Origin: Roseovarius faecimaris
GTDB lineage: Bacteria; Pseudomonadota; Alphaproteobacteria; Rhodobacterales; Rhodobacteraceae
Assembly (NCBI RefSeq): GCF_009762325.1
Contig: NZ_CP034348.1
Location: 378,501-442,500 of the forward strand
Length of the DNA: 64,000 nt
Direction: 5' to 3'
In this document: positions 1 through 64,000 of the stretch, piece by piece
How positions within the stretch are numbered: the stretch's first letter is position 1
How the letters are laid out: every line of letters begins with the position of its first letter
Position numbers and translations under genes: made by a program
Notes under the pieces: generated by a model
The model's database searches: none
What the model was told of the DNA's origin: nothing
Seen by the model: the letters and a program-made list of their open reading frames with translations, nothing else

Positions 1-1338
1 GTCGATCATGGTCTCGCAATTGCCGTGATCCGCCGTCACGATCATCGCGCCGCCAACCTCTTCAAGCGCGGCCACGACGCGGCCCAGCCCTTGGTCCACG
101 GCCTCACAGGCCCGCATTGCCGCCTGCAGATCACCGGTATGGCCCACCATGTCGGGGTTGGCATAGTTCACCACGATCAGATCATATTCTTCCCCGATGG
201 CGGCCACGAAATGCGCGGTTACCTCTTCAGCGCTCATCTCGGGCTGCAAATCATAGGTCGCCACCTTGGGCGACGGGGCTACAAAGCGGTCCTCGCCCGG
301 CACAGGCTCTTCCTTGCCGCCATTGAGAAAGAAGGTCACATGCGGGTATTTCTCGGTCTCGGCCAGGTGAAACTGCGTCAGCCCGTGGGCCGAGACCCAT
401 TCGGCCAGCGTGTTGCGGATATCGCGCGCCGGAAAGACCGTGTCCATCCATGCGTTATGTTCGCGCGAATATTCCACCATGCCAAGCACCGCCGCCCAGT
501 CCGGGCGGGCGCCCGGGTTGAAGCCTTCGAACTCCGGCTCGGCAATGGCGCGCAGGATTTCGCGCGCACGGTCGGCGCGGAAATTGAGGCAGAACACCCC
601 GTCGCCCGCTGCTGCGCCGACATAATCACCGATCAGTGTGGGCGAGATGAACTCATCGGTTTCCGACCGTGCATAGGCGTTGCGCACCGCGATCTCGGGC
701 GTGTCACAACGCGGGCCGCGTCCCAGGATCATCGTGTCATAGGCTTCGCGGACCCGTTTCCAGCGGTTGTCGCGGTCCATGGCGAAGTAGCGGCCGGACA
801 CCGTGCCGATCCGCACGGGCTCCGGCAGACGTTCGGCCAGCACTCCCAGATAGGTCAGCGCACTTTTCGGGGCCACGTCGCGGCCATCGGTCATCGCATG
901 CAGCACGACCGGCACGCCTTCGTCGGTCAACGCCTTCGCGGCGGCAACAATATGGTCGATATGCCCGTGCACCCCGCCATCCGAGATAAGCCCGAGCAAA
1001 TGCGCCGTTCCACCCGAGGACTTGAGTTTGGCGATGAAACCCTGCAGTGCCATGTTGCTGAAAAAGCTGCCATCCTCGATGGCGAGGTCGATCTGCCCGA
1101 GGTCCATCGCCACCACCCGGCCTGCGCCGATATTGGTGTGGCCCACTTCCGAATTGCCCATCTGCCCGGTCGGCAGGCCCACATCCGGGCCATGGGTGAT
1201 CAGCGTGTTGTTGGGGCAGGTCGCCATCAGCCGGTCAAACACAGGGGTGTCGGCCAATACCGGGGCATTGGCGGTGCTGTCCTCACTGAGGCCCCATCCA
1301 TCCAGGATGCACAAGACAACGGGTTTGGGCGTGCTCAA
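1..1338 (-). CDS. gpmI: 2,3-bisphosphoglycerate-independent phosphoglycerate mutase (3' end beyond window)
   Basis: The product interconverts 3- and 2-phosphoglycerate in glycolysis and gluconeogenesis, using two metal ions and a phosphoserine intermediate. About 446 residues are visible. Near the N-terminus is the ILDGWG metal motif, then GQMGNSEVGH with the catalytic Ser, and at the window edge TADHGN, which carries further metal ligands. The family is about 505-515 residues, so roughly 60 C-terminal residues lie outside. The start chosen is TTG at 1338, because AGGAG sits 6 nt upstream and the protein then begins STPKPVVLC; no ATG fits. It is the last visible gene of the rsfS-rlmH-gpmI run. 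A long open frame on the opposite strand is its shadow. Confidence 0.95.
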   Translation of the reverse strand, partial: MSTPKPVVLCILDGWGLSEDSTANAPVLADTPVFDRLMATCPNNTLITHGPDVGLPTGQMGNSEVGHTNIGAGRVVAMDLGQIDLAIEDGSFFSNMALQGFIAKLKSSGGTAHLLGLISDGGVHGHIDHIVAAAKALTDEGVPVVLHAMTDGRDVAPKSALTYLGVLAERLPEPVRIGTVSGRYFAMDRDNRWKRVREAYDTMILGRGPRCDTPEIAVRNAYARSETDEFISPTLIGDYVGAAAGDGVFCLNFRADRAREILRAIAEPEFEGFNPGARPDWAAVLGMVEYSREHNAWMDTVFPARDIRNTLAEWVSAHGLTQFHLAETEKYPHVTFFLNGGKEEPVPGEDRFVAPSPKVATYDLQPEMSAEEVTAHFVAAIGEEYDLIVVNYANPDMVGHTGDLQAAMRACEAVDQGLGRVVAALEEVGGAMIVTADHGNCETMID

Positions 1339-1440
1339 CTCTTGCTCCTGCCTGCGTTGCAGGGTGTCTATCGTCTAACGCGGCAAGGGTGAAGGCAGGG
1401 TAGCGGTAACATTATCGGATTGTTTGCGTCCTATGGTCGC

Positions 1441-1911
1441 TCAGACCCGGTGATAGGGGCTGCCCGCGAGTATCGACGCCGCGCGATAGAGCTGTTCGGC
1501 CAGCATCACCCGCACCAGCATGTGGGGCCAGACCATACGCCCGAAGCTCAGATTGAAATCCGCCCGTGTGCGCAGCTCCTTATCCAGCCCGTCCGCGCCG
1601 CCGATGACAAAGGCCAGATCGCCAACGCCATCGTCGCGCCAGCGGCCGATCTGATCGGCAAACTCGGGGGAGCTGAGTGTTTTGCCCCGCTCATCCAGGG
1701 CGACCAGCGTGGCCCCATCCGGCACCGCGCGAAGCAAAAGCTCGGCCTCTCCGGCCATGCCTTTGCCTTTCTTGTCCTCCACCTCGCGCAACTCCGCCCA
1801 GGTCAGGCCAAGCGGCCTGCCGGTGCGGTCGAAACGGGTCAGGTAATCATCGATCAGCGCGGCTTCGGGCCCGGCGCGCAACCGGCCTACGGCACAGATA
1901 TGGACACGCAT
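1441..1911 (-). CDS. rlmH: 23S rRNA (pseudouridine1915-N3)-methyltransferase RlmH
   Basis: This SPOUT-class methyltransferase methylates pseudouridine 1915 in helix 69 of 23S rRNA on assembled 70S ribosomes, with SAM as donor. The 156-residue length is normal for the family. The SAM-binding knot is visible as VIGGADGL around residue 103, and the C-terminus ends in the conserved SPYHRV. The start codon directly abuts the rsfS stop, so the two are probably translated from one message. The rsfS-rlmH-gpmI order is common in alphaproteobacteria. Confidence 0.96.
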
Positions 1912-2289
1912 TCAGACGGGTTTGGCGGCGGCTTCGGCCCCCGGTAGCCACATCTTCTCAAGCTGGTAGAATTCGCGCACCTCGGGGCGGAAGATGTGCA
2001 CGATCACATCGCCCGTATCCAGAAGCACCCAGTCGCCTGCATCCTTGCCTTCGATCTTGGCCTGCACGTTGAGCTCGGTCTTGAGCCGCTGTGCCAGCTT
2101 TTCCGACATGGCCGTGACCTGCCTGGTCGACCGGCCCGAGCAGATCACCATGTAATCGCCAATCGCCGATTTTCCGCGCAGGTCGATCTGCACGATCTCT
2201 TCGGCCTTGTCGTCGGTCAGTGAAGAAAGGATGCGCGCCAGCTGTGTGTCGCTATCAGCGCGTGGTTCGGGCATCACGGACGCCCCCAT
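1912..2289 (-). CDS. rsfS: Ribosomal silencing factor RsfS
   Basis: RsfS binds uL14 on the 50S subunit and blocks subunit joining when nutrients are short. The domain is recognised from DDKAEEIVQIDL, then DYMVICSGRSTRQV, and WVLLDTGDVIVHIF. The start is not certain. The frame stays open to 2418, but residues before the MGASVMPEP segment are not family-like. The ATG at 2289 is given. A GTG/ATG pair at 2277/2274 is equally possible. A CTG at 2325 has the best Shine-Dalgarno (GGAGGAG 8 nt upstream) and could be the real one. It is probably the first gene of the run with rlmH. Confidence 0.9.
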   Translation of the reverse strand: MGASVMPEPRADSDTQLARILSSLTDDKAEEIVQIDLRGKSAIGDYMVICSGRSTRQVTAMSEKLAQRLKTELNVQAKIEGKDAGDWVLLDTGDVIVHIFRPEVREFYQLEKMWLPGAEAAAKPV

Positions 2290-2421
2290 TTCAGCGGCCC
2301 CGGCCGCGTCAGCGGTAAAAGACAGGACAGTGTCTCCTCCATTTGCACACCGTTCAGGCCCCGGTGCTGGGCGTATACCCAAGGTAGCAAGCGCAATATG
2401 ACATTTCAATGTCACCATTAT

Positions 2422-2973
2422 CTAAAGATCGCTGCATGGTAGAAAATTGCCACTCTCCGTTTGCTCCAGAAACTCCGAGATCGGCAGATCCTTGATCAGG
2501 GGCATAGGTGTTCCGCCGTCCTCCAGCGCCAGATCGACATTGACGGGCGCGTCGGGATCGAGCGTATCCCCGGACAAACACGGCGTCATCGCGACGCTCA
2601 GCGTGCCCGAGGCGGCACGGCCCACCTCCGCCTTCCACTGCCTCATTTCGGCCTGCAGCATGCGCATCGGGGCAAGATCAGCCTCGGCGATGCGATAAAC
2701 CCGCGTGCCATCGGGCAACTGGCGGGCATCCAGGACATATTCCGCCGAAAGGCGCTCACCGGTGTCGGATCGTGTCCCGCCGAAGCCAAGTTTGGCCGAT
2801 CCTGCCGGAAGCTCGACGCCTTCAGGAATGTCCAGATAGATAGTGAAATCGGCCGGGTCCGCTGTCAGCGGGCTCATGCTGCCCAGCCGCGCAGCCGTGG
2901 ACATATCGACATATCCACACGCGGAAAGGGCCAAAACTGCGATTGCGGGGGCTGGTAAAGTGCAACGGGTCAT
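2422..2973 (-). CDS. Putative lipoprotein of unknown function
   Basis: A 183-residue protein starts at an ATG preceded by AGGAG at good spacing. It has a short charged N-terminus, a hydrophobic stretch and a lipobox-like LSAC, so it is probably exported and lipid-anchored. After the Cys the chain is soluble and contains two further Cys residues (near TPCLSGD and at LPCSDL), which could form a disulfide in the periplasm. I recognise no domain. It diverges from the DUF2975 gene across a short AT-rich intergenic region. Confidence 0.7.
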   Translation of the reverse strand: MTRCTLPAPAIAVLALSACGYVDMSTAARLGSMSPLTADPADFTIYLDIPEGVELPAGSAKLGFGGTRSDTGERLSAEYVLDARQLPDGTRVYRIAEADLAPMRMLQAEMRQWKAEVGRAASGTLSVAMTPCLSGDTLDPDAPVNVDLALEDGGTPMPLIKDLPISEFLEQTESGNFLPCSDL

Positions 2974-2984
2974 ACGAATCTCCT

Positions 2985-3013
2985 TTGACGTAGAAAAATT
3001 AATGTAATACAAT
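2985..3013 (+). promoter_or_regulatory. Sigma-70-type promoter of the DUF2975-HTH pair
   Basis: A -35 box TTGACG (2985-2990) and a -10 box TACAAT (3008-3013) are separated by exactly 17 nt in an AT-rich divergent spacer. Transcription would start near 3020, giving a leader of about 30 nt before the ATG at 3051. This is an inference from sequence alone. Confidence 0.55.
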
Positions 3014-3050
3014 AAAAAATGATTCTGCTATAGTTAAAATGTGAGGCCCA

Positions 3051-3590
3051 ATGTCACAGCTTTCTTCGCGCACTTGCCGGGTTTCTTTCTGGTTGGGTGT
3101 CAGTTGTTACGCCGCAATCGCCCTTATGCTGGGCTACGCGCTGTTCGCGCTCCTGACGCCTGATTTTCTGGTGACCCAGGCGATCGACAAAATCTTTCAT
3201 GAACCCGTCACCTGGACGATCGGGCCGCTTGCACGCATCCTGCTTCTCGTCCTTGGACTGGTGACGCTTTCCGCGGTGCTCTACACGCTTTGGCACACGG
3301 CCCGTCTGTTCAGCCTCTACAGCACCGGAGAGGCGATATCGGCGACCACGTCCGAGACGATCAGCCGGATCGGCATCGGCCTGCTGGCACAAGCAGCGAT
3401 GTCTTTCTTCGGCACGACACTGACAGGGCTGATCCTGAGCATCGGCGCACCCGAGGGGCGGGGCATCCTCGTCATCGCGATCAAGGGACCCGAGATCGGC
3501 TTTGCCCTGGCGGGCGGGCTGATGATGCTGATCGGGCTTGTGATGCTCCAGGCGGTCGAGGCGGTGCGCGAAAACCGCGAGTTCGTCTGA
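3051..3590 (+). CDS. DUF2975 family integral membrane protein
   Basis: A 179-residue protein with four hydrophobic segments (roughly residues 13-35, 57-78, 100-125 and 148-168) and the general character of the DUF2975 family. Genes of this family are typically followed by a very small Cro/CI-type HTH gene, as here: the next ORF starts in a TGATG overlap with this stop. GAGG lies upstream of the ATG. The function is not established; the membrane protein may be controlled by, or may control, its HTH partner. Confidence 0.8.
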   Translation: MSQLSSRTCRVSFWLGVSCYAAIALMLGYALFALLTPDFLVTQAIDKIFHEPVTWTIGPLARILLLVLGLVTLSAVLYTLWHTARLFSLYSTGEAISATTSETISRIGIGLLAQAAMSFFGTTLTGLILSIGAPEGRGILVIAIKGPEIGFALAGGLMMLIGLVMLQAVEAVRENREFV

Positions 3591-3796
3591 TGCGGATCGT
3601 CGTTCGCCTCGATGTCATGCTGGCGCTGCGCAAGATGAAATCGCGCGAACTCTCCGAGCGGGTCGGGATCACCGAACAGAATATCAGCCTGCTGAAATCC
3701 GGGAAGGTGAAGGGCATCCGCTTTGAAACGCTCGCACGTATTTGTGAGGTGCTGGACTGCCAGCCGGGGGATCTTCTGGAGGCGGAAGAGGGCTAG
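3590..3796 (+). CDS. Small Cro/CI-type helix-turn-helix regulator (YozG-like)
   Basis: A 68-residue protein that is almost entirely one HTH domain: SRELSERVGITEQNISLLK is the HTH core, followed by FETLARICEVLDCQPGDLLE, the usual end of this compact family. Its ATG overlaps the stop of the DUF2975 gene, so translation is probably coupled. It is likely an autoregulator of the pair. Its stop codon shares the bases CTAG with the stop of the convergent MscS-type channel gene. Confidence 0.88.
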   Translation: MRIVVRLDVMLALRKMKSRELSERVGITEQNISLLKSGKVKGIRFETLARICEVLDCQPGDLLEAEEG

Positions 3797-5166
3797 CTCG
3801 CCTCCTCCTTCTCGCCCTCGTCTCCCAGCAGCCGCACTTCACGCTGCGGGAAGGGGATCGAGATCCCATGCTCCTGAAACGCATCCCAAAGCGCGAGGTA
3901 CACATTACCCCGGATATTGGTCAGCCCGCCGGTTGGGTCCGTAATCCAGAAGCGCAGGATATAATCGACCGAGCTGTCGCCAAACCCGACGATATGACAG
4001 ACCGGCGCCTTGAAACTTAGCACCCGTTCCACGCCCTGCGCGGCCTCGATCGCAATCTTGCGCACGAGGTGCGGGTCGCAGCCGTAAGACGTGCCAAAAT
4101 AGATATCGAGCCGCACGAAATCATTGGAGTGCGACCAGTTCACCACCTGCCCGGTGATCAGGTCCTCATTCGGAATAAGATACTCGCGCCCGTCGCGCGT
4201 GACCACGCTGACATACCGCGCGCCCAAGCTGTTGATCCAGCCGAACGTGTCGCCAAGGCTGATCACATCGCCGGGTTTGATCGACTTGTCCAGCAGGATG
4301 ATTATCCCCGACACCAGGTTCGACACCACCTTTTGCAGACCGAAGCCGAGGCCGACACCGATCGCCCCGGACAGCACCGCGAGCCCGGTCAGGTCCACCC
4401 CCACGGCACGCAGCCCGATGAAAAAGGCCATGCCATACAGAATGACTTGCAGGAACTTGACCACCAGCACCTGCATCGAGGGGGATATTTCGGTGTTCTT
4501 CTTGATCCGGCTTGAGGTCGTGGTGGACACGAACCGCGCCAGCATGAACAGCGCACCGATCACGAAAACAGCCTGCAGCACGATCCAGAGCGAGATCCGC
4601 GTCTCGCCCAGATGCACGGCGGCGCTATCGAGCAGCCTTTGCACGTCCTCGGTGATGCCCAGGATGCTCAGCGTCACCCAGGCCCAGCCCGCATAACGCA
4701 CCACCGTGCGCAGAAAACCATTGCTGATCAGGCGGGTAATGACCGCGATGACCAGCCAGGCCATGGCAAGCTGCGCCGAAACCCCAAGCAGGTAAGACCG
4801 GCTTGGCCAGGTCACCTCGCGCATGATCCAGACCAGCGGCCACATCAGCAGGACAAAGAAAATCAGCGACAATCGCCGGTGCAGAAGCACACCGAAACGC
4901 ATCTTCCATTTCGGCCAGCCCTCGCGCCCGCGCAGCCAGTCATGCAGGCGCGGGCCCACAACCTTCGTGGCGAGCCAGGCCAGAACGACCACACCAAGGA
5001 TCATCGCCACCTGATAGGCGTTCCAGGGGCGCATCAGCCCCTGGGCAAAGTCCACCCCCTCCTGCCAGAGGTCCAGCGCGATATCCTGCGCCTCGGCCGC
5101 CGGTTCCGGGGCCGGTTCGGGCGTGGCGGCTCCTGCCGCTTGGGTTGAGACGTCTTCCTGTTCCAT
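3793..5166 (-). CDS. Mechanosensitive channel of the MscS family
   Basis: A 457-residue inner-membrane channel that would release solutes on hypo-osmotic shock. An acidic, Pro/Ala-rich N-terminus is followed by several transmembrane helices. The MscS pore signature is clear: a Gly/Ala-rich helix around GAIGVGLGFGLQKVVSNL, then KSIKPGDVI opening the cytosolic beta domain. It is longer than E. coli MscS (286 residues) because of extra N-terminal helices, as in YbdG/YnaI-type members. The ATG at 5166 (MEQEDVST) is preferred over the further-upstream GTG/ATG frame extension, which looks non-coding. Confidence 0.9.
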   Translation of the reverse strand: MEQEDVSTQAAGAATPEPAPEPAAEAQDIALDLWQEGVDFAQGLMRPWNAYQVAMILGVVVLAWLATKVVGPRLHDWLRGREGWPKWKMRFGVLLHRRLSLIFFVLLMWPLVWIMREVTWPSRSYLLGVSAQLAMAWLVIAVITRLISNGFLRTVVRYAGWAWVTLSILGITEDVQRLLDSAAVHLGETRISLWIVLQAVFVIGALFMLARFVSTTTSSRIKKNTEISPSMQVLVVKFLQVILYGMAFFIGLRAVGVDLTGLAVLSGAIGVGLGFGLQKVVSNLVSGIIILLDKSIKPGDVISLGDTFGWINSLGARYVSVVTRDGREYLIPNEDLITGQVVNWSHSNDFVRLDIYFGTSYGCDPHLVRKIAIEAAQGVERVLSFKAPVCHIVGFGDSSVDYILRFWITDPTGGLTNIRGNVYLALWDAFQEHGISIPFPQREVRLLGDEGEKEEAS

Positions 5167-5267
5167 TGCTCCGCAGACTGGCACGGGCCTTCGTCCGCAA
5201 CAAGCCCGCACTGGACATGGGCGGCAGTTTTGGGTTCACAATCGGGTTCAGTCGAAAGGAGTCCCCT

Positions 5268-6200
5268 ATGACCACTGCCTTGCTCACCCATCCCGATTGC
5301 CTCAAGCATGTGACCCCTGACGGCCACCCGGAACGGGTTGCCCGGCTCGACGCGGTCCTGTCGGCACTGGAGGGCAAGGACCTGCTGCGGATCGAGGCGC
5401 CTTTGGGTGACGAGGCGCATATCGAGCGGGTCCATCCGCGCGCGCATATCGATCACGTCAAGGCGTCCGAACCCGATGCGGGGCAGGTGCCTCTGGATGC
5501 CGATACCTGGATGTCACCGGGCTCCTACGCGGCGGCGCTGCGCGGCGTTGGCGGCGCTGTGAGGGCCGTGGATATGGTGCTGGGTGGTGAGGTGCAGAAT
5601 GCGTTTTCGGCATGCCGCCCGCCCGGCCACCACGCCGAAACCGCCAAAACCATGGGGTTTTGCCTGTTCGGCAATGTCGCCATCGCTGCCAAACACGCGC
5701 TTGAGCATCACGGGCTCAGCCGCGTCGCGGTGGTCGATTTCGACGTGCATCACGGCAACGGTACGCAAGACCTGCTTGAGAGCGATCCGCGCGCGCTGTT
5801 CATATCCAGCCATCAATACCCGCTCTGGCCCGGCACCGGCCACCCGAGCGAAACCGGCGTCGACAATAACGTGCTCAATGTCCCTTTGGCCCCGGGCACC
5901 GACGGCCGCCAGATCCGCGCCGAGATGGAGGCGAAAATCCTGCCCAGGCTGGCGGAGTTCGCGCCCGAGCTTCTTCTGGTGTCCGCCGGGTTCGACGCCC
6001 ACCGCGCCGATCCGCTGGCGGGGCTCAACTGGGAGACGGAGGATTTCGCCTGGATCACCGAACAGCTCTGCGACGTGGCGGAGGCCCATTGCGATGGCAG
6101 GCTCGTCTCCTGTCTGGAAGGCGGATATGACCTTGCGGCGCTGGCCGAGGCCACGGCGCGGCATGTGGATATTCTGATCGCGCGCGGTCAGGCCGTGTGA
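5268..6200 (+). CDS. Histone deacetylase/acetylpolyamine amidohydrolase family protein
   Basis: A 310-residue zinc-dependent deacylase of the HDAC/AcuC/AphA fold. The charge-relay pair is His121-His122 in PPGHHAE. Zinc ligands are Asp159 and His161 in DFDVHHGNGT, and the Asp of SAGFDAH. The ATG follows AAGGAG at good spacing. The natural substrate cannot be read from sequence; bacterial members deacetylate polyamines, acetyl-CoA synthetase or acetyl-amines. The gene converges on the LysR gene with a 13-bp overlap of coding ends. Confidence 0.9.
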   Translation: MTTALLTHPDCLKHVTPDGHPERVARLDAVLSALEGKDLLRIEAPLGDEAHIERVHPRAHIDHVKASEPDAGQVPLDADTWMSPGSYAAALRGVGGAVRAVDMVLGGEVQNAFSACRPPGHHAETAKTMGFCLFGNVAIAAKHALEHHGLSRVAVVDFDVHHGNGTQDLLESDPRALFISSHQYPLWPGTGHPSETGVDNNVLNVPLAPGTDGRQIRAEMEAKILPRLAEFAPELLLVSAGFDAHRADPLAGLNWETEDFAWITEQLCDVAEAHCDGRLVSCLEGGYDLAALAEATARHVDILIARGQAV

Positions 6201-7132
6201 AAGGCGCGCTTGGTGTAGCGTTTGCGCGCAGCACTCTCCGCCAGAAGCCAATCGGCGACCACATCGCGCTCGGCATGGCGCGATGCCCCCTTGCGCCTCA
6301 GCAGGTAATAACCGGAGCGCGTGCGCACATGGGCCTCATCCAGCGGCCGCACCAGCGCGCCGGTATTCAGATGCCGGTCCACCAGATGCCCCCAGCCAAG
6401 CGCAACCCCCAGCCCGTCAATCGCCGCATGCACCGCCAGAGGATAGGTATTCACGGATGTCGAATGCTTGATCTGATCGGGATCGGCCCCCGTGCGCTCC
6501 AGCCAGGTCCGCCAGTTCATCCATTCCGTATGACGTGTGCTCACCTCGATCAGATTGTGTGACACAAGCTCTGCAACATCCGCGATCCGGCGGTAATTCT
6601 CCAGATAACTTGGCGCACACACCGGAAAGATCGTTTCGCCAAAAAGCCGCTTGGCCTCATAGCCGGGCCAGTCGCCATCGCCGCGCAGAATGATCAGGTC
6701 GAACTCGTCCGACAGGCATTCCTCGTCAATATCCGACGACACGAGGTTGATCGCGATATTCTGATTGGCCTCGTGAAACTGGGTCATCCGCGGCATCAGC
6801 CACAGCGACGCCACCGAGTTGGTCGCCGACAGCCGCACCGACGAGGGGTTCTTCTTGCCCAGGATATCCTCGGACAGTTTCGCGATGGATTGCAGAGGGC
6901 CGCGAATGCCCTGCAACAACACGCGCCCCTGATCGGTCAGCCGCACGGACCGGTGCCCGCGCACGAAAAGTGTGCAGTCGTAATGCAGCTCCAGCAGCTT
7001 GATCTTCCGGCTGATCGCGGTTTCGCTCACGTTCATTTCCTTGGCGGCAGCGGCGAAGCTCTCCAGCTCTGCGGCCACCTCAAAGGCGAGCAGATAATCG
7101 AGTCGGGGCAGAATGGTGCGGTTCTTCAGCAT
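6188..7132 (-). CDS. LysR family transcriptional regulator (GcvA-like)
   Basis: A 314-residue regulator. The N-terminal winged HTH spans about residues 8-65 (FEVAAELESFAAAAKEMN then SETAISRKIKLLE), followed by a type-2 periplasmic-binding-like effector domain. It is divergent from the betaine/TMAO-class ABC operon, the usual arrangement for a LysR regulator and its target, so it is the best candidate regulator of that operon. The ATG at 7132 follows an in-frame GTG at 7135; no clear Shine-Dalgarno decides between them. Confidence 0.88.
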   Translation of the reverse strand: MLKNRTILPRLDYLLAFEVAAELESFAAAAKEMNVSETAISRKIKLLELHYDCTLFVRGHRSVRLTDQGRVLLQGIRGPLQSIAKLSEDILGKKNPSSVRLSATNSVASLWLMPRMTQFHEANQNIAINLVSSDIDEECLSDEFDLIILRGDGDWPGYEAKRLFGETIFPVCAPSYLENYRRIADVAELVSHNLIEVSTRHTEWMNWRTWLERTGADPDQIKHSTSVNTYPLAVHAAIDGLGVALGWGHLVDRHLNTGALVRPLDEAHVRTRSGYYLLRRKGASRHAERDVVADWLLAESAARKRYTKRAFHTA

Positions 7133-7183
7133 CACGTGCAGGCGGTTGGCGGGGCACCCGTAAAGTTAAGCCTTCCCGCGGGT

Positions 7184-7208
7184 TTTGCCAAACTTTTTTT
7201 TGGGCAAA
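7184..7208. promoter_or_regulatory. Inverted repeat between lysR and the ABC operon
   Basis: TTTGCCAA and TTGGGCAAA face each other across a run of T in the divergent spacer. LysR proteins bind imperfect dyads in such places, so this is a candidate operator. A second dyad, GTCCG...CGGAC at 7271-7289, lies just before the Shine-Dalgarno of the binding-protein gene. Neither is proven. Confidence 0.35.
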
Positions 7209-7281
7209 GGATAACCAAATTAGATTCTGAAATATGCAGAGCCTTTGTCATACTCAACTCACCAAAAAAGGTCCGGTCTGA

Positions 7282-8256
<975 letters not shown>

Positions 8257-8274
8257 TCCGACCTGATTTTGATC

Positions 8275-8302
8275 CCCCTGTCCGGCTTGCGCCGGGCAGG
8301 GG
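8275..8302 (+). terminator. Strong intercistronic hairpin between binding-protein and ATPase genes
   Basis: A 12-bp GC-rich stem (CCCCTGTCCGGC with GCCGGGCAGGGG, one G-T pair) closes a TTGC loop 18 nt after the binding-protein stop. Such hairpins in importer operons stabilise the upstream message or partly terminate, so that binding protein is made in excess. The T-tract after it is weak, so partial attenuation is more likely than full termination. Confidence 0.6.
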
Positions 8303-8398
8303 TCTTCGAACGAAACAAACAATTATCTTTACCCGCCTTTTCTCGTGCTCCTGTCTGTGGTGTGCGACCAGCGGGTTGCCTGAGGACACCAGCCCCCC

Positions 8399-9436
8399 AT
8401 GAACAGCGACCGTCCCGTCATTTCCTGCAAGAACGTCTGGAAACTCTTTGGACCCAACCCCCGCCGTTATCTGGCCGGGATGCCCAAAGGGCACAGCTAC
8501 GAGGACATTCGTGCCGATGGCTACATCGCCGGGGTTAAGGATGTGACGCTGGATGTCGCCAAGGGCGAGATGCTGGTGATCATGGGCCTTTCAGGCTCGG
8601 GCAAATCCACTCTTGTACGCTGTTTCTCGCGCCTGCACGACATCACCGGCGGCACGATTGAAATCGACGGACAGGACATCATGGCCCTGCCGGAAAAAGA
8701 ACTGATCGAGCTGCGCCGCTCCAAGATGGGCATGGTGTTCCAGTCTTTCGGCCTCTTGCCGCACCGCACAGTGCTTGAGAATGTGGCCTTTCCGCTGGAG
8801 ATGCGCGGCCAGGACAAGCACGCCCGGCGCGCCCGCGCGCTGGAAGTGATCAAACTCGTCGGTCTTGAGGGCCGCGAAGAGTATTTCCCCCGCGAGCTTT
8901 CGGGTGGCCAACAGCAGCGCGTCGGCATCGCCCGCAGCCTCGCCATCGAGCCCGATATCTGGTTCCTGGACGAGCCGTTTTCCGCTCTTGACCCGCTTAT
9001 CCGCCGCGAGATGCAGGACGAGTTCCTGCGCCTTCAGGACATGCTGGGCAAGACCATCGTCTTCATCACCCACGATTTCGACGAAGCCCTGCGCCTCGCG
9101 GACCGCATCGCCATCATGAAGGACGGTGCGGTCGAGCAATGCGACACGCCTGACAAGATCGTGCTCAATCCAATGACGCCCTATGTCAAGAAATTCACCG
9201 AGGAGATCGACAAGGCCCATGTGGTGCACGCCAATGTGCTGGCTGGCCCGATCAACGGCGCGGCCGTTGAGGGCGACCCCATCCCCGGCCATCTGACCAT
9301 CCACCAGCTTGCCCGACGCCTTGTGAACGACAGCCGCGATCTGCTCCCCGTGGCTGACAAATCCGGCACCGTTACCGGTGTGATGGAACGGCAAAAGGCG
9401 CTCGACGTGCTCCTGGGAGACGAGAAGAATGGCTGA
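8399..9436 (+). CDS. tmoW: Betaine/TMAO-class ABC transporter ATP-binding protein (TmoW-like)
   Basis: A 345-residue ATPase of the ProV/OpuAA type. Walker A is GLSGSGKST (residues 63-71), the Q-loop FQSFGLLPH, the signature LSGGQQQRVGIA (about 167-178), and Walker B IWFLDEPFSALD (about 186-197). The long N-terminal lead before Walker A and the extra about 90 C-terminal residues, resembling a reduced CBS-type regulatory segment, are typical of glycine-betaine importers rather than general ABC ATPases. The last 8 bp overlap the permease gene. Confidence 0.85.
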   Translation: MNSDRPVISCKNVWKLFGPNPRRYLAGMPKGHSYEDIRADGYIAGVKDVTLDVAKGEMLVIMGLSGSGKSTLVRCFSRLHDITGGTIEIDGQDIMALPEKELIELRRSKMGMVFQSFGLLPHRTVLENVAFPLEMRGQDKHARRARALEVIKLVGLEGREEYFPRELSGGQQQRVGIARSLAIEPDIWFLDEPFSALDPLIRREMQDEFLRLQDMLGKTIVFITHDFDEALRLADRIAIMKDGAVEQCDTPDKIVLNPMTPYVKKFTEEIDKAHVVHANVLAGPINGAAVEGDPIPGHLTIHQLARRLVNDSRDLLPVADKSGTVTGVMERQKALDVLLGDEKNG

Positions 9437-11420
9437 TATCGCCGCCTCCCACGTCAATGACCAGGGCCAGGGGCTGACCCGCACCCGCGTGTTGCAGATC
9501 ATACTGGCGGCGGCGCTCATTCTGACCGCGGCCAAGCCGATCCTGCCCGACTTCCTCATTCGCCTGCCCGAAGCCTGGATTCCACCCTTCGCGCAATGGC
9601 TCGACGTGTTCTTCGAATTCATCAAGGGCGATATCGAAACCGGCCGCCCCGGCCTGGTGCACGTCACGCGCTGGTTCGCCGAGGGGCCGCTCGATTTCAT
9701 GCTGGGCGTGACTGCCAACCTTCTGGAAGGCAAACACCGCTGGCCTTATTTCGAAGACCCGATCCCGTGGTCGGCCATTGCCGCGCTCGCTGCGGTCGTC
9801 GGCTACTATCTCGGCGGCTGGAAACTGGCGCTTCTGGCTGGTGGGACGTTCCTTTGGACCGCGCTCATGGGCCAGTGGAAACTGACGATGCAGACGCTCT
9901 CGGTGCTGGCTGTCGCCGCCCCCCTGGGCTTCATCATCGGCCTTGTCATCGGTATTGCCGCGTGGAAATGGCGCGCCTTTGACAACGCGATCAAACCCGC
10001 CCTTGCGGTGATGCAGACGCTGCCCTTCTACACCTACCTTCTGCCTGCCGTGATCTTCTTCAAAGTGGGGCCCACCGCGGGCGCCATCGCCACCACGATC
10101 TATGCCACCCCGCCCATGGTCCTTATGACCACGATCGGCCTCAGAAAGGTCTCGCCCGAGATCGTCGAAGCGGGCAAGATGTCCGGCTGCACGCGCTGGC
10201 AGATGCTGACCCGCGTTTTCCTGCCCTCGGCCCGCACCGAGATCCTTGTTGGTGTGAACCAGGTGATCATGCTCTGCCTGGCCATGGTCGTTCTGACCGC
10301 CTTCATCGGCATGCCCGGCCTGGGCGGCAAGCTCCTGGCGATGATGAACAGCTTCAAGCTGGGCCGCTCCTTCGAGATCGGGATCACCATCGTTCTGGTG
10401 GCGATCATGCTCGACCGGCTGTCAAAGGCCTGGGTGGTCAAACAGCCCGAGCATTTCGAAAAAGGCACCCCCTGGCTCATCCGCTACAAATATTCGGTTC
10501 TGGCGGTTGTCGCCTTTGTTGGGTTTTTCGTGGCGGCCCAGTTCGTCGATATCCTCAACGAAGTCGGCCGCAAGCAATCGCTCTCCATGGGGCGCGAGAT
10601 CGACGCTGTGATCCGCGGTTTCCTCGATCTGGGCTGGGTCAAGGCCTCGACCGAATTCATCCGCTACATCCTGAACGTCTGGGTGCTGATCCCGTTCCGT
10701 GACATGCTGCTCTTTATCCCGACCCCGGCCTTTATCCTCTTCGTGGTGGCCTTTGCCTACGGGGTGGGCGGCAAGCGCCCGGCGATCTTTGCAGCGATCT
10801 TCTTCTCGCTGGTGGCCCTGTCGGGCTGGTGGGACCGCTCGATCATCACCCTCTATTCGGTGATCTCGGCGGTGTTCATCTCGATGCTCATCGGCATTCC
10901 CGTCGGCATCATCGCCACGCGCCACGATGTCTGGGCGGAGCGCATCCTGCTCGCTTGCGACACCGCGCAGACCTTTCCCAGCTTCATCTACCTTCTGCCC
11001 GCGATCATGCTCTTCGGGATCACCGACACCACCGTTGTGCTGTCCATCGTGATCTTCACCACCGTGCCGCTGACCCGTTACACGATCGAGGGCTTGCGCA
11101 ACGTGCCGGTGGAACTGACCGAGGCGGCGGACATGGCGGGATGTTCCCGCTGGCAAAAGCTCACTTCGGTGCAGCTTCCGCTCGCCATGCCGACGATGGC
11201 CGTGGGGTTCAACCAGGCGCTGATGTTCGCCTTCTTCATGGTCATCATCGCCGCCTTCATCGGCACGCAGGATCTGGGCCAGGAATTGCAGCGCACGCTT
11301 GCCGGCACCGACCTGGGTAAAAACTTCGTTCTGGGTATCAACGTCTCGCTGATGGCGCTGACCTTTGACCTCGCTGTCATCAGCTGGGCCAATGCCCGCA
11401 AGAAAGCACTGGGGCTCTGA
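9429..11420 (+). CDS. tmoV: Betaine/TMAO-class ABC transporter permease, duplicated domain (TmoV-like)
   Basis: A 663-residue inner-membrane protein made of two ProW-like permease halves fused in one chain. Each half has its own EAA loop for docking the ATPase: EAGKMSGCTRWQMLTRVFLP near residue 247, and EAADMAGCSRWQKLTSVQLP near 564. One polypeptide can therefore replace the usual homodimer. Start and ATPase stop overlap by 8 bp. The cupin gene follows after a single base, so all genes from 7309 to 14207 read as one operon. Confidence 0.85.
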   Translation: MADIAASHVNDQGQGLTRTRVLQIILAAALILTAAKPILPDFLIRLPEAWIPPFAQWLDVFFEFIKGDIETGRPGLVHVTRWFAEGPLDFMLGVTANLLEGKHRWPYFEDPIPWSAIAALAAVVGYYLGGWKLALLAGGTFLWTALMGQWKLTMQTLSVLAVAAPLGFIIGLVIGIAAWKWRAFDNAIKPALAVMQTLPFYTYLLPAVIFFKVGPTAGAIATTIYATPPMVLMTTIGLRKVSPEIVEAGKMSGCTRWQMLTRVFLPSARTEILVGVNQVIMLCLAMVVLTAFIGMPGLGGKLLAMMNSFKLGRSFEIGITIVLVAIMLDRLSKAWVVKQPEHFEKGTPWLIRYKYSVLAVVAFVGFFVAAQFVDILNEVGRKQSLSMGREIDAVIRGFLDLGWVKASTEFIRYILNVWVLIPFRDMLLFIPTPAFILFVVAFAYGVGGKRPAIFAAIFFSLVALSGWWDRSIITLYSVISAVFISMLIGIPVGIIATRHDVWAERILLACDTAQTFPSFIYLLPAIMLFGITDTTVVLSIVIFTTVPLTRYTIEGLRNVPVELTEAADMAGCSRWQKLTSVQLPLAMPTMAVGFNQALMFAFFMVIIAAFIGTQDLGQELQRTLAGTDLGKNFVLGINVSLMALTFDLAVISWANARKKALGL

Positions 11421-11421
11421 C

Positions 11422-11805
11422 ATGGGAAAACTGGCTGACTTCCGCACCGTGGGGAACTTCGACCCCAAGCATTTCGAACTGATGGAAATGGAGGGCCTGC
11501 CCGGCGAAAAGGTGTACTGGCGCAATATCTCCTATGATCGCGAGACGGGGCAGGGCAGTTATCTGATGATCATGGAGCCCGGCACGCGCTGCAACCCGCA
11601 CCGCCATAACGGCCCGGAAGAATTCTATGTGATCGAGGGCGATCTGGTGGATTGCGACGGCTTTGCCTATGGCGCGGGGGATTTCGTGTCGCTTGCCGGA
11701 GGGTCCGAGCATTTCAGCATTTCGCACACGGGCTGCAAGCTGGTGGTCACCCATCGCGGCCCGGTCGACGACATGAGCCTGGAAGAGCTTGAGGCCTCGT
11801 CATGA
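11422..11805 (+). CDS. Small cupin-domain protein in the TMAO-type operon
   Basis: A 127-residue protein with a single cupin barrel. The first motif is GTRCNPHRHNGPEEFYVIEG (metal-ligand His, His and Glu) and the second follows DFVSLAGGSEHF with a later His. It starts 2 nt after the permease stop and overlaps the next gene by ATGA, so it is firmly inside the operon. Role unknown: possible jobs are metal or formaldehyde handling, substrate sensing, or a small oxygenase/lyase step. It is not part of the minimal tmoXWV-tdm set I know. Confidence 0.78.
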   Translation: MGKLADFRTVGNFDPKHFELMEMEGLPGEKVYWRNISYDRETGQGSYLMIMEPGTRCNPHRHNGPEEFYVIEGDLVDCDGFAYGAGDFVSLAGGSEHFSISHTGCKLVVTHRGPVDDMSLEELEASS

Positions 11806-14207
11806 ACAAACCGCAGACGATCACCCCGGTGTTCGAGACGCCCTATGAACGCGCCGGGGTCATCACCCCGGGCCTGCCGATCCTGCCGCATGGCACCGAA
11901 CGGCACCCGGTGCCCGGCGGCGGCTCGCGCGCTGTGCCGGTCTACAAGGGCGATGAGATTTCCGTGCTCGACCGCGATGGTCTGCAACCCGGCGAACTGG
12001 TGTTCTTCACCCCTGACGGCACCTCGGATGCGGGCATGCTGGGCGCCCGCGCAGCCGGGCCTGCCAACGGGGTGATCTCGGTGCTGGCCAATGGCTCCCG
12101 CTCTGGCGCCAAGGTCGCCAAGGCGCTCGACAGCGCCGGGTTCGATCTGGGCCGGGCCGAGGCGATCCGCATATTCCCCGACGGCTCGCGCCCCGGCGAC
12201 ATGGAGACGTTTCACGCAAGCTGCGACGGGCTGCTGATCGTGGCCGCGCCAGGCGGCATGATGCACCCCGGCGAACAGAACCCGCCGACCGAACTGATCC
12301 TCTATATCCGCCGGGCCGACCCAAACGCGGGCAAAGAGGATATCGGCCCGCCCGACCCGCTGGCCGATCCGCTTGTGGATATCAACATCCAGCCGGGCGA
12401 GGCTAAAAGCTATGAGGTCAAAAAGGGCCAGTTCATCCAGATCCTGGATGTAAAGGGGCGCGAATGCTCGGATTTTCAGGCCTTCTCCCTGCGCGCCCTC
12501 GACAAGGGGCTGGAGCGCGAGATCGACCCGACCACGACCCGCTCCCTGATGGGCAATCTCTATCCCGCGCCGGGTATCTTCTCCAAATACTGGTCCTCGG
12601 ATCAGGAGCCGCTCGTTGAGATCATCCAGGACACCTGCGGGCGGCATGACACGTTTGGCCTTGCCTGTACCGCGCGCTATTACGACGATCTGGGCTATCC
12701 GGGTCATGTGAACTGTTCCGAGAACATGAACACGGACCTCGCCCAATACGGCATTCGCCCGCGTGGCGGCTGGCCTGCGATCAACTTTTTCTTCAACACC
12801 ATGCTGGACGACACCAACGCCATCGGCATGAACGACCCGTGGTCGCGGCCCGGCGATTATGTGTTGTTGCAGGCGCTGACGGATATGATCTGTGTCTCCA
12901 CCGCCTGCCCTTGTGACGTGGACCCGGCCAATGGCTGGAACCCGACCGATATCCAGGTCCGCACCTATGGCGCGGGCGAAGACTTCAGCCGCTCCGTCGG
13001 CTACAGAAAATCAGCGGAGGCCGACTTGGAAGAGACCAAGAAAACCGGATTTCATGACTGTTTTGCGCGCCATACGCGCGATTTCGTGGAATATGCAGGC
13101 TACTGGCTGCCCAATCAGATGACCAACCATGGCGCGCTGGCCGAATACTGGGCCTGCCGCGAGAAGGCCGCGATCATGGACCTCTCACCGCTTCGGAAAT
13201 ACGAGGTGACGGGGCCGGATGCCGAAAAACTCATGCAGTATTGCGTAACCCGCAACGTCAAGAAGCTCGCCGTCGGACAGCTCACCTACACGGCGATGTG
13301 TTACGAGCATGGCGGCATGATCGACGACGGCACGCTGTTCCGGCTGGGTGAGGAAAACTTCCGCTGGATCGGCGGCAATGACACCTCCGGGCTCTGGCTG
13401 CAGGAACAGGGGCGCAAACTGGGGCTCAATGTCTGGGTGCGCAGCTCCACCGACCAGTTGCATAACGTGGCCATTCAGGGCCCGCTAAGCCGCGATATAC
13501 TTCGCGAGGTGCTCTGGACCGCCCCCACCAACCCCACGGTGGACGAGCTTGGCATGTTCCGCTTCTGCGTGGCGCGGCTCGGCGATGTGGCGGGCATTCC
13601 GGTGGTGCTGGGCCGGGCAGGATATTCGGGCGAGCTGGGCTATGAGGTCTTCTGCCACCCGAAACATGCGGTTGAGGTGTTCGACGCCATCTGGAAAGTG
13701 GGCGAACCGATGGGGCTGACGCCCTTTGGCCTCGCCGCGCTCGACATGGTTCGGATCGAGGCCGGGCTGATCTTTGCCGGCTCCGAGTTCGACGACCAAA
13801 CCGACCCGTTCGAAGCGGGCATTGGCTTTACGGTGCCTCTTAAGACGAAAGAGGATGATTTCATCGGTCGGGCAGCACTTGAAGAGCGCAAGGCGCATCC
13901 GCATCGCAAGCTTGTCGGGCTTGAGGTGGAGGGTGGCATCGTCGCCAGCCCCGGCGATTGCGTGCGCATCGGCAAGGCGCAGGTGGGCGAGATCACCTCT
14001 GCCATGAAGTCCCCCATACTGGGCAAGAACATCGCGCTGGCGCGCGTGTCGGTAACGCATTCCGAGCCGGGCACCGAGATCGAGATTGGCCAGCTCGACG
14101 GGCTGCAGAAGCGGCTCCGGGCCCGCGTCGTGCCCTATCCGCATTTCGACCCGACCAAGGAACGCGTGAAGGGCAATTACGAAAAAGAGCTGGTGCCGGG
14201 CGAATAG
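11802..14207 (+). CDS. tdm: DUF1989-GcvT fusion, probable trimethylamine N-oxide demethylase
   Basis: An 801-residue fusion. The N-terminal half (to about 400) is DUF1989/urea-carboxylase-associated. It carries Cys289, Cys369 and Cys371 (STACPCDVD), candidate zinc ligands, and GRECSDFQAF near 220. The C-terminal half (about 425-801) is a GcvT-type tetrahydrofolate domain with GYSGELGYEVF and the GLAALDMVRIEAGL stretch. This order and size match TMAO demethylase, which splits TMAO to dimethylamine and formaldehyde, with the folate domain capturing the one-carbon unit. The ABC importer immediately upstream supports this. No tmm (trimethylamine monooxygenase) gene is in the window. Another N-methyl or S-methyl substrate remains possible. 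Confidence 0.8.
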   Translation: MNKPQTITPVFETPYERAGVITPGLPILPHGTERHPVPGGGSRAVPVYKGDEISVLDRDGLQPGELVFFTPDGTSDAGMLGARAAGPANGVISVLANGSRSGAKVAKALDSAGFDLGRAEAIRIFPDGSRPGDMETFHASCDGLLIVAAPGGMMHPGEQNPPTELILYIRRADPNAGKEDIGPPDPLADPLVDINIQPGEAKSYEVKKGQFIQILDVKGRECSDFQAFSLRALDKGLEREIDPTTTRSLMGNLYPAPGIFSKYWSSDQEPLVEIIQDTCGRHDTFGLACTARYYDDLGYPGHVNCSENMNTDLAQYGIRPRGGWPAINFFFNTMLDDTNAIGMNDPWSRPGDYVLLQALTDMICVSTACPCDVDPANGWNPTDIQVRTYGAGEDFSRSVGYRKSAEADLEETKKTGFHDCFARHTRDFVEYAGYWLPNQMTNHGALAEYWACREKAAIMDLSPLRKYEVTGPDAEKLMQYCVTRNVKKLAVGQLTYTAMCYEHGGMIDDGTLFRLGEENFRWIGGNDTSGLWLQEQGRKLGLNVWVRSSTDQLHNVAIQGPLSRDILREVLWTAPTNPTVDELGMFRFCVARLGDVAGIPVVLGRAGYSGELGYEVFCHPKHAVEVFDAIWKVGEPMGLTPFGLAALDMVRIEAGLIFAGSEFDDQTDPFEAGIGFTVPLKTKEDDFIGRAALEERKAHPHRKLVGLEVEGGIVASPGDCVRIGKAQVGEITSAMKSPILGKNIALARVSVTHSEPGTEIEIGQLDGLQKRLRARVVPYPHFDPTKERVKGNYEKELVPGE

Positions 14208-14220
14208 GCCGAGCCGGAGC

Positions 14221-14245
14221 GGTGCGTGAGATCACGCACCCTACG
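14221..14245. repeat. Dispersed hairpin repeat ending CACCCTAC, copy 1
   Basis: GGTGCGTGA and TCACGCACC form a 9-bp perfect stem around GA, followed by CTACG. The same 25 bases recur exactly at 24881-24905, also just after a stop codon. It can act as a transcription stop or message stabiliser after tdm. Confidence 0.8.
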
Positions 14246-14309
14246 GACGGGCATTGCGCTTGGGTAAAAACCGTGCCACGCATCCGCTGACCAGACCTGA
14301 ACGGACCCG

Positions 14310-15476
14310 ATGCGCGCCGGATTGACCCTCCTTTTGCTGGCCTATGTGCTCAGCCAGTTTTTCCGCGCCTTCCTCGCGGTTCTCAGCGGCGTGCTGGAGA
14401 CAGATCTTGGTTCCACACCGGATGATCTCTCGGCTGCGTCCGGCCTGTGGTTCCTGACCTTCGCCGCCATGCAGATCCCTGTGGGCGCCGCGCTCGACCG
14501 GATCGGCCCGCGCCGCACGGCGGCGGTGCTTCTACTGATCGGCGGGGGCGGGGGGGCCGTGCTCTTTGGTCTGGCCGCCTCGGCTTTGCATATCAAGCTT
14601 GCCATGGCGTTGATCGGCGTCGGCTGCGCGCCGGTTCTGATGGCCTCCTACTACATTTTCGCGCGCCAGTTTCCGCCCGCGCAATTCGCCACTCTGGCCG
14701 CGCTCATGGTGGGCGCAGGCTCGGTGGGCAATCTCATTGCCGCCTATCCGATGGCCTGGGCGGCGGAAAGCTTCGGCTGGCGCGCTTCGCTCTTCGGGCT
14801 GGCCAGTATCTCTATCGCCGTGGCTCTGGGCATTCTGGCGCTTGTGCGGGATCCGCCTCCGCTGGAGGCCGACACCAAGGGCTCGCTGCTCGATCTTTTG
14901 CGCATGCCGGCGCTCTGGCTGATCTTCCCGATGATCTTTGTCAGCTACGCCCCGGCGGCGGCCATTCGCGGGCTCTGGATCGGGCCCTATCTGAGTGACA
15001 CGTTTGGCCTCACCACCGCGCAGATCGGCCAGGCCACGCTGATCATGGGGATGGCGATGATCCTTGGCGCACTGGCCTATGGCCCGCTCGACCGGCTGCT
15101 TGGCACACGCAAATGGGTGGTCTTCGGCGGCAGCGCGGCCTGCCTCGCGGCGCTTCTGGGGCTGATCCTCCTTGGCCCTTCCGGTGCGGCGCTTTCCATT
15201 GCCCTCTGTGCGGCTGTGGGCTTTTTCGGGATCAGCTATCCGGTGGTCATGGCCCATGGCCGCAGCCTCATTCCGCCACATCTGACAGGCCGGGGTGTGA
15301 CCCTGCTCAACCTTTTCAGCATCGGCGGGGCAGGGGTGGTGCAATATGCCTCGGGGCCTCTGCATGTGGCGGCGGGTGGCGGGGCGGCGGGCTACACGAT
15401 GGTCTTTGGCTTCTTCGCTGCACTCCTGGCGCTGGGCATGGTGATCTACCTCTTTTCCAGCGACAAGGTGGGCTGA
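14310..15476 (+). CDS. Major facilitator superfamily transporter
   Basis: A 388-residue protein with about 12 hydrophobic segments and a central basic/acidic loop near residue 190. The loop after helix 2 contains ALDRIGPRR, the usual MFS motif A position. It begins 102 bp after tdm, beyond a hairpin repeat, so it may be separate from that operon. The transported substrate cannot be inferred. Downstream is the asd gene in the same direction. Confidence 0.85.
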   Translation: MRAGLTLLLLAYVLSQFFRAFLAVLSGVLETDLGSTPDDLSAASGLWFLTFAAMQIPVGAALDRIGPRRTAAVLLLIGGGGGAVLFGLAASALHIKLAMALIGVGCAPVLMASYYIFARQFPPAQFATLAALMVGAGSVGNLIAAYPMAWAAESFGWRASLFGLASISIAVALGILALVRDPPPLEADTKGSLLDLLRMPALWLIFPMIFVSYAPAAAIRGLWIGPYLSDTFGLTTAQIGQATLIMGMAMILGALAYGPLDRLLGTRKWVVFGGSAACLAALLGLILLGPSGAALSIALCAAVGFFGISYPVVMAHGRSLIPPHLTGRGVTLLNLFSIGGAGVVQYASGPLHVAAGGGAAGYTMVFGFFAALLALGMVIYLFSSDKVG

Positions 15477-15585
15477 GGGCCATCCGCGCGCCGATCTGCC
15501 GCGGCCTGCGCGCATAAGTCCCTTTCCCCGGGCGCGCGATAGGTTTAAGAGGCCGCAGCCAACCCTGTAAGATGGAGTCAAGAAG

Positions 15586-16608
15586 ATGGGTTATCGAGTC
15601 GCCGTCGTCGGTGCCACGGGTAACGTGGGCCGCGAAATGCTGAACATCCTGGCCGAGCGCCAGTTCCCCGCCGATGAGGTGGTGGCCCTTGCCAGCCGCC
15701 GCAGCCTCGGCACCGAAGTCAGCTATGGCGATACAACCCTGAAGACCAAGGACCTTGAGGCGTTCGACTTCACCGGATGGGATATCGCGCTGTTTGCCAT
15801 CGGCTCGGACGCGACCAAAACCTACGCGCCCAAGGCCGCCAAAGCGGGTTGCGTCGTGATCGACAACTCGTCTCTCTACCGCTACGACCCGGATATTCCG
15901 CTGGTCGTGCCCGAGGTGAACCCCGAGGCGGTTGAGCAATATACCAACCGCAACATCATCGCCAACCCCAACTGCTCGACTGCGCAGATGGTGGTGGCGC
16001 TGAAGCCGCTGCATGATCGCGCGACGATCAAGCGCGTGGTGGTCAGCACCTATCAATCGGTGTCCGGTGCCGGCAAGGAAGGCATTGACGAGCTCTGGGA
16101 TCAGACCAAGGCGGTCTATAACCCGACCTCCGAAGTCCCGCCCTCCAAGTTCCAGAAACAGATCGCCTTCAACGTGATCCCGCATATCGACGTCTTCATG
16201 GAGGATGGCTCCACCAAGGAAGAGTGGAAGATGGTGGCGGAAACCAAGAAGATCGTGGATCCGTCGATCAAGGTCACGGCCACCTGCGTGCGCGTGCCGG
16301 TCTTTGTGGGCCATTCCGAGGCGGTGAATATCGAGTTCGAGGAGTTCCTCGACGAGGACGAGGCCCGTGACATCCTGCGTGAGGCGCCGGGCATCATGGT
16401 GATCGACAAGCGCGAAGCGGGTGGCTACGTGACGCCGGTGGAATGCGTGGGCGACTATGCCACCTTCATCAGCCGCATCCGCCAGGACAGCACGATCGAG
16501 AACGGTCTGAACCTGTGGTGCGTCTCCGACAACCTGCGCAAAGGCGCGGCTTTGAACGCAGTGCAGATTGCCGAAACGCTTGGCGCGCGCTGCCTGAAGA
16601 AAGGCTGA
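15586..16608 (+). CDS. asd: Aspartate-semialdehyde dehydrogenase
   Basis: A 340-residue NADP-dependent enzyme that reduces aspartyl phosphate to the semialdehyde on the route to Lys, Met, Thr and diaminopimelate. The nucleotide-binding GATGNVGREML is at residue 9, the catalytic Cys is in NPNCSTAQ near residue 130, and the active-site His region appears as VPVFVGHSEAV. Length and motifs fit the gram-negative/alphaproteobacterial type. A clear terminator follows inside the end of the convergent gene. Confidence 0.97.
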   Translation: MGYRVAVVGATGNVGREMLNILAERQFPADEVVALASRRSLGTEVSYGDTTLKTKDLEAFDFTGWDIALFAIGSDATKTYAPKAAKAGCVVIDNSSLYRYDPDIPLVVPEVNPEAVEQYTNRNIIANPNCSTAQMVVALKPLHDRATIKRVVVSTYQSVSGAGKEGIDELWDQTKAVYNPTSEVPPSKFQKQIAFNVIPHIDVFMEDGSTKEEWKMVAETKKIVDPSIKVTATCVRVPVFVGHSEAVNIEFEEFLDEDEARDILREAPGIMVIDKREAGGYVTPVECVGDYATFISRIRQDSTIENGLNLWCVSDNLRKGAALNAVQIAETLGARCLKKG

Positions 16609-16615
16609 GGTTGGT

Positions 16616-17095
16616 TTAAACTTGGTCGATGACCTGAAGGTCAGGCGCGTCTTCGGGCGCGCCTTTCGTTTTGGACGAAAGGAATTTTTCCTCTAGCCAG
16701 GTATGCGCTTGACCGGGAAAGGGGGCTGCAAATCGGCGCATGAGACGCGAATAGCTGAACCCCAGTTCGGATGCCTTGCAAAGCCGCGTGTCCTGTGGCC
16801 ATCGGTGTAGGGCCAATCCTCCACCTGCGGCGCGCAGGACATAGCCTTTTGCCTTCAACCGTTGATCCAGGTCGCCCCAATCCTGGCTCAACGCCAGATC
16901 GCTTGCGAGGCGCGCACGTAAGGGCGCGATGAGCTGCTCGTCCGCCCTGACAGGCGGCCTCGCATTGTGGTGGCGCGAAATTTCCCGCGCCAGCAGATCG
17001 CGTACCATTTGTCCAAGGGTCACATCCCTCTCACGCGCAATCGCCGCGGCCGCGTGGAGCATCTCGACGCTGAGTTTCAATTGCATCCGTTCCAT
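16616..17095 (-). CDS. Ribbon-helix-helix-like hypothetical protein
   Basis: A 159-residue protein starting at an ATG with GAGG 8 nt upstream. The first 45 residues (LKLSVEMLHAAAAIARERD, then LGQMVRDLLAREI) look like a ribbon-helix-helix domain: one strand plus two helices. The rest is basic and contains LKAKGYVLRAAGGGLALH, a compact segment I cannot assign. Its 3' end contains the asd terminator (16643-16672), so the last about 20 codons also serve the neighbour. Possible DNA-binding role; no partner gene is adjacent. Confidence 0.6.
   Translation of the reverse strand: MERMQLKLSVEMLHAAAAIARERDVTLGQMVRDLLAREISRHHNARPPVRADEQLIAPLRARLASDLALSQDWGDLDQRLKAKGYVLRAAGGGLALHRWPQDTRLCKASELGFSYSRLMRRFAAPFPGQAHTWLEEKFLSSKTKGAPEDAPDLQVIDQV
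16643..16672 (+). terminator. Rho-independent terminator of asd
   Basis: AGGCGCG and CGCGCCT pair around a TCTTCGGG loop and are followed by TTCGTTTT, 35 nt after the asd stop. It lies within the coding end of the convergent 159-residue gene. Confidence 0.7.
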
Positions 17096-17216
17096 GCCGC
17101 AACCTCAGCAGATCAAGGTTACCAAAGCGTGAATCCGGACATTCCCAAGAAAATGTCTTGCACCCGCCAAGAAACCCGGCCGACACTGCGTCTTATTCCC
17201 AAAAGGAGTTTGCCCC

Positions 17217-18863
17217 ATGATGCGTTTCTTCGCCCTTTGCCTGACCCTCACCAGCCCCGTCGCCCTCTTTGCCGGGGATATTCCTGTTTCCAGCATGGTT
17301 AGCGCGGCCACGCTTTACCCCGAAGGCGCGACCATCACGCGTGAGGCGGCGTTCGACGCTCCGGCGGGCGAACATCGGCTGATCCTGACCGATCTGCCCG
17401 AAAGCACCCCGCTGGAAAGCATTCGTGTCGCAGTAGAGGGGGCCACCATGGGCAGCCTGACCCTGCGCGAGGATTACGTGCCGCCGCGTACCGACGGGCC
17501 CGGCGCCGCCATTGAGGCCGCAGAGGCCGAAGTGGACCGCCAGGAAATCAGGCTGTCGCAAGCACAGGCCGATATACAGGCCATCCGGCTTGAGGCCGAT
17601 GCCGCGCGCGCGCGCGCTGCCTTCCTGCGGCAACTGGGCGAGGGCGAAGGCGTGGCCGCGCTCGATACCGCCGCGCTGCGCGATCTGCTGGGCATGATCG
17701 GAGAGGAGACCCTGACCGCTCTGCAAACGGCGCATGAGGCCGAGAGGCGCGCCGATCTCGCGGCGCGCGACCTGAAAGACATCGAGGAAGAGCTGGAACA
17801 GGCCCGCCAGGCCCTGCGCGCCCTCGTGCCCGAAGACGAGGAACGCGCCCTGCTGGCGGTAACGATTACATCGCCGGAACCGACAAGCGGCAGACTGGTG
17901 ATCACCTACAACACCTACGACTCCCTTTGGTTGCCGGTCTATGACCTCAAGCTGGACCGCGCCGATGAGGTGCTGACCTTCGAGCGCGGTGCTTTCGTGG
18001 CGCAGGGAACGGGGGAGAACTGGATCAATGTGGCCCTCACCCTCTCCACCGTCCGGCCGACTGAACGTATCGCGCCCTGGGAGGTCGGCCCGCATCTTCG
18101 CAGGATCTATGATCCCGAGGAAGAAGCCCGCGCCCGAGCGCGGGCCGTGGCGGAAACCGACGCCATGCTCGGGGCAGTTGGCGGCGCGATGGAAGAACCA
18201 TACATCGCTCCTGCTGTTGAGGCGGCTATGTCGGCCGATTTTGACGGTCTCGCGGTCACCTACACCTATCCGCAGCCCGTATCGCTGGCCTCCGGCGCCG
18301 ATTACCTGCGCCTCGCTCTCGACACGCTCGAGACGGATGTCGAGATCAAGGCCCGCGCCGTGCCGCTCAATGAGGATGTGGCCTATCTCACCGCCGAACT
18401 CACCAACGATATGAATGAGCTGATCCTGCCTACACACCTTGCCAATTTCTATCTCGACGGGCGGTTCATGGGGCAAAGCCATCTTGAGATGATCCCCGCC
18501 GGGGCCGATGCCGATATCGCCTTCGGTCCGATCGACGGGCTGCGCCTCACCCGCACTGTGCTGAACCGCAACGAGGGCGATCGCGGCATGCTCAGCCGCT
18601 CTACCGAACAGGTCGAGGAGGTGCGCATCGAGATCGAGAACCTGACCGGCACGGGCTGGGATGTCGACCTTATCGACCGCGTGCCCTATTCCGAACAGGA
18701 GGATCTCGAGATCACCTGGTCGGCCGACCCGATGCCCGACGAACAGGATATCGACGGCAAACGCGGCGTAATGGAATGGGAGCTCTACGTGGGCGCGGAT
18801 GAGACCTCGACCGTCACCCTCTCGCATCAGATGGAATGGCCCGAAGGCCAGGCCCTGCGCTGA
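17217..18863 (+). CDS. DUF4139/mucoidy inhibitor MuiA-family exported protein
   Basis: A 548-residue protein with an N-terminal signal peptide (cleavage near LFA|GD) and AAAGGAG before the ATG. Residues about 35-110 match the N-terminal beta domain of the MuiA family, about 98-200 are a long Ala/Glu/Arg coiled coil, and about 215-548 the DUF4139 beta-rich domain with VITYNTYDSLWLPVYDLKL. Family members act in the periplasm or outer surface; a cell-envelope role is likely but undefined. It converges on the sbtB gene across a terminator-like repeat. Confidence 0.85.
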   Translation: MMRFFALCLTLTSPVALFAGDIPVSSMVSAATLYPEGATITREAAFDAPAGEHRLILTDLPESTPLESIRVAVEGATMGSLTLREDYVPPRTDGPGAAIEAAEAEVDRQEIRLSQAQADIQAIRLEADAARARAAFLRQLGEGEGVAALDTAALRDLLGMIGEETLTALQTAHEAERRADLAARDLKDIEEELEQARQALRALVPEDEERALLAVTITSPEPTSGRLVITYNTYDSLWLPVYDLKLDRADEVLTFERGAFVAQGTGENWINVALTLSTVRPTERIAPWEVGPHLRRIYDPEEEARARARAVAETDAMLGAVGGAMEEPYIAPAVEAAMSADFDGLAVTYTYPQPVSLASGADYLRLALDTLETDVEIKARAVPLNEDVAYLTAELTNDMNELILPTHLANFYLDGRFMGQSHLEMIPAGADADIAFGPIDGLRLTRTVLNRNEGDRGMLSRSTEQVEEVRIEIENLTGTGWDVDLIDRVPYSEQEDLEITWSADPMPDEQDIDGKRGVMEWELYVGADETSTVTLSHQMEWPEGQALR

Positions 18864-18939
18864 GCGGTCCGACCTCTGCTCCCAACACCCCGTCAGCGGG
18901 CGCGGATAACCTCAATTCGTGCCCGGTCCTTTCCCGACC

Positions 18940-18962
18940 GTAGAGTGGGGTTTATCCCACCC
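18940..18962. repeat. Terminator-like dispersed repeat between muiA-like gene and sbtB
   Basis: GTGGG and CCCAC form a short stem around GTTTAT, framed by GTAG on the left. It resembles the longer element at 28214-28270 (same GTAGxGxGGGGTTT start). It sits between convergent genes and could terminate both. Confidence 0.6.
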
Positions 18963-18968
18963 AAACCC

Positions 18969-19280
18969 TCAGAACCGCTCTGCCCGCAGCACCTGGCAAT
19001 CGGTGATGCTGACCACGCCGATATGCCGTTTGACCACGGCAAAGGCGGCATCAAGCAGATCGTCCAGCCGCTCGGCGCGGATGATGCACACGACCTGCAC
19101 CATGCCCGTGCCCCGGCTCACCTGTCCGGCCCGGCTCCACGCGCCCGACCGGCCCGAGCCGCCCAGCACCGGCAGGACGGTATAGCCGGTGACGCCTGCC
19201 TTTTCCAACGCATCCGTCAGGCGCGATTGCATCACCGCTTCGATGGTGATTTCCACCCGTTTTGCATCATGGGTCTGCAT
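18969..19280 (-). CDS. sbtB: PII-like regulator of bicarbonate transport (SbtB-like)
   Basis: A 103-residue protein of the PII superfamily: VEITIEAVMQSRLTDALEKAG starts the ferredoxin-like fold, GYTVLPVLGGSGRSG leads into the T-loop, and VVCIIRAERLDDLLDA resembles the second half. It begins 3 bp after the SbtA-type transporter stop, the usual sbtA-sbtB pairing. In cyanobacteria SbtB senses adenyl nucleotides and holds SbtA inactive; by analogy it regulates the neighbour here. No C-terminal CxxxC redox loop is present. Confidence 0.82.
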   Translation of the reverse strand: MQTHDAKRVEITIEAVMQSRLTDALEKAGVTGYTVLPVLGGSGRSGAWSRAGQVSRGTGMVQVVCIIRAERLDDLLDAAFAVVKRHIGVVSITDCQVLRAERF

Positions 19281-19283
19281 GTC

Positions 19284-20273
19284 TCAGCCTCCGGTCACAG
19301 CAGTGGCAATCGCCAGATAGAGCGGGATGCCAATGGTCAGGTTGAAAGGGAAGGTCACGCCCAGCGACAGCGTCAGGTAGATCGACGGGTTGGCCTCGGG
19401 CAGGGCCACGCGCATCGCGGCGGGCACGGCGATATAGCTGGCCGACGCCGCCAGCACCATCAGCAGGGCTGCACCGCCCGTGGACAGGCCCAGCAACAGG
19501 GCAAAACCCAGCCCGAACAGCGAGCCAACCACCGGCATCAGCAGGCCAAAGCCGATACTGCCCACATTGAGCGCCTTGCGCCCCTCGCGCATTCCGCGCC
19601 CCGCGACCAGGCCCATATCCAGCAGGAACAGGCACAGCACGCCCTTGAACGGCGCGACGATAAAGCTTGAGATTTCCTCAAGCCCCTCCGGCCCTGTTGC
19701 CCAGCCGATGAAGAAGGACCCCACCAGCAGAACGATCGAGCCATTCAGCAGGATTTCCCGCCAGAGCCCCGCATCCATCCGGCCCTCGCCATTTTCGGAT
19801 TTCTCCCCGCGCGTGATCAGCCAGAGCGCCGACAGGATCGCGGGTGCCTCCATCGCGGCGGCCACGGCCACCATATAGCCCTCCGCGCTCAGCCCCCGGC
19901 TTTCCAGCACCGAGGTGGCGGCGACAAAGGTCACAATCGAGATCGAGCCGTAATGGCCCGCCACGGCGGCCGCGTTGAGCCGGTCCATGCCCGACAACAT
20001 CCTCAGCAGGGCAAACGCCACTATCGGTAACAGCGCCGACAGGGCCACACCGGCCAGAAGGGTCGTGCCCAGCGTGAGGTCCACGCCATGATCGGCCACG
20101 CTGACCCCGCCTTTGAAACCGATGGCGAACAGCAGGTAGATCGACAGCGCCTTCGCCGCCGCCTCCGGCACCGACAGGTCCGATCGCGCCAGCGACGCAG
20201 CCAGCCCCAGCGCAAATGAAAGCACGATCGGCGAAAGCAGATTGTCTGCGGCAAGCGCAAAAATATCGGTCAT
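19284..20273 (-). CDS. sbtA: Sodium-dependent bicarbonate transporter, SbtA family
   Basis: A 329-residue membrane protein with about ten helices. Family marks include YLLFAIGFKGGVSV near residue 46, AGHYGSISIVTF near 126, and the C-terminal ASASYIAVPAAMR with PEANPSIYLTLSLGVTFPFN. SbtA members import HCO3- with Na+. It lies between a beta-carbonic anhydrase (upstream) and the PII-like regulator (downstream) in one orientation, so all three probably work together in bicarbonate supply. Confidence 0.85.
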   Translation of the reverse strand: MTDIFALAADNLLSPIVLSFALGLAASLARSDLSVPEAAAKALSIYLLFAIGFKGGVSVADHGVDLTLGTTLLAGVALSALLPIVAFALLRMLSGMDRLNAAAVAGHYGSISIVTFVAATSVLESRGLSAEGYMVAVAAAMEAPAILSALWLITRGEKSENGEGRMDAGLWREILLNGSIVLLVGSFFIGWATGPEGLEEISSFIVAPFKGVLCLFLLDMGLVAGRGMREGRKALNVGSIGFGLLMPVVGSLFGLGFALLLGLSTGGAALLMVLAASASYIAVPAAMRVALPEANPSIYLTLSLGVTFPFNLTIGIPLYLAIATAVTGG

Positions 20274-20388
20274 TATCTGATCTGTCCCTTGTCGCGTTTG
20301 CCCCTGTATGTACTGGGGCGCCGCTTTGCGGAAAAGGGCAGATACGCCTCAGGCCCGGAAAATCCGCTCACAGAAGCCCTCCACGCGC

Positions 20389-21039
20389 CTAGATGGGTAC
20401 GAAGTCGTCCGCCTCTGCGCTGTAATGCTCCACCTCGCCCTCGCCGATGTCATGCCAGAGCCCGTGCACCGACAGGTTGCCCTCGGCAATCGCATCGCGC
20501 ACGAACGGGAAGGACATCAGGTTTTCCAGCGACACGATCACCGCCTGTTTTTCCAGCGCACGGGTGCGGGTCTCAGGGTCTTTGATATCTTTCACCCGCT
20601 CATAGCCAGGGCGCAGAATATCCATCCAGCGCCCGACGAAGCTCGACGAATCCTCCAACTCCGGCGCCTTCCCGTCGCACATATCCTCGCAGCCCTTCAC
20701 GCCGCCGCAATTGGAATGTCCCAGCACGATCACATGCGCCACCTTGAGCGAGGTCACCGCATATTCCACCGCCGCCGAAGTCCCGTGCTGCGCCCCGTCC
20801 GGTTCAAACGGCGGCACCAGGTTGGCAATGTTGCGATGCAGGAAGAACTCGCCCTGATCCGCCCCGAAAATCGCGGTCACATGCACCCGGCTGTCACAGC
20901 AGCAGATCACCATCGCGCGCGGATGCTGGCCTTCATGGGCAAGGTGGCGATACCAGGCCTGATTGTCTTTGTAGCGCGTTGCTTTCCAGCCTTGATAGCG
21001 CTGGATCAGATAACCGGGGAGGGGGCGGACCCTTTGCAT
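20389..21039 (-). CDS. Beta-class carbonic anhydrase
   Basis: A 216-residue zinc enzyme that interconverts CO2 and bicarbonate in the cytoplasm. Zinc ligands and the catalytic dyad are visible: ICCCDSRV (Cys, Asp-Arg pair), HRNIANLV, and VLGHSNCGG (His and Cys). Length is typical. The gene is 115 bp upstream of the SbtA-type transporter on the same strand, which suggests a joint role in supplying bicarbonate to carboxylases. Confidence 0.93.
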   Translation of the reverse strand: MQRVRPLPGYLIQRYQGWKATRYKDNQAWYRHLAHEGQHPRAMVICCCDSRVHVTAIFGADQGEFFLHRNIANLVPPFEPDGAQHGTSAAVEYAVTSLKVAHVIVLGHSNCGGVKGCEDMCDGKAPELEDSSSFVGRWMDILRPGYERVKDIKDPETRTRALEKQAVIVSLENLMSFPFVRDAIAEGNLSVHGLWHDIGEGEVEHYSAEADDFVPI

Positions 21040-21203
21040 GTTCTGACCTCATCCGTTGGGGGCGATCCATTTGATAATCCCAATTCGCTGAAATTTCGAG
21101 AGATAAAATTGCCGCGCCGCAAGGATTTGGGAAGAGGTACGAACCTAGTCTGCGCGCGGGTCACGGGACCGGGATCAATTCGGGTGAGTCGTAGGGTGAG
21201 AGC

Positions 21204-21584
21204 GTGGAACAGGTAACATTATTGGAACAGCGTGAGGCGGTGAAACTCGATTCAAACCGTCTCGAAGAGCTGTTTTTGCTATTGGGCGAGGCCAGTGCCG
21301 AAGATGTGGTCTGCCGCGCGCTGGAGGAGCTGGCCGCGCGCCTGTCGCATACCGAGCGGTGCTACCGCGAGCTCAGGTTCGACGACATGCGCAAATCGGC
21401 CCGCTCGCTGATTGCCATAGCCGAGCAGATCGGGATGCAGATGCTGGCCAATGTGGCGCAGGACGTCACCCGCTGCATCGACCATGGCGACGGCACGGCG
21501 CTTTCGGCCACGCTCTCGCGGCTCTTGCGGGTGGGCGAATGCTCCCTGTCGGAGATCTGGGATTTGCAGGACCTCACGATTTGA
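21204..21584 (+). CDS. Small helical protein resembling an Hpt domain without the phospho-His motif
   Basis: A 126-residue all-helical protein starting at GTG, with GGGTGAG just upstream. Helices such as FDDMRKSARSLIAIAEQIG and LANVAQDVTRCIDHGDGTAL have the amphipathic spacing of histidine-phosphotransfer bundles, but the usual HxxKG is absent, so phosphotransfer is not supported. It stands alone between the divergent carbonic anhydrase gene and the aminopeptidase gene. Function unknown. Confidence 0.6.
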   Translation: MEQVTLLEQREAVKLDSNRLEELFLLLGEASAEDVVCRALEELAARLSHTERCYRELRFDDMRKSARSLIAIAEQIGMQMLANVAQDVTRCIDHGDGTALSATLSRLLRVGECSLSEIWDLQDLTI

Positions 21585-21650
21585 GGGGTTGCGGGCGGTG
21601 CTGGGGCGGCTAGGCTCTGGCGCGACACATTTGTATCGAGGCCCGCCCCC

Positions 21651-23027
21651 ATGTCCCTGAAATTCGCCGATAACACGGCCGACGCCATTCCGCTTCACGT
21701 CATCGCACAGGACGCGCTTGAGGACTGGCTTGCGGATCAACCCGCACCGGTGACATCCTGGGTGCAGGCCACAGGCTTTACCGCCGCCCTTGGCAGCGCG
21801 CTTGCCATCCCCGATGCCGATGGGGCTGTCTCCATGGCCCTTGTCGGCTATGGCGATGCGGCCCGGCGCGCGCGGGGCCGTTTCCATGTTGCCGGCGCAG
21901 TGCCCGGCCTGCCGAAAGGCACCTACCGTCTGCACGGTCTGCCCGCCGATCAGGCTGAGGTGGAGGCTCTGGGCTGGCTGCTGACCGGCTACGCCTTCGA
22001 CCGCTACAAGGATCAGAAACCGCCCGAGGCGCGGCTCATCGCGCCCGAAGGTGTCGATGCCGCCCGGCTGGAGGTCATCGCCGCCGGAGAGGCGCTGACC
22101 CGCGATCTGATCAACACGCCTGCCTCCGACATGGGACCGGTCGACCTCGAAGCCGCCTGCGCCGATCTGGCCCAAAGCCACGGCGCCACCATCGAGGTGA
22201 TCCGTGGCGAGGACCTTCTGAAGCAGAATTTCCCGATGATCCACACCGTTGGCCGCGCGTCTGCCCAGGCCCCCCGGCTCATTGACCTGCGCTGGGGTGA
22301 TGCGGGGCCCAAACTCACTTTGGTGGGCAAGGGGGTGTGTTTCGATACCGGCGGGCTGAATTTGAAACCCGGTGCCTCTATGGGCCTGATGAAAAAGGAT
22401 ATGGGCGGCGCCGCCACCGTGCTGGGCCTTGCGCATATGATCATGGCGCTGGGGCTGGAGGTGCAACTGCGCGTGTTGATCCCGGCGGTGGAGAACTCCG
22501 TCAGCTCTGACGCCTTCCGCCCCGGTGACATCCTCACCGCGCGCAATGGCCTCACCGTCGAGATCAACAACACCGATGCCGAGGGCCGCCTCGTTCTGGC
22601 CGATGCGCTGGCGCTGGGGGCTGAGGACGCGCCTGACCTGATGATCTCCATGGCCACCCTGACCGGGGCGGCACGTGTGGCCGTCGGCCCGGACCTCGCG
22701 CCCTATTACGCCGACGATCCCGCCCTCGTGAGCGCGTTGGAGACGGCCGCGGCACAAGTGGCCGACCCGGTCTGGCGCCTGCCGTTTTACGCCCCATATG
22801 AGGCGATGATCGAGCCGGGCATCGCCGATCTCGACAACGCGCCCAAAGGCGGCTTTGCCGGGTCCATCACCGCCGCGCTTTTCCTGCGCCGCTTCGCCGG
22901 TGACACGCGGTACATGCATTTCGACATTTACGGCTGGTCACCCGACGCCAAGCCCGCCCGCCCCAGAGGCGGCGTCGGCATGGGCGCGCGGGCGCTTTTG
23001 GCGGCACTGCCTGAGGTGCTGAAATGA
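21651..23027 (+). CDS. M17 leucyl aminopeptidase family protein
   Basis: A 458-residue cytosolic metallo-aminopeptidase. The C-terminal catalytic domain shows the metal/active-site sequence GKGVCFDTGGLNLKP, the catalytic KKDMGGAATV with Lys-Asp, and the M17 signature NTDAEGRL (about 306-313) with the second-metal Asp and Glu and catalytic Arg. The N-terminal third is the variable domain. Its stop overlaps the NlpC/P60 gene by ATGA, so the two are co-translated; peptide recycling is the common theme. Confidence 0.93.
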   Translation: MSLKFADNTADAIPLHVIAQDALEDWLADQPAPVTSWVQATGFTAALGSALAIPDADGAVSMALVGYGDAARRARGRFHVAGAVPGLPKGTYRLHGLPADQAEVEALGWLLTGYAFDRYKDQKPPEARLIAPEGVDAARLEVIAAGEALTRDLINTPASDMGPVDLEAACADLAQSHGATIEVIRGEDLLKQNFPMIHTVGRASAQAPRLIDLRWGDAGPKLTLVGKGVCFDTGGLNLKPGASMGLMKKDMGGAATVLGLAHMIMALGLEVQLRVLIPAVENSVSSDAFRPGDILTARNGLTVEINNTDAEGRLVLADALALGAEDAPDLMISMATLTGAARVAVGPDLAPYYADDPALVSALETAAAQVADPVWRLPFYAPYEAMIEPGIADLDNAPKGGFAGSITAALFLRRFAGDTRYMHFDIYGWSPDAKPARPRGGVGMGARALLAALPEVLK

Positions 23028-23908
23028 CAGACCGTCGGCGGCTTCGCGCCAACGAGCACGTCGCGCATGAAAGCCTGAAAGGCCAGATCGAATCCGATTG
23101 TTTTGTCAAAGGCGAAGAGCGTCAGGTCGGTGTCGCAACACTGCCGATCTTCAGTCATCACGTTTCAAATCCTGACGCGGCGCGTGATCGCGAGTTGATC
23201 ATGGGCGATCGGTTTGTCGTGCTGGAAGAGGATGAACGCTGCGCTTTCGGATTTGCCGAAAAGGACGGATATGTCGGATATGTGGGCAGCCATGCTTTGG
23301 CAGTGCCAGAGCCGCTGACGCATATGGTGATTGCGCCGCGAAGCTACAGAAAATTCACGCCCGGTCTGAAATCCACCTCTCGGAGCTTTCACCTGCCATT
23401 CGGGGCTCGGCTTGTGGTGACGGATGAAAACGATGGCTGGTCCGAGGTGGTTCTGCACCGCTCGGACAAGCGCCCGCAAGGGCATCTGTTTTATGTGCCG
23501 TCTGTGCATCTGGCCCCCCTGCCGGTCAAATTTCCGGATCCGGTTGGCGTTGCTGACAAGTTTCTTGGCACCCCGTATCTCTGGGGCGGCAATTCATCCT
23601 TCGGCATCGACTGCTCGGGTTTGGTGCAGGCGGCCTGCCTCGCCTGCGGTATGCCATGCCCCGGTGACAGCGACATGCAGGAGGCCGAGCTGGGCCACCA
23701 CCTGCCCGAAGATGCCCCCCTTGAACGCGGCGATCTGCTCTTCTGGAAAGGCCATGTCGCCTGGGTTGCGGACCCCGACACGCTGATCCATGCCAACGCC
23801 TTTCATATGGCGGTGGCCTATGAACCGCTCCAAGATGCGGTCAAACGAATCGAGGCACAGGGCGACGGCCCCGTGACCGCGCGCAAACGTCTGGGAGGAC
23901 CCACATGA
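23024..23908 (+). CDS. NlpC/P60 cell-wall peptidase with SH3-like domains
   Basis: A 294-residue protein. Residues about 35-165 look like two bacterial SH3 segments, and about 170-270 are an NlpC/P60 cysteine peptidase: the catalytic Cys is in GIDCSGLVQ, and the His in GHVAW, with a polar third residue in LIHANAFH. Such enzymes cut D-Glu-diamino acid peptides of the cell wall. There is no signal peptide, so it probably works on imported peptides together with the upstream aminopeptidase. It overlaps both neighbours by ATGA. Confidence 0.9.
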   Translation: MTDRRRLRANEHVAHESLKGQIESDCFVKGEERQVGVATLPIFSHHVSNPDAARDRELIMGDRFVVLEEDERCAFGFAEKDGYVGYVGSHALAVPEPLTHMVIAPRSYRKFTPGLKSTSRSFHLPFGARLVVTDENDGWSEVVLHRSDKRPQGHLFYVPSVHLAPLPVKFPDPVGVADKFLGTPYLWGGNSSFGIDCSGLVQAACLACGMPCPGDSDMQEAELGHHLPEDAPLERGDLLFWKGHVAWVADPDTLIHANAFHMAVAYEPLQDAVKRIEAQGDGPVTARKRLGGPT

Positions 23909-24873
23909 GCGATCCATTCTTTCACCCCGTCTCGGGCTTCGACCTGCCGCGCTTTGCCGGTGTGCCGACCTTCATGCGCCTGCCGCATGTGCCGCTGGAG
24001 CATGAGCGGCTGAGCGATGTTCAGATCGGCCTCATTGGGGTGCCCTGGGATTCAGGCACCACCAACCGCCCCGGCCCGCGCCACGGGCCGCGCCAGCTGC
24101 GGGATGCGTCGACCATGATGCGCGCGCAACATGCCGTTTCGGGGATGCGCCCCTTCGAGGCCGCAAATTGCGCTGATCTGGGTGATGTTGGCCCGAACCC
24201 CGCGGATATCCTCGACTCGATGGAGCGGATCACCAGCTTTTACAACCGCGTTATCTCAGCAGGTATCCTGCCGCTCACGGCGGGCGGCGATCACCTCACC
24301 TCGCTGCCCGTGCTGCGCGCGGTGGCCAAGAAGGATCCGGTCGGCATGATCCATTTCGACAGCCATACGGACCTCTTTCACAGCTATTTTGGTGGGACGA
24401 TGTACACCCACGGCACCCCCTTCCGCCGCGCGGTGGAGGAGGGGCTTCTGGACCCCAAGCGCGTCGTGCAGATCGGCCTGCGTGGCACGATGTATGACAC
24501 CGAGGACCGCGATTTTGCCGCCGCCAACGGTATTCGCCTGATCCTGGTCGAAGAGTTCCACGCCCGCGGCGTCGAGGACGTGATGGCCGAGGCCCGCGAG
24601 ATCGTCGGGCAGGGCGACACTTACATCAGCTATGATATCGACTTCGTCGACCCAACCTTCGCCCCCGGCACCGGCACGCCCGAGGTGGGCGGGCCCAACT
24701 CCTATCAGGCGCTGCAGGTCTGCCGCGAATTGGAAGGGGTGAAGATCGTCGGCGCCGATATGGTCGAGGTTTCGCCGCCCTTCGACCCGTCGGGCGGCAC
24801 CGCCTTCCTGGGGGTGTCGATCATGTACGAACTTCTCTGCGTGATGGCCGGACAGGTGGCGCGCAGCGACTGA
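23905..24873 (+). CDS. speB: Agmatinase-family ureohydrolase
   Basis: A 322-residue binuclear Mn hydrolase that would release urea from agmatine or another guanidino compound. Metal ligands are visible in GGDHLTS (His), HFDSHTD (Asp, His, Asp) and SYDIDFVDP (two Asp). The Ser in place of Ala in the HxDAHxD motif is conservative. Agmatine is the default substrate; guanidinobutyrate or guanidinopropionate enzymes share these motifs, so the symbol is tentative. It overlaps the NlpC/P60 gene by ATGA and is followed by a hairpin repeat. Confidence 0.85.
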   Translation: MSDPFFHPVSGFDLPRFAGVPTFMRLPHVPLEHERLSDVQIGLIGVPWDSGTTNRPGPRHGPRQLRDASTMMRAQHAVSGMRPFEAANCADLGDVGPNPADILDSMERITSFYNRVISAGILPLTAGGDHLTSLPVLRAVAKKDPVGMIHFDSHTDLFHSYFGGTMYTHGTPFRRAVEEGLLDPKRVVQIGLRGTMYDTEDRDFAAANGIRLILVEEFHARGVEDVMAEAREIVGQGDTYISYDIDFVDPTFAPGTGTPEVGGPNSYQALQVCRELEGVKIVGADMVEVSPPFDPSGGTAFLGVSIMYELLCVMAGQVARSD

Positions 24874-24880
24874 CCGGGAA

Positions 24881-24905
24881 GGTGCGTGAGATCACGCACC
24901 CTACG
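24881..24905. repeat. Dispersed hairpin repeat ending CACCCTAC, copy 2
   Basis: Identical over 25 bases to 14221-14245, and placed 8 bp after the ureohydrolase stop. The 9-bp stem GGTGCGTGA/TCACGCACC suggests a message 3' end. Confidence 0.8.
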
Positions 24906-24931
24906 ACTGATACAAAGAACAGGAGGCCATC

Positions 24932-25633
24932 TTGGCCAATGACACGCCGCTTCTTGCCGTTCTGATCGACGCCGATAACACCTCGCCCAAACATGCCGGA
25001 CCGCTCTTTGACGAGATCGCCGGGATGGGCGAGGCGAGCGTGCGCCGCTGTTATGGCGATTTCTCGTCGCAACAGATGAGCGGCTGGAGCAAGGTGCAGG
25101 CCGAGTTTGGCCTCGTCCCGCATCACCAGCCCGCCAACACGGTGGGCAAGAACGCCTCCGACATCGCCCTTGTGATCGACGCGATGGATCTGATGCATTC
25201 GGGCCGGTTCGACGGTTTCGTGCTGGTCAGTTCCGACAGTGATTTCACGCGTCTTGCCAGCCGCATCCGCGAGCAGGGTCTGGATGTGTTCGGCATCGGT
25301 GCGCGCAAAACGCCCGAGGCCTTCCGCAAGGCGTGCAAGCGGTTCATCTATCTGGAAAACCTCGGGGACACCCCGAAAGACGAAGCCACCGGCAAGCCGC
25401 AGAAAGCGAACCTGACCGAGGCGCGCGACCTGCTTTTGCGCGCCATGGACAGCATCGACCAGGACAGCGAATGGTATGCGTTGGGCCGTCTTGGTCAGCA
25501 GGTCACCACCGCCAATCCCGACTTCGACACCCGCACCTATGGCAAGAAGAAACTGTCGGAGCTCGTGACCGAGATCAAGGTGCTGGAGACCCGCCGCGAG
25601 GGCAATCAGCTCATGGTGCGCCGGGTGGATTGA
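24932..25633 (+). CDS. NYN-domain (LabA/DUF88-like) protein with OST-HTH-like C-terminus
   Basis: A 233-residue protein starting at TTG, preceded by a perfect AGGAGG 5 nt upstream. Residues 1-145 are an NYN (PIN-like) nuclease domain: LLAVLIDADN gives two Asp near 13-15, DIALVIDAMD and LVSSDSDFTRL give the remaining acidic residues. Residues about 160-233 resemble an OST-HTH/LOTUS RNA-binding domain. An RNA-processing or RNA-decay role is likely; the target is unknown. It forms a single-gene unit. Confidence 0.87.
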   Translation: MANDTPLLAVLIDADNTSPKHAGPLFDEIAGMGEASVRRCYGDFSSQQMSGWSKVQAEFGLVPHHQPANTVGKNASDIALVIDAMDLMHSGRFDGFVLVSSDSDFTRLASRIREQGLDVFGIGARKTPEAFRKACKRFIYLENLGDTPKDEATGKPQKANLTEARDLLLRAMDSIDQDSEWYALGRLGQQVTTANPDFDTRTYGKKKLSELVTEIKVLETRREGNQLMVRRVD

Positions 25634-25803
25634 GCCCGCGCGACCCGGGTGGGCGGCGAACACTGTTCCAGATTTCTGGTGCGAGATGGAAAACCATCCC
25701 GTTTCCCGGTCAGTAGAGCCGCAAAAGCGGAACACACCTTTTCCTCGCGCCGCTTCCTGATTACGTTCCCCCGCAACGTCACACTCACCTTGGGAGGCCC
25801 CAC

Positions 25804-26874
25804 ATGGCTACTCGCACCACCAATGGCCGCGGCAAACGGTATGACAGCGTTCTCGAAACGATCGGCGACACGCCCACCATCCGGGTGAACAACCTCGCCC
25901 CCGACGGCGTGGAGCTTTACGTCAAGGCCGAGGCGTTCAATCCCGGTGCCTCAGTCAAGGACCGGCTGGCGATCAGCATCATCGAAGCAGCTGAACGCGA
26001 CGGGCGGCTCAAGCCCGGGCAAACCGTGGTCGAGGCCACAAGCGGGAACACCGGCATCGGCCTTGCCATGGTCTGTGCGCAGAAGGGTTATCCGCTGGTC
26101 ATCACCATGGTCGAGACCTTCTCCATCGAACGCCGCCGCCTGATGCGGATGCTGGGCGCGAAGGTCGTGCTCACCCCTAAGGCCGAAAAGGGCTTTGGCA
26201 TGTACCGCAAGGCGGTGGAGCTGGCAGAGGCCAATGGCTGGTTCCTTGCCAGCCAGTTCGAAACCGAGGCGAATGCCGATATCCACGAGGCGACCACCGC
26301 GCGCGAGATCGTGGCCGATTTCGAAGGCTCGCGGCTTGATTACGTGGTTACGGGCTATGGCACCGGCGGCACCGTGTCAGGCATTGGCCGGGTGTTGCGC
26401 CGTGAACGCCCCGAGACCAAGATCATCCTCTCGGAACCCGCCAATGCCGCCATCGTCAGCAGCGGCACCCCGCAAGAGCGCAACGACGCACATCAGCCCG
26501 CGGCCAGCCACCCGGCGTTCGAGCCGCACCCGATTCAGGGCTGGACCCCCGATTTCATCCCGCATGTTCTGCAAGAGGCGATCGACGGCGGCTATTATGA
26601 CGAGCTGATCCCCGTCTCGGGCCCTGACGGCATCAAATGCGCGCGTGACCTTGCGGCGAAGGAGGGCATTTTCACCGGCGTCTCGGGCGGTTCCACCTTT
26701 GCCGTCTCTCTCGAGATCGCCAGGAAGGCCGAGCCGGGCACGGTTATCCTCTGCATGCTGCCCGACACTGGTGAGCGGTATTTGTCCACTCCGCTTTTCG
26801 AGGGGATCGAAGAAGGCATGAACGACGAGGAAAAGGCCATTTCCGCCTCTACACCGGGCTACCAGCTCGGCTGA
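25804..26874 (+). CDS. cysK: Cysteine synthase (O-acetylserine sulfhydrylase)
   Basis: A 356-residue PLP enzyme that makes cysteine from O-acetylserine and sulfide. The PLP-binding Lys is in NPGASVKDR, the substrate loop in EATSGNTGIG, the phosphate loop in GYGTGGTVSG, and the C-terminal Ser region in LPDTGERYLSTPLF. It is longer than E. coli CysK (323) by a modest N- and C-terminal extension. The upstream 170 bp shows no cysteine-regulatory structure that I can recognise. Confidence 0.93.
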   Translation: MATRTTNGRGKRYDSVLETIGDTPTIRVNNLAPDGVELYVKAEAFNPGASVKDRLAISIIEAAERDGRLKPGQTVVEATSGNTGIGLAMVCAQKGYPLVITMVETFSIERRRLMRMLGAKVVLTPKAEKGFGMYRKAVELAEANGWFLASQFETEANADIHEATTAREIVADFEGSRLDYVVTGYGTGGTVSGIGRVLRRERPETKIILSEPANAAIVSSGTPQERNDAHQPAASHPAFEPHPIQGWTPDFIPHVLQEAIDGGYYDELIPVSGPDGIKCARDLAAKEGIFTGVSGGSTFAVSLEIARKAEPGTVILCMLPDTGERYLSTPLFEGIEEGMNDEEKAISASTPGYQLG

Positions 26875-27368
26875 GTTTTGGCCGATGAAACTCTGTTTCG
26901 CGTCGCGTTGCTGTTTGGTGGTGATCCGAACTGTGCCCAAGCGCGTAGATGACCACTCCTGATGCGCGGTTGGGGAGGGGCTGGAAAGAGCCCTTTGCGG
27001 ACACGTGATGTGTACGCATTGCGCGGAATCAAGGGCGAAGCCCGCCGCGCATCGCCGACGCGCCCCCACGCGGCGGCGATTGGGTTCAGCTTGGCGCATC
27101 ACTCGCAATTCGTTCGGATGTGGCAGGGATAAAGTGCCCTGAATATCGGTTGGATCGCCCCCGCGCGCGTCGGCCATACGCGGCTCAGGGCCCGGAAAAC
27201 CGAACGGCGGCTTCGTCCGCAAAGCAGCCATCCACAAAACCCACGCAACCCTCTCCAGAGTTTTTCCCACGAACACACAGGCAGGCACAGGCGTCTGTGC
27301 ATCTGCGCACTTGCAACTGCGGGCCGGGTCGTTACCTGTTGAAGAGCTTTTCAGAAAGGACCACGCCG
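26875..27368. other. Gene-free spacer between cysK and the yghU-like gene
   Basis: About 490 bp without a convincing gene; the open frames here are shadows or lack start signals. Around 27040-27090 there is a GC-rich segment with self-complementary CGCCG/CGGCG pieces that looks like an intergenic palindromic repeat. The last about 60 bp should hold the promoter of the downstream gene. Confidence 0.5.
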
Positions 27369-28217
27369 ATGAGCGATCCAACCTATACCCCCCCGAAAGT
27401 CTGGACCTGGGACAAGGACAATGGCGGGGCCTTCGCCTCGACCAACCGGCCCATTGCCGGGCCCACCCATGACAAGGAGCTGCCGGTGGGCGACCACCCG
27501 TTCCAGCTCTATTCTCTGGGCACTCCCAACGGGCAGAAGGTCACGATCCTCTTCGAGGAGCTTCTGGAGGCCGGTCACGCGGCAGAGTATGACGCGTGGT
27601 ATATCGACATCGGCGAGGGCGACCAGTTTGGCTCGGGCTTTGTCGAGGCGAATCCCAACTCGAAAATCCCCGCCCTGGTAGACCGCTCGGGCGATACCCC
27701 CCTGCGGGTGTTTGAAAGCGGCTCGATCCTGGTCCACCTGGCCGAGAAATTCGGCGCGTTCCTGCCCGCCAGCGGCCCGGGGCGCACCGAGGTGATGAAC
27801 TGGCTGATGTGGCAGATGGGCAGCGCCCCCTTCCTGGGCGGCGGCTTCGGGCATTTCTATGTCTACGCGCCCGAGAAATACGAATATCCGATCAACCGCT
27901 ATGCGATGGAAACCAAGCGTCAGCTCGATGTGCTTGACCGGCAACTGGCCAAGCGGCCGTTCATCGCGGGCGATGACTATTCCATCGCCGACATGGCGAT
28001 CTGGCCCTGGTATGGCAATCTCGTGCTGGGCCGGGCCTATGGCGACGCGGCCACGTTCCTGAGCACGCAGGAGTATGAGCATGTGAACGCCTGGGCCCAA
28101 AAGATCGACGCGCGCCCGGGCGTGAAGCGCGGCCGTATCGTGAACCGCAAATCGACCGATACGGAGACCATGCTGCCCGAACGCCACGCAGCCTCCGACT
28201 TCGACGGCATCGTGTAG
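27369..28217 (+). CDS. yghU: Glutathione-dependent disulfide-bond oxidoreductase, YghU type
   Basis: A 282-residue glutathione S-transferase-fold protein, close to the 288 residues of E. coli YghU. The thioredoxin-like domain includes LGTPNGQKVTILFEEL near 43 and the glutathione-binding NPNSKIPAL with ESGSILVHLAEK. The helical domain includes FIAGDDYSIADMAIWPWYG. The ATG at 27369 (MSDPTYTPP) is chosen because the upstream frame extension is not family-like. The stop codon lies inside a dispersed repeat. Confidence 0.9.
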   Translation: MSDPTYTPPKVWTWDKDNGGAFASTNRPIAGPTHDKELPVGDHPFQLYSLGTPNGQKVTILFEELLEAGHAAEYDAWYIDIGEGDQFGSGFVEANPNSKIPALVDRSGDTPLRVFESGSILVHLAEKFGAFLPASGPGRTEVMNWLMWQMGSAPFLGGGFGHFYVYAPEKYEYPINRYAMETKRQLDVLDRQLAKRPFIAGDDYSIADMAIWPWYGNLVLGRAYGDAATFLSTQEYEHVNAWAQKIDARPGVKRGRIVNRKSTDTETMLPERHAASDFDGIV

Positions 28218-28270
28218 GGCGGGGTTTCACCCCACCATGGTCCGGAAGGTGAGGTAAACCCCCACCCTAC
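28214..28270. repeat. Long inverted-repeat element GTAGGG...CACCCTAC
   Basis: GTAGGGCGGGGTTT (28214-28227) is nearly the reverse complement of AAACCCCCACCCTAC (28256-28270), with an inner imperfect stem. It is the most complete copy of a repeat seen in shorter form at 14221, 18940, 24881 and 29578. It overlaps the upstream stop codon and can serve as a terminator. Confidence 0.7.
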
Positions 28271-28426
28271 GCCTTTTGCGGCAGGGCTTGCGCACATGCC
28301 TGTTTGCTCTGCCTGCAAGGCGCAAGCGGTCTTTCCCACCGTTCGCGCCTGCTGCTTTCCGCTTGCCGCATGGGCGGTGTCCTGCGACTCTCAAAACGGA
28401 GCCTTTAGCGCCGGAACCGCGTTTTC

Positions 28427-29563
28427 ATGATCAGCAGCTTTACAGACCGCTGGCAGGCCAAATATGCCGAAACCCTGCTGGCGCAGGGCATGCGCGAAAC
28501 CGGGCACCCACGCCCCCGCCTGACCTTTCGGCTGGCGGTGTGTTGGGTGCTCTCGGTCATCGTGCTGATATCGCCCCTCCTGGTGGGGGGCTTTGGCCTC
28601 GCGGTGATCTGGACCACCTTTCCCAGGGTCTTGCCCCTGATCATCGGGCTGATCCTGCTGGGTTTTGCCTATATCCTTCTGCCGCCGATCAACCGAAACC
28701 ATGCACGCACCTATCGCCGCGAAGAACTGCCGACACTCTTCGCCTTGCTTGATCAGATCGCCGAACGTCTCGGCACCACTGCGCCGGATGGCGTCCATTT
28801 CGACACTGTGTTCAACGCCTATATGGGGCAATACCGGTCTGGTCTGTTCGGGCGGCAAGATTGGATCCTTGGCATTGGCCTGCCGCTCTGGGCGGCGGCC
28901 AGCGAGGCTGAGAAGCTGGCCATTCTCACCCATGAGCTTGGACACAAGGTCAATGACGATCCGCTGCGACAGGGCGCTTTCTTTCAGGCCAAGTCGGTCC
29001 TGACCACCTGGCAGGACACTTTCGAAATGCGGTCCGGCGACGCATTCGGCGGCGCCCTTGCCCAGCTCGTCTTTGCCGCATTTGTCAGCGGATATGATCG
29101 CGTGCTCAGCTGGTTCTCGTTTTTCGAATCGCAGCGCGCCGAGTACCGCGCCGATGCGGCCGCCGCGCGGGTCGCGGGACGCCAGGCCATGCAAAGCGCG
29201 CTCGTGACCCTCACGCGCTAGGACCTGAGCAACCGCGCCATGCTTGACCTCTACCCTTACCGGGACAACCAGAATGGCCGGATTTTCGACCATATGGGCC
29301 ACGCGGTCAGCGAAGCCGACCCGGCCCTTGTCACCCGCTATCTCGACTTGGCTGCCGCCGAGAAACACCGGGTCGACAGCTCCCATCCGCCCACGACCCT
29401 GCGGCTTGCGTTCCTGGAGGCCCTGCCCGGTGGCTGGGATGCCGACCCGCTCGACGCGGCCCGATGTGGCTTTGAGAGCATCGCGGCAGAGATACAGCCG
29501 ATCAAGGACGCTTTAGGCAAGGCATTGATGGAAGACCTTCATGAAACCGAGTTTGATCGCTAG
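28427..29563 (+). pseudogene. M48 family metallopeptidase interrupted by an in-frame amber codon
   Basis: Two open segments lie in the same frame, separated only by TAG at 29219-29221. The first 264 residues hold two membrane helices (about 36-85), the zinc motif THELGHKV (His169, His173), and the third-ligand region ESQRAEYRADAAAA. The second segment continues as DLSNRAMLDLYPYRDNQN and ends with SSHPPTTLRLAFLEAL, a C-terminal block of this membrane-protease type. Together they give 378 codons. One base change, readthrough, or a sequencing error could explain the stop. If real, the product is cut after the catalytic domain and may be inactive. Confidence 0.8.
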
Positions 29564-29577
29564 TCCCGAAGGGCCAC

Positions 29578-29601
29578 GGGGGAGTATCAACCCCACCCTA
29601 C
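29578..29601. repeat. Dispersed repeat, short copy ending CACCCTAC
   Basis: GGGG and CCCC pair around AGTATCAA and are followed by ACCCTAC, the same ending as the other copies. It lies 15 bp after the M48 remnant and before imuA. Confidence 0.55.
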
Positions 29602-29656
29602 ACCCCGCCGATTTAACCGGTGGCCCTTCCGGCATTGCGTGATACCTTGGTGACCC

Positions 29657-30226
29657 ATGACACGGCCAGACCCACATATCACGCTCTTGCCCGGCGCGCC
29701 TCTGCGACTTGCCCGCTGCCACGAGGCCGAAGGGCCGGGGGCCACCGGCTTTGCCCTGGCTCTGGCCGCAATGCTTGACGGGCCGCTGCTCTGGATCGCG
29801 CAAAGCTGGACGCCGGAACAGCTCAACCCCGTGGGCATCAGCCGCTATATTGACCCTGCGCGTCTTCTGCTGGTCACCCCAAAGGATCAGGACGATGCCC
29901 TTGCCGTCGCCGAAGACGCCTTGCGCGCAGGGGCCGTCCGCCTCGTGATTGTCGAAGTCACCAAACCGCTCTCGCTTCTGGCTGGGCGCCGCCTGCAACT
30001 GGCCGCCGAAGCGGGGCGGACAACCGCGCTCTGTCTCATTCCCGAAGGTGCCGGCTCCAACGCCGCCGATACCCGCTGGCATTGCGCCCCGGTTTTCGAC
30101 CCTGCGGACTCGACTCACGCGCGGTGGGAAATTATAAAGAACAAAAAAGGAACATTAGCCGCCTTTACCGTGCACTGGGATGAGCAAACGCGTCGTATCT
30201 CTCTGGTTTCCCCGCCTGGCCAGTGA
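29657..30226 (+). CDS. imuA: ImuA-family mutasome protein
   Basis: A 189-residue RecA/SulA-like protein of the ImuA family, the partner of ImuB and DnaE2 in damage-induced mutagenesis. The fold is suggested by FALALAAMLDGPLLWIAQSW, then RLLLVTPKDQDDALAVAEDAL and RLVIVEVTKPLSLLAGRRLQ. The assignment leans strongly on context: its 3' end overlaps imuB by 47 bp and dnaE2 follows. No GTTC-N7-GTTC LexA box was found upstream. Confidence 0.82.
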   Translation: MTRPDPHITLLPGAPLRLARCHEAEGPGATGFALALAAMLDGPLLWIAQSWTPEQLNPVGISRYIDPARLLLVTPKDQDDALAVAEDALRAGAVRLVIVEVTKPLSLLAGRRLQLAAEAGRTTALCLIPEGAGSNAADTRWHCAPVFDPADSTHARWEIIKNKKGTLAAFTVHWDEQTRRISLVSPPGQ

Positions 30227-31646
30227 CCGGGCTCTGCGGGTGCGCCCTGTCTCCGGCCCCTTCGCTCTGACCCTGCACGAGCGTAACACCGAGCGGCTCT
30301 ATTGCCTCAATTCGCAGGCCGGGGCGCAAGGGCTTTCCTGTGGCATGGGCCTTGCCGATGCCCGCGCCATCTGCCCTGATCTGCAAACCCGCCCGGCCGA
30401 CCCGCCCGCCGATGCGCGTTTTCTGCGGATCCTTGCCCGCTGGGCCACGCGTTATTGTCCCTGGGTGGGGCTGGATGGGCGTGACGGGCTGTCGCTCGAT
30501 ATCACCGGCTCTGCGCATCTTGTCGGCGGCGAGGCGGCGCTGCTCGATGACCTGCACATGCGCCTCACCCGTGCAGGGCTGCATGTCCGTAGCGGCCTTG
30601 CGGACACCAGGGGCGCGGCCTGGGCCATCGCGCATTACGGCAAAGGCATCGCCCCGCCGGGTGCGGCACGCAGCAGCCTCACCGATCTGCCGGTTTCCGC
30701 CCTGCGCCTGCCAGAGGCCACCGTCATCGCCCTGCAACGGCTTGGACTGCGCACCATTGGCGAGCTGCTGGATCTGCCGCGCGCCAGCCTCACCCGCCGC
30801 TTTGGCCGCGACGTGGTGATGCGGCTCGAGCAGGCGCTGGGGGATCAGCCCGAACAGGTCTCGCCCCTGCCTGACCCGCCCCGCTTTGCCGCGCAGATGA
30901 CATTGCCCGAGCCCATCGGCCTGACCGCCGATGTCATGGCCGGTACCGGGCGGCTGCTCGAACAGGTCTGCACCCGCCTTGCCGAGGCCGAGGCCGGCGC
31001 CCGCGCCCTGCGCCTCACCCTGCGCCGGGTCGACCAGGCCAGTTGCGAGGTCGAACTGCGCCTCGCCCGCCCCCTGCGTGACGCACGCCGCATCCTGCCG
31101 CTTTTCGAACGCGGGGTGAGCGCGGTGGACGCAGGTTTCGGCATCGACCAGCTCCGGCTGGAGGCCACCCGGGTCGACCCCCTCCCGGCGCAGCAGCTCA
31201 GCCCCCTGCGCTCCGCCGATCAGGACACGCTCAATGACCTGATCACCCGCATCGGCAGCCGCATCGGCCTCGACAATATCCGCCGCTTCCTGCCCGCCGA
31301 CAGCCACATCCCCGAACGCGCCTTCCTCATCGCTCCCGCGGCCTATTCGGACCCCTCCGGCTCCTGGGTGGCCCTGCGCCCGCGCCCCCTGCGCCTCTTT
31401 GCGCCCGAACCCATCGCAGGTCAGGGCCCGCGCCCGCCCCGCCGCTTCCGCTGGCGGCGCATGTCGCTCTCCACCGGCCGCGCCACCGGGCCGGAACGCA
31501 TCGCCCCCGAATGGTGGCTCTCCGACGAAAGCTGGCGCACAGGGATGCGCGACTACTGGCAGGTCGAAACCCGCCAGGGCCGCCGCCTCTGGATGTATTA
31601 CACTCCGCAATCCCCCGGCTGGTTCGTACAGGGAGAGTTCGCATGA
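30180..31646 (+). CDS. imuB: ImuB, Y-family polymerase-like mutasome subunit
   Basis: A 488-residue protein with the Y-polymerase fold, but without the usual catalytic acids: the N-terminal strand reads RVVSLWFPRL and the palm shows GLDGRDGLSLDITG rather than the DE pair. This is typical of ImuB, a non-catalytic bridge between DnaE2, ImuA and the beta clamp. The helix-hairpin-helix segment ALQRLGLRTIGELLDLPRA is near residue 180. The overlap with imuA suggests coupled translation. Confidence 0.9.
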   Translation: MSKRVVSLWFPRLASDRALRVRPVSGPFALTLHERNTERLYCLNSQAGAQGLSCGMGLADARAICPDLQTRPADPPADARFLRILARWATRYCPWVGLDGRDGLSLDITGSAHLVGGEAALLDDLHMRLTRAGLHVRSGLADTRGAAWAIAHYGKGIAPPGAARSSLTDLPVSALRLPEATVIALQRLGLRTIGELLDLPRASLTRRFGRDVVMRLEQALGDQPEQVSPLPDPPRFAAQMTLPEPIGLTADVMAGTGRLLEQVCTRLAEAEAGARALRLTLRRVDQASCEVELRLARPLRDARRILPLFERGVSAVDAGFGIDQLRLEATRVDPLPAQQLSPLRSADQDTLNDLITRIGSRIGLDNIRRFLPADSHIPERAFLIAPAAYSDPSGSWVALRPRPLRLFAPEPIAGQGPRPPRRFRWRRMSLSTGRATGPERIAPEWWLSDESWRTGMRDYWQVETRQGRRLWMYYTPQSPGWFVQGEFA

Positions 31647-31734
31647 CCTCCCCTTTCATTGTTCCTCAAATACTCAAATCCCCCACTTGCCACAAACACC
31701 TCCACCGGCCATATCGCGTAGCACCCGCCACAGA

Positions 31735-31765
31735 CCCCGAGGACGACGCAAAGCGGAGGACGAGA
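31735..31765 (+). repeat. Left arm of the inverted repeats flanking dnaE2
   Basis: Thirty-one bases, including CCCCGAGGACGACGC and CGGAGGACGAGA, match the reverse complement of 35172-35204 apart from two single-base insertions. The arm lies 47 bp before the dnaE2 start. Confidence 0.75.
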
Positions 31766-31812
31766 AACAGAGCGTGCGCCTTGCGCACACCTTCGGATCA
31801 GACGGGGATGTC

Positions 31813-34800
31813 ATGAGCTACGCCGAGCTCTGCGTCACCTCCAACTTCTCCTTCCTGCGCGGTTCCTCGCATCCCGAAGAGCTGGTGGCGCGCGCCGCCG
31901 AACTGGGGCTTCACGCCATCGCCATCACCGACCGCAATTCGCTCGCCGGTGTGGTCCGCGCCTATGCGGCCCTGCGGGAGTTGCAGCGCGCGCTTTCCGA
32001 GGCCATCCCGGTACGCTCAACCGTGCAGGTGGACAGCTCTTCGCGCCAGCAGGCTGGCGCGCCTCGCGACGTGCCGCGCCCTGAGACGGCCCGCCTGCCG
32101 CGTCTGATCGTGGGTTGCCGCCTCGTCTTGCGCGACAGCCCGGTTCACTGGCTTGCCCTGCCGCGCGACCGCGCCGCCTATGCGCGGCTCACCCGGCTTC
32201 TGACCCTCGGCAAACGCCGGGCCGAGAAGGGGGCATGCCATCTTGAGCTGTGCGATCTGCTGGAGCACGGCACCGGCATGATCCTCATCGCCCTGCCGCA
32301 AAAGCCCCCCGGCGACAGCGGCGTGCTGAGCCATTTGCGCAAGGCACAGCGCCGTTTTCCGGGCCATGTCTTTCTTGGGGCTGCCCCGCGCTATGACGGC
32401 TCGGATGCGGCGTATCTCGAAGCCTGCACGCTGCTTGCGCGCAAGGCCTCCGCGCCGATGGTGGCGGTGGGCGATGTGCTGATGCACCGCGCGGCCCGCC
32501 GCCAGCTCGCCGATGTGCTCACCTGCCTGCGCGAGGGGATCACGATCGACACGATCGGCACCCGGGCGCTGCCCAATGCCGAGCGCCGCCTCAAGGGCTA
32601 TGCCGATATGATCCGTGTCTTCCGCGACCACCCCGGCGCGCTGCGCCGCTCGGTCGAGATTGCCGACCGATGCAGCTTCTGCCTGAGCGAGCTCAGCTAT
32701 GACTACCCCGACGAGAGCGCCGAGGGAGAGACCCCGCAGGAGCGGCTGGAACGGCTGGCCGGGGAGGGGCTGAGCCGCCGCTATCCGCAGGGTGCGCCCG
32801 AGCGGGTGCGGGTGATGATGACGGGCGAATTGCAGATCGTCGAAAAGCTGGGCTTCGCCGCCTATTTCCTCACCGTGCATGACATCGTGAAGTTTGCCCG
32901 CAGCCGCGGCATCCTCTGTCAGGGGCGCGGCTCGGCGGCCAATTCGATCCTCTGTTACCTCCTCGGCATCACCGATGTCGGGCCCGAGGTGATCTCGATG
33001 GTCTTTGCCCGCTTCGTCTCGGAGCATCGCGGCGAGCCGCCCGATATCGACGTGGATTTCGAACATGAGCGCCGCGAGGAGGTGATCCAGCATATCTATG
33101 AAAAATACGGCCGCCACCGCGCCGGGCTTTGTGCGACGGTGATCCATTTCCGCTCGCGTGCCGCGATCCGCGAGGTGGGCAAGGTGATGGGCCTCTCCCA
33201 GGATGTGACGGCCGGTCTCTCGGGCCAGATCTGGGGCATGTCGAGCAGTGGCGCGGACCCCGCGCGCATCCGCGAACTGGGGCTCGACCCGGATGACCGG
33301 CGGCTGGCGCAGACCATCCGGCTTATCGGCGAGATCATCGGCTTTCCGCGCCATTTGTCCCAACATGTCGGCGGCTTTGTCATCACCCGGGGGCGGCTGG
33401 ATGAGCTCTGCCCCATCGAGAACGCGGCGATGGAGGACCGCACGGTGATCGAATGGGACAAGGACGATATCGACACGCTTGGCATTCTCAAGATCGACGT
33501 TTTGGGCCTCGGCATGCTGACCTGTATCCGCAAGGCCTTTGCCCTGCTTGAGGAGCATGAGAAACAGATGCTTTCCATCGCCACCGTGCCGCAGGCCGAC
33601 ACGGCGACCTATGACATGCTCTGCCGCGCCGATGCGGTGGGGGTGTTCCAGGTCGAAAGCCGCGCGCAGATGAACTTCCTGCCGCGCATGCGCCCGCGCG
33701 AGTTTTACGATCTGGTGATTGAGGTGGCCATCGTGCGCCCGGGGCCCATTCAGGGCGGCATGGTGCAACCCTATATCAAGCGGCGGCAGGGGCTGGAGAA
33801 GGTGACATTTCCGTCGCGTGCGCTCGAAGGCGTGCTGGGCAAGACGCTGGGAGTGCCGCTGTTTCAGGAGCAGGCCATGCAGATCGCCGTGGTGGCCGCC
33901 GGATTCACCCCCGAAGAGGCCGACCGCCTGCGCCGCTCCATCGCCACCTTCCGGCGCATGGGCACGATCAGCAAATTCCGTGACCAGTTCCTCGCCGGTA
34001 TGCTGAAAAACGGCTATTCCCCCGAGTTTGCCGAAAGCTGCTTCACCCAGATCGAGGGCTTTGCCGATTACGGCTTTCCCGAAAGCCACGCGGCGGCCTT
34101 TGCCATGCTGGTCTATGTCTCGTCCTGGCTCAAATGCCACCATCCGGGCGTCTTTGCCTGTGCCTTGCTCAATTCGCAGCCGATGGGGTTTTATGCGCCT
34201 GCCCAGATCGTGCGGGATCTGCGCGAGCACGGCGTGGAGGTGCGCCCCGTCTGCGTCAATGCCAGTGGCTGGGACAATGCGCTGGAACGGCGCGCCGACG
34301 GGGCGCTGGCGCTGCGGCTGGGGTTCCGGCAGATCAAGGGGTTCCGCGAGGAGGATGCAGGCTGGATCGTCGCGGCGCGCGGCAATGGCTATCGCGATCC
34401 GCAAGGTCTGTGGTTGCGCGCGGGCGTGGCCCCTGCCGCGCTGGAGCGGCTGGCCGAGGCCGATGCCTTCACCGATATGGGCCTCACCCGGCGCGACGCG
34501 CTCTGGCAGATCAAGGCGTTGCGCGCGCCGGCACCCTTGCCCTTGTTCAACGACCCCATCGAGGGCGAGGGGATTGTGGAGCCCGAGGTGATCCTGCCCG
34601 CGATGCAGCTGGGCGAGGAGGTGGTGGAGGATTACGTGGCGCTGCGCCTCAGCCTGCGCGCGCATCCGATGGAGCTTTTGCGGCCCGCCATGCCGGGGCT
34701 TTTGCCCCATGCAGAGCTGATCAGCGCGCCGCTGGGCGGGGCGACGGTGTGCGGGCTGGTGATCACCCGGCAGCGGCCCGGGACAGCCTCGGGCGTGATC

Positions 34801-35127
34801 TTCCTGACGCTGGAGGATGAGACGGGGGTGGCCAATGTGGTCGTGTGGCCAAAGGTTTATGAGCGCTTCCGCCGTGCGGTGATGGGGGGGCGGCTGTTAC
34901 GCGTCACGGGCTATCTGCAGCGCGAAGGGCAGGTGGTGCATCTGATCGCGCAAAAGGTCGAGGATATGTCAGGCCGACTGGCGGATCTGGGCCATCCGCT
35001 GGAGGATGCGGTGGGCGTGACGCGCCCCGGTGCCGATGAGGCCCCGCGCCCCGGTCCTGTCCGCCCGTCTGCAAGGCACCCGCGCGAACAGGCGAAAAAG
35101 CTCTTTCCAAGCCGGGATTTTCATTGA
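31813..35127 (+). CDS. dnaE2: Error-prone DNA polymerase DnaE2 (ImuC)
   Basis: A 1104-residue C-family polymerase for translesion synthesis. The N-terminal PHP domain begins CVTSNFSFLRGSSHPEEL and includes ITDRNSLAG. The polymerase acids are in PDIDVDFEHERRE (about 411-423), and QHVGGFVITRG and FPESHAAAFAMLVY follow. A helix-hairpin-helix and an OB fold with GLVITRQRPGTASGV lie towards the C-terminus. The residue 60-95 insert (VDSSSRQQAGAPRDV) is less conserved-looking. The ATG at 31813 is chosen because the preceding open frame is repeat-derived. It is 166 bp after imuB and lies between inverted repeats. Confidence 0.95.
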   Translation: MSYAELCVTSNFSFLRGSSHPEELVARAAELGLHAIAITDRNSLAGVVRAYAALRELQRALSEAIPVRSTVQVDSSSRQQAGAPRDVPRPETARLPRLIVGCRLVLRDSPVHWLALPRDRAAYARLTRLLTLGKRRAEKGACHLELCDLLEHGTGMILIALPQKPPGDSGVLSHLRKAQRRFPGHVFLGAAPRYDGSDAAYLEACTLLARKASAPMVAVGDVLMHRAARRQLADVLTCLREGITIDTIGTRALPNAERRLKGYADMIRVFRDHPGALRRSVEIADRCSFCLSELSYDYPDESAEGETPQERLERLAGEGLSRRYPQGAPERVRVMMTGELQIVEKLGFAAYFLTVHDIVKFARSRGILCQGRGSAANSILCYLLGITDVGPEVISMVFARFVSEHRGEPPDIDVDFEHERREEVIQHIYEKYGRHRAGLCATVIHFRSRAAIREVGKVMGLSQDVTAGLSGQIWGMSSSGADPARIRELGLDPDDRRLAQTIRLIGEIIGFPRHLSQHVGGFVITRGRLDELCPIENAAMEDRTVIEWDKDDIDTLGILKIDVLGLGMLTCIRKAFALLEEHEKQMLSIATVPQADTATYDMLCRADAVGVFQVESRAQMNFLPRMRPREFYDLVIEVAIVRPGPIQGGMVQPYIKRRQGLEKVTFPSRALEGVLGKTLGVPLFQEQAMQIAVVAAGFTPEEADRLRRSIATFRRMGTISKFRDQFLAGMLKNGYSPEFAESCFTQIEGFADYGFPESHAAAFAMLVYVSSWLKCHHPGVFACALLNSQPMGFYAPAQIVRDLREHGVEVRPVCVNASGWDNALERRADGALALRLGFRQIKGFREEDAGWIVAARGNGYRDPQGLWLRAGVAPAALERLAEADAFTDMGLTRRDALWQIKALRAPAPLPLFNDPIEGEGIVEPEVILPAMQLGEEVVEDYVALRLSLRAHPMELLRPAMPGLLPHAELISAPLGGATVCGLVITRQRPGTASGVIFLTLEDETGVANVVVWPKVYERFRRAVMGGRLLRVTGYLQREGQVVHLIAQKVEDMSGRLADLGHPLEDAVGVTRPGADEAPRPGPVRPSARHPREQAKKLFPSRDFH

Positions 35128-35171
35128 CGCGGCCCTGATCCGATTGTGCGCGGTTCCCGCGCGCCGGTTTG

Positions 35172-35204
35172 TCTCGTCCTCCGCCTTTGGCGTCGTCCTC
35201 GGGG
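35172..35204 (-). repeat. Right arm of the inverted repeats flanking dnaE2
   Basis: On the minus strand this 33-bp segment reads as the 31735-31765 element with two extra bases. It begins 45 bp after the dnaE2 stop. Weaker similarity, including a GCGCAC-containing hairpin, extends on the dnaE2 side of both arms. Confidence 0.75.
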
Positions 35205-35294
35205 CGGGTGGAGAGGCGACGCTTTATGCGGAGGGAGGGCGTGTGGCGGGCCGGGCCCCCGGCGGGAGTATTTTAACCAGGAAGACGGAGGGGC

Positions 35295-35861
35295 TCAGGC
35301 GCGCCCGGCCTCGGCAGAGAGGGCCAGCGCGTCGATGCCCAGCGTTTTGAGCGCGGCCTCCCATTTGGTCGCGTCTGCCTCGTCAAAGACCAGCGCGGGA
35401 TCGGCATCGCAGGTCAGCCAGCCGTTCTGCGCGATCTCGCCTTCGAGCTGCCCTGGCCCCCAGCCCGCATACCCCAGCGCAATCAGGGCTTTCAGCGGGC
35501 CGCGCCCCTGCGCGAGATCTTCGAGAATGTCCATCGTCGCGGTCATGGCAAAGCGCGCATCGACGTCCAGGGTCGAGATGGAGCTGTGATAGCCGCGCTC
35601 ATGCAGCACGAAGCCGCGCCCGCTTTCCACCGGGCCGCCGAAATGCACCGGGCGGTTGAACATCTCCGCGCCGATCGAGATCGAAAGCTGCTCCAGCAGG
35701 TCCCTCAGATGCAGATCACCCGTCGGTTTGTTGAGGATCAGCCCCATCGCCCCGTCCGGGGAATGCGCGCACATGAAGACCACCGAATGCGCGAAACGGG
35801 GGTCGCCCATGCCGGGCATGGCAATCAGGAGCTTGCCGGTCAGGTCGATTTCGTCGCTCAC
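35295..35861 (-). CDS. YqgE/AlgH (UPF0301) family protein
   Basis: A 188-residue protein starting at GTG (SDEIDLTGKLLIAMPGM), the usual length for UPF0301. Family marks are GLILNKPTGDL, FNRPVHFGGPVESGRGFVLH and ALGYAGWGPGQLEGEI. AAGGACACCAGG precedes the start. A longer open frame upstream is antisense to the next gene. Biochemical role unknown. It diverges from the DsbD-alpha-like gene. Confidence 0.92.
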   Translation of the reverse strand: MSDEIDLTGKLLIAMPGMGDPRFAHSVVFMCAHSPDGAMGLILNKPTGDLHLRDLLEQLSISIGAEMFNRPVHFGGPVESGRGFVLHERGYHSSISTLDVDARFAMTATMDILEDLAQGRGPLKALIALGYAGWGPGQLEGEIAQNGWLTCDADPALVFDEADATKWEAALKTLGIDALALSAEAGRA

Positions 35862-35994
35862 GCGCCTGGTGTCCTTTGTCACTGCTCCTTTCACAATGGG
35901 GGCGCTGCGCCACTTGTGCAAGGGCAGGCGGCACGCGATCCTCGCCCAAACGTGACTTGGCATTTCAATGCAAACCAGCCATCTGGAAGGAATG

Positions 35995-36801
35995 ATGACA
36001 AAGATACGCATGATGCTGGGCCTGATTCTGGGTCTTGCGGCACCTGTCGCCCAGGCCGGGCCGCTGGACGATGCGCTTGAGGCGCGGATTCTGCCTGGCT
36101 GGCGCATGGCCAACGGGCAGCACATGGCCGCGGTCGAGCTGCACATGGCCCCGGGCTGGAAGACCTATTGGCGCGCACCGGGCGATGCGGGTATTCCGCC
36201 CCGGTTTGACTGGCGCGGCTCGCGCAATCTGGGCGCGGTGGAACCGGTCTGGCCCACGCCCATCGTGATCGATCAGGGCGGCGTGCAGGTGATCGGCTAC
36301 AAGGATCGGGTGATCCTGCCAATGCGCATCAGCCCCGAACGTGCGGGCAAGCCGGTACAGCTCAAGGCCAGCATCGATCTGGGGGTGTGCAAGGATGTCT
36401 GCGTGCCGATTACCCTGTCTCTCTCCGAAGCTCTGCCATCGAACGTCAGCAAACCCGACCCGCATATCACCGCGGCCATGGCCGACCGCCCCTATGCGCC
36501 CTCAGAGGCGGGTGTCGGGCAGGTGCGCTGCGACGTGTCGCCCATCGAGGACGGGCTGCGCCTGAGCGCGTCGGTCGCCATGCCCTCTGCCGGAGGCACC
36601 GAAGTGATGGTGGTGGAACTGGACAACCCGCAGATCTGGGTCAGCCAGGGCGATGCCCGACGCAACGGCGGGCGGCTGAACGCCGAGGCCGAGCTTTACC
36701 ATGTGGACGGCCGGGCCTTCGCGCTCGATCGGTCCGCCGTGCGGATCACCGTGATCGGATCGAACTACGCGGTGGATATTCAGGGCTGTTCGGCGGGCTG
36801 A
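35995..36801 (+). CDS. Exported DsbD alpha-domain-like protein
   Basis: A 268-residue protein with a signal peptide ending near AQA|GPLDD. The body resembles the N-terminal (alpha) immunoglobulin-like domain of DsbD/ScsB, with a possible redox pair in DLGVCKDVCVPI near residue 133. The membrane and thioredoxin domains of full DsbD are absent, so a separate electron donor would be needed. AAGGA precedes the second of two adjacent ATG codons; the first, at 35992, is also possible. Its 3' end overlaps the RND pump gene by 22 bp, tail to tail. Confidence 0.83.
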   Translation: MTKIRMMLGLILGLAAPVAQAGPLDDALEARILPGWRMANGQHMAAVELHMAPGWKTYWRAPGDAGIPPRFDWRGSRNLGAVEPVWPTPIVIDQGGVQVIGYKDRVILPMRISPERAGKPVQLKASIDLGVCKDVCVPITLSLSEALPSNVSKPDPHITAAMADRPYAPSEAGVGQVRCDVSPIEDGLRLSASVAMPSAGGTEVMVVELDNPQIWVSQGDARRNGGRLNAEAELYHVDGRAFALDRSAVRITVIGSNYAVDIQGCSAG

Positions 36802-39800
36802 GACCGGCTGAGCCAGTGGCGCAGTCCGAGAACCGCAAACAGCCCCAGACTGATCGCCGCCGCGCCACCTGAGAACAGCACGAACCCTGCCGCCATCGGG
36901 TCTGACAGGGGCAACAGCCCGCTCAGGGCAGGTGGCAACGCTCCGGTAAAGATCACCTGGCCCATCGTTGCCGCCAGCCAGCCGAGCACCATCGCCAGCC
37001 CGGCACCAAGGGCGACCCGCACCGGCCCGGCGCGAAACCGCAGGCCCCGGCGCAGCGCCCGGATCATGCGGGCCACGTCACTCTGCATCGCCACCAGCGC
37101 CGGCACCATCAGCAGCACCAGGATCAGGCCAAAGCCCAGCCCATAGACCAGGGTGATCACCGTCGGCTTGAGAAACTGCGCCTGCTGCGACCGCTCGAAC
37201 AGAAGCGGCGCAAGGCCCAGCACCGTGGTCAGCGTGGTCAGCAGCACGGGCCTGAGCCGGTCTGCCGCCGCGTCTATGATCGAGGGGATCAGGCCGCGAT
37301 CCTTGGCATAGTCGTCAATCGTGGTGACCAGCACGATCGAGTCGTTGATGATGATCCCGGTCATCCCCAGGATACCCACGACCGAGAACATGCTCAGCGG
37401 TACATCCCATTGGTAATGCCCATAGATCGTCCCGACGAGTCCAAAGGGAATGATTGCCATCACAACCACAGGCCGGGTCCAGCTGGCAAAGACCCAGGCC
37501 AGCACCAGATAGATCCCCAGCAGCGTCAGCGTCAGCCCAAGCCGCGCGTCGTTGAGAAAATCATCCTCCTGCTCGCTCAGCCCCGAAAGACGCCACTCGA
37601 CCTTCTGTTCGCTGGCGATGGTGGGCAAGATCTCTTCTTCCAGCGCCTGCGAAATGGCCGCGGCGCGCGCCGGATCGTCCTCGGCGATATCGCCGGTCAC
37701 ACTGATCAGGCGCAGCCCGTTCTCGCGCCGCACGGTGGAAAACCCGGTGCGCCGGTCCACGCTGACAATATCGGCCAGCGGGACGTATGCTCCGGCAGGC
37801 GTGCGCAACTGCATCCGCTCCAGGAAATCGGCGGTCAGCTCGCCCTCGGGCAGTTCCACCCGGATCGCGGCACTGCGCGGGCCCAGCGGATAGGTCGCCG
37901 CCTCGATCCCGCCCAGACGCGCCCGCAACACACGCCCCAGAGCGTCAATGGAAAAGCCAAGCGCCTGACCTTGCGGGGTCAGCTCCAGGATCAGCTCTTC
38001 CTTGTCATAGGCAAGGTTGTCTTCGACCGCCGACACCTCCGGAAAGCGCAGCAGCGCCGTTTTCAGCGCCTCCGAGGCGGCCTTCAGATCCTCCGCGCTC
38101 GCTCCGAAGAACTGCACATCAAGCGCATCTCCCCCCGGCCCCGACCGCCAGCCGCGGAAGCTGACCGTTTCGGCCAGCGGATGCTGGCGCACACGCTCCT
38201 GCAACTCTCCGACAAAGGCAAAGCTGGAATAGGGGCGCAGGTCGGCGTCGATCAGCTCGATCGATATCCCGCCCAGCAGGTCCGGGTCCTTGTTGTCCGC
38301 GCCCGACAGGCCGCGCCCGGCATTGCCGCCAATCTCGGCGATGACGAAATCAATCGGATTGGTCCCGTAACGCTCGGCATATTCCGCGCCCAGCTCTTCG
38401 GTTGCGCGCTGCATCTCGCGCATCATGGCCAGCGTGTCCGAGCGCTTGGCCGATGGCGCCATGATGAAATTTCCGGTGACGCTGCCGCGCTCGGGCGCGT
38501 TGAAAAACCGCCATTGCACATCGCCCTTGATAAACAGAGCCGCCTGGCTGGCCAGCACCAGCAGCAGACCGGCAAAGACCGGGTAGCGCGCCCAGATGAC
38601 CCCGGCGATGAACGGCCGGAAAAGCCCCTCGCGCACCCGGCTAAAGCCAATGTCCACCCCGCGCGAGACCATGTCGACCCCGTGCCGGGACATGGCGAGA
38701 ATGGCGCGCGTGCGCTGTGCCGGCGACAGGAACCAGAAGGACAGGATCAGCAGGACAATCCCACCACCCGCCGCGACAGCCGCATTCTGAAGCGTCAGCA
38801 TATCGGCGTCGGCAAGCCATCCCAGCTGTGTCAGCCCCAGCACCCCACCGGCGAAAAACAACCCTGAAAACAGCGCGGTGACCAGCATCATCGAAAACAT
38901 CGCCAGCCCCGCCCGCAGGCGGCTGAAACCCGCAGGGGCGCGCGGCTTCAGCGCATGCGACATATGATGCGGCAGGATCAGGAAACACTCCACCAGGCTG
39001 GCCACCAGCACGGCGATGACCGTGAACGGCATGTCGATGATCAGATCGCCAAACCGCCCGCCGATGAAGGTGAGGCCAAAAAAGGCGATCAGCGTGGTCA
39101 GCGTCGCGGAAAAGACCGGCAGCGCCATGCGTTGCGCCGCGCGTTCCGAGGCTTCCGACGGGCTCTCCTTCAGCTTGCGATAGCGCGCATCGGCATGCTC
39201 GCCCACCACGATCGCGTCATCCACCACGATCCCCAGCGTGATGATCAGCGCAAAGAGCGAGACCATGTTGATGGTCAGCCCGCCCACATACATCAGCGCA
39301 ATCGCCGCCAGCATCGCCACCGGAATCCCCGCCGCGACCCAGAACGCCGTGCGCACGTTGAGGAACAGAAACAGCAGCGTGATCACCAGTCCGAGCCCCA
39401 TCAGCCCGTTGTCGAGCAGGATGTTGAGCCGCCCTGAAATGGCCTCGGCCCGTTCCCGGATCAGCCGGACCTCCACCCCCTCGGGCAGGGTTTCCTCCAT
39501 CTGGTCGGCGACCTCCTGCACCCGCCGCTGAATGCGGATGGCATCGCCCTGTTCACTGCGGTCCACCCGGATCGAGATGGCCGGCTGTTCGCCCACGAAA
39601 TACCGGCGCTCCCGGGTGATCCCTTCTAGCCGCACCGTGGCAATATCGCCGATCGTCAGTTTCGAGCCATCGGGGTTGGAGCGCAGAACAATCCCGCTCA
39701 GTTCTGTCGGCTCGCGTTTTTCCACGCCGGTGCGCACCCTTGTGTCGGCCCCGCTGATGTCGCCCGCGGGGTCCGCATCCACCTCCTCGGCGATGGCGGT

Positions 39801-40424
39801 GGCAATCTCTCGCATGGTGATGTCATGCGAAATCAGGTTGGTCGACGGGACTTCCACGATGGTTTCGGGGGCCGCGACGCCGCGGATCGTGGTGCGCGTG
39901 ACCCCGGCATTGAACAGCCGTGTCACCAGTTCATCGGCAAACAGGCCAAGCTGGTCGGCGCTCACCGGTCCGGTGATCACCAGGTCGGTCACCCGGTCGC
40001 GCCAGGCGCCGCGCTGCACTTCAGGCTCCTCGGCATCTTCGGGCAGGGTCGTGATCTGGTCGAGGGCGGCCTCCACATCGGCCAGCCCTTCGCTCATGTC
40101 CCAGCCCGGCTCGAACTCCAGCGAGATACTGGCGCGCCCTTCATTGCTGCTTGAGATCGACGCATTGACCCCGTTCACCGCCAAGAGGACCGGCTCGACC
40201 ACCTGCATGATCGCGCGGTCCACATCTTCGGCCCCGGCGCCTTCCCATAAGATATTGATCGCCACCCGGTCGACGATCACATCGGGAAAGAATTGCGCCC
40301 GCATCTTCGGGATGGCCGCAAGCCCGAGCACGATCATCAGCACCAGAAGCAGGTTTGCCGCCGTGCGATGACGGGTGAAATAGGACAGCAGCCCGCCGGC
40401 CGAGCTGGGAAGCGCGCGCGCCAT
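36780..40424 (-). CDS. RND efflux transporter, AcrB/HAE1 family
   Basis: A 1214-residue inner-membrane pump, somewhat longer than the usual 1030-1050 because of added segments around the central helices (near 480-590) and at the C-terminus. TM1 is followed by the porter domain; the proton-relay Asp pair lies in LGIVVDDAIVVGEHA, and LGMTGIIINDSIVLV is the matching segment of the second half. It is translated 3 bp after its adaptor gene. No outer-membrane factor gene is adjacent, so a TolC encoded elsewhere is likely needed. Substrate unknown. Confidence 0.9.
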   Translation of the reverse strand: MARALPSSAGGLLSYFTRHRTAANLLLVLMIVLGLAAIPKMRAQFFPDVIVDRVAINILWEGAGAEDVDRAIMQVVEPVLLAVNGVNASISSSNEGRASISLEFEPGWDMSEGLADVEAALDQITTLPEDAEEPEVQRGAWRDRVTDLVITGPVSADQLGLFADELVTRLFNAGVTRTTIRGVAAPETIVEVPSTNLISHDITMREIATAIAEEVDADPAGDISGADTRVRTGVEKREPTELSGIVLRSNPDGSKLTIGDIATVRLEGITRERRYFVGEQPAISIRVDRSEQGDAIRIQRRVQEVADQMEETLPEGVEVRLIRERAEAISGRLNILLDNGLMGLGLVITLLFLFLNVRTAFWVAAGIPVAMLAAIALMYVGGLTINMVSLFALIITLGIVVDDAIVVGEHADARYRKLKESPSEASERAAQRMALPVFSATLTTLIAFFGLTFIGGRFGDLIIDMPFTVIAVLVASLVECFLILPHHMSHALKPRAPAGFSRLRAGLAMFSMMLVTALFSGLFFAGGVLGLTQLGWLADADMLTLQNAAVAAGGGIVLLILSFWFLSPAQRTRAILAMSRHGVDMVSRGVDIGFSRVREGLFRPFIAGVIWARYPVFAGLLLVLASQAALFIKGDVQWRFFNAPERGSVTGNFIMAPSAKRSDTLAMMREMQRATEELGAEYAERYGTNPIDFVIAEIGGNAGRGLSGADNKDPDLLGGISIELIDADLRPYSSFAFVGELQERVRQHPLAETVSFRGWRSGPGGDALDVQFFGASAEDLKAASEALKTALLRFPEVSAVEDNLAYDKEELILELTPQGQALGFSIDALGRVLRARLGGIEAATYPLGPRSAAIRVELPEGELTADFLERMQLRTPAGAYVPLADIVSVDRRTGFSTVRRENGLRLISVTGDIAEDDPARAAAISQALEEEILPTIASEQKVEWRLSGLSEQEDDFLNDARLGLTLTLLGIYLVLAWVFASWTRPVVVMAIIPFGLVGTIYGHYQWDVPLSMFSVVGILGMTGIIINDSIVLVTTIDDYAKDRGLIPSIIDAAADRLRPVLLTTLTTVLGLAPLLFERSQQAQFLKPTVITLVYGLGFGLILVLLMVPALVAMQSDVARMIRALRRGLRFRAGPVRVALGAGLAMVLGWLAATMGQVIFTGALPPALSGLLPLSDPMAAGFVLFSGGAAAISLGLFAVLGLRHWLSRSQPAEQP

Positions 40425-40427
40425 ACC

Positions 40428-41894
40428 CTAGCCGCCGATCCGGCGTTCAAGCCGCTGCACGGTCTGCGCGGGCACCTGCGCCTTGGTCAGCTCATCCAGC
40501 AGGCTGGATTTGTCGTCGGGCGACATCTCCGCATCGCTCTCCACATAGGCAATCAGCCGCGCGCGGCGATCCTCGCTCAGCTCCAGCATCGCGGTGTCCG
40601 AGGGGGCGGCGTTGACTTCGGTGCGGTCCTCGTTGAGCAGGCGCACCTTGATCCCCTTGCCCAGCAGTGGCGAGCGGTCGGTCACCACGCGCTGCCCTTC
40701 CAACCCTTCGCCGCGCACCAGGATGTCATCGCCCTGACGGCGCAGGAGCGTCACCGGCAGCGCATCCAGCCGGTCTTCGGCATCCACCGTCAGCACCGTG
40801 CCATCGGCACCCAGCGCCGAAGAGGGCAGGCGCACCACCTCCGCCAGCGCGGGCTCCTCGATGCGCACGGTCACGAAGTCGCCGGGCTTCATCCCGCCGG
40901 GGCGGCTCATGCGCGCAAACAGCAGTCGGCCGGTCTGGCCATCCCCCACCGCCGCGCTGTCGCGGCTGATCACCGCATCCGTGGTCAGCTCAAGCCCGAA
41001 CGCGTCCATGGTCACGCCCACCGGCGCCGCGATAAGCTGTCCTGCCTCGTCCAGAAGGCGCGCATATTGTGCCGTGGAAATGCGAAAGGCCACTTCCAGC
41101 GCATCCGGGTCGATCAGGCGGCCAAGCTGCTCATTGGCACTGACCAGCCGCCCCTCCACCACCGACACATCCGCCAGCGTGCCGCTGAATCCGGCCTTGA
41201 TCTCGGTTTCCGCCAGGCGGCGCTGGGCCTCGGCCAGGGCGATCCGGCTGCGCGCCAGGCGGGTTGCCGCCTGATTGACCCGCGCCTCGGCCTGCGCCAC
41301 GGCCTGCCGCGCGTTCAGAACGGTCTGACGCGCCTGTGCCGCGGCAAGCTCGGCGGTCTCGACCGTTGCAGTCGTACCGACCCCGCGCGCCTCAAGGTCG
41401 ATCTGGCGCTGAAATGCGTTCTGGCGCAGCTCCGCCTGCTCCATCGCCGCCGCCAGCTCGTCCTGCGCCAGGATAAGGCCGCGATCGGCTTCGCCAATCT
41501 CGAACTGCGCGTCCAGAAGGTCGCTCTCGGCCCGGTCCAGCGCCGATTGCGCATCCGCCGGATCGACCCGGGCAAGAAGCTGCCCCGCCTTCACCTGTCC
41601 GCCTTCCTCGAACGCCTCCGAAAGCTCGACAAGCGTTCCGCCCGATCTCGCGCGTAGCTCCAGCTCCCGGCGGCTCTGGACCTCTCCAAAGGCCGTCAAC
41701 ACCGGCCGGATCGTCTCCAGCTTCGCCTCGGCCACATTCACCGCAAAGATCCGCTCGCGGCGTTCCGGCATTCTCGGCTCGGCATTGAGCCGTTCATCGA
41801 CCGCGGAGAACACCATTTGCCCGGCATAGGCCATCAGCCCCAGGGTGAGGCTGAGCAGGAACAATCCGGTAAGGCTTTGGCGCAGGAAGCGCAT
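40428..41894 (-). CDS. RND efflux periplasmic adaptor (HlyD/MFP family)
   Basis: A 488-residue membrane-fusion protein. An N-terminal anchor helix (about 8-30) is followed by the first lipoyl half RSGGTLVELSEAFEEGGQV, a long alpha-helical hairpin rich in Ala/Glu/Arg (about 105-220), the second lipoyl half IKAGFSGTLADVSVVEGRLV, then beta-barrel domains. About 80 extra C-terminal residues form a predicted helical tail. It links the adjacent RND pump to an outer-membrane channel. Confidence 0.9.
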   Translation of the reverse strand: MRFLRQSLTGLFLLSLTLGLMAYAGQMVFSAVDERLNAEPRMPERRERIFAVNVAEAKLETIRPVLTAFGEVQSRRELELRARSGGTLVELSEAFEEGGQVKAGQLLARVDPADAQSALDRAESDLLDAQFEIGEADRGLILAQDELAAAMEQAELRQNAFQRQIDLEARGVGTTATVETAELAAAQARQTVLNARQAVAQAEARVNQAATRLARSRIALAEAQRRLAETEIKAGFSGTLADVSVVEGRLVSANEQLGRLIDPDALEVAFRISTAQYARLLDEAGQLIAAPVGVTMDAFGLELTTDAVISRDSAAVGDGQTGRLLFARMSRPGGMKPGDFVTVRIEEPALAEVVRLPSSALGADGTVLTVDAEDRLDALPVTLLRRQGDDILVRGEGLEGQRVVTDRSPLLGKGIKVRLLNEDRTEVNAAPSDTAMLELSEDRRARLIAYVESDAEMSPDDKSSLLDELTKAQVPAQTVQRLERRIGG

Positions 41895-41992
41895 GGCATC
41901 TGACCCTTTGAGCGGCCCGGTCCGGGGCCTTGCCGTTAATCTATACCGCAGAGGAAAAATGCCAAGCGGTCAGTGTTTTACGCAGGTCGGCG

Positions 41993-42535
41993 CTATTTCC
42001 GTCGCAGATGTTCGTCAAGCCTCGGCATGATCTCGACAAAGTTGCAGGGCCGGTGGCGGTAATCCAGCTGCCATTTGAGGATTTCGTCCCAGGCGTCCTT
42101 GCAGGCGCCGGGACTGCCCGGCAGGGCAAAAAGATACGTGCCGCCCGCCACGCCCCCCGTCGCCCGCGACTGCACCGCTGAGGTGCCGATCTTGGCCATG
42201 CTGACATGGGTAAAGACCGTCCCGAACGCCTCGATCTCCTTTTCATAGACATCGCGATGCGCCTCGACCGTCACATCCCGGCCGGTCAGGCCCGTGCCGC
42301 CGGTCGAGATCACCACATCCACCTCGGGATCCGCCACCCAGGCCCGCAATTGCGCTGCAATATCAGTGCGTTCATCGCGGACGATGCTCCGCGCGACCAG
42401 AGTATGCCCGGCCTCCTGCAACCGGCCGACCAGCACATCGCCCGAGCGGTCCTCGGCCAGCTCGCGGGTATCGCTCACCGTCAGAACGGCGATACGCACG
42501 GGGATGAACTCTTTGCTTTCGTCAATGCGGGACAT
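41993..42535 (-). CDS. moaB: Molybdenum cofactor biosynthesis protein MoaB
   Basis: A 180-residue MogA/MoaB-fold protein that adenylates molybdopterin or a related step. The active-site loop is STGGTGLTGRDVT near residue 78, and the phosphate/substrate loop is FALPGSPGACKDAWDEIL near 143. It is 8 bp downstream of nothing on its own strand but is preceded by the phosphoesterase/UDG genes reading in the same direction; all three probably share a message. Confidence 0.93.
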   Translation of the reverse strand: MSRIDESKEFIPVRIAVLTVSDTRELAEDRSGDVLVGRLQEAGHTLVARSIVRDERTDIAAQLRAWVADPEVDVVISTGGTGLTGRDVTVEAHRDVYEKEIEAFGTVFTHVSMAKIGTSAVQSRATGGVAGGTYLFALPGSPGACKDAWDEILKWQLDYRHRPCNFVEIMPRLDEHLRRK

Positions 42536-42543
42536 GGCGCTCC

Positions 42544-43146
42544 TCAGGGTAGTTTAACGTTAAACCAATTTGGCGTGGGGCCAAGATTGACCACCTCCGT
42601 GGCCCCGATCCGGCCGCGCATGCCCCAGCTGTCATGGATATGGCCGCAAACCGCAAGGCGCGGTTGCAGCCGGTTGATGGCTCCGGCAATCGCTGCTGAG
42701 CCCACAGACAGCCCGGTCGAGGTGACATCGGCAATGCCCTTGGGCGGCGAATGGGTCACGAGGATATCCGCCGCCTCGCACCGCCCGAGCATGATTTCGG
42801 CATCCGCCTCCGTCATGTCGCAGGACCACTCGCCAAAAGGCGTCACCGGAATACCATAGCCCAGCCCGAACAGCCTGAGCCCGCCGATCTCGCAGCCGGT
42901 GCCATGCAGCAGAATCGCCTGCGCCGGACAGACAGCGGCCAGTTCATCGGCGCTTTCGGCATTGCCCGGCACGATCACCATCGGGGCCGTGATCCGGCTC
43001 AGCAGGTCCATCGCCTCAGCCAGCCCCTGCCGCATGTTGCAGAAATCTCCGGCTCCGATCACCAGATCGGCCTTGGCGCTCGCCTCAACCAGCAGCGCCG
43101 CCCGCCTGTGCGAATGATGCAGGTCGGAAAAGGCGAGGATCTTCAT
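42544..43146 (-). CDS. Calcineurin-like metallophosphoesterase
   Basis: A 200-residue enzyme with the binuclear-metal motifs of the family: FSDLHHSH (Asp, His), GAGDFCN (GDxxN-type), VPGNAES (GNxx), VTHSPP (GH-type His) and CGHIHDSWG (GHxH). It starts in an ATGA overlap with the uracil-DNA glycosylase gene. Substrate unknown; the compact single domain is like YfcE-type phosphodiesterases. Confidence 0.88.
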
Positions 43147-43925
43147 GCGCGTTCCCGCAGCCGCGCCTGCAGGCTCAGCAAATCCGCCCAGGCCTCGCGT
43201 TTCGCGGCCGGGTTGCGCAACAGGTAGGCGGGGTGAAACATCGGCAGGCAGGGTGTGCCATAGGCCTCGGCCCACTGCCCGCGCAGCCGGGTAATGCCGC
43301 GTTTTCCCAGCCCCGCCTGACACGAGATATTGCCCATTAAAACAATGAGTTCAGGCTTCACCAGCGCCACATGCCGCTCCACGAAGGGCTTGAGCATGGC
43401 GATCTCCTCGGGCTTCGGGTCGCGGTTCTGCGGCGGCCGCCAGGGCAGCACGTTGGTGATATAGACGGCCCTGTCGCCCGGCTCCGTGCGGCCCATGCCA
43501 ATCGCGGCAAACATCTTGTCCAGAAGCTGCCCGGCCCGGCCCACAAACGGCTTGCCCTGAATATCCTCATCGCGCCCCGGCGCCTCGCCGATGATCATCA
43601 CCCGCGCGCGCGCGTCGCCATCGGCAAAGACCAGATTGCGCGCCCCGCGCTTCAGCTCGCAATGCTCAAAGCTGGCCATCGCCGCCTGCAACCCGGCCAG
43701 ATCCGCGGCACCTTCGGCCAGGCTGCGCGCCTCGGCCACCGCATCCACCGCAGGCTCCACCGCGGCCGCCGCAACCGGCGCCGCCGCCACAGCCTGCTTC
43801 ACCGGGGCCTTGTCCTGCAGCTCATAGCGATTGATCGGCGCATCGCAAATCGCCTCCGTCGCCCCCAACTCGATCTGCCAATCGAGCAGCGCACGCGCGG
43901 TATGAGGGTCAAGGGTCGATTCCAT
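43143..43925 (-). CDS. Family 4-type uracil-DNA glycosylase
   Basis: A 260-residue enzyme that removes uracil from DNA. The active-site block [17 protein letters not shown] and the terminal motif [14 protein letters not shown] are clear. Residues about 50-75 are an Ala/Val-rich linker. Of the four Cys that hold the [4Fe-4S] cluster in classic family 4 enzymes, only FEHCELKRG aligns well; the CxxC partner is Phe and the [15 protein letters not shown] region has Leu at the usual Cys, so the cluster is probably absent. The ATG at 43925 is chosen over an upstream open extension. Confidence 0.88.
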
Positions 43926-44026
43926 GCGATGCAATCTAGCCTTGCGGCGCGGCAAGGGAAAGCACGGCTGATCTTGCCCCGCCCGCAAACCAAACCTATA
44001 ACGCGCCAGACCAAGGCGGAGGCGGC

Positions 44027-44986
44027 ATGACCTATTCACATCCTCACCTGCTCGGGATCGAGCCCCTCTCCCCGCCCGATATCACCGCCATTCTCGATCT
44101 CGCCGATCAATATGTCGATCTCAACCGCCGTGAGGTGAAACATGGTGACGCTCTGTCGGGCCTCACCCAGATCAACATGTTCTTCGAAAACTCCACCCGC
44201 ACCCAGGCCAGTTTCGAACTGGCGGGCAAACGGCTGGGCGCAGATGTGATGAGCATGGCGATGCAGGCGAGCTCGATCAAGAAGGGCGAGACGCTGATCG
44301 ACACGGCGCTGACGCTCAACGCCATGCATCCTGACCTGCTGATCGTGCGGCACCCGCAATCGGGGGCGGTGGATCTCTTGGCCCAGAAGGTCAACTGCGC
44401 GGTGCTCAACGCCGGTGACGGGCGGCACGAACACCCCACCCAGGCGCTGCTCGATGCGCTGACCATCCGCCGCGCCAAGGGCCGTCTGCACCGCCTTTCC
44501 ATCGCGATCTGCGGCGATATCGCCCATTCCCGCGTGGCGCGGTCCAACATCCTGCTCCTGGGCAAGATGGAAAACCGCGTGCGCCTCATCGGCCCGCCCA
44601 CGCTGATGCCCTCGGGCATTGCCGAGTTCGGCGTCGAGGTGTTCGAGGATATGGAGGAAGGGTTGCGCGACGTCGATGTCGTGATGATGCTCCGGCTTCA
44701 GAAAGAGCGCATGGATGGCGGCTTCATCCCGTCCGAGCGCGAATATTACCACCGCTACGGGCTCGATGCCGAAAAGCTGAGCCATGCCAAGCCGGATGCG
44801 ATCGTCATGCACCCCGGTCCGATGAACCGCGGCGTCGAGATTGATGGGGAACTGGCTGACGATATCAACCGCTCGGTCATTCAGGAACAGGTCGAGATGG
44901 GCGTGGCCGTGCGCATGGCCGCGATGGACCTGCTGGCACGCAACCTCAGAGCGCGGCGGCAGGCCGAGGCGGCGGTGATGGTGTGA
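44027..44986 (+). CDS. pyrB: Aspartate carbamoyltransferase catalytic subunit
   Basis: A 319-residue enzyme joining carbamoyl phosphate and aspartate in pyrimidine synthesis. The carbamoyl-phosphate loop [13 protein letters not shown] is near residue 52, the HP motif [15 protein letters not shown] near 138, and the aspartate-site [12 protein letters not shown] near 265. AAGGCGGAGG precedes the ATG. No regulatory pyrI gene is adjacent. A dihydroorotase homologue lies in the same operon, and such homologues can be structural partners of PyrB. Confidence 0.96.
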
Positions 44987-45516
44987 GCGACCGCTTTGAC
45001 ATATCCGCCAGCGAACGCGGGCTGGTGCGGCTCTTCGCGCTCGACCTTCCCGGTGAGGAGGTCGGCAAACTGCGCGAGGCTGATCTGGCCGCCATGCTGG
45101 GGGTTTCTGCGCTCGATATCGACCAGGTCGATCTCTTTTCCACCAGGGATCTCACCGGCCTGGGCCTCAGCGGGTACATGACCGAGGGTCTGGGCATCCC
45201 CGAGGCCGAGATCGCCCCCGACCGTGCCCGGCTCGATGCGCTCACCGGGCATCTGATGGTCGTGCGCTCCGCCGCCTTTCAGGGCGCGGCTGTCACGCTC
45301 ACACCAAGGGCGCCACTGCGCTGGATCGGCACCTATACCGAAGAGAAGAGCCCGGTGAAGTTTGAGCCGCTCCCCTCCGCCGCGGCCGAGGGCCAAGTGG
45401 CCCCCACTGCCAAACCGCGCCCCTCCGATGCGGCCATGTCCGGCCGGGTCGCCATGGTCGCGCTCCTTGTGATCGCGGTGATCACCCTGGCCATGGTTCT
45501 GGTGGCCGCCTCATGA
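44983..45516 (+). CDS. Tail-anchored hypothetical protein in the pyr operon
   Basis: A 177-residue protein starting at GTG inside the pyrB stop (GTGTGA). It is soluble for about 145 residues with no domain that I recognise, then a Pro/Ala-rich linker and one C-terminal membrane helix ([20 protein letters not shown]). The overlaps with pyrB and the PH-domain gene show it is made with them. The function is unknown; a membrane-associated scaffold is a guess. Confidence 0.7.
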
Positions 45517-45965
45517 CCGACAGCACCAGCTACGCCTTGCATCCTACGTCCGAGCTTGCGCCGGGGGAACAGGTGCTGACCTCGTTCCAGGCCGATCGCG
45601 GCACCTATATCCGCGATCATGCCTGGATGGCCGCCCTCGGCATGGCGGGCGGTATGCTCGTCCTCTGGGCGCTCGGCAATGCGCATGTCTGGACCGGGGC
45701 CGTGGGCGGGCTGGCGGCGATTGCCCTGCGCGGCTGGTATGTCGCCTCGGACGAGCTGGGCGTGCGCTGGGATCTGACCAATCAGCGGCTTCTGGGTCCG
45801 CAGACCCGCGCCATTGCGCTTGAGAATATCGCCCAGGTGCGCACCCTGGGCAGCGCCGTTCAGGTGATCAGCCGCACGGGCGAGAAATATCTGCTCAAGT
45901 ATCAGGCAGACGCCAAATCCGTGCGCGCCCAGATCGAGGCCGGGGCCGGAGGGGCCGATGACTGA
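45513..45965 (+). CDS. Bacterial PH-domain-like membrane protein
   Basis: A 150-residue protein. A short N-terminal segment with PGEQVLTSFQ is followed by two hydrophobic helices (about 40-75) and a beta-rich tail with WDLTNQRLLGPQTRAIALENIAQVR, the bPH2/YdbT-like pattern. It overlaps the previous gene by ATGA and a short downstream reading frame by 8 bp. Probably anchored at the inner membrane; role unknown. Confidence 0.75.
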   Translation: MTDSTSYALHPTSELAPGEQVLTSFQADRGTYIRDHAWMAALGMAGGMLVLWALGNAHVWTGAVGGLAAIALRGWYVASDELGVRWDLTNQRLLGPQTRAIALENIAQVRTLGSAVQVISRTGEKYLLKYQADAKSVRAQIEAGAGGADD

Positions 45966-46029
45966 CCAGAGCCCCAACACAGCTCAGCGCACCAAGCGCA
46001 TCCGCATCCCGCAGGAGGCAGCGGCATGA
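45958..46029 (+). CDS. Possible 23-residue leader peptide between PH gene and dihydroorotase homologue
   Basis: A short frame starts at ATG with GGAGGGG 4-9 nt upstream, inside the end of the PH gene, and stops in an ATGA overlap with the next start. The peptide reads MTDQSPNTAQRTKRIRIPQE and three Ala. The ribosome-binding site and double overlap suggest translation coupling across the gap. Whether the peptide has a function is unknown; it may be accidental. Confidence 0.4.
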   Translation: MTDQSPNTAQRTKRIRIPQEAAA

Positions 46030-47306
46030 CCAAAATTCTTTTCACCAATGCCCGCCTGATCGACCCCGAACACGGCACCGACACACCCGGCTGGCTGCTG
46101 ACCGACGGCGGCCGGATCAGCGCCACCGGCAGCGAGGCCGACACGCCAGAGGCGGACGAGCGGCACGATTGCAACGGCGCCTGCCTTGCGCCGGGCATCG
46201 TCGATATCGGCGTCAAGGTCTGCGAGCCGGGCGAGCGGCACAAGGAAAGCTACCGCTCTGCCGGGCTGGCGGCGGCCAGGGGCGGGGTCACCACGATGAT
46301 CACCCGGCCCGACACGCTGCCTGCTGTGGACACGCCCGAGGTGTTGTCCTTCGCCCTGCGCCGCGCCAACGAGGCCGCCCCGGTCAACGTCCTGCCCATG
46401 GCCGCCCTCACCAAGGGCCGGGAAGGCAGGGAAATGACCGAAATCGGCTTTCTGATGGATGCCGGTGCTGTGGCCTTCACCGATTGCGATCATGTGATCA
46501 CCAACACCAAGGTATTCTCCCGTGCGCTCAGCTATGCCCGCAGTCTGGGCGCGCTCGTCGTGGGCCATCCGCAAGAGCCGGGGCTGAGCGCCGGGGCGGC
46601 GGCCACCTCGGGCAAGTTCGCCTCGCTGCGCGGCCTGCCCGCTGTTTCGCCCATGGCCGAACGCATGGGGCTCGACCGTGACATTGCCCTGCTGGAGATG
46701 ACCGGGGCCGCCTATCACGCCGATCAGATCACCACCGCCCGTGCTCTGCCCGCTCTGGAACGCGCCAAACGCAACGGGCTCAATATCACCGCGGGCACCT
46801 CGATCCACCACCTCACGCTCAACGAGTTGGACGTCGCCAATTACCGCACCTTCTTCAAGGTCAAGCCGCCCTTGCGGGCCGAGGACGACCGCCAGGCCAT
46901 CATCGCCGCCCTGCGCGACGGGCTGATCGACGTGATCTCGTCGATGCACACCCCGCAGGACGAGGAAAGCAAACGCCTGCCCTTCGAGGAGGCCGCCTCC
47001 GGTGCGGTCGCGCTCGAAACGCTCCTACCCGCCGCCCTGCGGCTCTACCACTCGGGCGATCTTACGCTGGCGCAGCTTTTCCGTGCGCTGTCGCTCAACC
47101 CCGCCCGGCGGCTGGGGCTCAGCGCGGGTCGCCTTACCCCCGGCGCGCCCGCCGATCTTCTGCTTTTCAACCCTGACACCCCCTTTGTGCTCGACCGCTT
47201 CACGCTTCTGTCGAAATCCAAGAACACCCCGTTTGACGGCGCGCGGATGCAGGGTAAGGTTCTGGCCACCTATGTCGCCGGACGCAGCGTTTATGAGGCC
47301 CCCTGA
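46026..47306 (+). CDS. pyrX: Dihydroorotase homologue lacking metal ligands (PyrC/PyrX type)
   Basis: A 426-residue amidohydrolase-fold protein. In active dihydroorotases the first metal motif is DxHxH; here it is DIGVKV, with Gly62 and Lys64 in the His places. The DHAPH-type motif is SMHTPQD, with Met307 where the metal-binding Asp should be. SIHHLTLNE (near 259) and KVKPPLR are kept. It is therefore probably non-catalytic. In Pseudomonas such a PyrC-like subunit is needed to assemble aspartate carbamoyltransferase, and here pyrB is in the same operon. A catalytic dihydroorotase should then exist elsewhere. Confidence 0.85.
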   Translation: MTKILFTNARLIDPEHGTDTPGWLLTDGGRISATGSEADTPEADERHDCNGACLAPGIVDIGVKVCEPGERHKESYRSAGLAAARGGVTTMITRPDTLPAVDTPEVLSFALRRANEAAPVNVLPMAALTKGREGREMTEIGFLMDAGAVAFTDCDHVITNTKVFSRALSYARSLGALVVGHPQEPGLSAGAAATSGKFASLRGLPAVSPMAERMGLDRDIALLEMTGAAYHADQITTARALPALERAKRNGLNITAGTSIHHLTLNELDVANYRTFFKVKPPLRAEDDRQAIIAALRDGLIDVISSMHTPQDEESKRLPFEEAASGAVALETLLPAALRLYHSGDLTLAQLFRALSLNPARRLGLSAGRLTPGAPADLLLFNPDTPFVLDRFTLLSKSKNTPFDGARMQGKVLATYVAGRSVYEAP

Positions 47307-47911
47307 TGCCAGTGCTTGAAACCCCGCTTTTCCTGCTGCTGGTCTGGGCCGTGGCGGGCTATCTGATCGGCTCGGTCTCTGGCGGCATGGCGATGAGCCG
47401 GGTCTTCGGCCTCGGCAATCTGCGCGAGATCGGCTCGGGCAATATCGGCGCCACCAATGTGCTGCGCACCGGCAACAAATCCGCCGCCGCCGCGACGCTG
47501 CTCATCGACGCGGCCAAGGGCGCGCTGGTGGCGCTGCTGGCCTGGGCGATCTCGGGCGAGGATGCCGCGCAAGTGGCCGGGTTCATGGCCTTTCTTGGCC
47601 ATTGCTACCCGATCTGGCTGGGCTTCAAGGGCGGCAAGGGCGTGGCGACATTCCTTGGCCTTTTGCTGGCGCTGGCCTGGCCGGTCGGGCTGGCCTGCTG
47701 CGCGACATGGCTCGCGGTGGCGGCGGCAACCCGCATCTCGTCCTTCGCGGCGATCTTTACCGCAGCGGTCAGCACGATCTGGATGGTCTTTCTCGGTCAG
47801 AGCCAGATGCTCGGCGTGGGCATCCTGCTGACGCTTCTGGTCTTCTGGCGCCACCGCGAGAATATCGCCCGCCTGCGCGCCGGGACCGAACCCAGGATCG
47901 GACAGAAATGA
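47306..47911 (+). CDS. plsY: Acyl-phosphate:glycerol-3-phosphate acyltransferase PlsY
   Basis: A 201-residue inner-membrane enzyme with five helices that makes lysophosphatidate from acyl phosphate. The three family motifs are GSGNIGATNVLR (near 41), GHCYPIWLGFKGGKGVATFLG (near 95) and a third near RHRENIARLRAGTEP (near 178). It starts at the last base of the previous stop, so it is co-expressed with the pyr genes. Confidence 0.95.
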   Translation: MPVLETPLFLLLVWAVAGYLIGSVSGGMAMSRVFGLGNLREIGSGNIGATNVLRTGNKSAAAATLLIDAAKGALVALLAWAISGEDAAQVAGFMAFLGHCYPIWLGFKGGKGVATFLGLLLALAWPVGLACCATWLAVAAATRISSFAAIFTAAVSTIWMVFLGQSQMLGVGILLTLLVFWRHRENIARLRAGTEPRIGQK

Positions 47912-48165
47912 CCACCGCCTTTCTGGCGGCGTTCGATGCGCTGCCACTGGGGAGCTTTACCGGCAGCTGTGCCGGGCGGCGATATGTGGTGACGCGCTCG
48001 GATTTCTCGGGCGGGGCCGCGCAGAAACTCGTGGCCGAAGAACTGGGCGGCGCGGATTACATCAGCCTCAACCTTTACCGACTGGCCTCCGGCGCGCGGC
48101 TCAAACCCTGCGAGATGCCCGAGGCGAAAGTCGTGGATTTCGTTCTCAACCTGCGCGCCGACTGA
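47908..48165 (+). CDS. Small hypothetical protein following plsY
   Basis: An 85-residue protein starting in an ATGA overlap with plsY. It contains LGSFTGSCAGRRYVVTRSDF and GADYISLNLYRLASG. I do not recognise the family. The overlap and good coding character support a real gene. The operon ends here at a triple-hairpin region. Confidence 0.7.
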   Translation: MTTAFLAAFDALPLGSFTGSCAGRRYVVTRSDFSGGAAQKLVAEELGGADYISLNLYRLASGARLKPCEMPEAKVVDFVLNLRAD

Positions 48166-48175
48166 CGGCCGGGCC

Positions 48176-48242
48176 GCGTTTTCTGCACAGAAAACGCCCT
48201 CGAAAATGTTCATTTTCGATCCCGGAATTTGTGCAAATTCCG
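48176..48242. terminator. Three tandem perfect palindromes between convergent genes
   Basis: Three stems follow one another: GCGTTTTCTG-CA-CAGAAAACGC (48176-48197), TCGAAAATG-TT-CATTTTCGA (48200-48219) and CGGAATTTG-TG-CAAATTCCG (48223-48242). Each has perfect 9- to 10-bp arms and a TG-N2-CA centre. The position between two convergent genes fits a bidirectional terminator, but T-tracts are lacking, so protein binding is another option. Confidence 0.65.
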
Positions 48243-48255
48243 CGCGCGCCCGGCG

Positions 48256-49023
48256 CTAGGCCTTGCCTGCCGCGTTCAGCGCCTGCGCCTTCAATGCCTC
48301 ATAGAAGGGCAGATGATGCTCCAGACAGTCCAGCATGCGCGGATGCGTCTTTGCCATGGCTTCGAAATCCGCCCGCTGTTTCGCAACATCAGCCGCACTC
48401 AGCGGCCTGATCCCCGACGCGTTCGACACATCGCCATGCCAGCCCTCAACATGATCCCAATCCTCGGGCGCCGGGGTCTGCCAGTCAAAGGCGCGCTCGC
48501 GAAATGGCAACCCGATGATCTGCCACCAGGCGGTCATCATCCCGCGCGTGTCGCCGCGCACGTCATCGGCCTCCAGGATGACCGGTGCTTCTCCGCGTGT
48601 GACCAGGGCGTTGTAATGACGAAACTGCGCCTCGAGCCCGATCTCTTCCATCGTCGCATCCGGGTCGAGCTTGAAATAGGACAGGATCGAGGCCACCGGG
48701 TTACGGATCAGAAAGCTGTTGGTCAGCCGCGCCGAGAATTCCGCGTCTTCCAGCACCTGCTCATAGACGTAAAAGCTCATATCCTTGAAAAACACCGGCC
48801 CTGTCTCTGCGCGCCGCATAAGCATATCGCGGATCTCGGTATAGCTCTGGGGCTGATCCTCCTGCATGTCGAACATCGGAAACTGGCGCACCTGCCTGTG
48901 CACGTAATAATCATACATGAACGGCTCATGCGCACAGTCCAGATCGCCACGTTCGCGCATCACGCGCTCCATCGCCGTGGACATCGAACGCGGGTGCGAC
49001 CAGAGCGCGAAAATGGGGTGCAT
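48256..49023 (-). CDS. Sulfotransferase-like P-loop protein
   Basis: A 255-residue protein beginning IFALWSHPRSMSTAMERVM. The HPRSMST segment is the 5'-phosphosulfate-binding loop of bacterial sulfotransferase-like proteins, and SFLIRNPVASILSYF resembles the 3'-phosphate-binding motif. It could transfer sulfate from PAPS to a metabolite; the acceptor is unknown. It converges on the plsY operon across the triple palindrome. Confidence 0.78.
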   Translation of the reverse strand: MHPIFALWSHPRSMSTAMERVMRERGDLDCAHEPFMYDYYVHRQVRQFPMFDMQEDQPQSYTEIRDMLMRRAETGPVFFKDMSFYVYEQVLEDAEFSARLTNSFLIRNPVASILSYFKLDPDATMEEIGLEAQFRHYNALVTRGEAPVILEADDVRGDTRGMMTAWWQIIGLPFRERAFDWQTPAPEDWDHVEGWHGDVSNASGIRPLSAADVAKQRADFEAMAKTHPRMLDCLEHHLPFYEALKAQALNAAGKA

Positions 49024-49166
49024 GGGCGGGGCTCCTGATGCGGCTTTCTCCTCAGCTTAGGCAAATTGATCCTCACTGAAAAGTGCAGCGCCGATTGCCC
49101 CTCTGCCTTGACACCCCGGGTCCGCTTCGTCACCAAGGCCACACGGCAAGAGCGCAGGAGGCCCGC

Positions 49167-50537
49167 ATGTCCATACCTCAATCCGGTGGCGGCCCCATCG
49201 AAGATCATTCCCAGCTCGCGGGGTATCTCGAAGCCGGGTGCAAACCCAGGGACGACTGGCGCATCGGCACCGAGCACGAGAAATTCGGCTATTGCAAGGA
49301 TACGCTCAGGCCCATTCCCTATGCGGGCGAGCGCTCGGTTCTGGCGGTGCTCGAAGGGTTGCGCGACGGCCATGGCTGGGCCCCGGTGGAAGAGGCGGGC
49401 AAGCTCATCGGGCTGGAGAAGGACGGCGCCAATGTCAGCCTCGAGCCGGGCGGGCAGCTTGAGCTCTCGGGCGCACCGCTGGAGACCATCCACCAGACCT
49501 GCGACGAGGTGAACCAGCACCTTGCCGATGTGAAGGACATTGCCGACAAGGTCGGCGTGGGCTTCATCGGGCTTGGCGCGGCCCCGATCTGGACCCATGA
49601 GGACATGCCCCTCATGCCCAAGGGCCGGTACAAGCTGATGGACGCCTATATGCAAAAGGTCGGCACCATGGGCCGGTCGATGATGCGGCGGACCTGCACC
49701 GTGCAGGTCAATCTCGATTTCGGGTCCGAGGCGGACATGGTGCAAAAGCTGCGCATCGCGCTGGCGCTGCAACCCGTGGCCACCGCCCTCTTTGCCAACT
49801 CGCCCTTTTTCGAGGGCAAGCCCAACGGGCATAAATCCTGGCGCTCCCGCGTCTGGCGCGATCTCGATGCGGATCGTACCGGCATGCTGCCTTTCGTTTT
49901 CGAGGACGGCTTCGGCTTCGAGGCCTATGCCGAGTTCGCGCTCGATGTGCCGATGTATTTTGTTTATCGCGATGGTGAATATATCGACGCGCTGGGCATG
50001 TCCTTCCGCGACTTCCTGCGTGGCGAGCTGCCGGCCCTGCCGGGTGAGAAGCCGACGCTGTCGGACTGGGCCGATCACCTGACCACGATCTTCCCCGAGG
50101 CGCGGATCAAGAAATTCATGGAAATGCGCGGCGCCGATGGCGGCCCGTGGCGCAGGCTCTGCGCACTGCCCGCCTTCTGGACCGGACTGATGTATGACCA
50201 GAGCGCGCTCGATGCGGCCTGGGACATCTGCAAGGGCTGGGATGCGGAAACCCGCGAGGGCCTGCGCGTCGCGGCCTCGGAACAGGCGCTACAGGCCGAG
50301 GTTGGCGGCATCCGCATGCACGACCTCGCGCGCGAGGTGCTCAACATCTCCGAGGCAGGTCTGAAGGCCCGGGCGCGCCCCGGCGCGGGTGGCATGGTCC
50401 CGGACGAGACCCATTTCCTCAACGCCCTGCGCGAAAGCATCGACAGCGGCAAGGTGCCTGCCGATGAGCTGCTCGATCACTATCACGGCGATTGGAACGG
50501 CGATCTTACGCGTATCTACTCTGAGTTCTCTTACTGA
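49167..50537 (+). CDS. gshA: Glutamate-cysteine ligase (plant/alphaproteobacterial type)
   Basis: A 456-residue enzyme catalysing the first step of glutathione synthesis. It belongs to the plant-like GCL class found in alphaproteobacteria: RIGTEHEKFGYC near 32, EPGGQLELSGAPLE near 93, TCTVQVNLDFGSE near 179, and NSPFFEGKPNGHKSWRSRVW near 213. A perfect AGGAGG precedes the ATG, so the upstream open extension is not used. The glutathione-using yghU-like gene is elsewhere in the window. Confidence 0.95.
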   Translation: MSIPQSGGGPIEDHSQLAGYLEAGCKPRDDWRIGTEHEKFGYCKDTLRPIPYAGERSVLAVLEGLRDGHGWAPVEEAGKLIGLEKDGANVSLEPGGQLELSGAPLETIHQTCDEVNQHLADVKDIADKVGVGFIGLGAAPIWTHEDMPLMPKGRYKLMDAYMQKVGTMGRSMMRRTCTVQVNLDFGSEADMVQKLRIALALQPVATALFANSPFFEGKPNGHKSWRSRVWRDLDADRTGMLPFVFEDGFGFEAYAEFALDVPMYFVYRDGEYIDALGMSFRDFLRGELPALPGEKPTLSDWADHLTTIFPEARIKKFMEMRGADGGPWRRLCALPAFWTGLMYDQSALDAAWDICKGWDAETREGLRVAASEQALQAEVGGIRMHDLAREVLNISEAGLKARARPGAGGMVPDETHFLNALRESIDSGKVPADELLDHYHGDWNGDLTRIYSEFSY

Positions 50538-50691
50538 CGCAGGATGAGGCGCCCCAACACACGCCAGACATGCGCTTCGGTGTCATCCTCCGCCTGACCT
50601 GCGTTTCGCCCCCCACCGCTGCGCGCAGGGATCGCCGTGAGATGTCCACCCAAATCCGGCCGCGGTCGGTTGGGCCTTAACAAATCCCGAA

Positions 50692-50735
50692 TTTTGTACA
50701 AAACAGGGGGTGATTTTGTACAAAACGTACAAAAC
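50692..50735. promoter_or_regulatory. Double TTTTGTACAAAA operator upstream of the nitrilase-family gene
   Basis: The 12-bp palindrome TTTTGTACAAAA occurs at 50692-50703 and 50714-50725, centres 22 bp (two helical turns) apart. A third half, GTACAAAAC, is at 50727-50735. They end 21 bp before the ATG, over the expected promoter or ribosome-binding region, so repression is likely. The dyad resembles GntR/FadR-type sites; the regulator is not known. Confidence 0.6.
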
Positions 50736-50755
50736 TCCAGAAAGGCTGACCTCGC

Positions 50756-51640
50756 ATGAAAATCGCCACCGCCGCCTATCCGCTCGACCCGCTCCGCTCC
50801 TGGGCCGATTATGCCGCCAAGATCGAGGCTTGGGTCGCTGACGCGGCCGGGCAGGGGGCTGAATTGCTTCTCTTTCCCGAATATGCCGCGATGGAGCTTG
50901 CGGCCCTCGACGGTGCCGATGTGGCCGCCGATGTGGAACGCTCGCTCCACGCTGTTTCGGCCCGGATCGGGGATGCGGATGATCTGCATGCCGATCTGGC
51001 TGCAAAGCATAAGGTCCATATCAGCGCAGGCTCCGCCCCGGTCTTCGACGGCACCCTCGGAAACCGCCCGGTGAACCGTCAGCGTCTCTTTTCGCCCACC
51101 GGCGGGCGCGGCTTTCAGGACAAGCAGATCATGACCCGCTTTGAGCGTGCACCGATGGATATGCTGCCCTGTGGCCCCCTCAAACTCTTTGACACAAGTC
51201 TTGGAAAGATCGGCATCCTGATCTGCTATGACAGTGAATTTCCTTTGCTCGGCAGAAGCTTAGCAGAGGCTGAGCTGCTGCTTGTCCCGTCCTGTACCGA
51301 AGCGCTTTCGGGCTATTGGCGGGTGCGGATCGGCGCGATGGCCCGCGCATTGGAAAACCAATGCGTCACGGTCATGTCTTCGCTCACCGGTCCCGGCAAC
51401 TGGTGCGAGGCCGTGGGCGACACCACCGGCATGGGCGGCGTTTTCGGCCCGCCCGATACCGGGTTTCCGCCCAGCGGCGTCATTGCCGAAGGCACGCTGA
51501 ACCACCCCGGCTGGACCGTTGCCGAGGTCGATCCGGCCGCCGTTGCCCATGTCCGCGCCGACGGCCAGGTGCTCAATCGCCGCCACTGGGACGAACAGCC
51601 CGCACCGGGTCACAGCGTCACATCTGAGCGATTGGGATGA
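50756..51640 (+). CDS. Carbon-nitrogen hydrolase (nitrilase superfamily)
   Basis: A 294-residue amidohydrolase with the full Glu-Lys-Cys triad: Glu42 in FPEYA, Lys123 in DKQIMTRFE, and Cys157 in ICYDSEFP. The N-terminus lacks a signal peptide. Substrate could be an omega-amide, N-carbamoyl amine or similar amide; the sequence does not decide. It has its own double palindromic operator, so it is probably induced by a specific compound, independent of gshA. Confidence 0.87.
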   Translation: MKIATAAYPLDPLRSWADYAAKIEAWVADAAGQGAELLLFPEYAAMELAALDGADVAADVERSLHAVSARIGDADDLHADLAAKHKVHISAGSAPVFDGTLGNRPVNRQRLFSPTGGRGFQDKQIMTRFERAPMDMLPCGPLKLFDTSLGKIGILICYDSEFPLLGRSLAEAELLLVPSCTEALSGYWRVRIGAMARALENQCVTVMSSLTGPGNWCEAVGDTTGMGGVFGPPDTGFPPSGVIAEGTLNHPGWTVAEVDPAAVAHVRADGQVLNRRHWDEQPAPGHSVTSERLG

Positions 51641-51667
51641 TAATTTCCTTGAAAAACTGCGCGAATA

Positions 51668-51704
51668 GCGCCATTTAGGCGCCATCCGGCCCCATCTCGG
51701 GGCC
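51668..51704 (+). promoter_or_regulatory. Two small hairpins in the infA leader
   Basis: GCGCC-ATTTA-GGCGC (51668-51682) and GGCCCC-ATCTC-GGGGCC (51688-51704) lie just before the infA ribosome-binding site. The first may end the upstream transcript; the second could affect infA translation. Evidence is structural only. Confidence 0.4.
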
Positions 51705-51722
51705 TGCAACACAGGAGAGACC

Positions 51723-51941
51723 ATGGCCAAGGAAGATACGCTCGAATTTCCCGGTGTCGTGAAGGAACTCCTGCCGAATGCGACGTTCCGGGTCGAGCTT
51801 GAAAACGGCCATGAGATCATCGCACATACGGCAGGCAAGATGCGCAAGAACCGCATCCGTGTTCTGGCTGGCGACAAGGTGCAAGTTGAGATGACCCCCT
51901 ATGATCTGACCAAGGGTCGGATCAATTACCGCTTCAAGTGA
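51723..51941 (+). CDS. infA: Translation initiation factor IF-1
   Basis: A 72-residue OB-fold protein, the standard IF-1 length, that binds the 30S A site during initiation. [20 protein letters not shown] starts the barrel and [18 protein letters not shown] ends it. AGGAGAGACC precedes the ATG. It is followed by maf, RNase E/G and yacG, a usual alphaproteobacterial order. Confidence 0.97.
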
Positions 51942-51965
51942 AACGGGTTTAACCCGTTGTAACTT

Positions 51966-52544
51966 ATGAAGTTTATCCTCGGATCAGGCAGCCCGCGCCG
52001 ACAGGAATTGTTGGCGCAGATTGGTGTTGTGGCTGACGATATCCGCCCGCCTGATATTGATGAAACCCCGCTGAAAGGGGAGCTGCCGCGCCCCTATTGC
52101 ATCCGCATGGCGCGCGAAAAGGCCGCGGCCGTTAAGGCTGACCCGGACGATATCGTTCTGACCGCCGACACCACCGTGGCGCTCGGTCGGCGCATTCTCG
52201 GCAAGCCCGAGAACGAGGCCGAAGCCAAAGTGTTCCTGCGGGCCATGTCAGGCCGCCGGCACAAGGTGATCACCGCCGTGGCCCTGCGCCGGGCAGAGCA
52301 GCTCTGGGAGCGGGATGTTGTGACGGTTGTCAAAATGAAATCTCTTTCAGATCAAGAGCTTGACTGCTATATCGCCACAGGCGACTGGCGCGGAAAAGCC
52401 GGGGCTTATGGCATTCAGGGCCCGGCTGGCGCGCTGATTCCCTGGATTCAGGGGTCGTTTACCGCCGTTGTGGGTCTTCCGCTTGCCGAGACGGCAAATC
52501 TCCTGCAGGCCGCAGGCTATCCGCTCCATGAGGCTCGTCCATGA
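51966..52544 (+). CDS. maf: Maf-family nucleotide pyrophosphatase
   Basis: A 192-residue protein with the Maf signature [14 protein letters not shown] at the N-terminus and [11 protein letters not shown] near residue 62. Maf proteins hydrolyse non-canonical or pyrimidine nucleoside triphosphates and are linked to septum-related arrest. It overlaps the RNase E/G gene by ATGA. Confidence 0.95.
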
Positions 52545-53560
52545 AAAACCGGCAAATCGCCCTTGATCACCTCGGTGAGACCGAAGCCGCGGCCCTTCTC
52601 GTCGATGGCCGCCTGCAGGACTTTCTGATCGACACGGATCAGCCACGCCCCGGAACGATCTATCGTGCCACCGCGACCCGCCCTTTGAAAGGGCAGGGGG
52701 GGATGTTCGTCACCACTCCGGATGGCCCCGGATTTCTGCGCCAGGTCAAAGGCTTGTCCCCCGGACAGCCAATCCTCTGCCAGGTGACGGGCTATGCTGA
52801 GCCGGGCAAGGCGCTCCCTGTTACGGCGCGGCTTCTGTTCAAGAGCCGCTATGCGATTGTCACGCCCGAGGCGCCGGGGCTGAATATCTCGCGCAGTATC
52901 CGCGATGACGATCGGCGCGACGCGCTCCTGGAGATCGCCCATGAGGAAATGGCCGGCAGCGATATGGGCCTGATCCTGCGGTCGTCATGCGCCGAGGCCG
53001 ACGCGGACGACATTGCCGAAGATATCCGTGCGATGCATTCCATGGCGCAGGCGGTGCTTGCAGATGCAACCGGCGATGCCGAGCTGCTGGCCGAGGGTGA
53101 CGGCCCGCACGCGCTGGCCTGGCGGGAATGGGTGGAACCTGCTGAAATCGCAACGCAATCCGGCAGCTTTGAGGCGCTGGGCGTGCTGGACCAGCTTGAC
53201 GAGCTGGGCAGTGATCTCGTGCGACTGGGGTCGGGGGCGATGTATATTGAACCCACGCGCGCGCTCATTGCCGTGGATGTAAACACGGGCGGTGACACCT
53301 CTCCCGCCGCTGGGCTCAAGGTCAACCTGGCCGCAGCGAAGGAACTGCCCCGGCAATTGCGGTTGCGTGGCCTGGGCGGGCAGATCACCCTCGATCTGGC
53401 GCCGATGGTCAAGAAAGACCGCCGCGCCTTCGAAAGCGCGCTGCGCACCGCGTTCAAGGCTGATCATGTCGAAACGGCCCTTGTCGGCTGGACGCCTTTG
53501 GGCCATTTTGAGCTGCAACGCAAACGCGATCGCCTGCCGCTGAAGGGAAGATTGGCATGA
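52541..53560 (+). CDS. Short ribonuclease E/G family protein
   Basis: A 339-residue, single-domain member of the RNase E/G family. [16 protein letters not shown] (near 243) and [14 protein letters not shown] (near 284) correspond to the DNase I-like catalytic segments, with Asp in each. The zinc-link cysteines and long C-terminal scaffold of RNase E are absent, so it is smaller than E. coli RNase G (489 residues). It may process rRNA or the neighbouring transcripts. It overlaps maf and yacG by ATGA. Confidence 0.88.
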
Positions 53561-53748
53561 GTTGCCCGATCTGTAGCAAACCGACGGAAACGGCCTTTCG
53601 CCCGTTCTGCTCCAAGCGCTGCGCCGATGTGGATCTGGGAAAGTGGCTGGGCGGAGACTATGCCGTTGCCTCGACCGACCCGGAAGATTTCGAGAAGGCG
53701 CTTGAAGAGATCGAGCGCCTGCCGCCCGAGGTCGACAAACTGCATTGA
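53557..53748 (+). CDS. yacG: DNA gyrase inhibitor/zinc-binding protein YacG
   Basis: A 63-residue protein with a four-Cys zinc site: CPICSK at the start and FCSKRCADVDL next, followed by a short acidic tail. YacG binds GyrB and inhibits gyrase in E. coli. It is the last gene of the infA operon and is followed by the tRNA-Phe gene. Confidence 0.93.
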   Translation: MSCPICSKPTETAFRPFCSKRCADVDLGKWLGGDYAVASTDPEDFEKALEEIERLPPEVDKLH

Positions 53749-53767
53749 AAAAAGTGTCAAACCCCTC

Positions 53768-53796
53768 TGGACAGGGACATTTCCCTCGCCTAGAAC
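53768..53796 (+). promoter_or_regulatory. Likely tRNA-Phe promoter
   Basis: TGGACA (53768-53773) and TAGAAC (53791-53796) are spaced by 17 nt, 34 bp before the tRNA. The -35 box matches the consensus at five of six positions, the -10 box less well. Confidence 0.4.
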
Positions 53797-53830
53797 GCCA
53801 GCACCCGAACGCCCCCGTGCGTTCACCCGT

Positions 53831-53905
53831 GCCCGGGTAGCTCAGGGGTAGAGCAGTGGATTGAAAATCCTCGTGTCGGTGGTTCGATTCCGCCCCCGGG
53901 CACCA
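53831..53905 (+). tRNA. tRNA-Phe (anticodon GAA)
   Basis: A 75-nt cloverleaf with acceptor stem GCCCGGG/CCCGGGC, D-arm GCTCAGGGGTAGAGC, anticodon loop TTGAAAA (anticodon GAA), T-arm GGTTCGATTCC and an encoded CCA end. A discriminator A precedes CCA. A tyrosine recombinase gene begins its 3' end 41 bp downstream, so this tRNA is probably the attachment site of the following element. Confidence 0.97.
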
Positions 53906-53946
53906 TTCAATTATATGATATTGCTCGATATTCATTTCCGAGACTT

Positions 53947-55038
53947 TCATGGTTTGACAGGTTTCTGGAAGGGTTTGACAACTTTTGATCTGCGTTCGTT
54001 CTCCTTTTCCAGCGTCTCCATCTTTATCCGGTTGCGGTCCGCTAGGTTCGCAGACCGGGAGTAGTGGCGGGCCATAGACGGGGTTTTCTGCCCGAGCAGG
54101 TCTGCAATCTGGCGTTCCTCAAGCCCCGCCTCACGTAGCGTCGTGGCCACCGTATGCCGCAGCCCCTTGAGGGTCAGGCCGGGTTGAACAGCTTCCTCGG
54201 CTTCCAGCTTCTTCTTGAAGCGGTGCCAGACCGTCGAAAAGCCGTTATACGTCCAAGGCCTCCCAGCGGACGTTGCAAGGATCGTCACCGCGTCGTGGAT
54301 CGGTGCTGCGTCTAGAGCCTTTTGCAGCGTTGGGCCGATGGGAATGGCAACCTCTTCGCCGGTCTTGCCCCGGAAGCCCCAGATCGTGTCGGCGTCGATT
54401 TGGCGACGGGTCAGCTTGAGTGCATCGGACGGATCAAGGCCAGTGTTCATGATCAGCGCGACCGCCGCCCGGACGTGGGGCGCGGCCCTTTCCAGCACGA
54501 CGGCACGTTCCTCAACCGTCCAGGGCCGGTTGGCATAGGGCCGATCCTTCGGACGCGGCTTGGGAATGACGTCCGCTGCATAGTCTCGATCGATCAATCC
54601 TTTCGGAATGACATGGCGGAAAACTTGGCTCAGGACGGTGCGGACCATGTTTGCCCGCCGCCAGCCGATCTTGCGCGCCGCCTTGTCATGGATGCCCGAC
54701 ACAAGTGGCGTGGTGATTGCGGAAACCGGCGTGTCGCGGATCGGGTGCAGGAAATCAGCGCATTTGCGATAGTCGCGCTTTGTGGCATCTGCCAGATTGC
54801 CAAAGTGCTCAGTCTGGAAATAGGTATTTAACAATCCACCAAGAGTGCCGGGCTTGGGGGCCTGCGCTTTCTTCGTCTCAGCAATAGCCGCAATGCGGGC
54901 GCATTCTGCGAAAAACTCAGCCGATCCCAGCGGTGTCTTTTCCAGGTTAATCTTGTGGCCCGTGGCGCGATGATAGCAGCGCCGTTTTCCGTGCCGGTCA
55001 TTGAAAATCTTGAAACCCTTTACCCTGATTTGCGTCAT
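53947..55038 (-). CDS. Tyrosine recombinase/integrase next to tRNA-Phe
   Basis: A 363-residue site-specific recombinase. An N-terminal arm-binding/core-binding region (1-160) is followed by the catalytic domain. Visible active-site parts: FRGKTGEEV (Lys), LKGLRHTVATTL (Arg; Lys in place of the usual His) and LLGQKTPSMARHYSR (Tyr; Gln in place of the second His). The first Arg, normally TGLRxSD, reads TGLDPSDALKL. It points toward the tRNA, as island integrases often do. It starts at the stop of the small DNA-binding gene. It may still be active if another Arg serves; not certain. Confidence 0.9.
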   Translation of the reverse strand: MTQIRVKGFKIFNDRHGKRRCYHRATGHKINLEKTPLGSAEFFAECARIAAIAETKKAQAPKPGTLGGLLNTYFQTEHFGNLADATKRDYRKCADFLHPIRDTPVSAITTPLVSGIHDKAARKIGWRRANMVRTVLSQVFRHVIPKGLIDRDYAADVIPKPRPKDRPYANRPWTVEERAVVLERAAPHVRAAVALIMNTGLDPSDALKLTRRQIDADTIWGFRGKTGEEVAIPIGPTLQKALDAAPIHDAVTILATSAGRPWTYNGFSTVWHRFKKKLEAEEAVQPGLTLKGLRHTVATTLREAGLEERQIADLLGQKTPSMARHYSRSANLADRNRIKMETLEKENERRSKVVKPFQKPVKP

Positions 55039-55274
55039 TACAACTTCCCAAGAATGGCTTCTTGCGTGGCCATCTCAGCTCCTTCCTTCATCGTATCAAT
55101 CCAGCGGTCCAAGTCGCGCTTGTCCCATGACTTAGTGCCCAAGCGAATTTCGAGCGGTTGCACCGGGCAAGTTGTCTTGAAGTATTTGATGGGTAGGCCG
55201 GTGTATGCCGCTGCCTCTGTCTGGCTCAGCAAACGCTTTTCAAGGACGCAGATGTTTAGGTTTGCATTAGCCAT
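55038..55274 (-). CDS. Small excisionase-like DNA-binding protein
   Basis: A 78-residue protein. LSQTEAAAYTGLPIKYFK resembles the MerR/excisionase winged HTH, and SWDKRDLDRWIDTM ends the domain. Its stop overlaps the integrase start, so it is probably the directionality factor or a regulator of the integrase. The ATG giving MANANLN is chosen over an upstream extension. Confidence 0.75.
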   Translation of the reverse strand: MANANLNICVLEKRLLSQTEAAAYTGLPIKYFKTTCPVQPLEIRLGTKSWDKRDLDRWIDTMKEGAEMATQEAILGKL

Positions 55275-55352
55275 TAGTGTGGTCTCGCGATTTTGGCAGC
55301 CATGCCATACTCCGCCAAGAAGTGTGGGTCGTGGGCGTGTTGCCTGCAAAGG

Positions 55353-55565
55353 TCATGCGCCCGCCTCTATATTGGAGCCTGAATGCAGGTCTTGGCCGAC
55401 GCGATACTCCTGAACCGCGGCGTCAACCTCCGCTTCATTCCAATATACGCGACGGCCCATTTTCATTGGTGCTGGCAAGCGGCCGAGTTTCACGTCACGA
55501 TACAAGCTGGTCCGTGACCGACCGCCGAGTTTCGCAGATAGCTGTTCGAAGTTGATGAAGTTCAT
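55353..55565 (-). CDS. AlpA-type small DNA-binding protein
   Basis: A 70-residue protein with FEQLSAKLGGRSRTSLYRDV and GRLPAPMKMGRRVYWNEAEV, the pattern of AlpA/excisionase-like winged helices. It lies 78 bp upstream of the other small DNA-binding gene on the same strand. AlpA regulates integrase or excision genes in several elements. Confidence 0.8.
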   Translation of the reverse strand: MNFINFEQLSAKLGGRSRTSLYRDVKLGRLPAPMKMGRRVYWNEAEVDAAVQEYRVGQDLHSGSNIEAGA

Positions 55566-55666
55566 TCTGACGCTCCATGTTCCGTCATGGAGCATCAAAG
55601 CATAGATTGCCTTAGCAGTGCTATACACTCAGAATAAATTTGAACGTACATCGAGGGCACGCAAGA

Positions 55667-56323
55667 TCACTTCTTACTCTTATCGCCGGGAATGTGGTTC
55701 AGCGGATGAACTTGTGGGTGCATCTTTAAGATAGCCCCGACGTGCGGGGGAACGTCATCGCTTTCTATTCCAAACAAGCTGCTTTCGTGTCCCCGTAGTC
55801 CCAAGTCTATTTCGACCTCCCAGCGACCCCAAGGGACTGGCGGTTTGCGCCCTGAACGATCCCGCCGAATTGTCTGGCTGGCCGCCTCGAAGTCTGTATC
55901 CTTCAGCCCTTCTCTGGCATACCGCAAAGCATCCAGATATCCTCCTCCGGGCCATTGAATCAGGTCTTCGAACCATAGCTTGATCGTCTTCCGTGGCATC
56001 CATTTGTAAAGGAATGGGAGCCTCTGCCAGGCGCGGACGTACTGGTAGGCAGAAGCGCGAACGGTTTGGCGAAAGCTAGTCTTTAGACCTGTGAGATAGA
56101 GTTGCTCGGGATCGTGCAACCCGTCAATCTTGCCGCAGAGGAGCTTTGCATATCGATCACTGAAAGTGTGATGAGCCCATGCTGGCAGTGGAGCCAGCCC
56201 GTCTCTGGATGCCTTGAGGGCTTGGAGCGGCGCGAGCAAGTCTCCTTTGTCAAAGCAATTTTGAAGTGCCTTTAGTGTTGCTTCGCCACCCCAGGGGATT
56301 TCAATCTTCTGACCGTTTTGCAC
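55667..56323 (-). CDS. Hypothetical protein of the integrated element
   Basis: A 218-residue soluble protein rich in Trp, Tyr and basic residues (for example YQYVRAWQRLPFLYKWMPRK). I see no known domain, signal peptide or membrane helix. The base composition is lower in GC than the core genome, in keeping with transfer. It is between the AlpA-like gene and the HNH gene. Confidence 0.6.
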   Translation of the reverse strand: MQNGQKIEIPWGGEATLKALQNCFDKGDLLAPLQALKASRDGLAPLPAWAHHTFSDRYAKLLCGKIDGLHDPEQLYLTGLKTSFRQTVRASAYQYVRAWQRLPFLYKWMPRKTIKLWFEDLIQWPGGGYLDALRYAREGLKDTDFEAASQTIRRDRSGRKPPVPWGRWEVEIDLGLRGHESSLFGIESDDVPPHVGAILKMHPQVHPLNHIPGDKSKK

Positions 56324-56355
56324 TTCTTGTCCTTACCGCCACCTTACCGGCAGCG

Positions 56356-56688
56356 TCACTGCGTTTCGAATCGCTTGGGTTCATTATCGACGAGCGCCGG
56401 AGGCACGCAAACACTCACGGAGGCAATCGTCAGTTCCTTTCTTCCATCGCCAAGACATGCCGCTACATTTTTTGCACTTCGTGCATCAACGTCTTCATCA
56501 TAATGAGCGCGGTGATGGCAGTTGGGGCAGATGGCAATGACATATCGCGGGTCATCCGGCCCGCCATCAGTCATATGGCGGATGGGGTAGGCTCCCAAGT
56601 ACGGTTGACCTTTGGGAGTTATGAACGGAGCGGGTGCCCGGCAGTGCTCGCAATGCCCATCGTCGCGTGCGGACACATAGTCCCTCAA
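56356..56688 (-). CDS. HNH endonuclease-like protein, 5' end uncertain
   Basis: A 110-residue frame starting at TTG. It has a zinc/HNH module: CEHCRAPAPF, then TDGGPDDPRYVIAICPNCHHRAHYDED, giving two CxxC pairs and the HH-RxH residues. The family is usually longer upstream. The same frame stays open back to about 56806 (PIQETRTTTLFERSKAL, typical of such proteins) but without ATG or GTG. Two ATG frames with a good GGGAGGGAGGG site at about 56840-56850 enter in other phases. A frameshift near 56700-56800 is possible. Confidence 0.65.
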   Translation of the reverse strand: MRDYVSARDDGHCEHCRAPAPFITPKGQPYLGAYPIRHMTDGGPDDPRYVIAICPNCHHRAHYDEDVDARSAKNVAACLGDGRKELTIASVSVCVPPALVDNEPKRFETQ

Positions 56689-57161
56689 AGCTTTGCTGCG
56701 CTCGAATAGGGTCGTAGTTCTGGTTTCTTGAATTGGAGCGGCTTCAGCAGCCGCCAGAGCGCGGCGACATGGCTCGTCTTGGGGCCGGGGGCGGGCGGAG
56801 CGGTTTCATCGGCCTCAGCAGCTTCTGCCAGGCCCCCCATGCCATCTGATTTCCCTCCCTCCCCCTTTTCATTATCGCTTACTTAAGTGTTTCTTTGTCG
56901 GCATTCGACTTTCTTGCTTTTCTAGCAGTAGAGCATCAGAAACCAACCTTGGTGCACTGGTTGTTTCACGTGTCGTCTTTGCTTGGTAGTAGGCAGCTGG
57001 AGTATCGGTGAACTAAAGTTCACTTCGGGGTTTGCTGCCACCCAATCTTTATCATTCTTAGCGCGCCTCAGAGCCGCTCGATGCGCTTTCTATCACTTGC
57101 TGGGAAGAGTAAGACCATGCGGTAATCCGGACGGCCGCGCGGCCCGGTTTCAGGCCAATTG
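56689..57161. other. Spacer with possible 5' part of the HNH gene
   Basis: About 470 bp. The first 150 bp may code the N-terminal part of the HNH protein (see that entry). The next part is AT-rich around 56870-56960 and likely holds the promoter. The palindrome GTGAACT-AA-AGTTCAC is at 57008-57023. No further gene is convincing. Confidence 0.5.
57008..57023. promoter_or_regulatory. Palindromic site GTGAACTAAAGTTCAC
   Basis: Perfect 7-bp arms around AA, inside the integrated element. A near copy, GTGCACTCAAGTTCAC, is at 57568-57583, one mismatch per arm. Both are preceded by CG. They look like operators of an element-encoded regulator. Confidence 0.45.
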
Positions 57162-57347
57162 TCAGGATGCGGCTTCTATGTGGTCCGCAAATATCCGCAA
57201 TGCCGCCGCCGCCGCATCTCGTTCATACCGCGCTTGCAGCGTATGGTCATTGACCTGCATTAGGGCTCTAATTTGGTGCGCATCACCAGCCTCACATGCG
57301 GCAACAGCTTGTTCGATGATTTCGATGAAGTTTGTTGGGTGGGTCAT
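57162..57347 (-). CDS. Small hypothetical protein of the element
   Basis: A 61-residue helical protein, MTHPTNFIEIIEQAV at the start. A weak GGGAT lies upstream of the ATG. No family recognised. Length and position make it uncertain; it might be an antitoxin-like or regulatory protein. Confidence 0.45.
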   Translation of the reverse strand: MTHPTNFIEIIEQAVAACEAGDAHQIRALMQVNDHTLQARYERDAAAAALRIFADHIEAAS

Positions 57348-57881
57348 AGATTGATCCCGTGGGTTCTATGCCGGGTTTTTCCCGCCATTCCTGCTAAATC
57401 TTAAATGATTTCCTGCCGATTTGTAAAAAAAATCCTATTAACCTATTGTTATTAATTGTTTAAATGAGGTTCAGGATTTCCCATTTTAATCTTTGAGATA
57501 ACCATCATCCTTACCTATATAGATGGTCTCCGACAAACTCGGGACGATGCACAGCGACCAAATCGCGGTGCACTCAAGTTCACTGATCCCGTTTGGCCCC
57601 AACACCGGACGTTCGTGCAAGGGGCAGTGAATTCACACCCAGAGCCCACAGCGGAAGTAATGATTCCTCGCTGCGCGCGCGCGCAGCACGGAAATTGCTG
57701 CGGGCACTTGGATTTTGGCGCGCGAAGGCGGCGGTGAAACCGGCCATTCATTCGGGCTGCTACTAAGTTTGGAGCACAAACCCGCGGGTGGCAGGCCAGA
57801 TACAATCAGGATTGCGAGTAGCATTCCAACGTCAGCGCGGTGCTGATGCTTGGGTTAGGAGGGCGGCAAGGAGGGCAAATC
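57348..57881. other. AT-rich and repeat-bearing spacer before the second recombinase
   Basis: About 530 bp. The first part (57395-57500) is very AT-rich with T and A runs, a good promoter region. Then come the second copy of the 16-bp palindrome at 57568-57583 and an alternating CG run near 57676-57687. No gene is convincing; open frames in this part lack start signals. Confidence 0.5.
57568..57583. promoter_or_regulatory. Second copy of the GTGxACTxAAGTTCAC palindrome
   Basis: GTGCACT-CA-AGTTCAC, differing from the site at 57008-57023 at two positions. Lies 300 bp upstream of the short recombinase gene. Confidence 0.4.
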
Positions 57882-58514
57882 ATGCCTCGATTCCAACTTC
57901 CTGCTGTTACCCCGAAACGTAAAACCTGGAACAAGGGGCGGATCGTCGGCCAGAAGCGACCGCTGCTACCAAAACAGGTTTGGGCCATCCGAGCGCGACT
58001 GGAGCTGGCGAACAACCTTCGCGATCTGGCGCTATTTAACGTTGCCATCGACAGCAAGCTACGTGGATGTGATCTGGTCAGGCTCTCTGTGGTCGATCTG
58101 GTCAAAGAAGATCGCGTCCGAGAACGTGTTTCGGTCATTCAGAGCAAAACCAAGCGGCCTGTTCAGTTTGAACTGACGGAAAACACAAGGGAAACTGTCT
58201 TGGCTTGGGTCAAGTCACCCGAGATGTTGGCCTGCTCGTTCATGTTTCCCAGCCGCTTCCACGATCGACCGCATATCTCAACCCGTCAATATGGCCGGTT
58301 GGTGCACGATTGGGTGTCGTCGATTGGTCTGGAACCAAGCGGATACGGAACGCATTCGCTTCGCCGAACCAAAGCTGCTGAGATCTATCGAAAAACAGGT
58401 AACCTGCGCGCAGTTCAGCTCTTGCTAGGACACACAAAGGTCGACAGCACGGTGCGCTACTTGGGAGTTGAACTCGAAGATGCGCTGAGTATCGCCGAAA
58501 ATATTGACCTTTAG
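57882..58514 (+). CDS. Short tyrosine recombinase
   Basis: A 210-residue recombinase that is essentially a catalytic domain with a short N-terminal arm. The active residues are all present: Arg in SKLRGCDL, Lys in SKTKRPV, His and Arg in THSLRRT, His in LLGHTKVDS, Tyr in VRYLGV. GGAGGG precedes the ATG. Similar short recombinases without a core-binding domain occur singly in alphaproteobacterial genomes. It is 2.8 kb from the tRNA-linked integrase and may mark a nested element or a distinct recombination system. Confidence 0.9.
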   Translation: MPRFQLPAVTPKRKTWNKGRIVGQKRPLLPKQVWAIRARLELANNLRDLALFNVAIDSKLRGCDLVRLSVVDLVKEDRVRERVSVIQSKTKRPVQFELTENTRETVLAWVKSPEMLACSFMFPSRFHDRPHISTRQYGRLVHDWVSSIGLEPSGYGTHSLRRTKAAEIYRKTGNLRAVQLLLGHTKVDSTVRYLGVELEDALSIAENIDL

Positions 58515-58709
58515 GCATTGGGTGAGCGGCTGATGCCGCTCGCCTTTGCGGGCCGACCCGCTGCAAGCATCAGGTTTGACGTAAAATGACCAGCGCCGCC
58601 AAAATCTATTTGGCGTCCGCTCGCCATAACCATCCCGGACCAGATAAAGTCGGGTGAATTGGCTGCCAGCTCCAAGTGGGCAATCACTCAGACGGCCAAC
58701 CCTTTTAGC
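58515..58709. other. Short spacer after the second recombinase
   Basis: About 195 bp in which no gene or clear structure is seen. Confidence 0.4.
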
Positions 58710-59390
58710 TCAAGTAGCGATACGGATGGCGGCGCAAAGTTCGGGGTGCAGAATCCAGTTCCCCGGTTTCTCTTCGTGTCCGGAAACACCGCGAGAACCA
58801 ATTAACGCCATTCCATCACAACTGGTTGAAGGCACCTTGGAACCTGACTCTGAAGACAAATATCCAGCAATCGTTCGACCCGCGCTTGCTAGAGCCTTTC
58901 TTGCCGAGATAGTGGACTTGTAGCTGCCCGCATTCGCGATCCTCTCCTCTGTCAACCCATCTGCTTCCGCCAGTGACAACGCCATCAACATGGCGCCCTG
59001 CGGTTTTGTCAGCTTTACAGTGTTGAGGGCCTCAACGTATTCGTCGGATGTTGGTACCTGTGTCCCGGTGCTTTGATCTGTCCTGCGGTCCTCGCTCCTG
59101 CGGATATCACGCGCGTCGATGGCGGAATGCAACGCGGCGATTGCGGCCTCTTCAGTCTCACCAGTTGCCTCGGCAATCAGACCGCGTGCCTTTGTTGGTG
59201 GCATTGGGAATGCCCGGGCCATGTATACACCCGCGATATAACCGGACTTGATCTGATATCTACCATACTCGCCCACACGGATCGTCGCAGCGGCTTCTTT
59301 CTTGGGCTCCTTGGCCTTCGATTTCTTGGACATACCCTTGAAGATGCCACGCCCCGCATCTGATCTGTTTGGCGCTGTGTAAACTGACAT
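58710..59390 (-). CDS. Hypothetical protein, basic N-terminus and helical core
   Basis: A 226-residue protein starting at ATG with AGGAG 9 nt upstream. The N-terminus has a Lys/Glu-rich run (SKKSKAKEPKKEAAATI), and the middle reads YGRYQIKSGYIAGVYMARAF. A later helical segment, LTEERIANAGSYKSTISARKAL, resembles a winged-helix-like turn. A second ATG at 59333 is an alternative start. No known family recognised; likely element cargo. Confidence 0.6.
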   Translation of the reverse strand: MSVYTAPNRSDAGRGIFKGMSKKSKAKEPKKEAAATIRVGEYGRYQIKSGYIAGVYMARAFPMPPTKARGLIAEATGETEEAAIAALHSAIDARDIRRSEDRRTDQSTGTQVPTSDEYVEALNTVKLTKPQGAMLMALSLAEADGLTEERIANAGSYKSTISARKALASAGRTIAGYLSSESGSKVPSTSCDGMALIGSRGVSGHEEKPGNWILHPELCAAIRIAT

Positions 59391-59509
59391 TGGCTGGTCT
59401 CCTGAGGATGGCAAGTCACAACGCCAGTTCGGTGGTTACCGATCCGGGCAATGGAACTGCTGCGTTAGTCGGTGGAAGAAAACTAAGAAACAAATGGCCG
59501 TCGGGCGAT

Positions 59510-59532
59510 GGGACGCTCCAAAGGAGCGCCCC
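59510..59532 (-). terminator. Hairpin after cspA
   Basis: GGGACGCTCC and GGAGCGCCCC form a 10-bp stem (one G-T/A-C defect) around AAA, 10 bp beyond the cspA stop on the minus strand. It probably ends the cspA transcript. Confidence 0.65.
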
Positions 59533-59542
59533 GTTGCATAAT

Positions 59543-59749
59543 TCAGGCGAGCGCGATGTTGGTTGCGCTTTCGCGGCCATCGCGGCCGGACTCGACGTCG
59601 AAGGTCACCTTCTGATCGTCGTTCAGGGTGGTCATGCCCGACTTCTCGAGTGCGGAGATGTGCAAGAACACATCCTTTCCACCTGTGTCAGGTGCAATGA
59701 AGCCGAAGCCTTTGGTGGTGTTGAACCATTTCACTGTGCCGTTGGCCAT
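59543..59749 (-). CDS. cspA: Cold-shock protein (CspA family)
   Basis: A 68-residue RNA/DNA-binding protein. RNP motifs KGFGFI and DVFLHIS are present, with GTVKWFN at the start. AAGGAAAATTC lies upstream. About 150 bp of leader before the next gene allows the long 5' UTR typical of cold-shock genes. Confidence 0.95.
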   Translation of the reverse strand: MANGTVKWFNTTKGFGFIAPDTGGKDVFLHISALEKSGMTTLNDDQKVTFDVESGRDGRESATNIALA

Positions 59750-60005
59750 GTGAATTTTCCTTATTTGATCGCTGCCCGCGACATGCGGCAGCCCGGCTTC
59801 TTACAACAGTGTCTAGCGCTGTGAGCCGGTAAAGGAAAACAGAGGGTCGAATGGAGTTCAGTAGCTATATATATGTGGTGGCCTCCCGGCTGAGTTACAA
59901 GGTGCGGGCCAACTGATCGCCAGTATTTCCTTTGCCAAATGAGCTTTTATCCCCTAAAGATCACAAGCTGCTGGATACCCTGGCAGCCAGAAAAGGAAAG
60001 CCGTA

Positions 60006-60140
60006 ATGTCGTTCAACGACTTGGCGAAGAATGAGGCCGCCGAAAAAAAGGCCTCGCAAGAAAAAGATACGAAATCGCAGACTGCAACTAAACGACCTTC
60101 TGAAGCAAAGACCGAGCCCACCGACCCAAAAACGGGTTGA
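60006..60140 (+). CDS. Small Lys/Glu-rich hypothetical protein
   Basis: A 44-residue protein starting MSFNDLAKNEAAEKK and rich in Lys, Glu, Ala and Thr, so probably disordered. AAAGGAAAG stands 4-12 nt before the ATG. Too short for general gene finders; the strong ribosome-binding site and the neighbouring small genes support it. An opposite frame is its shadow. Confidence 0.65.
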   Translation: MSFNDLAKNEAAEKKASQEKDTKSQTATKRPSEAKTEPTDPKTG

Positions 60141-60187
60141 AAGGCTGAGCATTTAGGCTTCTCTTATCCAGCGTAAGAGGGTCGGCG

Positions 60188-60424
60188 TTACAAGCGTTGC
60201 GAAAGGTTGCCGCCAAGAACGATCCCATTGATCAGCTTGGCGGTTACCGTATGTAATTTTCGCTCTAATTCTGGACCTTGGGCATTTTCGTGGGTGGCTG
60301 CCGCATCGCGGAGAATGCCGACAATCTCGCGCTCCGGCAGCAGATTGCTGTCTTGCAAGGCAAGTAGGAGGGCCTCGCAAATCGAGAAGGCTGCCATGCC
60401 TGCGGGGTCTTGTGGGTCTGACAT
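60188..60424 (-). CDS. Small conserved-looking protein, divergent from the Crp/Fnr regulator
   Basis: A 78-residue protein (MSDPQDPAGMAAFSICEALL) with a helical, acidic core that continues LPEREIVGILRDAAATHENA. GAGGAATGCC precedes the ATG. The upstream open extension crosses into the regulator's promoter and is not used. It may be controlled by the divergent regulator. Function unknown. Confidence 0.7.
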   Translation of the reverse strand: MSDPQDPAGMAAFSICEALLLALQDSNLLPEREIVGILRDAAATHENAQGPELERKLHTVTAKLINGIVLGGNLSQRL

Positions 60425-60572
60425 CGGGCATTCCTCTTTCGTTCGTTCTATTACGGCCGAGTTGGGACTTGATCGTCCTAAACTCACAAAGAGTTTGGTA
60501 TCCCGTACTGATCGAAAGCAGTCTCGGCGCCGAATTCTTCTATGAGTACCCGCCGGTTCGGGAGGGACCGAT

Positions 60573-61304
60573 ATGAACATCAAAGCCAGTCCACTCACCC
60601 AAAAGCTTTCTGCGTTCGTTGCACTGTCGGAGACTGAACTGGTCGTTCTTGAACGCTTGCACCAGAGAAGGAAGTCTTTCTCAGCAGGGCGCGATTTGGT
60701 TCACCAAGGCCAATCCGAACAGGCGGCCTACATCCTGGCGTCGGGTTGGGTCGTTTCTTACAAGATCCAGCCTGACGGGTCGCGGCAGATTGTTGATTTC
60801 CAGATACCGGGGGATTTTCTGGGGCTGCGCAGCGTTCTTTTGCACACATCAGATCATGGGATCGAACCCATCGTCGATATCGAGGCTGCGGAAGTTCTGG
60901 TGAGCGATCTTCTGCAAGCCTTCGCAGAGACACCCCGGCTGGCCACAGCCGTTCTCTGGGCCGTGTCGCGCGACGAAGCGATGGTTGTCGAACATCTGGT
61001 TGGGCTGGGGCGGCGCAATGCGGATGCGCGCATGGCGCATTTCCTGCTGGAACTTGGCGTGAGACTGTCACTTGTCGGTATGGGAAGTCGGCAAGGCTAT
61101 GCCTGTCCGCTCACACAGTATCATCTGGGGGATGCGTTGGGGTTAAGTGCTATCCACGTCAACCGCGTCCTTCGCAAACTCCGCGAAGGCGGGCTCGTCT
61201 CGTTTCAGAGCGGGCTGGTCACGTTCGATGACTACGAGGGGCTGGTTGCGTTGGCGGATTTCGATCCGGCCTATCTCGATCAGTCACGGCCTCTTTTGCC
61301 GTGA
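60573..61304 (+). CDS. Crp/Fnr family transcriptional regulator
   Basis: A 243-residue regulator: cyclic-nucleotide-binding beta barrel (about 12-130), a long dimer helix (about 130-165) and a winged HTH with LTQYHLGDALGLSAIHVNRV (about 180-205). There are no N-terminal Cys for a [4Fe-4S] cluster, so it is not an oxygen-sensing FNR; the ligand is unknown. Only a TTGAT half-site is seen near 60469. It is surrounded by small genes that may form its regulon. Confidence 0.9.
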   Translation: MNIKASPLTQKLSAFVALSETELVVLERLHQRRKSFSAGRDLVHQGQSEQAAYILASGWVVSYKIQPDGSRQIVDFQIPGDFLGLRSVLLHTSDHGIEPIVDIEAAEVLVSDLLQAFAETPRLATAVLWAVSRDEAMVVEHLVGLGRRNADARMAHFLLELGVRLSLVGMGSRQGYACPLTQYHLGDALGLSAIHVNRVLRKLREGGLVSFQSGLVTFDDYEGLVALADFDPAYLDQSRPLLP

Positions 61305-61308
61305 AAAA

Positions 61309-61329
61309 GCCGCCCTAAGTTTGGGCGGC
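61309..61329. terminator. Bidirectional terminator after the Crp/Fnr gene
   Basis: GCCGCCC and GGGCGGC form a 7-bp stem around TAAGTTT, with AAAAA on the left and a T-rich segment to the right. It lies between the regulator and the convergent 66-residue gene and can serve both. Confidence 0.7.
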
Positions 61330-61359
61330 CCTGTCGTCTTTTCACAGGCCATACCGACA

Positions 61360-61560
61360 TTACATCAAGGCGCGGCTCGCTTGCTTGAGCTCGTTGTGGG
61401 CCTCTTCGTCGTTTTCGGCTTCATGTGCCTTTTCAGCGGCCTGATAGTGCTTCAGCGCTGCGGCCTTCTTGGGGCCTTCGGGTGCCTTGTCCCAGGCAGC
61501 CTTGACGGAAGCCATGTGTTTCACGGTCTGGTTTTCCTCAGTTTGGTTTTCTACACTCAT
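61360..61560 (-). CDS. Small helical hypothetical protein
   Basis: A 66-residue protein (MSVENQTEENQTVKHM) with a charged helical body AAALKHYQAAEKAHEAENDE. AAAGGACAATTCC precedes the ATG. It looks like one or two amphipathic helices with Ala/Glu/Lys periodicity. Function unknown; it is part of the small-gene group. Confidence 0.65.
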   Translation of the reverse strand: MSVENQTEENQTVKHMASVKAAWDKAPEGPKKAAALKHYQAAEKAHEAENDEEAHNELKQASRALM

Positions 61561-61729
61561 GGAATTGTCCTTTCCTGGACGGTCCGAGAATAAGAGGCGC
61601 AGAATGCATACAGTTCTATTGAGGAACTGCATGTGCCCCGCGCCTCTGAGCTACTCGGAAATAACCACCATGACTTTCGGTGGGTTGGTTCACCTAACCG
61701 GTTTCTCGGTGTCCTTGCACTGACGCAGG

Positions 61730-62146
61730 TTAGCCCGTCTGAGCCAGATAGAAGAACCACGTTAGAACCACGAATCCAACGAGGGCCATCGTTGTCCATG
61801 AGATCGATATTTTAGGAGAGTTGTTGGTGCCTGCTTCGCATGGTTTCGAAACGCGAAGCGGCGCGCGTTTTGGCAGCAGTAAAACCAGCTTCGCCGCTCT
61901 GCCCTCGCTTGCCAAAGCCAGCGCCGGAATATCGGTAATCGCTTCAAAATGCGTTGTCAGCCGAACTTGCGCGTCCTCCCGAGCCAAACGTGCAAGCTCA
62001 CGCGCCTCGGTCCACGGCTCGAGGTCAAGGCGTGCAAGAGCTGACAAGACCGTCACGGCTGCACCGGTTCGGTCCTCCCCCAATTCCGCGAAGAGGAAGG
62101 CATCGTAGTCACTGCCATCTGGGTGAAGGACGTCTGAGGCGGACAT
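61730..62146 (-). CDS. Hypothetical protein with C-terminal membrane anchor
   Basis: A 138-residue protein starting MSASDVLHPDGSDYDAFLFA after GGAAACCC. A helical soluble part includes VTVLSALARLDLEPWTEARE, and the end has one membrane helix (TTMALVGFVVLTWFFYLAQ). The N-terminal pattern recalls small conserved proteins in Rhodobacteraceae genomes. Function unknown. Confidence 0.65.
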   Translation of the reverse strand: MSASDVLHPDGSDYDAFLFAELGEDRTGAAVTVLSALARLDLEPWTEARELARLAREDAQVRLTTHFEAITDIPALALASEGRAAKLVLLLPKRAPLRVSKPCEAGTNNSPKISISWTTMALVGFVVLTWFFYLAQTG

Positions 62147-62382
62147 GGGTTTCCTTTCGGCGTTAGATTGAGGCGAAGACTTGCACGGAGGTGTCTGAAG
62201 CCGCGAAACGGCTTTACCTCTTACCCTGACAGTAAAGAACCGGACGGGGGCTAACCTCGATCAGCTTCATCCCGCGCGGGTTCGGATAGTGTGCACTCAA
62301 TTGCCTTGCCTTGGCGTTCTTTTCGACGTTCGCCACGACGGCGACGGCGGAAAGTCCAGCATCTTTTCAATGGAGACCCGGG

Positions 62383-62697
62383 ATGTTCATGCGTTCGACC
62401 AGATCGATGGTGACGTTATCAAATGACTTCACAATTGGCGAAAGCCAGCAGGAGCTTCCGGCCGGAACGTATGAAATCGTTGTTGAGGAAGAACTAATAC
62501 AAGGCCTCAGCTTCGAGGCTTACCGGCGCACCGCGACTTACCTGATGGTCCGGGGACGCGGCAGCAATGCGGGTCAAACGACGATGCAAATGACCACAAA
62601 CGAGGAACTCGAACATGCGATGGCATGTGATCGAGCCCTCTCCGAAACCACCAATGACAGCGAAGCGGCGCTTTCCCCGCAAAAGGACACGACATGA
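62383..62697 (+). CDS. Hypothetical protein (beta-rich, 104 residues)
   Basis: Starts at the ATG after GGAGACCCGG; an earlier ATG at 62311 has no such site. DFTIGESQQELPAGTYEIVVEEELIQG suggests a small beta-rich fold, and the C-terminus is polar. It overlaps the next gene by ATGA. No family recognised. Confidence 0.6.
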   Translation: MFMRSTRSMVTLSNDFTIGESQQELPAGTYEIVVEEELIQGLSFEAYRRTATYLMVRGRGSNAGQTTMQMTTNEELEHAMACDRALSETTNDSEAALSPQKDTT

Positions 62698-63047
62698 CAA
62701 CACCTGAATGGCTGAAACCCGGCATCTACGGCGCGCTTCTTGGCGCGGCGTTTGTCGGCATCGTTGGATTTTCCTGGGGCGGCTGGATGACCGGTGGCGG
62801 CGCAGAGGAGATGGCCAACAAGATGGCGAAAGAGGAAGTGATCGCGGCGCTTGTGCCCTTGTGCCTCGATATGTCCCGCACCGACAATGAACGCGTTGCA
62901 AAACTGGCTACGATCCGCGAGGCATCGTCATTCAAGCGGCGTGAAGCTGTTATGGAAACCGGCTGGGTGACGATGCCCGGAACAGATGGCCCGAACCGCG
63001 ATCTGGCACAGGCATGCATCGAAGGTCTCGACCTTGATGCATCGTAA
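62694..63047 (+). CDS. Small membrane-anchored hypothetical protein
   Basis: A 117-residue protein with one N-terminal membrane helix (PGIYGALLGAAFVGIVGFSW), then an Ala/Met/Lys-rich helix and a soluble part with two Cys (LVPLCLDMS and AQACIEG). The pattern suggests a periplasmic domain with a possible disulfide. It overlaps both neighbours. Confidence 0.65.
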   Translation: MTTPEWLKPGIYGALLGAAFVGIVGFSWGGWMTGGGAEEMANKMAKEEVIAALVPLCLDMSRTDNERVAKLATIREASSFKRREAVMETGWVTMPGTDGPNRDLAQACIEGLDLDAS

Positions 63048-63870
63048 TGACCTAAAACTGTCGCCTGTTTCGTCCAAGAGCGCCTTAGGCGTGCTCGCCA
63101 CGGTGTTTTTCACGGAATTCCTTGCGCTCGCCTTTGTCGCGTTCATCGCGATCGGATCGCCGTCTTTCGCCCAATCTCAATCGGCCCCGATGCCCGCGAA
63201 TGCGCGGCCCAAAAGCTATGGCGAGGGATGGGAGTGTGATCGTGGATACCGGCGTGACGGCGATGCGTGTCTTGCCATCATCGTTCCGGAGAACGCCTAT
63301 GCCACCAACCGGACCTATGGCAAGGGCTGGGAGTGTCTGCACGGATTTCAGGAGGTCGATGACGCGGCTTGTTTTGAGGTCGTCGTTCCCGAAGGCGGCT
63401 ATCTCGACCCGTCGGGACAAAGATGGAGCTGCCTTCGTGGCTACATGAAGGTCGACGACATTTGCATCGAAGTCGTTGTGCCGGACAATGCGTATCTGTC
63501 GGCTGACTCTTATGGCGCCGCTTGGCTTTGCAACCGTGGCTACCAGATCGAAGGCGACACATGCGTCGCAATCGCGGTCCCGGAGAACGCCTTTCTGAAT
63601 GGCTCCGGATACGGGCAGCCCTGGACATGTGAGCGGGGCTACTTCGAACGCGATGACACCTGCGAGGCTGTTGTCGTCCCGGAGAATGCTTATTTCGACG
63701 ATGCAAGCTATGGCCCAGGCTGGAAGTGTAATCGCGGCTTTGCAGAGTCCGACGGCGGCTGCACAGAGATCGACCTCCCCGAAAATGCGCATCTCAACCG
63801 ATCGGGAAACGGGTGGGAGTGCCATAGGAATTTTCAGCGCTCGCGAGGGCGTTGCGTCCTGAACGACTAG
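63037..63870 (+). CDS. Exported protein of seven cysteine repeats
   Basis: A 277-residue protein. A long hydrophobic signal region (about 14-46) is followed by about 60-277 made of seven repeats of about 31 residues. The consensus is W-x-C-x-R-G-Y, then acidic residues, C, hydrophobic V/P, PENAY, and a YG spacer; each repeat has two Cys, likely one disulfide each. Six repeats are full and the last is short, ending CVLND. The start MHRNDLKL lies 11 bp inside the preceding gene. The family is known to me only as uncharacterised repeat proteins; secretion and binding or structural use are inferred. Confidence 0.72.
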   Translation: MHRNDLKLSPVSSKSALGVLATVFFTEFLALAFVAFIAIGSPSFAQSQSAPMPANARPKSYGEGWECDRGYRRDGDACLAIIVPENAYATNRTYGKGWECLHGFQEVDDAACFEVVVPEGGYLDPSGQRWSCLRGYMKVDDICIEVVVPDNAYLSADSYGAAWLCNRGYQIEGDTCVAIAVPENAFLNGSGYGQPWTCERGYFERDDTCEAVVVPENAYFDDASYGPGWKCNRGFAESDGGCTEIDLPENAHLNRSGNGWECHRNFQRSRGRCVLND

Positions 63871-63959
63871 CGCTCGCAATCCAAATTGAAACACGGCTCA
63901 CCCGCCCGAATGCTTCATGTGATCGGACCCGGGAAAACCCGCTCGGCAAAGGAATAATC

Positions 63960-64000
63960 ATGGAAACGGACAATGCAGAAAACACGATGACAAGGCTGTC
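63960..64000 (+). CDS. Start of a gene cut by the window end
   Basis: ATG at 63960 with AAGGAATAATC directly upstream opens a frame beginning METDNAENTMTRL that runs off the window. Only 13 codons are visible, so the product cannot be named. Confidence 0.45.
   Translation, partial: METDNAENTMTRL

Follow-up and report, generated by a model that had tools for sequence, protein, structure and literature searches.

Introduction

Gammaproteobacteria carry transmissible loci of stress tolerance, known as tLST or LHR. In EGF-like domains there are four to six cysteines, and the full set of six pairs 1–3, 2–4, and 5–6; animal proteins with EGF-like or TNF-receptor-like chains often serve in binding. 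In the fold-type III PLP racemases, a conserved lysine takes the PLP-binding role. With respect to D-amino acids, a passage of PMC11747546 describes a D-glutamate N-acetyltransferase and an N-acetyl-D-glutamate racemase that lead from D-glutamate to N-acetyl-L-glutamate, and PMC10845958 names a DgcN–DgcA pathway of D-glutamate.

The locus considered here lies at the end of a stretch of 64,000 nucleotides from the marine bacterium Roseovarius faecimaris (the window), in which an initial annotation had noticed a secreted protein built from two-cysteine repeats. This protein, P0001, belongs to a common and uncharacterised family found in the mobile stress clusters of Alphaproteobacteria from sea and soil; it counts hundreds of members, for which NCBIfam has no name and Pfam offers a doubtful match at most. 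In the Rhodobacteraceae, one of its subfamilies forms a compact operon with two enzymes that are candidates for acting on D-amino acids, and this operon is a new lead, direct and testable, to the function of the family. The enzymes lie almost entirely past the window end and could not be seen by the initial annotation, which had half of the cluster in view. The features of the locus are given in Table 1.

Table 1. Features of the repeat-gene locus. Positions are those of the window unless a locus is named; "80 loci" are those of the best 80 of 521 relatives.
Feature	Position	Strand	Evidence
tRNA-Phe, left edge of low-GC region	53831..53905	+	ARAGORN
Tyrosine recombinase (integrase) next to tRNA-Phe	53947..55038	-	Pfam Phage_integrase, 52.1 bits
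Cold-shock protein, module neighbour	59543..59749	-	27 of 80 loci have a Csp homologue
Crp/Fnr-type regulator upstream of operon	60573..61304	+	Pfam cNMP_binding and HTH_Crp_2; 46 of 80 loci
P0006, small conserved protein, 104 aa	62383..62697	+	Family in 63 of 80 loci
P0002, small single-pass membrane protein, 117 aa	62694..63047	+	Present in 80 of 80 loci
P0001, predicted exported seven-repeat, 14-cysteine protein	63037..63870	+	Sequence, unit map, shuffle test, AlphaFold, dN/dS
P0003, DUF1611 (DgcN-like) gene, 399 aa	63960..64000 (first 41 bases in window)	+	
AENEGMP sites	L002:14131 (P0005 C-terminus), L191:13839, L157:5751 and 8161		
AENEGMP sites, continued	L061:6391 and 12143, L037:5127 and 7052		

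The Repeat Protein and Its Units

The reading frame of P0001 opens with an ATG at 63037, closes with a stop codon at 63868–63870, and encodes 277 amino acids. Residues 1–45 form a signal region whose hydrophobic stretch closes with SPSFA-Q at residue 46. A crude home-made rule (hydrophobic stretch plus AxA) is passed by 74 of the best 80 of 521 relatives, which fits the signal region proposed initially, and P0001 is probably exported, with the periplasm as its likely location. From residue 52 onward the protein consists of seven two-cysteine units, starting at residues 52, 83, 117, 148, 181, 214, and 247 and measuring, in order, 31, 34, 31, 33, 33, 33, and 31 residues. Each contains one W-x-C...C pair (67/78, 100/112, 132/143, 165/176, 198/209, 231/242, and 262/273), so that all 14 cysteines fall inside the units and none outside. 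The pattern W-x-C-x-x-[GN]-[FY]-x(5-8)-C matches P0001 seven times; when the mature protein was shuffled 100,000 times, it was absent from 99,861 of the versions, occurred once in 139, and never occurred more than once. The seven repeats of about 31 residues first described are therefore real, and the motif written for them was a loose one: units 1, 3, 4, and 5 carry the exact RGY, which gives way to HGF, RGF, and RNF in units 2, 6, and 7, and an exact VPENAY occurs in two units, 2 and 6.

The repeat gene is under purifying selection, with dN/dS values of 0.17–0.30 against six relatives. In the mature region dN is 0.05–0.11 and dS 0.23–0.73, and the dN of the signal region exceeds that of the mature region in five of these six comparisons.

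AlphaFold, run with 51 sequences, models P0001 as an all-beta chain to which every unit contributes three to four short strands (mean pLDDT 87.3, pTM 0.54). The units themselves are well modelled, and the pTM makes their relative placement uncertain; of the rod-like chain first suggested, the model reproduces the regular repeat architecture and does not establish a straight rod. Among solved structures, EGF and TNF-receptor chains come nearest, at weak scores: Foldseek relates the model to NELL2/NEL EGF and TNF-receptor chains (PDB 6pog, 9oz8, and 7kp7) at an E-value of 1e-4, with TM-scores of 0.19–0.24 for the two best-scoring matches, and the best VIA-align result has a Z of 3.9 over 66 residues. 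A fold search against viral models returned mostly fibre proteins, at TM-scores of 0.23 or less. In terms of sequence families, EGF_MSP1_1 (Pfam PF12946) scores 32.6 and 35.4 bits on the whole of P0001 (cut-off 27) as a sum over the units, and matches 46 of 51 family members at E 0.01, with a best value of 2e-13. No single stretch of mature P0001 passes, and often none does in other members; a genome-scale search with PF12946, which included the source genome, did not recover the P0001 gene. Profile alignment of the family to PDB 1n1i gave an E-value of 0.1. The P0001 unit is read as a small hairpin that would resemble an EGF domain in its C-terminal half, whether through descent or convergence. 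An EGF module derived from eukaryotes is not claimed, as PF12946 exceeds its cut-off solely when the units are summed and misses the gene in the genome-scale search.

Distribution of the Family

A scan of GTDB contigs gave 591 stretches matching the search patterns, 521 of which encode a relative of P0001; the initial view that such a protein is unusual for a Gram-negative bacterium does not hold at these numbers. The best 80 of the 521 were kept. Most belong to genomes whose names place them in the Rhodobacteraceae or in roseobacter genera; being picked by similarity, the 80 favour the subfamily called A below. Alignments A2 and A3 comprise 50 and 49 of them, respectively, plus the window protein. 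Seven units are found in 78 of these 80 relatives and 14 cysteines in 79, while 15 copies from other alphaproteobacterial families have between four and eight units, with twice as many cysteines as units in 14. A cysteine number that is twice the unit number is the pattern expected for pairs formed within units, and gives computational backing to the one pair per unit assumed from the outset; P0001 would be disulfide-paired in this way. With a variable number of units and one pair in each, the family would represent a simple bacterial disulfide-repeat scaffold.

Between species, units at the same position are 0.58–0.78 identical and units at different positions 0.31–0.46 (means from 17 of the 51 alignment rows). 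The units are therefore orthologous by position, and the seven-unit array is old, fixed, and without reshuffling in this group of relatives. In samples of the class and the phylum, the repeat gene was present in 19 of 385 and 13 of 398 genomes, respectively. Plasmid records with the gene number 28, mostly of Ensifer, Rhizobium, and Sinorhizobium, and weaker plasmid matches come from Vibrio, Shewanella, and Burkholderia. In a Shewanella xiamenensis plasmid (L149, 5029–6474) a PG_binding_1 domain (57.5 bits) is followed by five near-identical shorter units; the cluster around this gene includes Hsp70 and Tn7-type transposition genes.

A phage origin of the repeat gene was considered and is opposed by two empty searches: 50,697 phage records contained no relative of the repeat protein at E 0.1, and none of the 21 IMG/VR stretches that fit the pattern encodes one. 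PADLOC, which covers anti-phage defence, assigned no family to the six proteins submitted at E 0.01. A literature search, with most subscription journals outside its scope, recognised no paper on the repeat family or the module.

Small Overlapping Genes Upstream

The repeat gene follows two small genes in close overlap: the stop codon of P0006 overlaps the start of P0002, and the 3′ end of P0002 overlaps the start codon of P0001. The small membrane-anchored protein noticed just upstream in the initial annotation, P0002, was recovered in every one of the best 80 of 521 loci and lies directly upstream of the repeat gene in 72 of them. Its residues Cys57 and Cys108 are invariant in 50 alignment rows. 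A fold search with P0002 gave no match, the query model being poor (pLDDT 68.1). P0002 may be in contact with the repeat protein encoded next to it.

P0006 fell in no Pfam or NCBIfam family. A distant relative of it, P0005 (L002:13660–14181), is encoded downstream of the operon and has no Pfam family either. Proteins of the P0005 type end in AENEGMP, often followed by x-RP, and the same motif occurs in an open frame ahead of several repeat genes; it is conserved with synonymous changes.

Two Downstream Enzymes and Their Linkage to the Repeat Gene

The gene of P0003 extends past the window end to 65159 in window numbering (L002:10961–12160) and is followed by that of P0004, an Orr-like PLP enzyme, which runs to 66277 and lies wholly outside the window. 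P0003 belongs to the DUF1611 family, as it passes Pfam PF07755 (226 bits) and PF17396 (93.2 bits); it also matches PDB 7xrj, its P-loop GTDCAIGKR is invariant in 79 relatives, and with the NCBIfam model of DgcN (NF041892) it scores 169.8 bits, below the cut-off of 480. P0004 aligns over nearly its whole length with the model of the ornithine racemase Orr (NF040742) at 268.2 bits, also below a cut-off of 480, and contains Ala_racemase_N (PF01168, 80.4 bits). Its Lys36 (VTK), the presumed PLP lysine, is invariant in 79 relatives, and by domain and lysine P0004 classifies as a putative fold-type III PLP racemase. Both proteins look intact at the level of sequence. P0003 is a candidate DgcN-like amino-acid N-acyltransferase and P0004 a candidate Orr-like amino-acid racemase, with D-amino acids as the presumed substrates. 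The source genome holds a second, more distant DUF1611 gene at C2:87902.

In the best 80 of 521 loci, the DUF1611 and Orr-like genes are each present in 79; the one locus lacking the enzymes, L055, is a short contig of 5.3 kb. The Orr-like gene comes directly after DUF1611 in 78 of the 79, the exception being L108, where the top-scoring Orr match is at another place. A larger set of 91 loci holds duplicates of the same genome, and the 80 are quoted instead. Since these loci were chosen by similarity, a second sample was drawn evenly from the Rhodobacteraceae. Among its 198 genomes, a DUF1611 gene of this type occurs in 19 and the repeat gene in 33, at 38 places: 16 copies of subfamily A, 18 of subfamily B, and four fragments, the classes being assigned by score against a profile built from A-type rows. 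DUF1611 adjoins 15 of the 16 A copies and none of the 18 B copies. In these 15 genomes, which represent 15 genera, the gap between the two genes is 91–177 bases and strand and order are the same. Seen from the enzyme, 15 of the 19 DUF1611 genes are adjacent to the repeat gene, three genomes (G793, G846, and G923) lack the latter, and in G867 the nearest repeat gene is a B copy 8.4 kb away. The B copies examined form one cluster of the tree with a support of 1.0; L044 grouped with them, its second copy having been used, and its row in the unit count may be of the same kind. An A-type repeat gene with one internal TAG stands beside an intact DUF1611 gene at G899:C9:24615–25424. Outside the Rhodobacteraceae, two of 15 genomes with the repeat gene have close homologues of both enzymes, located elsewhere in the genome, and no close DUF1611 homologue was found in the remaining 13.

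A Mobile Stress Module

At tRNA-Phe begins an island of low GC that contains the window copy: the GC content is 0.639 for positions 1–53800 and 0.555 for 53906–64000. The integrase next to the tRNA may belong to an integrative element. For the right end of the island, a genome-wide search for the 25-base end of tRNA-Phe with up to two mismatches gave no second copy. A recombinase and unnamed small genes at 57840–58514, 58710–59414, and 61730–62146 are conserved with the module in close relatives; among the 91 loci, duplicates included, the XerC-like gene is found in 32, p58710 in 24, and mem61730 in 45.

Further neighbours in the best 80 of 521 loci are one transglutaminase (25), GroEL (6), and HflK (4), and any of eight stress genes is present in 41, most loci ending at 8 kb or at a contig end. 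Annotated plasmids of four Rhodobacterales, Ruegeria conchae, Paracoccus zhejiangensis, Roseovarius indicus, and Phaeobacter porticola, carry the repeat gene together with varying sets of Crp/Fnr, P0006- and P0002-type, GroEL/GroES, HflK/HflC, NhaA, and transglutaminase genes, and a plasmid of Aliiroseovarius crassostreae has the enzyme operon, with no chaperones in view. Around the subfamily B copies examined, the neighbours are transglutaminase, HflK/HflC, GroEL/ES, and NhaA genes, and rhizobial copies lie near cold-shock, desaturase, DUF1488, and BON genes. The source genome has a second stress module in L037 (G000:C2:2648000–2667999) at 5194–17346. Compared with the conjugative plasmid of R. 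indicus it is 92–99% identical in NhaA, GroEL, Crp, P0002, HflK, and HflC, and only a signal-peptide remnant of its B-type repeat gene is left (6735–7112).

With regard to shared control, no FNR-type box was found in window positions 60001–64000, and one was found in only one of the 40 relatives whose upstream region could be anchored, the other 40 not being anchored by the pattern. No EcfG-type (general stress) promoter was detected upstream of 19 repeat-gene copies outside the Rhodobacteraceae.

Possible Functions of the Repeat Protein

The explanation that we tentatively prefer, at somewhat less than even chances, is that P0001 serves the envelope as a disulfide-stapled protein of the periplasm, belongs to a mobile stress module, and is coupled to D-amino-acid enzymes in the Rhodobacteraceae. 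According to this proposal, the protein would be exported to the periplasm, where each unit would be closed by a disulfide between its own two cysteines and form a small beta hairpin module; the seven units would make an extended, robust chain with its place of action in the cell envelope and the inner-membrane protein P0002 as its probable partner. The repeat gene would belong to a mobile module for stress tolerance. In subfamily A its operon would additionally encode two cytoplasmic enzymes that process a D-amino acid, and envelope protection would then be expressed jointly with the metabolism of wall-derived D-amino acids. The assignment to the envelope draws on the signal region, the cysteine pairing, the neighbours, and the Shewanella homologue with PG_binding_1; of the options offered in the initial annotation (adhesin, inhibitor, or envelope spacer), the envelope is the best in view of that homologue or of the neighbouring HflK/HflC, GroEL, NhaA, and cold-shock genes, and none of the observations indicates an adhesin or an inhibitor. 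A role of the repeat protein in stress is suggested by the same company of genes. Points that weigh against this explanation are the pTM of 0.54, the repeat genes outside the Rhodobacteraceae that lack an adjacent enzyme pair, the three DUF1611 genomes with no repeat gene, the presence of a stress gene in no more than 41 of the best 80 of 521 loci, and the negative promoter searches.

The repeat gene might instead be a hitch-hiker that shares its mobile module with other, unrelated cargo genes, a possibility that we regard as rather unlikely. The module does carry regulators, chaperones, transglutaminases, and recombinases as well, two genomes outside the Rhodobacteraceae hold the repeat gene and the enzymes far apart, and three of the 19 DUF1611 genomes have no repeat gene. 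Against mere co-travel stand the short gaps and the constant strand and order across 15 genera, together with the 79 of the best 80 of 521 loci, and this constancy points to an operon that selection has maintained.

A periplasmic binding or sensing protein, whose repeats would hold a wall fragment or a D-amino acid and either deliver it to the enzymes or signal to them by way of P0002, is less probable still. Near-obligate adjacency to both enzymes in subfamily A and the PG_binding_1 fusion in Shewanella would suit such a protein, whereas the conserved operon contains no transporter and the subfamily B and rhizobial copies have no enzymes nearby. As for an extracellular adhesin or spacer, as the initial annotation had offered, its nearest structural matches are indeed EGF-like and TNF-receptor-like chains, but these matches are weak (best Z 3.9, TM 0.24 or less), no outer-membrane secretion partner is seen in the conserved operon, and the neighbours are stress and amino-acid genes, all of which makes it improbable.

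The preferred explanation, an envelope protein of a stress module, can be extended to a complete mobile envelope-protection system, in which the periplasmic hairpin-repeat chain and P0002 would act on the wall while the cytoplasmic N-acyltransferase and racemase would make or recycle a wall D-amino acid under stress. In this extended form it is quite doubtful. The occurrence of the repeat gene without the enzymes outside the Rhodobacteraceae and the lack of a shared promoter signal count against a single tight system, and no such envelope-protection system was found in the literature searched.

Comparison With Known Systems

With the EGF_MSP1_1 and EGF-like domains, the P0001 unit shares a W-x-C...C hairpin after a VPENA-like stretch; an EGF-like domain requires six cysteines, however, and the unit has two (14 in seven units). 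The NELL2/NEL EGF arrays and the cysteine-rich chains of TNF receptors are likewise strings of small disulfide-closed beta modules, and the scores obtained fit a common arrangement only. As regards the DgcN–DgcA pathway, P0003 matches the NCBIfam model of DgcN, which represents D-glutamate N-acetyltransferase activity, at a score far below its cut-off, and in the window operon DgcA is replaced by the Orr-like PLP enzyme. The latter resembles the ornithine racemase Orr over nearly the whole length, yet remains under the 480-bit threshold. Finally, the tLST/LHR loci, as generally described, are like the present module in that they are mobile and bring together genes for protein quality and for envelope stress; the gene sets of the module described here consist of GroEL/ES, HflK/HflC, NhaA, transglutaminases, and Crp.
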